A program made the position numbers and the translations under genes. A stretch of DNA of 37,259 nt from an uncultured Verrucomicrobiota bacterium (GTDB lineage: Bacteria; Verrucomicrobiota; Verrucomicrobiia; Limisphaerales; UBA9464). Numbering within the stretch: the stretch's first letter is position 1; every line of letters begins with the position of its first letter. Positions 1 to 37,259 of the stretch are shown here, in pieces. The DNA is taken from assembly GCA_903854475.1 (NCBI GenBank), contig CAINWP010000141.1:1-37259 (forward strand), in the 5' to 3' direction. The notes beneath the pieces are model-generated. The model saw only the letters and a program-made list of their open reading frames with translations. It searched no databases and was not told the origin of the DNA.

Positions 1-507
1 GAACCGCACCTGGGAGCGGGGAGTGAGTGTTAAATCCTGGTCGGTGAACTTTAGGGTGTAGGTCGTTTGGTAAGGGGTGCCGCGGGCACAGATCTTAACG
101 GTCCACGTGTCGTCTGAGGTCCACGCAGCGCTGGCACCCAGGGCTTCGTCCCCGAAGGAGCCGATGGTCCCGCGCGGAGCGTCGCCCAAATGGCCATACC
201 CGGTCATCCACCGGGCATGACCGCAGCGAAGCGACTCTGTCTTGCCCGAAAAAGTGCGAGTCAAGAGCCACCCCTCGGGCCCGGAGGTCTCCAGGGTGAG
301 CGAATCAAGACCGCTGTCATTGGTCCCGAATCGGAAGGTCTTGCCCAGCACGGCCGCCGTGACAGGTGAGGTGGTGCCGCACGAGAGCATGCGGACCTGA
401 AGGCCGAGCAATCGCCGCTCGAGGCGTTCCTGGCAAGCAGACCGCCGTTGTCCGTTTCGACCTCTCTCAGTGAGGGTCGTTCCTAGGCCTCGGTGGCTGA
501 AAAGGCT
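1..507 (-). pseudogene. C-terminal fragment of a CubicO-like serine hydrolase (beta-lactamase-family accessory domain), running off the left edge
   Basis: Open minus frame from a stop at 508-510 to the window edge; reads ...VTAAVLGKTFRFGTNDSGLDSLTLE...CGHARWMTGYGHLGD...TWTVKICARGTPYQTTYTLKFTDQDLTLTPRSQVRF, resembling the C-terminal domain of serine hydrolases; no room for the catalytic domain before the next gene. Confidence 0.4.
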
Positions 508-517
508 TTAAGCCCCT

Positions 518-1741
518 TTAATGCTGCTTCCAGACGATCCGCGCCACGCTGTCGTTGGTCGAACTCTTGGTCCCGCCACCATGAGTGATGAAGTAAACAG
601 CGCCGTCCTTGCCGAGTTGCATGGCCAAGGGGCCCGCCGGCAGACCTTGCAAGAAGGCCTCGCCCGGACCGGTCTTTCCGGTCTTGGGATTCACTGAGGC
701 CGTGCGTATCGATTTGCGGCTGAAATCGGCATAGAAGAGCGCTCCGCGGTACTTCTCAGGGAAGCCCTTGCCCGAGGCGCTGGCCCGGTAAATCAACGCC
801 CCAACGCAGGAGGCTCCGGTGTTCCGCGGGTAATGGAACCAAGGGTCAGTGAAGCCGTCCACGTGGTTGGTACGGGTGAGGGTTTGTAAGCCGGGTCCAA
901 AGACCTTCGGCCAGCCGAAGTTAGCTCCCGGAACGATGCTGTTCACTTCATCGAAGTCATCGGTCAGGTCGCCGCCGTTCTCGGCCTCCAAAACAAGGCC
1001 GGTGGGTGCGTCGTAAGTCAGAGACCACGGCTGACGGTGTCCGCGGGTAAAGACGCGCGGGTCGGCACCGGCGGTATGCACGTGCGGGTTGTCCTTGGGA
1101 ACCGAGCCGTCAAAACCGATGCGGAGGACTTTTCCGCGCGGGTCGCCCAGCGATTGAGCCTTGTTGTTCGGGTCGTCGCAGTACTTGCGGAGGTTGGCGT
1201 TCTGGTTGTTCTCGCCGGTGGTCACGTAAAGCACCCGTTCTTTCGGATGGGCCAACAATGCGCCACCCACGTGCTGACCGGCTTGATCGCCTTCCCATTC
1301 CACCAGCGACTTCTCGCTGGCCGGGTCAATCCGCGACGCGGCCCCGCTGCCGGTCACAGTCCAACGCGAAACCCGAGCCACGTATTTGTCCTTCGGGGCA
1401 TTGGTGAGGTGGTAGGCCAGAAACACATGCGGAGAGCGCGGAAAATCCGGATGGAACGCGATGCCGTGCAAGCCACGGTCGCCGCTGACTTCTGTTGCCA
1501 CCGAGCCGACCGAGTGCGCAGCGCGCGTGGCGGTGTCGATGCGCCAGAGTTGGCCCGTGCGCCCGGTCACCCAGGCCGCTCCGTCTGGGGCAAAGGCCAT
1601 TTCCATGGGTTCGCTGACCACCTCCGGACCGGCGACGGTTTCGATGCCGAAGCCTGCTGGGAGATTCACCTCGGCCAGGGCGGCAGAAGAGAACGTCAGG
1701 GCGGCGACGACAGCCGCGAGGATGTGAGTGCGGTAAGACAT
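518..1741 (-). CDS. PQQ-dependent sugar dehydrogenase / sorbosone dehydrogenase-like secreted protein
   Basis: MSYRTHILAAVVAALTFSSAALA signal peptide; beta-propeller motifs GLHGIAFHPDFP, GDPRGKVLRIGFDGSVPKDNPH, ENGGDLTDDFDEVNSIVPGANFGWP. Confidence 0.8.
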   Translation of the reverse strand: MSYRTHILAAVVAALTFSSAALAEVNLPAGFGIETVAGPEVVSEPMEMAFAPDGAAWVTGRTGQLWRIDTATRAAHSVGSVATEVSGDRGLHGIAFHPDFPRSPHVFLAYHLTNAPKDKYVARVSRWTVTGSGAASRIDPASEKSLVEWEGDQAGQHVGGALLAHPKERVLYVTTGENNQNANLRKYCDDPNNKAQSLGDPRGKVLRIGFDGSVPKDNPHVHTAGADPRVFTRGHRQPWSLTYDAPTGLVLEAENGGDLTDDFDEVNSIVPGANFGWPKVFGPGLQTLTRTNHVDGFTDPWFHYPRNTGASCVGALIYRASASGKGFPEKYRGALFYADFSRKSIRTASVNPKTGKTGPGEAFLQGLPAGPLAMQLGKDGAVYFITHGGGTKSSTNDSVARIVWKQH

Positions 1742-1978
1742 AATGTTCGGGGAACCCCTTAACATTGGAGAGCCAATGGATCGGAAGCAACCCCCGCAGT
1801 GGGCTCGTAAGATGGAAATTCGGACTCTGAACCGATCGGTATCGAAATCTCTTAGCCAAAAATTTTCAAAAATCACACCGCCGCCGTTGACGAACCTATG
1901 TCGTGAGAGGCATCACCCTTTCAAGTCCTCCCCCGTTTCCTGTTATTGCCTGTCATCTCGAGCCCCGATTCCGATCCT

Positions 1979-3211
1979 ATGAGACTTCCAATCGTGTCCC
2001 CACTCACCTTGCTTCTGATCTCGGCCCCAATGGCTGCGCTGGCCGCTTCGGGCACGGTGACGCGTACCATTCACTCTCAACCCAGTTGGGTTGTGGCCAC
2101 CAAGCAGGTGGAAGTGGCCATTACCCGTCGCGGGGGTCACATGGCTCCAGTCACCTTCTTCCGAGACAGCGACCGACCGGTGCAACCTTATCACATCACA
2201 CCGTGGCAGGACGAAAAGCCTTCGGCGATGCCCGCACCTGTGCTCGTGACCCTGCGAGGTGATTTTTTCTGCCTACCCTTCGGAGGTAATTCAGAACCCG
2301 TCGCCGGCGAGAAACACCCGCCCCATGGTGAAATCGTGGGCGAACCATGGAAGGTTTTGGGAACGCGCCGCACCGGAACGGTCACGACCTTGACCCTCGA
2401 CTTCGAGACCCGTGTCCGACCTGGGCATGTCACGAAGGAGTTGTCGTTGGTGGCCGGTGAAAACGCGGTGTACACCCGGCATACCCTCCAAGGGTTTTCC
2501 GGACGGGCTCCAGTGGGGCATCATGCCACTCTGGCCATGCCGGAGAAGGAAGAGTCGGTGCGCATTGCTACCAGCGCCTTCCGCTGGGGAATGACCTGCC
2601 CCTCCGTCTTTAGCGATCCGAAGCAGCGGGAATACCAATCGCTCCTTCCGGGTGCCCAGTGGACAGATTTGACGCGGGTTCCTGTCGCTTGGAAGGGAGC
2701 GCCCGATGCCGACCTGACCCGATTGCCCGCCCGATATGGCCACGCCGATCTCGTCCAACTCTTCAATGAACCGTCGGACAAGACCGGAGGTCCCGCCTGG
2801 ACGACCGCGACCTTCACCGACCAGGGGTATTTGTGGTTCGCACTCAAGGATCCGTCGGTGCTCCACAGCACCGTCCTATGGATAGAAAACCATGGGCGTC
2901 ACGGGCATCCATGGAAGGGTCGCAACAACTGCCTGGGTTTGGAGGATGTGACGGCCTACTTCGCCGATGGCCTGGCCGCTTCAACTCAGGACAATTTATT
3001 GACCCGACAAGGCATACCGACCTCCCTCGCATTGAATCCGACCCAGCCTACCTTTGTGAATTACATCCAAGGGGTCGCCAAAATTCCGTCGGGATTCGAC
3101 GTGGTTCAGAAGCTTGAATTTGCTCCCGGTGCTGTGACGTTCCTCTCGGCCTCCGGCCAGCGTGTGACCATTGCGGTGCATCATGAATTCGTGAGGACCG
3201 GAACGCTTTGA
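1979..3211 (+). CDS. secreted hypothetical protein, possibly galactose-mutarotase-like fold
   Basis: ORF with signal peptide MRLPIVSPLTLLLISAPMAALAA; 32 bp upstream of the sugar-binding protein gene, same strand. Confidence 0.55.
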   Translation: MRLPIVSPLTLLLISAPMAALAASGTVTRTIHSQPSWVVATKQVEVAITRRGGHMAPVTFFRDSDRPVQPYHITPWQDEKPSAMPAPVLVTLRGDFFCLPFGGNSEPVAGEKHPPHGEIVGEPWKVLGTRRTGTVTTLTLDFETRVRPGHVTKELSLVAGENAVYTRHTLQGFSGRAPVGHHATLAMPEKEESVRIATSAFRWGMTCPSVFSDPKQREYQSLLPGAQWTDLTRVPVAWKGAPDADLTRLPARYGHADLVQLFNEPSDKTGGPAWTTATFTDQGYLWFALKDPSVLHSTVLWIENHGRHGHPWKGRNNCLGLEDVTAYFADGLAASTQDNLLTRQGIPTSLALNPTQPTFVNYIQGVAKIPSGFDVVQKLEFAPGAVTFLSASGQRVTIAVHHEFVRTGTL

Positions 3212-3243
3212 ATTCAACCATCCACCCCGCCGCCTCCACGCTA

Positions 3244-4218
3244 ATGAAGTACTTCCAACGCGTTCTCATTGCTTGCCTCCTCGCTCTCCTGAGCGGATGC
3301 GGAGACAAGGCGGCCGATTCGAGCCAACCGGCCGCCTCGGCTTCGAAGGTGCAGGGAACCATCGGCGTCTCGCTGCTCACCCTCGACAACCCCTTCTTCA
3401 AGGTCATCGGAGACAGCATCACGGCCGAGGGCAAGAAGCACGGCTACGAGACGGTGGTGGTCAGCGGTGACAAGGACGTCGCCAAGCAGGGGAATCAAAT
3501 CAAGGACTTCATCGTCAAGAAGGTCAGCGCCATCGTGCTGAGCCCCTGTGATTCCAAGTCGATCATCCCGGTCATCCAGGAGGCCAACGCGGCCGGCATT
3601 CCGGTGTTCACCGTGGACATCCCCTGCAATGAACCGGGCGTGAAGATCGTCACCCAAATCGCCACCGACAACGAAGGCGGCGGACGGGAAGCCGGTCAGG
3701 CCATGATTGAGGCTCTCGGCGAGGCCGGCGGCAAGATTGCGGTGCTGCATTTCAAGCAGGCCGAATCCTGCCAGTTGCGCGTGAAGGGGTTCATGGAGGT
3801 GATTCGTGCGCACAACGCGGGTGGCAAATCGAAGATCGATGTGGTCACCGAGTTGGAGAGCGGTGCGGCCAAGGATTTGGGATACAAGGCGGCCGAGGAT
3901 GCCTTGCAGGCGCACCCGGATCTTCGCGGCATTTTTGCCATCAACGACCCGGCCGCACTCGGTGCCCGCGCTGCGGTGGAAAAGGCCGGCAAGACCCAGG
4001 TGCTCATCATTGGCTTCGATGGCCAACCCGAGGGCAAGCAGGCCATCAAGGACGGCAAGATCTACGCCGATCCGATCCAGTTTCCCGACCAGATGGGAAT
4101 CCGTATGGTGGATGCGATTTTGCGCCACTCCAAGGGTGAGACGCTGCCGGCGCAAATGCTCATTCCCACTCGCCTCTATCGGAAGTCCGACGCGCAAAAA
4201 GACCCCACCCTCCACTGA
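3244..4218 (+). CDS. sugar ABC transporter substrate-binding lipoprotein (RbsB/periplasmic-binding family)
   Basis: Lipobox LLSGCG; GTIGVSLLTLDNPFFKVIGDSITAEGKKHGYETVVVSGDKDVAKQGNQIKDFI; GIFAINDPAALGARAAVEKAGK. Confidence 0.92.
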   Translation: MKYFQRVLIACLLALLSGCGDKAADSSQPAASASKVQGTIGVSLLTLDNPFFKVIGDSITAEGKKHGYETVVVSGDKDVAKQGNQIKDFIVKKVSAIVLSPCDSKSIIPVIQEANAAGIPVFTVDIPCNEPGVKIVTQIATDNEGGGREAGQAMIEALGEAGGKIAVLHFKQAESCQLRVKGFMEVIRAHNAGGKSKIDVVTELESGAAKDLGYKAAEDALQAHPDLRGIFAINDPAALGARAAVEKAGKTQVLIIGFDGQPEGKQAIKDGKIYADPIQFPDQMGIRMVDAILRHSKGETLPAQMLIPTRLYRKSDAQKDPTLH

Positions 4219-4239
4219 GCCTGATCCATCCATCGACCC

Positions 4240-5094
4240 ATGAGCCAATCCCATCATTTCCTGCACGAACTCGTCGGATCCATGTCCCAGGGGGCCGACG
4301 GCAATCCTACCGTGGTAATGGTCGAGGCGGCCTTCCGGCACCATGGACTGCACTGGCGCTACATCAACATGGAGGTCTCACCTGCGGACCTTGGAGCCGC
4401 CGTGAAGGGGGCCAGGGCCATGGGGTTCCGGGGCTTCAATTGCAGTCTCCCGCACAAGGTCAGCGTCATTGCCCATCTCGACGGCCTGGGCCAGTCGGCA
4501 TCCGTGATGGGGGCGGTGAATTGTGTGGTGCTGCGGGATGGTCGGCTCATTGGTGAAAACACCGATGGAAAGGGCTTCCTGAAATCTCTGCAGTCGATGA
4601 TCGATCCTCAGGGCAAATCGGTGGTGCTCTTTGGGGCCGGTGGCGCCGCACGGGCCATCGCCGTGGAACTAGGTCTGGCGGGCGTGCGGCACATCACGAT
4701 CGTGAACCGCTCCGAGCAGCGCGGGGCCGAATTGGTGAACGTGTTGCGCGAACAACTCCAACTCGAGGCCCAACTCGTTGTCTGGAGTGGTGATTACACC
4801 GTGCCCGAAGGCACCGACGTGGTAATTAACGGCACGTCCATTGGGCTCTATGACCCCGAGGCGCGAGTGGCGATTGACCTGGATTCGCTTCGCCCGGGCA
4901 TGATTGCAGCGGATGTGGTCTTTAACCCGGTCCGCACGCGTTTTCTGACCGAGGCCGCCGCCCGGGGTTGCCGCCCGCTCGACGGATTGGGCATGCTTGT
5001 CAACCAAGGCATCGTGGGCATCCAATATTGGACCGGCATCGATCCTCAGCCCGAAGTGATGCGTCTGGCTCTGGAGTCCGCCATGGGCGTATGA
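4240..5094 (+). CDS. shikimate dehydrogenase-like (AroE family) oxidoreductase
   Basis: FRGFNCSLPHKVSVIAHLD, GAVNCVVLRDGRLIGENTDGKGF, VVLFGAGGAARAIAVELGLAGVRHITIVNRSEQR. Confidence 0.85.
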   Translation: MSQSHHFLHELVGSMSQGADGNPTVVMVEAAFRHHGLHWRYINMEVSPADLGAAVKGARAMGFRGFNCSLPHKVSVIAHLDGLGQSASVMGAVNCVVLRDGRLIGENTDGKGFLKSLQSMIDPQGKSVVLFGAGGAARAIAVELGLAGVRHITIVNRSEQRGAELVNVLREQLQLEAQLVVWSGDYTVPEGTDVVINGTSIGLYDPEARVAIDLDSLRPGMIAADVVFNPVRTRFLTEAAARGCRPLDGLGMLVNQGIVGIQYWTGIDPQPEVMRLALESAMGV

Positions 5095-6623
5095 GCCCGC
5101 CGAGTCCGTCCGTGCTACCGCTGAGTTCGACGAATCCGACGAACCCACCCCTGTTGTCCCTGAGCGGGATCGTGAAGTCCTTTCCCGGTGTGCGGGCCTT
5201 GCGTGGGGTAAACCTGCGACTGCATGCCGGAGAGGTCTTGGCTGTGCTCGGTGAAAACGGCGCGGGCAAGAGTACCCTAATGAAGATTATCGGAGGGGCC
5301 CACACCGCCGATGCGGGCACGTTGGCTATCGACGGCCAGGAGCAACGATTTCAATCCCCGCAAGAATCCCGCGCGGCCGGCGTGGCGGTCATTTATCAAG
5401 AGTTCAACTTGGTTCCGGCGCTCACGGCGGTGGAGAACATTTTCCTGGGCCAAGAAGTGACCACCGGAGGCTTCGTGGCCCGCCGCCGCGAACGGGAGCA
5501 GGTGGCGGCCCTGTTTCAACGGATGGGCGTCGAAGTGGACTTGGATGAGCCCTGCCGACGGCTCAGCACCGCTCAGCAGCAGTTGGTCGAAATTGCCAAA
5601 GCCTTAATCCACAAGGCCCGGATCTTGGTCATGGACGAACCCACCGCCGCGCTGACCTCGCACGAAGTGGAGAAGCTCTTCGCCCTCATGCGGGAATTGC
5701 GGCGTCAGGGCATGGGGATCCTCTACATCAGCCACCGGCTGGAGGAGGTCTTCACCATCGCCGATCGTGTGACTATTTTGCGCGACGGGGGCAATGTCTC
5801 TGACTGCCCCATCCATGCGATTACCCGCGATCAAATGATCGAACGCATGGTGGGTCGACCGCTGGATCAGGAGTTCCCGTCCCGTCGTGTAAAACGGGGC
5901 GGTCCGCGGTTGGAGGTGTCGGGCTTGCGCCGGGGAAAGGCCGTCCAAGGCATTTCCTTTCAGGTGCACCGGGGTGAGATCTTGGCGCTGACTGGATTAG
6001 TTGGGGCCGGTCGGACCGAGACGGTTCGGTTGGTGTTTGGGGCTGATCCGAGAGACGCCGGAGAAATTCGGCTCGATGGCCAGGTGCTCGATATCCGGTC
6101 GCCCCGCGACGCCATCGACGCAGGAATGGGTCTCCTGACTGAAGATCGCAAACTGCAAGGCCTGGTGCTGAGGCATCCCATCCGGGAGAATTTTAGTTTA
6201 CCCAACTTGCGTCGGTGGTGCCGTCGGGGCTTTGTGCAGCGTCGGCGCGAGCGTTCCGAGTTGGATCGGTACATCGCGGCCCTCCGCATTCGCCTGTCTG
6301 ACCCGGAGGAGCGTGTCGGCAACCTCTCGGGCGGTAATCAGCAGAAGGTGGTGTTGGCCAAGTGGTTGGCCCGCGACTGCGAGGTGCTGATCTTCGACGA
6401 GCCGACCCGAGGGATCGATGTCGGCGCGAAGTACGAGATTTACCTGCTCATGAACGAACTGGTGGCCGCCGGAAAATCCATTCTCATGATTAGCTCCGAA
6501 TTGCCGGAGGTGCTGGGGATGGCCGACCGGATCCTGGTCCTGCACGAAGGCCGGATCACCGGCGAAATCACCGATGTGGCTCAGGCTACCCAGGAACAAA
6601 TCCTCCAATTGGCCCATGCCTGA
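5091..6623 (+). CDS. sugar ABC transporter ATP-binding protein (RbsA/MglA type, two ATPase domains)
   Basis: Walker A GENGAGKST, signature LSTAQQQLVEIAKAL and LSGGNQQKVVLAKWLA, Walker B ILVMDEPTAAL and VLIFDEPTRGIDVGAK; ATGA overlap with the preceding stop. Confidence 0.93.
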   Translation: MSPPSPSVLPLSSTNPTNPPLLSLSGIVKSFPGVRALRGVNLRLHAGEVLAVLGENGAGKSTLMKIIGGAHTADAGTLAIDGQEQRFQSPQESRAAGVAVIYQEFNLVPALTAVENIFLGQEVTTGGFVARRREREQVAALFQRMGVEVDLDEPCRRLSTAQQQLVEIAKALIHKARILVMDEPTAALTSHEVEKLFALMRELRRQGMGILYISHRLEEVFTIADRVTILRDGGNVSDCPIHAITRDQMIERMVGRPLDQEFPSRRVKRGGPRLEVSGLRRGKAVQGISFQVHRGEILALTGLVGAGRTETVRLVFGADPRDAGEIRLDGQVLDIRSPRDAIDAGMGLLTEDRKLQGLVLRHPIRENFSLPNLRRWCRRGFVQRRRERSELDRYIAALRIRLSDPEERVGNLSGGNQQKVVLAKWLARDCEVLIFDEPTRGIDVGAKYEIYLLMNELVAAGKSILMISSELPEVLGMADRILVLHEGRITGEITDVAQATQEQILQLAHA

Positions 6624-7944
6624 ACCCATGAAACCTGCACGATGGCTGGCCGACTACGGCATGATTTTGGTTCTGGTGCTGCTGTGCGCGTTTTTCAGCG
6701 CGGTGACATACAGCGAGCAATCGCCCACAGGCGAGGCCGCCGCGGGTCAGGTGGTCGAGGCCGTGTTGAAGGCGGTGCCCAAAGGAGCCCGCGTTTTAGT
6801 TGTAGCCAGCGACCAGCCCGGAGATGCGGTTTTCGCGGCCCGCGTTGAACGTGATCTCACGGCAGCCGGCGCGCGGGTTCTCGCGACCGTGACCGGTGAA
6901 CCCCGGAACGCCCGCGAGGCCCTCCAGAAAATCCAGGCAGCCGGCGGGTTGCTGGATGCGATCGCTGCCACCCGTGTGGCCGGAGGTTGGCGGCTTATCA
7001 CGGACCTCGCCTCCGATTTCCCGTCGCTGGGATCGCCCCGGGTCATCACACCGGCCAGCTACCGGTGGCCCCATTTTCTGAAGTCCGAGAACCTTCTCAA
7101 TATCGCCAACCAAATTGCCGTGATCGCCATCGTGGCCATTGGCATGACTTTGGTCATTATCACCGGCGGCATCGATTTATCCGTGGGGAGCCTTATCGCG
7201 CTGTCGGCCGTGTTGGCGGCGGGTTTCATCCGCGACCGGGCCGGGGGTATGAGCGCCTCGACCGGCGGCATGGTGCTCGGGTGTTTGTTGGCCATTGTGG
7301 TGTGCGGGGCGGTCGGAGGTTTCTCTGGCCTGATGATCACCCGATTCGCCATCCCACCCTTCATCGTGACGCTGGCCATGATGCTCGTCGGCAGCGGCTT
7401 GGCCTACATTTTGGCCCAGGGACAATCGATTTATCAAATTCCCGATTCCTTTGTTTGGCTCGGGCGTGGTGCAGACCTCTTCGGGCTTCCCAATGCCGTG
7501 GTGCTCCTGCTGGTGCTGTACGCCTTGGCCCAGGTGCTCATGTCGCGCATGAAGCTCGGACGTTACTTGTACGCCGTCGGTGGCAATGCGGAGGCGGCGC
7601 GGCTTTCGGGCGTGCCCGTCCGTCGCGTGCTCCTCTTCGCCTATGTCGCCAGTGGGTTGCTTGCGGGACTCGGGGGCGTGATCATGGCTTCGCAGCTCAA
7701 GAGCGGATCACCGACCTATGGCAACATGTATGAGTTGTACGTGATCGCCGCCGTCGTCGTGGGCGGTACGAGCCTGAGCGGGGGTGAGGGCCGGATGCTG
7801 GGGACGTTGACTGGAGCCTTCACCATCGCCGTCATCCAGAATGGCATGAACCTGACCAACGTGGAGAGTTACACCCAGAAGGTGGTGCTCGGGTTGGTCA
7901 TCTTGGGGGCTGTGCTCCTCGACAAGCTGCGCCAAGCCCGTTGA
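6616..7944 (+). CDS. sugar ABC transporter permease (RbsC type) with an extra domain after TM1
   Basis: LLNIANQIAVIAIVAIGMTLVIITGGIDLSVGSLIALSAV and GRYLYAVGGNAEAARLSGVPVRRV typical of RbsC; overlaps the end of the ATPase gene. Confidence 0.9.
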   Translation: MPEPMKPARWLADYGMILVLVLLCAFFSAVTYSEQSPTGEAAAGQVVEAVLKAVPKGARVLVVASDQPGDAVFAARVERDLTAAGARVLATVTGEPRNAREALQKIQAAGGLLDAIAATRVAGGWRLITDLASDFPSLGSPRVITPASYRWPHFLKSENLLNIANQIAVIAIVAIGMTLVIITGGIDLSVGSLIALSAVLAAGFIRDRAGGMSASTGGMVLGCLLAIVVCGAVGGFSGLMITRFAIPPFIVTLAMMLVGSGLAYILAQGQSIYQIPDSFVWLGRGADLFGLPNAVVLLLVLYALAQVLMSRMKLGRYLYAVGGNAEAARLSGVPVRRVLLFAYVASGLLAGLGGVIMASQLKSGSPTYGNMYELYVIAAVVVGGTSLSGGEGRMLGTLTGAFTIAVIQNGMNLTNVESYTQKVVLGLVILGAVLLDKLRQAR

Positions 7945-8062
7945 GTGATTCGACAATCCTGCCGATCTCTGCGCCTCTTGATTTTCCGTCTCTATTCTCA
8001 GGCTCGAACTGCGATCCCGAATCGCATCCTATTCCGACTTCGATCTAGCTAATTCCTGTCCC

Positions 8063-10297
8063 ATGAAATCGATCATCCAGTCCGCTCTCCTTGCCGTGGT
8101 GCTCGCGACCGTCGCCGGTGCCCGCGCGGCCGACGACCTCCTCATCGCCGATTTCGAAGGCCCCGACTATGGCGCATGGAAGGCCACCGGTGAGGCGTTT
8201 GGCAGCGCCCCAGCCCGCGGCGCACTAGCCGGGCAGATGCAGGTCGAGGGTTTTCTCGGGAAGGGGTTGGTCAACACATTCCGCGGCGGCGATGACGCGA
8301 CCGGTACCTTGAGTTCACCGCCCTTCAAGATCGAGCGGCGCTTCCTCGCCTTCCTCATCGGCGGGGGGCACAACGAGCAGAAGCTCGCCCTGCAATTGCT
8401 GGTGGATGGCCAGGTGGTCCGTTCGGCGACGGGCCCGAATGACCGCAGTGGCGGCAGCGAGGCGTTGGCCCCGGACTCTTGGGACGTCGCCGATCTGGCC
8501 GGTCAGACGGCCTCCATTCGCATCGTCGACGAGGCCAAGGGCGGTTGGGGACATCTTAATGTCGATCACCTCCGGCAAACCGACGCCCGACCGAAAGGCC
8601 TGCAGAAGAACGTTGAGCGGTCCATCCCGGTGACGGCTCGTTATTTGCACCTGCCCATTCGCAACGGGGCTCCCAAGCGCGTGGTGACCTTGATGGTGGA
8701 CGGGAAGCCCGTCGTTCGGAATGACATCGAGTTGGCCGATGGCGCGGCCGATTGGTGGGCGCCCATGGACGTGTCGGCCTGGCGGGGAAAGACCGTCACC
8801 CTCCGTGTGGACGCATTGCCTGCCGATTCCACGGCGTTGTCGGCGATCGAACAGGGTGACGGTTTCAAGGATGAGGGATCGATGTACCGCGAGCCGTTGC
8901 GCGGGCAGTTCCATTTTTCGCCAAAGCGCGGTTGGAACAACGATCCGAACGGCATGGTCTTCTACAACGGCGAGTACCACTTGTTCTTCCAGCACAATCC
9001 GTACGGTTGGGATTGGGGCAACATGCACTGGGGTCATGCCGTCAGTCGCGATCTCGTCCACTGGGACGAGCTCGGAGACAAGCTCCTGCCCGACGACATG
9101 GGACCGATGTTCAGCGGCAGCGCCGTGGTGGACTGGAAGAACACCAGCGGCTTCGGCAAGGACGGCAAACCGCCGCTCGTGCTTATTTACACTGCCGCCG
9201 GCAATCCCGCGGTGCAGTGCATCGCCTACAGCACCGACGGCCGTAAGTTCACCAAGTTTGCGGGCAACCCCGTTCTGAAAGAAATCACCGGAGGCAATCG
9301 CGACCCCAAGGTGATGTGGCATGAAGCCTCCCGGAAATGGGTGATGGTGCTCTACGTGGAGTGGCAGAAAAAGCACACCATCCACTTCTTCAACTCGCCC
9401 AATTTGCGCGAGTGGAGCCTGGCCCAAATCGTCGAGGGCGATGCCCCCGGCAAACCCTATCTCTTCGAATGCCCCGACTTCTTCGAGTTGCCCGTGGACG
9501 GAGATCCGACCCTTCGGAAGTGGGTGTTGCTCGCAGCCAACAGCGCTTATGCCGTGGGCACCTTCGATGGCACCCGCTTCATGCCCGAGCAGAGCAATTT
9601 GGCCGGTCAGCGAGGTAAGGGTTTCTACGCGCCTCAGACCTTCAGCGACATTCCGGGTGCCGATGGGCGTCGCATTCAAATGGGTTGGTTCCAGACAGCG
9701 ACCAAAGGCATGACCTTCAACCAGTCCATGACCGTGCCGCTGGAGCTCCGGTTGCTGACCACGGTGGACGGGCCACGACTGACCTTCACGCCGGTGCGCG
9801 AACTGGAGGCGCTGCGGGCCGGCTCCCAACGCCTGGGTTCGTTGTCATTGGCTCCCGATGCCAAGAATCCGCTGGCGAAGGTGCAGGGGGAATTGCTGGA
9901 GGTTCGCGCCGTTCTGAAGCCCGGACAAGCGACCCACGTCGCGTTCAGCATTCGCGGGGTGCCTGTGGTTTACGACGTGAAGCAGCAAGAACTGGTGGTG
10001 GCTCAACATCGCGCGCCGGCGCCGCTGCACGACGGCACCTTGGACCTGATCATTTACTGCGACCGCACCGGCTTGGAGGTCTTCGCCAGCCGCGGGCTTT
10101 GCTACGTTCCCATGCCCGTCCAGCCGAAGCCCGAAGACCGTTCGCTTTCGCTGGAGGTCCAGGGAGGCACCGTCGCCTTCAAGAACCTTGAGGCTCATGA
10201 ACTGCAATCTGCCTGGACTGCGCGGAAAGTCGTGACGCCGCCGGGTTCAGTTTCTCCGCCCCGTCCGGCGTTCCCAGCCAGCCCGACGCGGCCATGA
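8063..10297 (+). CDS. GH32 glycoside hydrolase (levanase/fructan hydrolase) with N-terminal extra domain
   Basis: GH32 motifs GWNNDPNGMVFYNGEYHLFFQHNP, GGNRDPKVMW, FECPDFFEL; signal peptide. Confidence 0.93.
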   Translation: MKSIIQSALLAVVLATVAGARAADDLLIADFEGPDYGAWKATGEAFGSAPARGALAGQMQVEGFLGKGLVNTFRGGDDATGTLSSPPFKIERRFLAFLIGGGHNEQKLALQLLVDGQVVRSATGPNDRSGGSEALAPDSWDVADLAGQTASIRIVDEAKGGWGHLNVDHLRQTDARPKGLQKNVERSIPVTARYLHLPIRNGAPKRVVTLMVDGKPVVRNDIELADGAADWWAPMDVSAWRGKTVTLRVDALPADSTALSAIEQGDGFKDEGSMYREPLRGQFHFSPKRGWNNDPNGMVFYNGEYHLFFQHNPYGWDWGNMHWGHAVSRDLVHWDELGDKLLPDDMGPMFSGSAVVDWKNTSGFGKDGKPPLVLIYTAAGNPAVQCIAYSTDGRKFTKFAGNPVLKEITGGNRDPKVMWHEASRKWVMVLYVEWQKKHTIHFFNSPNLREWSLAQIVEGDAPGKPYLFECPDFFELPVDGDPTLRKWVLLAANSAYAVGTFDGTRFMPEQSNLAGQRGKGFYAPQTFSDIPGADGRRIQMGWFQTATKGMTFNQSMTVPLELRLLTTVDGPRLTFTPVRELEALRAGSQRLGSLSLAPDAKNPLAKVQGELLEVRAVLKPGQATHVAFSIRGVPVVYDVKQQELVVAQHRAPAPLHDGTLDLIIYCDRTGLEVFASRGLCYVPMPVQPKPEDRSLSLEVQGGTVAFKNLEAHELQSAWTARKVVTPPGSVSPPRPAFPASPTRP

Positions 10298-11238
10298 ACT
10301 TCGGATCCCGCCGCTACTTTTGCATCGGCCTCGGGGAAGTTCTGTGGGACCTCCTGCCGGGCGGTCGCCAATTGGGCGGAGCGCCCGCCAACTTCGCCTA
10401 CCATGCGCATGCGCTCGGCGCTGAGTCTCTCGTGGTCTCTCGCGTGGGCCGTGACGATCTGGGTCGGGATCTCCTTGAGCGCCTGAATGCTCTGGGTCTG
10501 GCGACCTCCGGGATCTCCGTCGATCCAGTCGCGCCCACCGGGTCCGTCAGCGTGACCCTCGATCCGTCGGGGCAGCCCGCTTACACCATCCACACCGAGG
10601 TCGCCTGGGACCTCCTGGAGGCCGGGCTAGAGGTTTTGCGAGTCGCGGCTGCAGCGGATGCGGTGTGCTTCGGGACATTGGCCCAGCGCCACCCGGTGGC
10701 CCGCGAGTCCATCCGGCGCGTGCTGCAGGCGACTCGGCCCGATGCCTTGCGCATCTTCGACATCAACCTTCGCCAACGGTTTTGGTCGCGCGAGGTGATC
10801 GTCGAGTCTTTGGCATTGGCCACTGTGCTGAAGTTGAATGACGAGGAGTTGCCTATACTCGCGGACTTGCTCGGTTGGCCGGGTGACGACGACCAGGGAC
10901 TGCTGGCGCGGTTGGCCCAGCAATTCGATTTGCGGGCTGTGGCCCTGACGCGAGGGGCTCGGGGCAGTCTCTTGTGGACGGCGGGCCGCAGTTGGGACTG
11001 GCCTGGTTCGGAGCTGAAGGTGGCCGACACCGTGGGTGCGGGCGACAGTTACACGGCGGCCCTCGCTCTGGGACTGCTGTCGGGGAAGGCTCCTGAAGAC
11101 ATTCTCCGCATCGCCCATCGAGTCGCAGATTTTGTCTGCACTCAGCCGGGAGCCACACCGCCCATGCCTGCGGATCTTGCCGCTGAATTGGTGGGCACGA
11201 GAAAAACCGAGGGGAATTCTTCGGGAAACCGAAGTTGA
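10294..11238 (+). CDS. PfkB-family carbohydrate kinase, probable fructokinase
   Basis: LGEVLWDLLPGGRQLGGAPANFAYHAHALG; C-terminal DTVGAGDSYTAALALGLL; ATGA overlap with GH32 stop. Confidence 0.9.
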   Translation: MNFGSRRYFCIGLGEVLWDLLPGGRQLGGAPANFAYHAHALGAESLVVSRVGRDDLGRDLLERLNALGLATSGISVDPVAPTGSVSVTLDPSGQPAYTIHTEVAWDLLEAGLEVLRVAAAADAVCFGTLAQRHPVARESIRRVLQATRPDALRIFDINLRQRFWSREVIVESLALATVLKLNDEELPILADLLGWPGDDDQGLLARLAQQFDLRAVALTRGARGSLLWTAGRSWDWPGSELKVADTVGAGDSYTAALALGLLSGKAPEDILRIAHRVADFVCTQPGATPPMPADLAAELVGTRKTEGNSSGNRS

Positions 11239-11241
11239 AGC

Positions 11242-11318
11242 TGGTGCGCGGGGCGGGGGTCGAACCCACAACCTTCGGCTTCGGAGACCAACGCTCTATC
11301 CAATTGAGCTACCCGCGC
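11242..11318 (-). tRNA. tRNA-Arg (anticodon CCG), CCA encoded
   Basis: Cloverleaf read by eye: acceptor GCGCGGG/CCCGCGC, D stem GCTC/GAGC, anticodon stem TTGGT/GCCGA with loop CTCCGAA, T arm GTGGG-TTCGACC-CCCGC, then A-CCA. Confidence 0.93.
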
Positions 11319-11493
11319 AACCGACACGCTCACCTTAAGAATCCACCCACGGCAGGGCAACTGTTAGTTCTGGCCCTTGTTGGTTCTGACCTGCTCGGCC
11401 CTGTCTGCGATGCCAAGTGAGGTTTCTCCGCCCGCCGAGGTCGGCCGCATTGAGGGCTGGACATCGGGCATCCACTGACGGTGGATCGACTGC

Positions 11494-12687
11494 ATGATCC
11501 GGAACGTGCTGAGTACGAAGGCGGGAATCGTGTCCTTGATCGGCCTTCTCGGGATGGCCGTGTTGTCGCCGGCGGCCTGGTCGGCGGTCGACGTTCGCCC
11601 GGAGCGGGTCCCGGAAGGGGGGCTTCAACCCGATGCGCTCGTGGATGCACAGGGGCGGGTGCGCCTGATTTACCTGAGTGGCGATCCCAAGGCCGCGGAC
11701 ATCCATTGTGTGAGCCGTGAATCTGGACGTGGTGCTGCACGTGGAGAGTGGTCGCGACCTCAGACCGTCAATTCCGAGGCGGGTGCCGCGGTGGCCCTCG
11801 GCTCGGTGCGTGGGCCTCGATTGGCCTTGGGTGGTTCAGGAATCCTTCACGTGGTCTGGAATGGTTCATCGAAGGTGCCCGCCACCGCCGCGGGCTCGGC
11901 ACCGCTCCTGTATTCCCGATCAAAGCCATCGGGTGAGGGATTCGAGCCCCAACGGGCCTTGGGTGGAACCACCCGCCACCTGGATGGCGGCGCGTCGGTG
12001 GCTGCCGACGGCAAGGGCACCGTTTGGGTGGTGTGGCACGCGGCGTTGCCGACCGCTCCAGCCGGAGGCGATGACGAAACCCATCGAGCGGTTTTTCTGA
12101 GCGTTTCGCGCGACGAGGGTGGGACCTTTGATGCCCCGCGCCGCATTGATCCGCCCGGCATGGGTGTTTGCGCCTGCTGCGCCCTGGATGCGGGGGTCGG
12201 GCCGGATGGATCGGGTTGGGTGCTCGTCCGTGGGGCAGCCGGAAAGTCGCAGCGGGGCATGCAGTTGCTCACCGCGGGTGCCGGTTCGTTGGACTTCCAA
12301 CGGCGGGCCCTAGATAGTTGGGATTTAAATCAATGCCCCATGTCCACGGCCCGTTTGAGTGGGTCCGGTGGTCGATCTCTGGCTGTATGGATGTCTGAGG
12401 GACGCATTCGACTGGGTCGGATGGGGGTGACAGATTCGGTCCGTGCTCTGTCGGAATCGGGTCGCAAGGCCAACCATCCGGTCGTGGTGCCGCTCGAAGG
12501 CTCGGGCTCGTTGGTCGTGGCCTGGACGGAGGGAACAGCCTGGCAGCGCGGCGGCGATTTGGCCTGGCGCACCGTGGGAGCGGATGCGTCTCAAGACTCG
12601 CCGGTGCAACGACTGCCAGGGGTTCCCGTGTGGGGTTCCGTCGCGGCGTGGCGGGAGTCGGACGGTCATGTCACCGTCGTGTACTGA
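11494..12687 (+). CDS. secreted sialidase-like (BNR beta-propeller) protein
   Basis: N-terminal hydrophobic segment; VFLSVSRDEGGTFDAPRRIDPPGMGVCACCALDAGVGPDGSGWVLVRG pattern. Confidence 0.6.
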   Translation: MIRNVLSTKAGIVSLIGLLGMAVLSPAAWSAVDVRPERVPEGGLQPDALVDAQGRVRLIYLSGDPKAADIHCVSRESGRGAARGEWSRPQTVNSEAGAAVALGSVRGPRLALGGSGILHVVWNGSSKVPATAAGSAPLLYSRSKPSGEGFEPQRALGGTTRHLDGGASVAADGKGTVWVVWHAALPTAPAGGDDETHRAVFLSVSRDEGGTFDAPRRIDPPGMGVCACCALDAGVGPDGSGWVLVRGAAGKSQRGMQLLTAGAGSLDFQRRALDSWDLNQCPMSTARLSGSGGRSLAVWMSEGRIRLGRMGVTDSVRALSESGRKANHPVVVPLEGSGSLVVAWTEGTAWQRGGDLAWRTVGADASQDSPVQRLPGVPVWGSVAAWRESDGHVTVVY

Positions 12688-12784
12688 ACCCGTCTGGCTG
12701 AGAGAGATTGGACCTCGGAGCTTCCGCCGGCTCTGGCTCATCATCCGATGCCGCAGGACGCCAGAAAGCCCGAGATCCGGACCT

Positions 12785-13702
12785 TCAGGGTTTCCTGTCT
12801 CGGAAGCTCTCGCGAATGAAGGTTACCACCGGCGCTGGATCGTCGAGCCCGTGGGGGTGGTGGCCTACGCCCGGCTTGTGGATCACTTGGATTCGCCCAC
12901 CTAGGCCCTGATACCGGGACTCGATCAGGCCTGTGTTCTCGGCCACCGGCACCACATCGTCGATGTCGCCGACCACATGGATGAGTCGGACCTTGGCCTT
13001 GGCTAGCGGGGCGAGTCGGTCCACTGGGTTGCCGGTGAAGGCCAGCGCCTCTGCTTCGGTGGCAAAGCCGTAGTAGCGCTGCAGTTGAGACCAGTCTCCG
13101 GTGCTGCCCTTGCCGGTGCCCTTGCCACCGGGCCAACTCTTGAAATCGCACACGGGCGCGTCGCCATAAATGCACGCCACGCGTTCCGGGTTCTTGGCGG
13201 CAAAGCGGTAGGCGTAGAGACCGCCGCGGCTAATGCCCACCAGGGCCGCCTTGGGTCCGAGACCGCCACGCTGGAGCACTTGATAGAACGCCTCGAACTG
13301 TTCCAGCGCCCGAGGTGAACCAAAGGTGTTGCCGACCTCGAGGTGAACGTGGTGGAACCCGTGTTCCAGCAGTTGCAGGACACCGGTCCGATCCGTGAAC
13401 GCGTCGGGGAATTCCAGACACCAGCTCCACGGTTTCCCGGGTGCTGCCTGACGCGGTTCGACGACCCATGCGGTCGCGCCATCCACGGCAAAGCGGTGTC
13501 GTACGAATCCGTGCCATGGGTCCACGCGGTCGCCAGGCCAGGGTGAGGCGGCCGGATCGCCCTTCGCAGCGGTGGCGGCAGAAGGAATTGTTGGGGTCGA
13601 GGTGGGCGAAGTTGTTTCCTTCGGATCAGCGGCTTTCAGGGCGGTCGATGCGATGAGTAAAAAAGCGCAGCAAAGCCACGGCGCGCAGGGCAGGAAGGGC
13701 AT
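12785..13702 (-). CDS. secreted alpha/beta hydrolase
   Basis: Signal peptide; nucleophile elbow ALVGISRGGLYAYRFAAKNPERVACIYGDAPV; late Asp/His region VVGDIDDVVPVAENTG...KPGVGHHPHGL. Confidence 0.75.
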   Translation of the reverse strand: MPFLPCAPWLCCAFLLIASTALKAADPKETTSPTSTPTIPSAATAAKGDPAASPWPGDRVDPWHGFVRHRFAVDGATAWVVEPRQAAPGKPWSWCLEFPDAFTDRTGVLQLLEHGFHHVHLEVGNTFGSPRALEQFEAFYQVLQRGGLGPKAALVGISRGGLYAYRFAAKNPERVACIYGDAPVCDFKSWPGGKGTGKGSTGDWSQLQRYYGFATEAEALAFTGNPVDRLAPLAKAKVRLIHVVGDIDDVVPVAENTGLIESRYQGLGGRIQVIHKPGVGHHPHGLDDPAPVVTFIRESFRDRKP

Positions 13703-13851
13703 GTTTTACCCAGTATTTCCGCGGATTCGGAGTCTGTCCATGGGCCGTTCTCCGGAATATCGGCGGCTCTTGTCCGAAAAGTTTTTAGAGAATTTGAGAC
13801 AAAAGCGTTGACGAAAGAGGGCAATAGAAAGCACCTTCCGCTCCCCAACGC

Positions 13852-13928
13852 GGGGGTGTAGCTCAATTGGTTAGAGCGCTGCCCTGTCACGGCAGAGGTT
13901 ACGGGTTCGAGTCCCGCCACTCCCGCCA
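13852..13928 (+). tRNA. tRNA-Asp (anticodon GTC), CCA encoded
   Basis: Acceptor GGGGGTG/CACTCCC, D stem GCTC/GAGC, anticodon stem-loop CTGCC-CTGTCAC-GGCAG, T arm ACGGG-TTCGAGT-CCCGC, G-CCA. Confidence 0.95.
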
Positions 13929-13943
13929 TTTTCCCCAGCGTTG

Positions 13944-13970
13944 AAAAACCGGCCTCAAAGCCGGTTTTTT
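13944..13970 (+). terminator. Rho-independent terminator after tRNA-Asp
   Basis: AAAAACCGGC-CTCAAA-GCCGGTTTTTT stem with T-run. Confidence 0.85.
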
Positions 13971-14438
13971 GCTGCCCAGAGCTTTTTGGCCTCCAGAGGT
14001 CTCCATCGACCTCCTGGGCCACAGGCCGGTGAGAACACGGGATTGAAACTGTTAAAATACGGGGTCTGCAGCGGAGTTTGAGAAAACCACCCGATCGGCT
14101 AAATACGCCCAGCGCCCAAATGATCCACCTGACTCTGGATCCAACTGGTTTCAAGCTCTTGTCGGCCACCGTCTGCACCTTAGAGACCGCGCGAACCAGA
14201 CCGGTCGGCAGACTTTGCTGCTCCAGTACCTGCCATACCATGGATAATCGAACCCTCCCGGGGGCGATTCTGGAACATGGCGGTTTCAGCAATCGAAAGC
14301 CCAAGCAATTTGAGCGATGTCCGGAACCTGCCGACGGTCCTCAGATCCTCCGAATCGGGTCATTGACCCGTTTTGTAAAATGTAATATTTAGGAATAACT
14401 TGTTGATATCTGCATTCGTTTAGTAACATTTATTCACC

Positions 14439-15035
14439 ATGACTGAAGCCGACCGAACCCTAGATTTGGTGAAGCGCTTGGGGCTGGTTCGTCCGAAAGA
14501 CCTGAACCAACATGGCATCCCGGTCATCTACCTCCGGCGGTTGCTCCACCGCGGTGAACTCGTCCAACCAGCCCGAGGCGTTTACGCCGTCACGGGACAC
14601 GAGCCCACGCTGCACCACAGTCTCGCGATGGTCAGCAAACGGATTCCCCGGGGCGTGGTGTGCTTGTTGAGTGCTCTTGCTTACCATGACATCGGCACCC
14701 AACTGCCCTCGGTCGTCTGGTTGGCGATCGACCAGCGCTCACGCCCGCTGGTTACCACCGATCTTCCCGCCAAGATCGTCCGTTTTTCGGCCCAGTCGCT
14801 CGTCGAAGGAGTCGAGGAGCACAGTGTCGAAGGTGTCACCGTGAGGATCACCAATCCGGCAAAAACCGTAGCCGATTGCTTCAAGTTCCGAAACAAGGTG
14901 GGCTTGGACATCGCCCTTGAAGCGCTGAGGGACGCGTGGCGCAAGCGTAAGGTTACTATGGTTGAACTAGACCGTTTTGCCGCAACCAACCGTGTGACGA
15001 ACGTGATGCGACCCTACCTGGAGATGCTGACGTGA
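14439..15035 (+). CDS. AbiEi-family antitoxin / transcriptional regulator (type IV toxin-antitoxin)
   Basis: N-terminal winged-helix region LGLVRPKDLNQHGIPVIYLRRLLHRGELVQPARGVYAV; AbiEi-like core VVCLLSALAYHDIGTQLPSVVWLAI and ITNPAKTVADCFKFRNKVGLDIALEALRDA. Confidence 0.85.
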   Translation: MTEADRTLDLVKRLGLVRPKDLNQHGIPVIYLRRLLHRGELVQPARGVYAVTGHEPTLHHSLAMVSKRIPRGVVCLLSALAYHDIGTQLPSVVWLAIDQRSRPLVTTDLPAKIVRFSAQSLVEGVEEHSVEGVTVRITNPAKTVADCFKFRNKVGLDIALEALRDAWRKRKVTMVELDRFAATNRVTNVMRPYLEMLT

Positions 15036-15154
15036 AGGAAAAGCCCATCCACAACTTGGCCGCTTCCGTCTACGACCGACTGCTCAAGCGGACCAGATCT
15101 GGCGCCGAGGACTTCCAATTCGTGCTCATGCGCCGCCCCAAATGCTCTGCCTGA
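15032..15154 (+). pseudogene. truncated AbiEii toxin (nucleotidyltransferase), N-terminus only
   Basis: GTGA overlap with abiEi; reads VKEKPIHNLAASVYDRLLKRTRSGAEDFQFVLMR then unrelated RPKCSA-stop; N-terminus resembles AbiEii (NLAASV..RLL....GEDFQ..L.R). Confidence 0.7.
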
Positions 15155-16449
15155 ACGTTCAACCCGTTCAGAATCGCCTCGGCGACCGGTTCCGGGAAGA
15201 GTTTGGGGATCTCGGCGCGCACTTTGTCTAAGACCCGGGGCGTCTGGTCGAGGATGTCGGCGATGATGGAGCGCATTCCAGGCATACCGCACCGGTTGGC
15301 TGTCTCAAGCCAGTGACGGCATTCGATCTCGGCGATCCGGTAATGGCGATTCTTGCCCAGGACCGCCATGGCCAAGGTTGCCTTTTGGGCGGACAGCTTC
15401 CCACGGCCATGTCCGATGACCGGATGGGCCGACAGCACGTCATAGCGCGGGGTGAGTTCGTAGTCGCCCTGCGGCAGCAGAAAGAGGCTGAAGTTCTTCG
15501 CATGCCCATCGATGGCCGCCAGCAGCCAGAAGATCACCTGGGTACGCAGGAAGCTCGTGCGGTCTTCGTCGGCCCGGAGGGATCCCTGCAGGAGGTTCAT
15601 GATCTTCAGGATTCCCGGGCCACCATCGACCTCGTATTTGAGGTGGGGAGGCGTCGCCGTGGCCTGGCACAAGTCCTCTTGGGGAAGACGTAGCCACCGG
15701 GTTTTGTCGGATGACAACCGGCGGTCGAAGCGTTCGACCACGAGCACCTGATAGTCGCCGAACCGCCGAATTTTCGAATTCGCCGTCGGGATCCCGTAGG
15801 CCTTCAGGATCCGACCGCAAAGCCATTCATTCTCGACCGAGGAGGACAAATCGATGCTCTGCGGTCCGGCTCCGATCGGTAATTTGAGAATGTGCGTGGT
15901 AGGCGTGGCTCCGGTGGGTCGATGCCAGGCTCCCTCGTGCCAGAGCAGGGCCGTCTTTTCCTGCGCCCCGGCGAGGCTGATGCGGAAGTGATCCTCGGAT
16001 GGAGGGTCTCCGTCCCGCGGGTCCGCCAGGGTTGCGGCCAGCAGCCGGGCGACCTGGGCAGAACCGAGTCGATCACCCGTGATCCGCGACAGGTCTCCGG
16101 GCAAGGCATCCTCCGGGAGCAGTTGCAGCGCCCCGACGCAGTCGCGTCCGACCGCTTGGAGCAAGTCGAAGGGGTCGATGCTGGGAACCTGGAACCGGCG
16201 CTGGATGCGTTCGCGGATCCCTCGGTTATCGGGAAGAAGATTGTCGAAGAACGCCTCGACTCCGTCTCGGAAGGGTTCGCCGGACGGTCGCAACGGCAGC
16301 GACAGCGAAATGGGCCGGGCATGGGGAGAACCCAGCCAACGGTCGTCATAGGCGAATGTATGGGTTCCCCGCGTGGGGGTCCGCCAAAGACCGACCCGCT
16401 CGCCGTTCATCCAAATGGACAGGGCTCTGGAATAACGAGGACGGGGCAT
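15070..16449 (-). CDS. hipA: HipA-family serine/threonine kinase toxin
   Basis: HipA motifs FFDNLLPDNRGIRERIQRRF, RISLAGAQEKTALL, HILKLPI, ENEWLCGRILKAYGI, VVERFDRR, LPQEDLCQA, DGHAKNFSLFL. Confidence 0.93.
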   Translation of the reverse strand: MPRPRYSRALSIWMNGERVGLWRTPTRGTHTFAYDDRWLGSPHARPISLSLPLRPSGEPFRDGVEAFFDNLLPDNRGIRERIQRRFQVPSIDPFDLLQAVGRDCVGALQLLPEDALPGDLSRITGDRLGSAQVARLLAATLADPRDGDPPSEDHFRISLAGAQEKTALLWHEGAWHRPTGATPTTHILKLPIGAGPQSIDLSSSVENEWLCGRILKAYGIPTANSKIRRFGDYQVLVVERFDRRLSSDKTRWLRLPQEDLCQATATPPHLKYEVDGGPGILKIMNLLQGSLRADEDRTSFLRTQVIFWLLAAIDGHAKNFSLFLLPQGDYELTPRYDVLSAHPVIGHGRGKLSAQKATLAMAVLGKNRHYRIAEIECRHWLETANRCGMPGMRSIIADILDQTPRVLDKVRAEIPKLFPEPVAEAILNGLNVQAEHLGRRMSTNWKSSAPDLVRLSSRS

Positions 16450-16452
16450 GGG

Positions 16453-16698
16453 TCACCACTCGGTTTTCTGGCCGTCGGGGCCTTTGGGACGGACCACCAG
16501 TTCGAGATCCAAGGTCGAGAGGATCCGGTAAATTCGGGACAGGCTGGTGGTCGTGGGGTCCGACTCGATTTGTGAGAGTGCTGCTTGGGACAGGCCGCAA
16601 TGGGAGCCGACCCCCTTTTGGGTCAGTTGCTGTTCATGACGGTATCCTCGAAGAATCGCCCCCAACTGCTCGGGAGTCCGCGCAACGAAATCAGTCAT
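16453..16698 (-). CDS. hipB: HipB-like HTH (Xre-type) antitoxin
   Basis: MTDFVARTPEQLGAILRGYRHEQQLTQKGVGSHCGLSQAALSQIESDPTTTSLSRIYRIL helix-turn-helix; directly upstream of hipA. Confidence 0.88.
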   Translation of the reverse strand: MTDFVARTPEQLGAILRGYRHEQQLTQKGVGSHCGLSQAALSQIESDPTTTSLSRIYRILSTLDLELVVRPKGPDGQKTEW

Positions 16699-16971
16699 AT
16701 TCGTTAAAGTAAATAACACTAGGAAATATCGTAAACAGAATAAACTAAAGGTATTCAGTTTAAGGTATCAAAAAACAACGCAGCGCCGTGCCGAGGAAAA
16801 CCGGTGCCGGTGCAGCCACCCGATGCCTCTCACGTCCACGGTGGAGACACCGAACGAGGTCAGGTCACCGCCACCCGGTTCGGTGGGCGTCCGATTTTGC
16901 CGTTTTTTGGACAACTTCTTCAGCTCGCCGACAGACGGCCTTCAATGTGTGGCCGACGGTGGGGCGTTGGT

Positions 16972-17529
16972 TTATGCAGCGCGCTTGGATAGAACCACGT
17001 TGCGCCGCTGTTCCTGTTGTTTCAGGTATTCGTCCCAATCCACGGCCGGGACATTGGTGATGTCACTCCCCACCAGCACAACGGCGTGTCCGCCGAACTC
17101 ATTCCTTTGGCCGTTCGGATACAAACCGCCCTTCAATTCCCACAACAGTGCGAGGTCTGGTTCATCGTCGGCCCGGAGGCCCTGCGCGTAAACCCAGCTG
17201 GTCGGTGATGGGTCCAGCGGAGAGCCATGGCTCAAGGCAGCAACGGTGGCTTCACCGTCGCCCGAGATCCCGGCCAGTTCGATGCCGGCCGCATACTGAG
17301 GATAAAGCTGCTGCAAAGCATCGAGACCTCCCTTTGCGCTGACGGGAAAGTTTCCGTCATGGTCGGCGGCGTAATTGCGCAGGTCCAAATACATGGAGAG
17401 CAGCGCTGCCGGGCGATGTCCGTGTGGATAGACGGATTTCCGGTAGAGAGAGACTCCGACGATGGTCATGAGTGCACCACCGCCGACCGCCAGCGCGACA
17501 AACTGCAGCTTGGGTGAAAGAGTCTTCAT
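16972..17529 (-). CDS. hypothetical membrane-anchored protein
   Basis: MKTLSPKLQFVALAVGGGALMTIVGVSLYRK single N-terminal TM then a soluble region. Confidence 0.6.
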   Translation of the reverse strand: MKTLSPKLQFVALAVGGGALMTIVGVSLYRKSVYPHGHRPAALLSMYLDLRNYAADHDGNFPVSAKGGLDALQQLYPQYAAGIELAGISGDGEATVAALSHGSPLDPSPTSWVYAQGLRADDEPDLALLWELKGGLYPNGQRNEFGGHAVVLVGSDITNVPAVDWDEYLKQQEQRRNVVLSKRAA

Positions 17530-17603
17530 GTTGCCGATTGTTGGACGTCTCATTGAGGCCATTACAAGAATCGAGTCTTTCTGCCTGCAATGCTGAGAGG
17601 GCA

Positions 17604-17631
17604 GTTGAAACACCGATATCGGTGTTTCAAC
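17604..17631. repeat. 28-bp perfect palindrome in a divergent intergenic region
   Basis: GTTGAAACACCGATATCGGTGTTTCAAC is its own reverse complement. Confidence 0.95.
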
Positions 17632-17852
17632 CGTATCAAAAAACCCATCAGCCAAGGAAGTTGGGAGAAGGTTCTGGAGCTGTTGGGCCAGTGGATGGGT
17701 TGGGTCTGTGGAACGGATTCTCGGGGCTGATCGATAGGTGGAGGTTCGTGTCGGTCGGGTGAGTCCATCGGCGGCTCCAGCCATCCTTGAACCCACCCTC
17801 GCCCCCACAACTTGACCCGCACCCGTGGCCGCGAGACCTTTGGGGCCTGCTC

Positions 17853-19337
17853 ATGACGAATTTGTCCCGCGCCCTCCGACCCCTGCTTTACGCCCTGCTC
17901 CTGGCAGGCGGGGGCGGGTTGTGTGGGTTGCCTGGGTTGTCCGCCTCGGCCGGGCCAAACTCCGAGGTGCGGTTCGGGCCGCTGGCCGAGGAGTTCCCGC
18001 TGACGTTGCGCGCCGGGCATCGTGGGGAAGCGCTGGGGCCGCTCTTCCATTGGCAGGAGACGCCCGAGGCGTGGGGTTGGGGGTTTTCACCCTGGGTGTC
18101 CTACCAGCATGAACCGGGCGTCGAACGCAGGCAGGCCGAGTTCCTCTATCCGCTAGTGTCCTTCGATCAGTACGGCTCGCAGTACCGCTTCCACATCGTT
18201 CAGTTCCTGAGCTGGAGCGGGGGTGAGAGCGCTGTGGGCCCAGAAAAACGGCGCTTCACCGTGTTCCCGTTCTGGTTCAGCCAGCAGTCCGACGATCCCG
18301 CACAAGCCTACAAGGCGTTGGTGCCGTTCTACGGCCATCTCAAAGGCCGATTATTCCGCGACGAGGTGCGCTTTGCTGCGCTGCCATTTTGGGTCCAGAC
18401 CCGAAAGCGCGACGTGGTCACCGACAATTATTTCGCCCCGTTCGTCCACGTGCGCACCGGTGCGGCTCAAGGGTGGCAGGTGTGGCCGCTGTACGGCCAA
18501 GAGCACCGCGCGCCGCTGGTGCGAACCAATGCGCTGAGTGACTTGCCCGAGGTGGTGCCCGGCCACGAGAAGCACTTTGTCGTCTGGCCCTTTTGGATCA
18601 CCGATCGCCAGGGCATTGGCTCCGAGAATCCGGTCACCAACACCGTGTCGTTGCCGTTGTTCTCCAAACAACGTTCCAAGACTCGCGACAACACCACACT
18701 CCTGTGGCCCTTCTTCACCCATACGGTCGATCGGGAGCGCCAGTTCGAGGAATGGGGCGCGCCGTGGCCCTTCATCGGGTGGGCCGATGGTCCCGGAAAA
18801 CACGCTCGCCGGGTGTGGCCGCTCTGGGGCCGGGCCACCAATGCCGAGCAGCAGAGTGAGTTCGTGCTATGGCCCTTCTACACCCACAAGCGGATGCTGA
18901 CCGAGGACCTCGATCGCGAACAAACCCGCAGCGTGTTCTACCTGTGGGTCGATGTGGCAGAGCGCGACCGTCGCAATGGCGCAGAGTACCGCCGTCGCTC
19001 GCTCTGGCCGCTGTTCCATCATGCGCGCGATCGGCAGGGGCGCGAGCGTCTGCAAGTGCTTGCCTTGGCCGAGGGAGCGTTTCCTTCCAATGAAGGCATC
19101 GCCCGTAGTTGGTCACCGGTGTGGTCGCTCTACCGCCACGAACGCGATGCCAAGACCGGTCGGCAGAGCCGTTCGTTGCTGTGGAACTTATGGCGTCAGG
19201 AGTCGGGCCCCGAAGGAACGCGCAACGGCCTGTTCTTCGGGTTGTTCCACTGGGGGAACTCTGTGCCGGAAGTAAGCGCTCCAAAACCGAACGCTCTCAA
19301 TTCGAAGGATTCAAAACCGAACGGTCCGAAGCCGTAG
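17853..19337 (+). CDS. hypothetical secreted/envelope protein with repeated W-P-(F/L) motifs
   Basis: Hydrophobic N-terminus; recurring VWPLYG, VWPFWI, LWPFFT, PWPFIGW, VWPLWG, LWPFYT, LWPLFH. Confidence 0.7.
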   Translation: MTNLSRALRPLLYALLLAGGGGLCGLPGLSASAGPNSEVRFGPLAEEFPLTLRAGHRGEALGPLFHWQETPEAWGWGFSPWVSYQHEPGVERRQAEFLYPLVSFDQYGSQYRFHIVQFLSWSGGESAVGPEKRRFTVFPFWFSQQSDDPAQAYKALVPFYGHLKGRLFRDEVRFAALPFWVQTRKRDVVTDNYFAPFVHVRTGAAQGWQVWPLYGQEHRAPLVRTNALSDLPEVVPGHEKHFVVWPFWITDRQGIGSENPVTNTVSLPLFSKQRSKTRDNTTLLWPFFTHTVDRERQFEEWGAPWPFIGWADGPGKHARRVWPLWGRATNAEQQSEFVLWPFYTHKRMLTEDLDREQTRSVFYLWVDVAERDRRNGAEYRRRSLWPLFHHARDRQGRERLQVLALAEGAFPSNEGIARSWSPVWSLYRHERDAKTGRQSRSLLWNLWRQESGPEGTRNGLFFGLFHWGNSVPEVSAPKPNALNSKDSKPNGPKP

Positions 19338-19422
19338 CCGGTTTCACGTCCGAAGCGGGAATTCTCTCGGAGTGCTCCGAGTGCTCCGAGCGACCCGTCT
19401 AGATCCGTTCGCCACCCTCCTA

Positions 19423-19567
19423 AGAGCCTGTCTGAAAATGGGGGGGTCTGTTTGGGAGGGAAGGGTTCGATTGGCAAGGCGCGAGGAGGAAGCAGACCCG
19501 CAGCGGTCTGTGACCGACAAGCAACGCCGCCAGCGGGTCCTTCCCTCCCCATTTTCAGACAGGCTCT
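19423..19567. mobile_element. MITE-like foldback element, 145 bp, with 21-bp perfect terminal inverted repeats
   Basis: AGAGCCTGTCTGAAAATGGGG (19423-19443) and its reverse complement (19547-19567); second arm pair GGGAGGGAAGG (19454-19464) / CCTTCCCTCCC (19539-19549). Confidence 0.75.
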
Positions 19568-19574
19568 ACGCTCT

Positions 19575-20324
19575 TTAACCTCCCGCGAGCACTGTCTCGA
19601 TCTTGTTCTGCAAATCGGCGCTGATGCGTTCCACCGGCCGTTCGGCGTCGATGAGGTCGAAGCCGTAGTGGCGTTGCATACGCCGGAAGGTGTCGCGCAT
19701 GCGGCTCTGGTATTGCAGGAAGCTGTCGAACATGTCGCGCGACAGGCCTAGGTCCATGCCGCTTTCCCAGTAGTCGAGCGCCTGCTGCTTGGCGAAGACT
19801 CGCTGGACTAGTTTCTCGGGCCGCACCTCGAGGTAGAACACCGCATCGGGAACGAGCGCGATCCCGTACAAGTTGCGTAGCCACTTCTCGTCCACACCTC
19901 GGACGAGATCGCGCGCCATCAAGGTGTAGATGTAGCGGTCGGCCAGCACCATCGAGCCCGCCCTCAGCGCCGGCAGGATGGTGTTCTCGAGTTGGTCGGC
20001 GAAGTCGGTCGCGTAGAACAGCGAGAGCGTGGTGCGCGAGAGAATGTTGCCCTGCTGGGCGGCCTCGAGTTCTTCACTGACTAACGAGGAGCGTTTGAGA
20101 CCCACTTGAATGGTGTGGTGGCCCGAGGCCTCCAGCCATTGGATGAGTCGGGCGATTTGGGTGGATCGGCCTGAGCCGTCGGCTCCCTCGACCACGATGA
20201 GTTTGCCGGAAAGTTTTTCGATCTCCACCCCGGGCAGACCCAGACCAAAGAAGCGCTTGGGCGTGACCTTCGGAACGAGCACTTCCGCGTCGTCCGTTGG
20301 AGAGAATTTGGGTTTCCTGGCCAT
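19575..20324 (-). CDS. thymidylate kinase-like P-loop protein (variant Walker A)
   Basis: LIVVEGADGSGRSTQIARLIQWLE, FYATDFADQ, VLADRYIYTLMARDLVRG. Confidence 0.82.
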   Translation of the reverse strand: MARKPKFSPTDDAEVLVPKVTPKRFFGLGLPGVEIEKLSGKLIVVEGADGSGRSTQIARLIQWLEASGHHTIQVGLKRSSLVSEELEAAQQGNILSRTTLSLFYATDFADQLENTILPALRAGSMVLADRYIYTLMARDLVRGVDEKWLRNLYGIALVPDAVFYLEVRPEKLVQRVFAKQQALDYWESGMDLGLSRDMFDSFLQYQSRMRDTFRRMQRHYGFDLIDAERPVERISADLQNKIETVLAGG

Positions 20325-20332
20325 ATCTCGAG

Positions 20333-21016
20333 TTATTTGGTGGCGGTGAAGGTGGGTAGATCGATACGGGTCTCAACCAGGCGGCGGACGAGTCCCTGCT
20401 GCTCCTCAATGCGCTGGTTGGCATCCATGACCACGAAGTTGAACTCAGTGCTCATGGCCAAGTATTGCTCGAAGATGCGGCCCTGAAAGATGCGGAAGCT
20501 TTCGTACGGATCGCTGGAAAGGCCCAGGTCCATGCCCGCCTCGTGGTGCTTGAGGGTCGGTCGATTATCCAAGATGCGGTTGAGCGAGACTTCGAGATGC
20601 GAGCGGAAGAAGAAGGTGATGTCGGGCAGAGCAGCAAAGCTGTAGAGGCCGCGTACCCAGGCCTGGGGGCATCCGCGAACGACGTCCCGGGCGAAGGCCG
20701 TGAAGATGTACCGGTCGCAGAGCACCAAATACCCCGCCTTGAGCAGCGGCAAGAGTTGGCGCTCGTAGCGGTCAGCGAAGTCGGTGGCGTGGATGAGGGA
20801 AAATGTGGTCGGCGTCAGCAAGTTCTGCTTCTTGCCCTTGCTGGTGGCGCTTTTGACCAGTGCCGACGAATTCCACTCGCTGAAGAAGACTTTGAATCCG
20901 CGCATCTCCAACCAGCGCTTGAGGAGGTAAATCTGGGTGGATTTGCCCGAGCCATCGAGCCCCTCGACGGCAATGAGCCGACCCTCGAAGCCCAGTTCCG
21001 CGAACGTCTTCGTCAT
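20333..21016 (-). CDS. thymidylate kinase-like P-loop protein
   Basis: LIAVEGLDGSGKSTQIYLLKRWLE, IHATDFADRYE, VLCDRYIFTAFARDVVRG; paralog of the neighbour. Confidence 0.85.
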   Translation of the reverse strand: MTKTFAELGFEGRLIAVEGLDGSGKSTQIYLLKRWLEMRGFKVFFSEWNSSALVKSATSKGKKQNLLTPTTFSLIHATDFADRYERQLLPLLKAGYLVLCDRYIFTAFARDVVRGCPQAWVRGLYSFAALPDITFFFRSHLEVSLNRILDNRPTLKHHEAGMDLGLSSDPYESFRIFQGRIFEQYLAMSTEFNFVVMDANQRIEEQQGLVRRLVETRIDLPTFTATK

Positions 21017-21184
21017 GACGCAGACGACTCTATCTGAAGCTACGGCCCGTGGATAGGGAGCAGTCAAATGGGTGTCGGATGGAAACACCGGCTCGATGAT
21101 TTGTGACCCTAATGTCACTCGATCGTCAGCGATACTGTTGAGGATCCGGCTTGAGCGCCGGGATGCCGCGTTGCATCTTCTGAA

Positions 21185-22042
21185 ATGGCCCATCGAGTAG
21201 AAGTGTCTTGTGGGTCTCCGTATAGACGGGGCTTCACTCTCATCGAATTGTTGGTGGTCATCGCCATCATCGCCATTTTGGCTTCATTGCTGTTGCCTTC
21301 GCTGGCTAAGGCCAAGGGGCGTGCCCAAGGCAGTGCTTGCTCCAGTAATTTCCGGCAGCTTCAGATTTGTGCGCAATTATACGCCGATGACAATTTAGAC
21401 GTCCTCGCACCGAACGAGGCGTTCTTGTCCGGCGGCGGCGGTGGGCGGGAGGCGTGGAACATTCGTTCTACTTCTTGGCTTCAAGGCAATGCGTACACAG
21501 ACACATCCGCGTCGAATCTCGCGGTGGGTGTCTTCTGGAAATACAATCAAACTCCGGGAATCTACCTGTGCCCGTCCGATCGTTCGACGGTCCGCGATCA
21601 GGGGTTTATCCGCCGCAATCGCAGCGTGTCCATGAGCGCGTACATGAATTTGGTGACGCAGCCCACGGATGAGAATTTCTCAAAGTGTTGGCATAAGATG
21701 AGTCAGATCACCGATCCAGGACCGTCACGGGCCTTGTATTTTATCGATGAGCACGAAAAAAGCATTCAGCAGGGTGCCTTCGGTATTAATGCGCCGAATC
21801 GGTGGACCCTCTTTGGGACGTCGTTGCCGACTTGGATTAGCTTTCCCGGATTGCGGCATGCAGGCGCGGCAACAGTGTCTTTTCCCGATGGGCATACGGA
21901 GTCTTGGCGCTGGCGGGATCCAGCGACCTTGGCCGCGGCCCAGAAATCCGGGTGGTTGGTACTTCAGCCTGGATCCGGTCCTGCTGATGTCGATCTCCAG
22001 CGCATCCAGGCGGCAGTGCCGGCTCAGGTGCCCATCCCGTGA
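21185..22042 (+). CDS. type II secretion/prepilin-like protein with N-terminal methylation motif
   Basis: [47 protein letters not shown]-terminal [17 protein letters not shown]. Confidence 0.88.
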
Positions 22043-22158
22043 GGGAATGGGTCGTCTACGGTGGGGGCTAAGAGTTTTGGGCTGACTTGCGTCGCAGCAA
22101 GTTCTTGAGGCAGAATTCGCCTCAATCCCCTAGAAGGTCCCTGATTTTTATCCTGACC

Positions 22159-24420
22159 ATGAACACGCTCCATCGCCTCCGCTGTCTGGCAGTCGTGCTT
22201 GCCCTCTCGGCTACCTCCTCTGATGCCGCTGAGTTGCCCGTGTTGCCCGTGCCCGATTGGCAACCCTTTGCTGCTCAGGTGCGCCGGGTGTCCGAGGCGC
22301 TGACGCTGGCGGGATCTCCTCTCAATGCGAAGGAACGCGCCGATCTCGAGGCGGCACTCACGGATAAAAACCCCGACAAGGCCCGCACCCGTACCCAGCA
22401 AATCTTGGACGCCCATGTGCTGGTGGCCGTCCAAGTCACGCCGGAGATGCGGGTCAAAGCCGCGCCGGGACCCGCACCGGCCGTCCTCCATGAAACGGGT
22501 TGGGTGACCTTCTTGGTGAAGGTTCACAACGAGGCGGGGACCACCTCGGCCCTCCGGGTGAGTAGTCCTCAGGCGGCCCGATTGCATGGATCTCCCGCCG
22601 AGACGGTTCCCGACCGCTGGCTAGATGTTTCGCTGGTACAGGCCGCTCCTTTGAAGCCGGAACTGGGAGGGCTTCCCGTGGAGTACCGGCTTGTTCAGAT
22701 TTATTCCCGGGATGCGGGTCGTCGCGAGGCGAAGTTGATCTTCGATGTCGGTCAGGGCTCCCAAGACCTGGGTTTTCGCAGCGAAGTGGACGCTCTCTTC
22801 ACCTGCCAGCCCGCCGTCCCGGTGCATCTCGAGGTGCTGGATGAACACGGCAAGCCCACCACTGCAGCCTTACTCATCACCGATTCTCGGGGGCATGTGT
22901 TCCCGGCCCAGTCCAAGCGGTTGGCTCCGGACTTCTTCTTCCACCCGCAAGTTTATCGGAATGACGGCGAATCCATCGGTTTGCCGGCCGGCCAGTATTC
23001 GGTCGAATTCTCCCGCGGACCCGAATCGCTCATTCAGCGGCACGCATTGGAAGTCGCTGCCGGTAAAACCAATCGCTGGCGCTTCCAAGTGCGGCGGTGG
23101 ATTGATCCCTCCACCCGCGGTTGGATTTCAGGTGATCACCACATTCATGCCGCCGGCTGCGCGCACTATGAAAAGCCGACCGAAGGAGTCCTCGCCGCGG
23201 ACATGATGCGTCATGTGCTGGGTGAAGATCTCAAGATCGGAGCCAACCTCACATGGGGGCCGTGTTTCGACTACCAGAAGCAGTTTTTCACCGGATCCGA
23301 TGACCCGGTCAGTCGTTGGCCCTACTTGCTGCGCTACGACGTGGAAGTCAGCGGGTTCGGGTCCCACAACTCGGGTCATTTGTGTTTGCTGCGCCTGCGT
23401 CAGCAACTGTACCCGGGCGGTGACTCCAAGAAGCACTGGCCGACGCTGGGGCTAAACACCCTCAAGTGGGCCAAGGCCCAGGGAGCCCTCACCGGCCCGG
23501 CGCACAGCGGTTGGGGACTGGAGCTCGACTCGACCGAGTTGCCCACTCAAAAGATCCCACCCTTCAGCGGCATCGGTGCCAATGAATACATCGTGGACGT
23601 GACCCACAACGTGCCGGGTCCGGATGGTAAACTCGTGCCCGCGGTAGACTTCATTAGCACCGTCGACACGCCCTATCCGTGGGAGTTGAACATTTGGTAC
23701 CACACGCTCAATGCCGGCTATCGCACCCGCATTAGCGGCGAGACCGATTTCCCCTGCATCTACGGCGAGCGCGTGGGTTTGGGACGCAGCTATGTGAAGC
23801 TCCCAGAACGCTGGTCTTATGAAGACTGGTGCGAGGGAATCCGAGCCGGACGCAATTATGTCGGGGATGGGCGCAGTCACTTGATGGACTTCCGGGCCGA
23901 CACGGTCGTCATGGGAGAGCAGGGGAGTTCTCTGCAATTGGCTAAGGGACGCCCGGTGGTGTTCCGGGTTCAGGCTGCGGCCCGGCTCAACGAGCAACCG
24001 CAGGTCGACATCCAGAGGCGCAAGTTTAGTGAGCAGCCTTACTGGCATATCGAGCGGGCTCGCATCGGTGCCAGCCGGAAGGTGCCGGTGGAATTAATCG
24101 AGAACGGCATCGCGGTAGCCCGCATGGAAATTGAGGCCGATGGAGCGCTGAAGCCCATCGAGATTTCTCACCCGGTGACGCGCAGCGGCTGGTACGCCCT
24201 GCGAATCTTGCCGAGTTCGCACACCAACCCGATCTTCATCGAGGTCGGCGGTCAGCCGATTCGCGAGCGACGTTCCATCCAGTGGTGTCTGGATTCGGTA
24301 GAACAGTGTTGGAAGCAGAAAGAGCGCTTCTTTACTGGGGCCGAGCACGGTCAGGCCGTCGCTGCTTTCGATTACGCTCGCCAGGAGTACCGCAGCCGTC
24401 TGGCAGCCGCGGGACCCTGA
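22159..24420 (+). CDS. CehA/McbA-like (PHP-type) secreted metallohydrolase
   Basis: Signal peptide; RGWISGDHHIHAAGC motif followed by ADMMRHVLGEDLKIGANLTWGPCFDYQ. Confidence 0.72.
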   Translation: MNTLHRLRCLAVVLALSATSSDAAELPVLPVPDWQPFAAQVRRVSEALTLAGSPLNAKERADLEAALTDKNPDKARTRTQQILDAHVLVAVQVTPEMRVKAAPGPAPAVLHETGWVTFLVKVHNEAGTTSALRVSSPQAARLHGSPAETVPDRWLDVSLVQAAPLKPELGGLPVEYRLVQIYSRDAGRREAKLIFDVGQGSQDLGFRSEVDALFTCQPAVPVHLEVLDEHGKPTTAALLITDSRGHVFPAQSKRLAPDFFFHPQVYRNDGESIGLPAGQYSVEFSRGPESLIQRHALEVAAGKTNRWRFQVRRWIDPSTRGWISGDHHIHAAGCAHYEKPTEGVLAADMMRHVLGEDLKIGANLTWGPCFDYQKQFFTGSDDPVSRWPYLLRYDVEVSGFGSHNSGHLCLLRLRQQLYPGGDSKKHWPTLGLNTLKWAKAQGALTGPAHSGWGLELDSTELPTQKIPPFSGIGANEYIVDVTHNVPGPDGKLVPAVDFISTVDTPYPWELNIWYHTLNAGYRTRISGETDFPCIYGERVGLGRSYVKLPERWSYEDWCEGIRAGRNYVGDGRSHLMDFRADTVVMGEQGSSLQLAKGRPVVFRVQAAARLNEQPQVDIQRRKFSEQPYWHIERARIGASRKVPVELIENGIAVARMEIEADGALKPIEISHPVTRSGWYALRILPSSHTNPIFIEVGGQPIRERRSIQWCLDSVEQCWKQKERFFTGAEHGQAVAAFDYARQEYRSRLAAAGP

Positions 24421-24458
24421 GGCCCGGAACCTGGCCCTGTTCGCCTGGTCGGTGTGAT

Positions 24459-27400
24459 TTAAAAATCGGCCGACAGGGTCAGGCTGACCGTGATGCCGCG
24501 CTTGTAGCTGCGGAAGACGTACTGGTCGCCGTAGCGTTCCTCGCGGGTACCGAGGTCGTTGATGAGGGTCTGGCGGATCTCCGGATCCAGCAGGTTGCGC
24601 GCGCCGAAGCGCATTTTCCAACGCCGTCCGAGACGCTGGTTGACGAAGAAGTCGAGCGTGTTGATGGGTTGCTCGTAAATGTTCGGGCTGCCTTGGCCGC
24701 CATCGACCGCCAGTCGTTGGCCGCTGCGGGTGAAGGACACCGAGAAGGTGGTACGGCTCCGGGCGATTTCCCAGGCGAGGTCGGAGTTGAGGATGTACTT
24801 GGGTTGGTCGAACAACGGGCGATTGTAGAGGCCGACGCCATTACCCACCGGATAAAACACATCGACCTCGGAACTGATTAAGGCCGCGTTGCCGCCGAGA
24901 GTAATGCCCGCCAAAAGAGGGTCGAGGGCGGCCAAGTTCTTGCGCGCTTCAAACTCGAAACCCGAAACGATGGCGCTGGCATTGTTGGTGAAACTCACGA
25001 TGCCTGCGGCGTTGTCGGCGATGTAGGGCTCAACCGGGTTGAGAATGTTTTTTCGGAAATAGGCCGCCGAGAGGAGTTCGCCGGGCCGGGGAAACCACTC
25101 TACCCGCGCATCGTAGTTCTCAATTTCTGAACGCTTGAGGTCGGCATTACCGCGGTAGGCCAAGCCGTCGAAGGTGTCAAAGTACTCGAAGGGGGCGAAC
25201 TCGCGATAGGTGGGGCGAGCGATCGTCTGCGACCAGTTGAGCCGCAAATTGAAGTTGGAGGTGATCGGGAATACCCCACCGATGGAGGGAAGCACATCCG
25301 TTGTGGCGATGTTGCCGCTGGAGGAAGATCCCAGAATCCGGCTTCGAGGAAGCACTTCGGCCTTGAGGTCGGTTTGTTCGAATCGGGCCCCGCCCACGAG
25401 GCGGAACTTCGGTAGCACAAATAAATCAGCCATGGCGTACACGGCGGGAATGGACTGGGTTCCATCGTAGCCGTAGCCGTCGAAGGGCAATCCGGAGCGC
25501 AGGAAGGTGGCGTTGGGGAAGTAGTAGGCCGTGCGCGAGTTGGCTCCCGATCCCGTGGCGTTGGTGATGAATTGCTGGCCCTGGAAGTTGAGGACCGAGT
25601 TGGCGTAGCCGACCACATCGGGTTGATTGGCACCGGTGGTCTGGCTGATTTCGTACTCGAAGCGTTGTTCACGCAATCGGCGTTCGGATTCGAGGATGTT
25701 GCCGCCGACTTTGATGGAACTCTCGAGGCCATTTCCGGGCGTGAAGGGGATCGTGAGGTCGCTGCGGAAGTTCCAGCTCTTGTCCTGTGAGTCGCGGAAG
25801 AAGCGGGAAGGCTGGTTGATGTTGGGCAGCTCCGCCGACTGGGCGATGACGTTGGTGAAACCATTGCCCGACGGAGAGACGATCATCGGGAAGATGCGTT
25901 CGTCGGGGGAATTCTCGCCGGTGCCCGAACTCGAGAAGCTCCAGTCCAGTTGGGTGGATCCCACTTCGCGGAATTCATGGCGACCCTTGAACTGGAAGTT
26001 GCGCAAGTAGCGCTCGCGGTAGGTCAACTGCTCGATACGGGTCCGCTCTTCGGATCCCGGTTGGAACTGGTTGATCGTCTGCCCCGTCTCTTCGGTGATA
26101 TATTGCTGGGCGCTTTGGTTGTTGAGGAAGCTGAAGGACAATTCATGCCCGGGCATCAACTCCATGGCGGTGCTGGCCACGGCACCCCATCCGACGTTTA
26201 TGATCGACTGATCGCGTCGGAATTCGGAGGTGCGGATAAGTGGGCCCCCGTCTACCGGATCGGTGCCGTAAGAATAGCGACCGCGGAAGGCATTCTCGTA
26301 GAACTGGAATTGGCGATCGTGATTGAAGGTTCCGAACCAGCCAAAGCGTCGGCCGAAAAGCCACGTGGTGTCGCCGCTCGAGACCGCGAAATTGGAGTTT
26401 GGCCCCGGTTGGCCCATCGACGGGGCGAAGGTGGTGTTGTTGAAAGAACGCAAGGCCGCGTCGTACTTTTGGGCCAAGGCCAGTCGCTCGGCACCCGCTG
26501 CTTGCTGGGTGGTGTTGCGCCACGGACGCTGAGCATCGGTGATGATCGACGGATCGATGAGTGCCTTTGAGGGCAGCGCTCTGGAACCATCATCCATCGC
26601 CCAGAAATCATTGGCGCCACCCGGAATCTTCAAGAAGCCCTCGTTCATTGTTGCCGAGCTGTTGAGCCCGGTTCCGGCGGAGACCGTGGTGAAGCCCTTG
26701 GCTGGGAAGGATTTGGTGACGATGTTCACTGCGCCGCCGGCAAATCCGCCCTGAAGATCGGGAGTGAAGGTCTTGCTCACCACCACCCGGTCAATCATGG
26801 CGGCGGGGATTAGGTCAAGTTGAGGCGCCCGGCGTCGAGGGTCGGCACTCGGAAGCTCTGCACCATTCAGGGTGGCGATGTTGTACCGGTCATTCAGGCC
26901 GCGGATGACGATCTGGCGGTTGTCCGTCGCCACCACGCCGGTGATTTTGGTGGTGATTTGTGAGGCGTCGCCGCCACCGGTCCGCGCGATTTGCTCTGCG
27001 CTGATGGCTTCTTGTGACGTGGCCGCGTTCTTTCGCTCTTCCAACACGGCCGCCACGGTACTGGGCTTGGTGGTCGCGTCATCAAAGGCCGACTTGGCCG
27101 CGGTGGCGGAAGCGGTGGACTTAGAAGCACCCAAAGTGCCGGCACCTGTACCGGGTTTGCCCTGGATGGGGCGGACCGGTGCCGCGTCGGGCTTGCGGAC
27201 TTCGGCCTTGAAGAAATTGCCCGCGCCGCCCCCTTGGGCGGGGGGCGCATCGGAACGGGCGGCCGTCGCGGTCGGCGGTGCGGCCGTGGCCGGCGCGGTG
27301 GCAGTCGGTGGGGCTGCGGTCTCCTCGACGATGTCGCTCGCTTTGGGCTTGGGAATCTCCGGTGAGGGTTCCGGAGGCTTGGGCTTCGGTTTGGGTTTCT

Positions 27401-27554
27401 CCGGCGGACGGATGCCGGTGATTTGATAAATCGCCTGCGGCACGAACCCAGCCCGGTGGGCCAAATAGGCCAGACCACCCAAGGCTAGGACGTGGACGAT
27501 CATCGAGATGATCAGACTCGAGCGGTCCGTCTTCTTTTTGGCGTTGCGGGCCAT
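24459..27554 (-). CDS. TonB-dependent receptor with a TonB-type N-terminus (TM helix plus Lys-Pro linker) fused to plug and barrel
   Basis: N-term SSLIISMIVHVLALGGLAYLAH then RPPEKPKPKPKPPEPSPEIPKPK; plug RQIVIRGLNDRYNIATLNGAELPSADPRRRAPQLDLIPAAMIDRVVVSKTFTPDLQGGFAGGAVNIVTKSFP; barrel ending ...GITVSLTLSADF. Confidence 0.9.
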   Translation of the reverse strand: MARNAKKKTDRSSLIISMIVHVLALGGLAYLAHRAGFVPQAIYQITGIRPPEKPKPKPKPPEPSPEIPKPKASDIVEETAAPPTATAPATAAPPTATAARSDAPPAQGGGAGNFFKAEVRKPDAAPVRPIQGKPGTGAGTLGASKSTASATAAKSAFDDATTKPSTVAAVLEERKNAATSQEAISAEQIARTGGGDASQITTKITGVVATDNRQIVIRGLNDRYNIATLNGAELPSADPRRRAPQLDLIPAAMIDRVVVSKTFTPDLQGGFAGGAVNIVTKSFPAKGFTTVSAGTGLNSSATMNEGFLKIPGGANDFWAMDDGSRALPSKALIDPSIITDAQRPWRNTTQQAAGAERLALAQKYDAALRSFNNTTFAPSMGQPGPNSNFAVSSGDTTWLFGRRFGWFGTFNHDRQFQFYENAFRGRYSYGTDPVDGGPLIRTSEFRRDQSIINVGWGAVASTAMELMPGHELSFSFLNNQSAQQYITEETGQTINQFQPGSEERTRIEQLTYRERYLRNFQFKGRHEFREVGSTQLDWSFSSSGTGENSPDERIFPMIVSPSGNGFTNVIAQSAELPNINQPSRFFRDSQDKSWNFRSDLTIPFTPGNGLESSIKVGGNILESERRLREQRFEYEISQTTGANQPDVVGYANSVLNFQGQQFITNATGSGANSRTAYYFPNATFLRSGLPFDGYGYDGTQSIPAVYAMADLFVLPKFRLVGGARFEQTDLKAEVLPRSRILGSSSSGNIATTDVLPSIGGVFPITSNFNLRLNWSQTIARPTYREFAPFEYFDTFDGLAYRGNADLKRSEIENYDARVEWFPRPGELLSAAYFRKNILNPVEPYIADNAAGIVSFTNNASAIVSGFEFEARKNLAALDPLLAGITLGGNAALISSEVDVFYPVGNGVGLYNRPLFDQPKYILNSDLAWEIARSRTTFSVSFTRSGQRLAVDGGQGSPNIYEQPINTLDFFVNQRLGRRWKMRFGARNLLDPEIRQTLINDLGTREERYGDQYVFRSYKRGITVSLTLSADF

Positions 27555-27563
27555 GACGGTTCT

Positions 27564-28016
27564 TTATTTCGCAGCGCCCGCGGTGTCCGTCGCGAGGCCG
27601 ATCTTGGTCACATTGGCCCGTGTTAGGATGTCGAGAACTTGAACCACCTTCTGGTAGTTCACGTTCTCGTCGCCACGCACCACGACGCTCAGGTCTGGGT
27701 TGCTCTTGCGGAAGCGGATGATCTCATCCTCAAGCTTCTTGAGGGTGATGGGCTCGGCGTTGAAGTAGATGTTTCCCGCGGCATCGACCGTGACATTGTT
27801 AATGTCTTGTTTGGTTTGGTTCTGCGGCGGCTGCTGCGCGGCCGAGGGCAGGTTGATGTCGATGTCGTTGGTCGAGGGCGCTGTGGTGATGATGAAGATC
27901 ACCAGAAGCACGAAGGCCAAATCCAGCAGCGGGGTGATGTTGAGTTCACCCATCGCATGGTGATGGGATGCGGAATATTTTTTGCGTCCACGACGCCCGG
28001 CGGCTGCTGCGCTCAT
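27564..28016 (-). CDS. exbD: ExbD/TolR-family biopolymer transport protein
   Basis: MGELNITPLLDLAFVLLVIFIITTAP TM with conserved Asp; C-terminal VVVRGDENVNYQKVVQVLDILTRANVTKIGLAT. Confidence 0.93.
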   Translation of the reverse strand: MSAAAAGRRGRKKYSASHHHAMGELNITPLLDLAFVLLVIFIITTAPSTNDIDINLPSAAQQPPQNQTKQDINNVTVDAAGNIYFNAEPITLKKLEDEIIRFRKSNPDLSVVVRGDENVNYQKVVQVLDILTRANVTKIGLATDTAGAAK

Positions 28017-28801
28017 GGGCGATGGTTCGGATTTTGAGCCTGCTGACCGAAGTTAATGTTCCGCAGCGCGTCGGCGATTTCGTCCGCCAGAGCGCGGTTG
28101 TCGACGTACTGGTGCTCCAGGTCGGTCATCACCTCGGAGTTGAAGTTATCTAGCTCCTGCGTGATGCCGCGGATGGCGGTGATCATTAGGTTGTAGGCGA
28201 ACATCGCAGGGATGGCCACGAAGAGACCGACGACCGTGGCGATGAGTGCGCCGGCGACACCCGGAGCCATCGCAGTGAGGCTCGCGCTGGCCGCCATGGC
28301 AATGCCAGAGAAGGTTTCCATCACGCCCCAAACCGTGCCTAGAAGACCGATGAAGGGGCCGCCCGAAACGGCTGTGGTCAGGATGATCATGCCCTTTTCT
28401 AGCGACAACGCCTCGGCGCTGACCGCTCGCTCTAGGGCCACTTGAACGGACTGGAAGGACTCGACACTAATGCGCTTCTTACCTTTTACCGTCACCGGGT
28501 TGTTCTCCAAGTGGTACTCCACTTCACCGCAACCGGAGGTGTAGATCTCGAAGGCCGGGGCTCCGGAAAACTCTCGCTTGTCGCGGAAGAGCGTCATCGG
28601 ATCCTTGGACTCCCGATAGGCGGCCAGGAACTTCCTGCTCATGGCGCGGGCCTTCAAGATTTGACGGCCTTTGGTGATGATCACCGACCAGGAGACCATC
28701 GATACTAGGATCAGGGCCGAGATGGTCATCTTGCCCTCGATCGTCGCCTTCTCGAAAGCGAAGGTGAGGGCGTTGGCGAGGATGGGTTGGAACGGGTCCA
28801 T
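28013..28801 (-). CDS. exbB: ExbB/TolQ/MotA-family proton channel protein
   Basis: GPFIGLLGTVWGVMETFSGIAMAASASLTAMAPGVAGALIATVVGLFVAIPAMFAYN; overlaps exbD by 4 nt. Confidence 0.93.
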   Translation of the reverse strand: MDPFQPILANALTFAFEKATIEGKMTISALILVSMVSWSVIITKGRQILKARAMSRKFLAAYRESKDPMTLFRDKREFSGAPAFEIYTSGCGEVEYHLENNPVTVKGKKRISVESFQSVQVALERAVSAEALSLEKGMIILTTAVSGGPFIGLLGTVWGVMETFSGIAMAASASLTAMAPGVAGALIATVVGLFVAIPAMFAYNLMITAIRGITQELDNFNSEVMTDLEHQYVDNRALADEIADALRNINFGQQAQNPNHRP

Positions 28802-28845
28802 GATCGATCGGTCTCTCGTTGAAAAAGTTTAGGGTGCTCGGCCGA

Positions 28846-29181
28846 TTACTTCGCGGTGGCCCCAGCGGGCGCGTTTGTTCCGAAGAGGCTAGATCCGAAG
28901 TTGGACCGTTCGCCGAAGGACTCGACGGAGCCCTTTTGAATGCGCACCACGAATTCCTTCATGTCACCGACGCCCTTGTTGAGGAGGTTGTAGGTGAGGA
29001 ACTCCACGTCGCCCTGGGCCGAGATGGCGTGTGGGCGACCCAGAGTCTTCACAACCTCGTCGCGAGACATTCCTAGGGAGAGATGGTTGAGCTTAGCCGA
29101 GGAGGAGGCGCAGCCGACCATCCATGCGGCGGCAGCGCAGGTGGCGGCGAGTACGGTGATCCGGCGGATCGAAGCGTTCAT
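28846..29181 (-). CDS. small lipoprotein with SmpA/OmlA (BamE-like) domain
   Basis: Lipobox AAWMVGCASS; LSLGMSRDEVVKTLGRPHAISAQGDVEFLTYNL. Confidence 0.72.
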   Translation of the reverse strand: MNASIRRITVLAATCAAAAWMVGCASSSAKLNHLSLGMSRDEVVKTLGRPHAISAQGDVEFLTYNLLNKGVGDMKEFVVRIQKGSVESFGERSNFGSSLFGTNAPAGATAK

Positions 29182-29229
29182 GCGGCAAGATCTTTGCAAC
29201 TGCAGATGGCGGCAGTTTGTCGTGTTTGT

Positions 29230-29274
29230 GACAAACGTGATACGAATGCTACTCGAATTCGTTACACGATTGTC
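29230..29274. promoter_or_regulatory. imperfect inverted repeat upstream of the bamE-like/exbB/exbD/receptor operon, candidate operator
   Basis: GACAAACGTGATACGAAT (29230-29247), 9-nt spacer, ATTCGTTACACGATTGTC (29257-29274): 15/18 complementary positions. Confidence 0.55.
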
Positions 29275-30137
29275 ATGGATCTGGTACTGGAACGTTGAGA
29301 TGCCTGCTGCTGTTGCCACTGAGTGGGCGCCATTCCGAACTGCCTTCGGAACCACGCCCGAAAAGCGTCTGCACCCTCGTAGCCGCAAGCCTTGGCCACC
29401 GAGGCGATGTCTGAGTCGGCTTGGGCCAGCATCGCGCAGGCCTTCACCTTGAGCCATTCCCGTTGTTGTCCCGGCAGGCTACCGCCGAAGCGTTCCCGGT
29501 AAATCAACAGCAGACGTCGGGTCTCGCAGTGGCAACGGCGGGCCAATTCCTCGACGGGCATAGTCATTAATTGCGCGTCGGTCAGTTGGTGGAGCAGTTC
29601 CTCCAGTCGATCTCCCGCATCCCGTGGTGAACCCACGGGTATGGAGGACTTGTAGGCAGGGGGAGACAGGACCGTAGACACCAACTCCAACAACCGCGCC
29701 CGTTGCTCCAGCGATCCGGTGTCGTTGGAGAGGTGGGTGTTGGTGAAGCGTTGAGCAGCGGGATTCTCCCGGTCGAGAACCCAAGGCAGAGTGGGGTCGA
29801 TTTGATCCGGATGGTCGATCCGGCGACGCTCCAACAGCGTGAAGATCCCGAAGAGCGTGGTTGGATCTAGTCGAAACCAACGGAACGAAAGGCTGCCCAG
29901 TTGGCTGGCCCGTAGCCTCAGCAAACAGTTTCCGCCATGGATCGCGACCATCCCGGTGGACAAGGCGCGGCTAGGGGTCTCGCCCATTAGGTAGGCGTCC
30001 CCAGAAACCAGCCACAGGAAGGTCCAGCCTGAACTTGGAAAGTCCCACTCCTCCCCCCTGTTGAGGCGCCCTTCGTTGAGCAAGAGAGAGGAATCTAGAC
30101 CCATCGTAATTTTTAGACTTTTTGGCCGACGCGTCAC
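29262..30137 (-). CDS. AraC-family transcriptional regulator
   Basis: C-terminal double HTH: MPVEELARRCHCETRRLLLIYRERFG...DIASVAKACGYEGADAFRAWFRRQFGMAPTQW. Confidence 0.88.
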   Translation of the reverse strand: MTRRPKSLKITMGLDSSLLLNEGRLNRGEEWDFPSSGWTFLWLVSGDAYLMGETPSRALSTGMVAIHGGNCLLRLRASQLGSLSFRWFRLDPTTLFGIFTLLERRRIDHPDQIDPTLPWVLDRENPAAQRFTNTHLSNDTGSLEQRARLLELVSTVLSPPAYKSSIPVGSPRDAGDRLEELLHQLTDAQLMTMPVEELARRCHCETRRLLLIYRERFGGSLPGQQREWLKVKACAMLAQADSDIASVAKACGYEGADAFRAWFRRQFGMAPTQWQQQQASQRSSTRSMTIV

Positions 30138-30226
30138 ACAAGCATGACGCGCAGGAAACAGAACGGTGACATTTTGCGCCGAGGCCCTGCGCGTTTGGGA
30201 GCCGGGTATCCCTCAAAAGCAAAAGT

Positions 30227-30252
30227 CCCTCGCCGCAGGGGTGCGACGAGGG
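30227..30252 (-). terminator. probable terminator of the PEP-CTERM gene
   Basis: CCCTCGcCGCA-GGGG-TGCGaCGAGGG hairpin; on the minus strand followed by ACTTTTGCTTTTG. Confidence 0.5.
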
Positions 30253-30278
30253 GTGATCTTAAAGCAACGTTGCAAACC

Positions 30279-30938
30279 TCAGCGTTGAGCCGAAGCGCGG
30301 CGCCGGAAGAGGAGGGCTCCGAACCCGGCCAATCCTACGAGGCTGAGGGCTACGGAACTGGGCTCAGGCACGGATGAGTACTGGATGTTGTCGTACAAGG
30401 CGCCGGAAGGCAGCAGCACCATGTCGACGCCGCTGATCGGTGCCGCCAAGGCGGCGGTGAAGCCGGGGCTCGTCTGATTGGCCGGAATGGACGCGAGCAA
30501 GGTGTTGCCAGTGGAACTAACTCGGTAGAACTGAATCGTTGCACCGGGGTCTCCATAGGTGTCCTTGTCCAGCGTCACCGAGAACTGGGCCAGCATTTGC
30601 GGTGAACTAAACCGCACGAGGGTCGGTTGGAACACTCCGTCGAGCGCCACCAACCCCGACGGAGCGCTACCGCGGTCGTAGAACGCCGGGTTGCGCACCA
30701 GGATAGGGCTGGAGCCGTCGAAGAGGCGCCAGCGTTCGGTGCCTGCGATTTCGTCGCCGTCAGTATTAAAGTCGGGAGACCATGTGGCCTCGCCGAAGCT
30801 AACACCCGTCGGCGCGGCCTGGTTGGCCGGTGTCCCGGAGTTCAGGGCATCGAAGGTGATCGAGATGGACTGCGCTTGGGACGCGGTCGCGAGGAGCAGG
30901 CCCGCCATCAGAGCGGCCGAGAATGAAGGGTTGATCAT
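30279..30938 (-). CDS. PEP-CTERM sorting-domain secreted protein
   Basis: Signal peptide; C-terminus VPEPSSVALSLVGLAGFGALLFRRRASAQR. Confidence 0.9.
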   Translation of the reverse strand: MINPSFSAALMAGLLLATASQAQSISITFDALNSGTPANQAAPTGVSFGEATWSPDFNTDGDEIAGTERWRLFDGSSPILVRNPAFYDRGSAPSGLVALDGVFQPTLVRFSSPQMLAQFSVTLDKDTYGDPGATIQFYRVSSTGNTLLASIPANQTSPGFTAALAAPISGVDMVLLPSGALYDNIQYSSVPEPSSVALSLVGLAGFGALLFRRRASAQR

Positions 30939-30969
30939 AGTGAAAGGTGGTTCGGGAGAAGCGCCCGAT

Positions 30970-32958
30970 TCACTTGGTCACCGGCACGCCGCCCAAGACG
31001 GCCTGCATGACACTGAAAAACACATCGGTGTTGTCGATCGATCCCCGGAACAGGCTCGCGCCACGTCCTTCGGCATAGACCGGAATATCCGAGGCCGTGT
31101 GAACGGCCTGGCTGCCCGCCGCGGCGCTGGGAACCTGACCGGTGACGAGGAAGGTTCCGTTGGTGTCCCGATTCAACGGACCCGCCGGGTAAGTGCTCAA
31201 GGGGGCGACCTTGCCGAAGGGCTGCTGGCTGTCTTGCAGCGGCAGCGGATTGGTCAGCCAGTCTTCGTAGCGGTCGGCGTTGGCGGCGTAGCCGATGAGC
31301 ATCTTGTTGTCGGGATCGGTGGTGGTCGGATAGCCGTCATCCGCCATCGTGTAAACCGGGAAACCGGCGTTGTCGTAGGTACCCACCACCGACTCGCGGA
31401 TCGCGTTATTGGTGTTGCCAATGCCTTGGGACAGTTCGGTGAGCTTGGCGTTGGTGACGCGGGAGGCGCCGATGATGTTGACGCCCGCGCATTCATGGTC
31501 AGCGCAAACGACGATCAACGTGTCGGGGTCGGTGGCCAAAAATGCCCGGGCGGTCGCAACGGCACGGTCGAACTCCAAGGTGTCGAGGAGCCAGCGCTCG
31601 GTGTCCATGGCGTGGGCCTGCTTGTCGATTGAGGCGCCTTCCACCATCAGGGTGAATCCGTTTTTGTTCTTGGAGAGCACTTGCAAGGCCTTGGCGGTCA
31701 TCTCGTCAAGCATGGGCTGGTCGGGGAAACCGAAATCATCCACGACGGTCGAGGCGCCGCGGCGCTTGTCGATCTTGTCCTTGGCCACGTTCATGTTGGA
31801 GAACGAGAACAGTCCCAGCAGGCGGGTGGTGTTCGAGGGCAGGAGGTCGAGCGAGGTCTTGTCTGGCGCATAGCTAAAACCCGCCTTGATGAAGTCGCTT
31901 AGCAAATCGCGTGAGGGATCGGAGGCACCCGCAGGGACTCCCCAGCGGCTGGCGATATCCTGCGGCAGGACGTAGTCACTGGAGGTGGCGCGAGCCGACC
32001 CATTGGTGCCGGCGCCCAAAAACCATTTACGTCCGCCGCCCAAGAGCACGCGGAGGCCGCGGTTGGTCACGCCCTCGTCCAGGTATTGATCGCAGATGCC
32101 GGTGCCGGCGCCGCGGTTGGAGGTGTGGATGGCGAAGGCGGCCGGAGTCGCGTCGAACACATCGGCCGTCGTGACGATGCCCAAGGTCTTGCCGGAGGTT
32201 CGCAATAAATAGGATCCGAGGTATTCGATGCGGGGATTGTCAAACGCCGCCGCCGTGTCATCGGGGAAAACGCCCTCTTCGTTGTTGTTGGCCTTGTTGC
32301 CAGTGGAGTAGCAGTGGGCGCCCGGGGCGGAATCCGTGATGATCGAGTTCAACGAGTGAGTCTGGGCGATCGCTGTGTAAGGCATCGAATCGATGGCCAT
32401 CTTGGAGTTGGCTTTTCCGAGTTGCACCCCCTGGCCTATGATCCGCGCAGCCGTTCGGTGAGCGATCCCGAAGCCATCGCCGATCAGGTAAATAACATTC
32501 TTTGCGCGCCGACCCTGCGGAACGGCAGCAATGACCTCGAAATTACCAAAAGCTTGCACGGTCTTTCCATCCGACTGGGTCGCCGACACGCTGAAGGTGT
32601 GGATGCCCGGCTTGGTGTTGGAGTAGGCCCGGAAGGCGACCTGAACACTGTTGGTCACGGTGACCTTGTCTGCTTTTGTGAAGCTCAGCGACGCGTCGCT
32701 CACGGGAGCGCCGTCCACAGAAAATACAGAGCCGGTGATCGTGGTTCCGGCATCCGGCCGAACGGTTGCCGCCAAATCAAAACGTTGTCCGGCGAAGAAC
32801 CGGGCGATGATCGGGGGTGTGGTGTCGCCGAAGCTGAACAGGGCGCTTGGCGGAGTGAGTCGGGAGACCGTCGGATCAGCGGAGGCGGTTCCGAGGGTGC
32901 CCAGGGTTGCTGCGCAGAGGCCCAGCGAACCCACTAGTCGGGTCAGGGAGTGTTTCAT
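30970..32958 (-). CDS. alkaline phosphatase (PhoA-type superfamily)
   Basis: KNVIYLIGDGFGIAHRTAARII, ITDSAPGAHCYSTGNKANN, MVEGASIDKQAHAMD, VVCADHECAGV. Confidence 0.9.
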   Translation of the reverse strand: MKHSLTRLVGSLGLCAATLGTLGTASADPTVSRLTPPSALFSFGDTTPPIIARFFAGQRFDLAATVRPDAGTTITGSVFSVDGAPVSDASLSFTKADKVTVTNSVQVAFRAYSNTKPGIHTFSVSATQSDGKTVQAFGNFEVIAAVPQGRRAKNVIYLIGDGFGIAHRTAARIIGQGVQLGKANSKMAIDSMPYTAIAQTHSLNSIITDSAPGAHCYSTGNKANNNEEGVFPDDTAAAFDNPRIEYLGSYLLRTSGKTLGIVTTADVFDATPAAFAIHTSNRGAGTGICDQYLDEGVTNRGLRVLLGGGRKWFLGAGTNGSARATSSDYVLPQDIASRWGVPAGASDPSRDLLSDFIKAGFSYAPDKTSLDLLPSNTTRLLGLFSFSNMNVAKDKIDKRRGASTVVDDFGFPDQPMLDEMTAKALQVLSKNKNGFTLMVEGASIDKQAHAMDTERWLLDTLEFDRAVATARAFLATDPDTLIVVCADHECAGVNIIGASRVTNAKLTELSQGIGNTNNAIRESVVGTYDNAGFPVYTMADDGYPTTTDPDNKMLIGYAANADRYEDWLTNPLPLQDSQQPFGKVAPLSTYPAGPLNRDTNGTFLVTGQVPSAAAGSQAVHTASDIPVYAEGRGASLFRGSIDNTDVFFSVMQAVLGGVPVTK

Positions 32959-33012
32959 GAGTTTGAGTTTGTACGGATGAGTGCACGGGTTCGCCCAGTG
33001 GCGGCCGTGGTT

Positions 33013-33696
33013 TCAGCGTCGGAGGCCCTCCGAAGCAGAAAGGGGGTTGGTCGGTGCGGCTTCGCCTTGAAGTCCGGGCGTTGAGGCCGTCGAGGTGGAG
33101 TTGTCGCGGTCCAGATGGAGGCGGACTAACGAGTGCCGTCCATCCGGTTCTTCGCGGCTGCCCACTTCCAACCGACCGGTTAACAGGAATAAACCGCTCG
33201 AATGCGGGGTCAGAGGCTGGTGACCGCGGGGCAGGAGCACTCGAACCACGGTGGGCGGCAGGTCTTCGGCCAAGCCAAACTCCACTTCGTTGCTGACCAG
33301 AGGCATCGGGGCCAGCATCAAGGTCCAAGGAGTAGGGCGGCTTTGTTTGACTTGGTATCCGAGGATCCGGACGCGTTGGCCGGAAAGTTCCAGCAGCCGC
33401 GGTGAGAACTCCAAGCCCTTGGGTCCGATCGGACTTTGGAAAAACTCGTCAAAACGTAGGTCCGAGACACCTGCTGGGGCGGTGGGAAGCTGATCTATCC
33501 ACGATTTCAGGGCTTCAGTGGGATGGCTTCGGGCAAGAACCTTGGCCGAAACCGGGCCGTTGGTGGCGGTGCCACTTCGCGGACGTCGGATGGGGGTAGA
33601 GGACTCCGCCACGACCCCTTCGCCGAAACCCATTACGAGGGCCAGAAGTGTGCAAACGGCTGCTTGCCGCCCAAAAAGCGACCGGGGGTAATCCAT
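33013..33696 (-). CDS. hypothetical secreted protein
   Basis: ORF with signal peptide; LSGQRVRILGYQVKQSRPTPWTLMLAPMPL segment faintly recalls DUF3299. Confidence 0.6.
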   Translation of the reverse strand: MDYPRSLFGRQAAVCTLLALVMGFGEGVVAESSTPIRRPRSGTATNGPVSAKVLARSHPTEALKSWIDQLPTAPAGVSDLRFDEFFQSPIGPKGLEFSPRLLELSGQRVRILGYQVKQSRPTPWTLMLAPMPLVSNEVEFGLAEDLPPTVVRVLLPRGHQPLTPHSSGLFLLTGRLEVGSREEPDGRHSLVRLHLDRDNSTSTASTPGLQGEAAPTNPLSASEGLRR

Positions 33697-33818
33697 CGAA
33701 ACACCGTGCCGAGGACCTGTTACCGAGAAGTGTCCGTTTGGACAACGGTGGGTGACCTTTCAGTGACCGTCGGGTGGCGGTGTTTCTCGAATGCCATTTA
33801 AGAGGGTTTGCCCTGTGC

Positions 33819-34991
33819 TTACAGACCGCTTGCCTCGAGCCACGGCCGGGCCAGGCGATTCAAGAGCAGGCCAGCGATGCGGAAGGCCATGCGCCGCCGT
33901 TCGGGCAGATGGCGATCGAAAACCGCGTTGTATTCGACTGTGGGCAAGGCACCTCGGCGGCGTTTGAATTCGCCCGCCCCGGAGCTGTAGTTGAGCAGTT
34001 GCTTTCGATGAGTCACCTCGCGGTGGATCCCGAGAAAGAGCTGTCGATAGAGGCCCAATTCTGGTGGTAACGTGGTGTCGTAGCCGATGAAGGGAACCGT
34101 CGTGATAGTGGTGTCGATGGTGAAGTATCCCCAAATACCCACCAATCGACCCAAGCGATCGCGAAGGCCGTGAAACTCCAGCCAGCGACCGCGGATGGCC
34201 GCACGGACAAAGGCCTCGTCATAGTGCGGATTCAGCCAAGAATGCTTTTCCAGGTAGAGCATTCGGTAGAGCTCAGCAATACGGGCTGCATCGGAGTCTA
34301 AGATCTCCGAGGGATGGACCCATCGGTAGCGGGTGTCACCGGCGAACTCCTTGCCGTCCCGGCGCAGCGTTGATGTGTTCCTTAAGGGTCTTTGACGGGC
34401 GTCAAAACAATGGACGATCCGACTGGTTAGCAGGCGGTAACCCTGTTGGACGAGCTGATCGGCCAGTCCCGGGGCGCCGACCTCGTCGACATTCCTTAGA
34501 ACCACCGCATGCTCAGGGAACTCTTGCACCAATGAGCGGGTGATGGCCCCCACCGATCCCAAAAGCCCCTCAGGTACGGGGTTGGTTGAAAACATCCAAC
34601 TGTTCCATTGAACGGTACGATCGGCCATAGCACCGCGCAGGATCGCCTCAAAGGCCACCAGACCGAATCGTGCACCCAGTCGCAGGGGACCGCTGGAAAG
34701 GTGGTCTAATTCAGCCCGCGGATAGTCGAGATATTGGGTCATCATCGACACCGGATAGGAGTCGGTGCGTCGACGATCGTGCACTGTGATGGGACAGCCA
34801 AAGGTGCCATGGGTCACCCATCCCGCGCGACCATTCAGGTTCATTGCCGGGCGGAAATGATCACCCACGACTCGCCGCCAGTAGGCGGGTGCCCCGCAGT
34901 CACCGCCACCGATTGCTCGAACGGCGTCGGTAGACCAGAGAATTTGAGCCGAGGGCTCAGGCGGCGAGGTGTGCGATATGGAAGCTGCCAT
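33819..34991 (-). CDS. GNAT/FemAB-like acyltransferase candidate
   Basis: 390-aa ORF overlapping the 3' end of the DUF3419 gene; LGLYRQLFLGIHREVTHRKQLLNYSSGAGEFKRRRGALPTVEYNAVF resembles acyltransferase-fold C-termini. Confidence 0.5.
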   Translation of the reverse strand: MAASISHTSPPEPSAQILWSTDAVRAIGGGDCGAPAYWRRVVGDHFRPAMNLNGRAGWVTHGTFGCPITVHDRRRTDSYPVSMMTQYLDYPRAELDHLSSGPLRLGARFGLVAFEAILRGAMADRTVQWNSWMFSTNPVPEGLLGSVGAITRSLVQEFPEHAVVLRNVDEVGAPGLADQLVQQGYRLLTSRIVHCFDARQRPLRNTSTLRRDGKEFAGDTRYRWVHPSEILDSDAARIAELYRMLYLEKHSWLNPHYDEAFVRAAIRGRWLEFHGLRDRLGRLVGIWGYFTIDTTITTVPFIGYDTTLPPELGLYRQLFLGIHREVTHRKQLLNYSSGAGEFKRRRGALPTVEYNAVFDRHLPERRRMAFRIAGLLLNRLARPWLEASGL

Positions 34992-36153
34992 AGGTGTGGA
35001 CGCGATCCCGACGGTGGCAATCGGTGGCCAGGGCTCGATCGTACCTGATCAATTCACCCACGCGTGTCTGGCTTCCTTGGTGGCGGACAGGCACCGGATC
35101 TACGAAGTCAGCGGAGACCCCCCCGGACCGCCACAAAATTCGTGCACCCGCACTGGCCCGATCCACAATGGCCTGCCATTCGTCGGCCAGTGCCTCGGGA
35201 TGCCGGTGGCTCAGCCAGTCCATGTGATCGAGGAGCACGAATCGAGACAGGGGACGGGTATGTTGGCGAAGAAAGCCGGTGAGGCTGTTGGTGTGGGTTT
35301 CGATCCGGTCGGCCAGGCCGGCTTTCAGTCGTTGAAAGTTCGGCTCGCGCAAGTATTCCGGGCAGCAGTCCTGGGTGTAGCGTCCAAAAAGATACAGGCG
35401 CCAGAAGTAGTTGTCGGTCACCGGTAGTCGTGTGCAGACCGTCTCCACACAGTCCTCCATGAAGGCCGCGATGTCTTGCCCGCAGGTCCGCTCCAAGTGA
35501 TCTCTCTGAGCAGCAGGAACCCCCAAGAGACTGAGCGCGAAATCCGAGCGAAGGGCGCGGCGTATGGACGGTCGCCAGAACTTCTCACGGACGCGCCCGA
35601 AGTAGATGGCGCGTTGTTCCTCCAGGGATCCGGCTGAAAATAAACTTCGTAGGTCATCCAAGACTCCTGCCAATCGGAAGTAGCGCATCATGGATTTAGC
35701 AAAAACTCCGGTGGTGCCCCTGTGATAGAATGAGTCTGCGGTTTTGCGTCGCGCGAAAAAGTGGGTTCGATCATCCCAGTACTGTTGGGCAAAAAACGGT
35801 AGGTCACGCCGTAATCGTTGTTGGTACCAAGCCCGAAACGCCGGAGTTCCGCCGTCACCGAAGATCGCAAAAAACTCGTCGTGTTCCAGGTTTCGTATGC
35901 CGGCCAGCTTGAGCTCCAGCAGGGCATTTTGGCGGAAGTTCATGTCTACGGCATGAATCCGTCGAGGTCCGTCGAGCGCGTAGTCCAGAGCATTGCAGCC
36001 CGCCGAAGTAATTAGGACCAATTCATCCTGCGCACCCAGACCAAGAACTTCCCGATCGAGCCGGGGATCCTCCCAGCAGGTGTTGTAGACCAGATAGTTC
36101 CCGTGGACATAGTTGAAGAGGGTTTCCGTTGTCCAATTGGCCAGGGTTCTCAT
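34957..36153 (-). CDS. DUF3419 / BtaA-like S-adenosylmethionine:diacylglycerol 3-amino-3-carboxypropyl transferase
   Basis: YNTCWEDPRLDREVLGLGAQDELVLITSAGCNALDYALDGPRRIHAVDMNFRQNALLELKLAGIR. Confidence 0.85.
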   Translation of the reverse strand: MRTLANWTTETLFNYVHGNYLVYNTCWEDPRLDREVLGLGAQDELVLITSAGCNALDYALDGPRRIHAVDMNFRQNALLELKLAGIRNLEHDEFFAIFGDGGTPAFRAWYQQRLRRDLPFFAQQYWDDRTHFFARRKTADSFYHRGTTGVFAKSMMRYFRLAGVLDDLRSLFSAGSLEEQRAIYFGRVREKFWRPSIRRALRSDFALSLLGVPAAQRDHLERTCGQDIAAFMEDCVETVCTRLPVTDNYFWRLYLFGRYTQDCCPEYLREPNFQRLKAGLADRIETHTNSLTGFLRQHTRPLSRFVLLDHMDWLSHRHPEALADEWQAIVDRASAGARILWRSGGVSADFVDPVPVRHQGSQTRVGELIRYDRALATDCHRRDRVHTYGSFHIAHLAA

Positions 36154-36206
36154 GCGATTGCTCAGCGAGTAATCTATCTGATCGGTGATTGGCCCGGCAA
36201 CGCCTC

Positions 36207-36221
36207 CGAGTCAATGACTCG
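36207..36221. promoter_or_regulatory. perfect 7-1-7 inverted repeat between divergent genes, candidate operator
   Basis: CGAGTCA-A-TGACTCG. Confidence 0.5.
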
Positions 36222-36276
36222 AAAATGTCACCCCAATGAAGCCTCTTGGACGCATGGGGAGAACAGGGTTGCACAT

Positions 36277-36987
36277 ATGGAGATTGCTTCCTCCAAAGTT
36301 TCTCCCTGGGTGATCAGAAAATACGCGTTGCTCGCCCTCGCTGCTCTGCGGCGAGAGGGCGTCTGCAATGGGGTGAGCCAATTAGTCGCCCAATGGTCTT
36401 TTGATCGTCGACACGGGCTGTCGGCATTCTTTCCACGGGAAGTTCGGCATGAAGCCAGCGAGCCCGAGTTTCGGATGTCCGATGCGATGCAGTATCAGGG
36501 AGTCGATCCGCGACTGGCGCTGGAGATCTTAAATCGGCTGCCGACGGAGTTGCGTTCGGAGGCGACGTTTGTGGACTACGGTTGTGGGAAAGGCCGGGGA
36601 CTGGCCGTGGGTATCCTCGCTGGATTTCGCCAACTCATCGGAGTCGAAGTGTCTCGCGATCTAGCGACTCTGGCCGAACGAAACCTTCAAACGCTTCGAT
36701 TGAGGCATCCGGAAGTTTGTATCGACATCCAGATTATGGATGCGGCCCGTTTTAAGCCCCCAGAAGGTCCGTTGGTGGTGTTTCTGTACAACCCGTTCGT
36801 CGGTTTGACCTTGGAGCGTGTGGTTCAACGTCTCGCACACCATGCGACCCGTAGCCCGGTCCATGTGGTCTACATTAATCCCCGGGGGCGCTCCGCGTTT
36901 CTGGATCATGGATTTCGGCAACGTGCCGCTTGGCCTGGCTCCCAAGGACTCGTACTCGAATCAGGGCTTGTGTCGGAGTTGTTGTAG
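36277..36987 (+). CDS. class I SAM-dependent methyltransferase
   Basis: ATFVDYGCGKGRGLAVGILAGFRQLIGVEVSRDLATLAERNL; GPLVVFLYNPFVG. Confidence 0.78.
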   Translation: MEIASSKVSPWVIRKYALLALAALRREGVCNGVSQLVAQWSFDRRHGLSAFFPREVRHEASEPEFRMSDAMQYQGVDPRLALEILNRLPTELRSEATFVDYGCGKGRGLAVGILAGFRQLIGVEVSRDLATLAERNLQTLRLRHPEVCIDIQIMDAARFKPPEGPLVVFLYNPFVGLTLERVVQRLAHHATRSPVHVVYINPRGRSAFLDHGFRQRAAWPGSQGLVLESGLVSELL

Positions 36988-37071
36988 TTTCGCAGCGTGA
37001 GTCCTCGGATCGCGCCGCTTGGGTAGTGTCTCAATTCAGGTTTTATTAAAATCCAACGATCGTGTCCTCTT

Positions 37072-37188
37072 TTGACCAGGGCGCATCTGAAGATTCCAAT
37101 CGAGCTCTCCCCTGAGCGACGGTCAGAATTTCAGCGCCTGATCCAAGCGCCAAGAACGCCCAGTTTGCAGCAGGAATCCGCGATGTAG
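37072..37188 (+). pseudogene. possible N-terminal remnant of an IS630-like transposase
   Basis: LTRAHLKIPIELSPERRSEFQRLIQAPRTPSLQQESAM-stop resembles the start of IS630-type transposases (IELSxEERxELxxLVRxxxTP). Confidence 0.3.
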
Positions 37189-37259
37189 CCCGAAGAGCCT
37201 CCGAGTCCGACCCTGCTCCTAGGTAGGGACCGATCTCCGAGCGGTCCGCGTGTGCCGAC

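Follow-up and report, generated by a model that had tools for sequence, protein, structure and literature searches.

Several systems offer points of comparison for a gene in which a TonB-type N-terminus is joined to a TonB-dependent receptor. The Ton system of Escherichia coli shares with it an ExbB/ExbD motor with channel residues, a TonB-type anchor with an essential His, a Pro/Lys-rich periplasmic linker, and a receptor composed of plug and barrel. Residues 43-54 of E. coli TonB bind ExbD via a D-box motif (PMC10907165). The route by which force passes from ExbBD to the plug is unsettled; the pulling, rotation, and wrap-and-pull models all include docking of TonB to the TonB box (PMC12905483), and in the wrap-and-pull model the C-terminal domain of TonB then detaches from the box, relieving tension (PMC12905483). 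The fusion differs from this system in that transducer and receptor form one chain, without a TonB C-terminal domain or a TonB box, and the release step is impossible. The Tol-Pal system (TolA-TolQ-TolR) resembles the locus in its motor, which gives TolQR-like scores, in having a trans-envelope force transducer, and in the SHLS anchor principle, but TolA ends in a soluble TolB-binding domain whereas the fusion would end in an integral outer-membrane receptor. Some Myxococcota annotations show TonB_C domains fused to receptors; the fused part there is the C-terminal TonB domain, in contrast to the N-terminal membrane anchor here.

Two operon types of the same bacterial order provide the nearest relatives of the two halves. 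The sister operons, exbB-exbD-tonB-exbD, encode the closest ExbB and ExbD (about 55-64% and 45-54% identity) and a TonB whose N-terminus is homologous to that of the fusion, but their tonB is a separate gene whose product, about 220-233 aa long, has a TonB_2 domain at its C-terminus, and a second exbD follows; one such operon (L058) occurs in the genus of the organism studied. The exbB-exbB-exbD-tonB-TPR-receptor operons are home to the nearest unfused receptors in the order, with a homologous plug and barrel (about 35-39% identity to the fusion studied). These receptors differ in carrying a signal peptide, a CarboxypepD_reg domain, and a TonB box, and are accompanied by a separate TonB with a TonB_C domain. 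An earlier note on the sequence had placed the fusion in the tonB slot of an exbB-exbD operon. Its account is corrected here in that the nearest source of the TonB part is the sister operon, and the receptor half derives from operons of another kind.

No report of a TonB-receptor fusion was found in the open-access literature searched, including passages of PMC12204202, PMC11658791, and PMC12905483, with subscription journals and preprints outside the scope. All parts of the fusion come from known families, and the combination is best regarded as a variation on the Ton system, not as a machine of a novel type.

Architecture of the fused gene and its operon

The window, a stretch of 37,259 nucleotides from an uncultured Verrucomicrobiota bacterium, contains the genes listed in Table 1. 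The earlier note had claimed a single 1031-aa reading frame joining a TonB N-terminus to a complete receptor in an exbB-exbD operon, with no TonB C-terminal domain between linker and plug, and both claims held. The frame has no internal stops and is third in the order exbB-exbD-fusion on one strand; neither TonB_C nor TonB_2 gives a Pfam match in the fusion. The arrangement typical of a receptor, a Plug domain followed by a C-terminal beta-barrel, is supported by Pfam matches above cut-off (Plug at residues 175-275, 2.8e-10; TonB_dep_Rec at residues 565-988, 6.6e-27) and by Foldseek comparison of the fusion model with solved receptors (PhuR, 2e-19; FepA, 3.9e-19; also PfeA, FhuE, and FecA). 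A sequence-profile search of solved structures gave no match, the family being too divergent. The full-chain structure prediction that the note had proposed, made with AlphaFold2 on 24 family members, gives a helix at residues 12-34, disorder to about residue 166 and beyond (pLDDT <50 across residues 36-234), and a well predicted barrel (pLDDT ~80-90), with the plug poorly modelled in the single-chain model.

Table 1. Features of the fused gene and its operon, in coordinates of the window
Feature	Position	Strand	Evidence
TonB N-terminus/TonB-dependent receptor fusion gene	24459..27554	(-)	Single ORF; Plug and barrel; full length kept in 37 genomes
TonB-type membrane anchor, residues 12-34, Ser17 and invariant His21	27453..27521	(-)	TonB-N HMM, HHalign, modelled helix
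D-box-like stretch, residues 39-51 (PQAIYQITGIRPP)	27402..27440	(-)	By eye against motif in PMC10907165
Linker, residues 36-165, Lys/Pro then Ala/Pro/Thr rich, disordered	27060..27449	(-)	pLDDT, length constancy
Conserved linker island, about residues 95-120	27195..27272	(-)	Pairwise identity, invariant residues
Plug domain, residues 166-284	26703..27059	(-)	Pfam Plug; identity among fusions
TonB-dependent receptor beta-barrel, ends in Phe1031	24462..26702	(-)	Pfam, AlphaFold2, Foldseek
exbD, channel Asp32 present	27564..28016	(-)	Pfam ExbD 1.2e-30; Asp in LLDLAF
exbB, channel Thr156 and Thr189, TM1 Ser37-Trp38	28013..28801	(-)	Pfam MotA_ExbB 2.5e-28
BamE-like small lipoprotein gene, probable first operon gene	28846..29181	(-)	Sub-threshold BamE match 2.4e-4

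The motor genes, of which exbB overlaps exbD by 4 nt, encode the one Asp (in ExbD) and two Thr (in ExbB) that mark the channel, and both Thr motifs are present in all 23 ExbB reading frames of the sampled fused operons. Wherever the DNA upstream of a fusion can be read, an exbB-exbD pair directly precedes the gene, in other families as well as within the genus. The BamE-like gene, 44 nt upstream of exbB, keeps its place before exbB throughout the genus's fused loci and in three genomes of a sister genus, but was not seen in other families; its product might help to assemble the tethered barrel.

Other genes of the window are recorded here as separate observations. By sequence, a likely fructan or sucrose utilisation cluster occupies 3208-11238 (+), with a periplasmic sugar-binding protein, an ABC ATPase and permease, a GH32 hydrolase (Pfam), and a PfkB-like kinase. 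A HipA-like kinase gene, identified by eye, lies at 15070-16449 (-), and two tandem thymidylate-kinase-like genes at 19575-21193 (-), the first matching Thymidylate_kin at 9.6e-20 and the second assigned by eye. Upstream of the fusion operon, at 30279-32958 (-), an alkaline phosphatase (Pfam 2.5e-69) and a PEP-CTERM protein are encoded beside an AraC-type regulator, a set that only some of the genus's loci contain. The AraC gene and the phosphatase were considered as clues to the substrate and dropped, being conserved only within the genus.

The anchor, the linker, and the TonB box

Homology of the fusion N-terminus to TonB was assessed with a profile ("TonB-N HMM") built from 15 TonB N-termini of the sister operons with the Pro/Lys linker removed. 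All 24 fusions examined score 20-46 bits with this profile (31.6 bits for that of the window), whereas 18 unfused relatives do not exceed 0.8 bits; not one of 1000 shuffled sequences reaches 10 bits, and 7 of 1000 block shuffles do so, with a maximum of 16. A chance match is ruled out because the fusions outscore both the unfused relatives and the shuffles. HHalign likewise aligns residues 2-54 of the fusion with the sister TonBs at 99.1% probability (E=1.2e-18), and these residues are homologous to real TonB N-termini.

The claim that Ser17, His21, and Leu28 keep the spacing of E. coli TonB held only in part across the family. All three residues are present in the window's protein, with Ala at position 32, the last Ser of SHLS, but among the 24 fusions only His21 is invariant; position 17 is Ser or Ala, position 28 is variable and merely mostly aliphatic, and the last Ser is not conserved, so that the match to the SHLS spacing amounts mostly to His21 plus Ser/Ala. 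The membrane helix with Ser-x3-His expected of a force transducer is nevertheless present, given Ser or Ala at position 17. The anchor is unlike a signal peptide because His21 is invariant and the anchor block is better conserved among fusions than the barrel (pairwise identity 0.47 and 0.39, respectively). Judged by sequence rule only, the N-termini contain an uncharged run of 22-26 aa, long enough for a transmembrane segment, without a conserved A-x-A site, and so do not qualify as cleavable signal peptides, unlike those of the unfused relatives. The N-terminus is very probably a TonB-type anchor and not a signal peptide, its uncleaved state in cells being inferred. Just after it, residues 39-51 fit 6 of 7 positions of the D-box motif of PMC10907165 by eye and are partly helical in the AlphaFold2 model, residues 42-50 making a plausible strand, again by eye only. 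This putative D-box would lie where E. coli TonB meets ExbD, an inference from sequence alone that is not backed by a model of the complex.

The linker of ~130 aa, rich in Pro and Lys, drifts in sequence whereas its length stays near constant: the distance from H21 to R174 is 148 +/- 8 aa (standard deviation, 24 fusions). The linker of E. coli TonB is of comparable length. Length and composition are those required of a periplasm-spanning segment, and the linker is long enough for the crossing, although actual spanning is inferred. It occupies the place of the TonB C-terminal domain, the signal peptide, the CarboxypepD_reg domain, and the TonB box. Within it, residues 101-125 reach a pairwise identity of 0.46, compared with 0.25-0.31 on either side; A103, P104, F115, and R120 are invariant, and the pattern RRAVAxDAPxAxGGxFFxDxR recurs in many families. 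This island could be a docking site or a site of cleavage or processing. An origin as a remnant of the TonB linker end was considered from a likeness seen by eye, but the HHalign alignment ends at residue 54 and the idea was not retained.

The plug is the most conserved part of the fusions (pairwise identity 0.62). In the unfused receptors, a consensus, RPEFYEMEEYEVTAE, stands at a fixed distance before the plug and represents the TonB box. With a leave-one-out matrix (PSSM) derived from the unfused receptors, 19 unfused relatives score 15.5-52 bits at one fixed position, whereas nothing in the whole linker of the 24 fusions exceeds 2.5 bits, which is within the shuffled range. The fusions have lost the signal peptide, the CarboxypepD_reg domain, and the TonB box, as judged from their sequences. 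The three other receptors of the same genome with readable N-termini have signal peptides and, by eye, short TonB-box-like sequences.

Distribution of the fusion and exchange of receptor bodies

The genome search that the note had proposed for proteins combining TonB_N with a receptor found an intact fusion in 37 genomes from 12 families of one Verrucomicrobiota order, of which 320 genomes were searched. Only frames joining both halves are counted; five further loci (G006, G012, G169, G178, and G315) are cut by contig ends or broken and stand outside the count. The matches fall into three classes: short TonBs, which match only over about residues 1-116; fusions, which match from residue 1 in frames of about 1000 aa; and receptors, which match only from about residue 160-170. 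Both classes occur in two genomes, G114 (contamination estimate 7%) and G167 (6%). An assembly artefact is ruled out by the recurrence of the fusion across the 37 genomes, among which one is assembled as a single 4.7-Mb contig. The fusion is absent from ~388 other genomes of the phylum, and no fusion outside the group appeared among the 80 best loci of a wider search, the sole sampling of other phyla. The carriers are lake and soil bacteria, and their named relatives are metagenome-assembled genomes, many from lakes. Because several species names in these records clearly do not fit the contig, the order can be given only as probably Limisphaerales/Pedosphaerales. Six loci (L142, L145, L147, L149, L158, and L172) are filed under Akkermansia muciniphila or Klebsiella pneumoniae but carry genes of this verrucomicrobial lineage, apparently in misnamed assemblies.

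Not every copy is clean. One in-frame TAG each is found in L103 (genome G230; in or near the linker) and L020 (G009; in the barrel), and L115 (G169) has a broken frame; sequencing errors, pseudogenes, and a reassigned codon are all compatible with these cases. No protein of G010 (88% complete) other than the fusion was found to match a Plug or barrel model. G055 and G296 (each 97% complete) likewise have no second Plug protein, though each shows one more partial match to the barrel. Other fused genomes, including that of the window, encode several ordinary receptors and TonBs.

The motor and the receptor parts have different histories. In a tree of concatenated ExbB and ExbD, 27 fused operons group as a single clade apart from 16 sister operons (support 100/98); this tree replaced an earlier ExbB tree mixing long branches and partial matches. 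A single clade of fused receptors, by contrast, was rejected: the constraint costs 353 log-likelihood units (AU p=9e-5), and well supported branches of the plug-barrel tree force at least six changes between fused and unfused labels. By sequence, the chassis thus has a single origin, and, as the receptor parts do not form one clade, bodies have repeatedly been traded between this motor-transducer chassis and ordinary TonB-box receptors. Locus L109 illustrates such an exchange. Over residues 1-180, its identity is mostly 50-80% with fused relatives, compared with about 17-27% for unfused ones. From about residue 360 onward, identity is 46-86% (mostly 60-80%) with unfused L126, L130, and L128, compared with mostly 25-60% for those fused relatives that share its chassis group. 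With a fusion N-terminus on an unfused-type body, it indicates that equivalent bodies occur both wired and unwired. Its genome has 7% contamination, so that a better assembly is needed for this single case. The tree result does not depend on L109 alone, because L100 and L022, too, fall among unfused receptors on starred branches.

Probable hard-wired transport and its rivals

The fusion is likely to be a hard-wired TonB-dependent transporter that needs no TonB box. In this reading, the uncleaved N-terminal helix would sit in the inner membrane, docked through His21 on the neighbouring ExbB/ExbD as TonB is; the linker would cross the periplasm; and the C-terminal half would be a complete receptor in the outer membrane with its plug inside the barrel. 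The motor would pull the plug directly through the linker, and the TonB C-terminal domain and TonB box would therefore have become dispensable and been lost. The bolder form, a natural single-chain transporter residing in both membranes in which ExbBD pulls the plug via a permanent covalent link, is only slightly less likely. Localisation and double-membrane topology, lack of cleavage, force transfer, and substrate import are all inferred. The note's proposal of a permanently wired receptor without a TonB-box handoff is thus supported by sequence, with function not shown. What it predicts was borne out: loss of the TonB box in all testable fusions, replacement of the signal peptide by a TonB-type anchor with invariant His21, a near-constant linker, an intact adjoining motor in every readable case, and long-term conservation. 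Against it, a covalently joined chain leaves no room for the detachment step of the wrap-and-pull model (PMC12905483), so that tension would have to be relieved by the motor, by the helix leaving ExbB, or by refolding of the plug; moreover, other TonBs occur in the genome, and the fusions of G009, G230, and G169 are interrupted or broken.

The most serious rival, already raised as processing into two pieces, is a periplasmic cut of the precursor that would leave an inner-membrane peptide and a free receptor. The disordered linker with its conserved island speaks for it, and sequence cannot exclude it. It is unlikely, however, as the freed receptor would have neither a TonB box nor a TonB C-terminal domain through which to be powered, yet its plug is the most conserved part, and linker length is held near constant.

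Considerably less probable is a powered envelope tether resembling Tol-Pal, with the barrel as an outer-membrane anchor and not a transporter. In its favor, ExbB and ExbD of the window score better with tolQ and tolR models (6e-45 and 6e-28) than with exbB and exbD models, and TolB_N was not found in its own genome. Against it, ordinary TonB-box receptors and the receptor bodies of the fusions are intermixed in the tree; the plug, for which an anchor would have no use, shows strong conservation; and the protein encoded alongside the same motor in the sister operons is of TonB type. Still less probable is that the N-terminus merely anchors the protein while a separate TonB powers the receptor. 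Three TonB_C proteins encoded elsewhere in the genome could support this, but the fusions have no TonB box, His21 is invariant, and no match to TonB_C occurs in G296, which does, however, encode one TonB_2 protein. That the N-terminus is a generic cleaved signal peptide, or the fusion an artefact of assembly, is suggested only by the hydrophobic N-terminus and is all but excluded by the spread over 37 genomes including the single-contig one, the TonB-specific match, and the absence of a conserved cleavage motif.

If the hard-wired reading is correct, recognition of the TonB box and release of TonB would not be essential steps of outer-membrane active transport. A chain unable to detach narrows the set of steps that can be essential, and force, length, and coupling could be tested by simple mutations in a one-chain system. 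The reading also implies that a beta-barrel can be assembled in the outer membrane with its own N-terminus retained in the inner one. L109, a natural domain swap, points to interchangeable receptor bodies, and the chassis would be able to acquire new ones by recombination.
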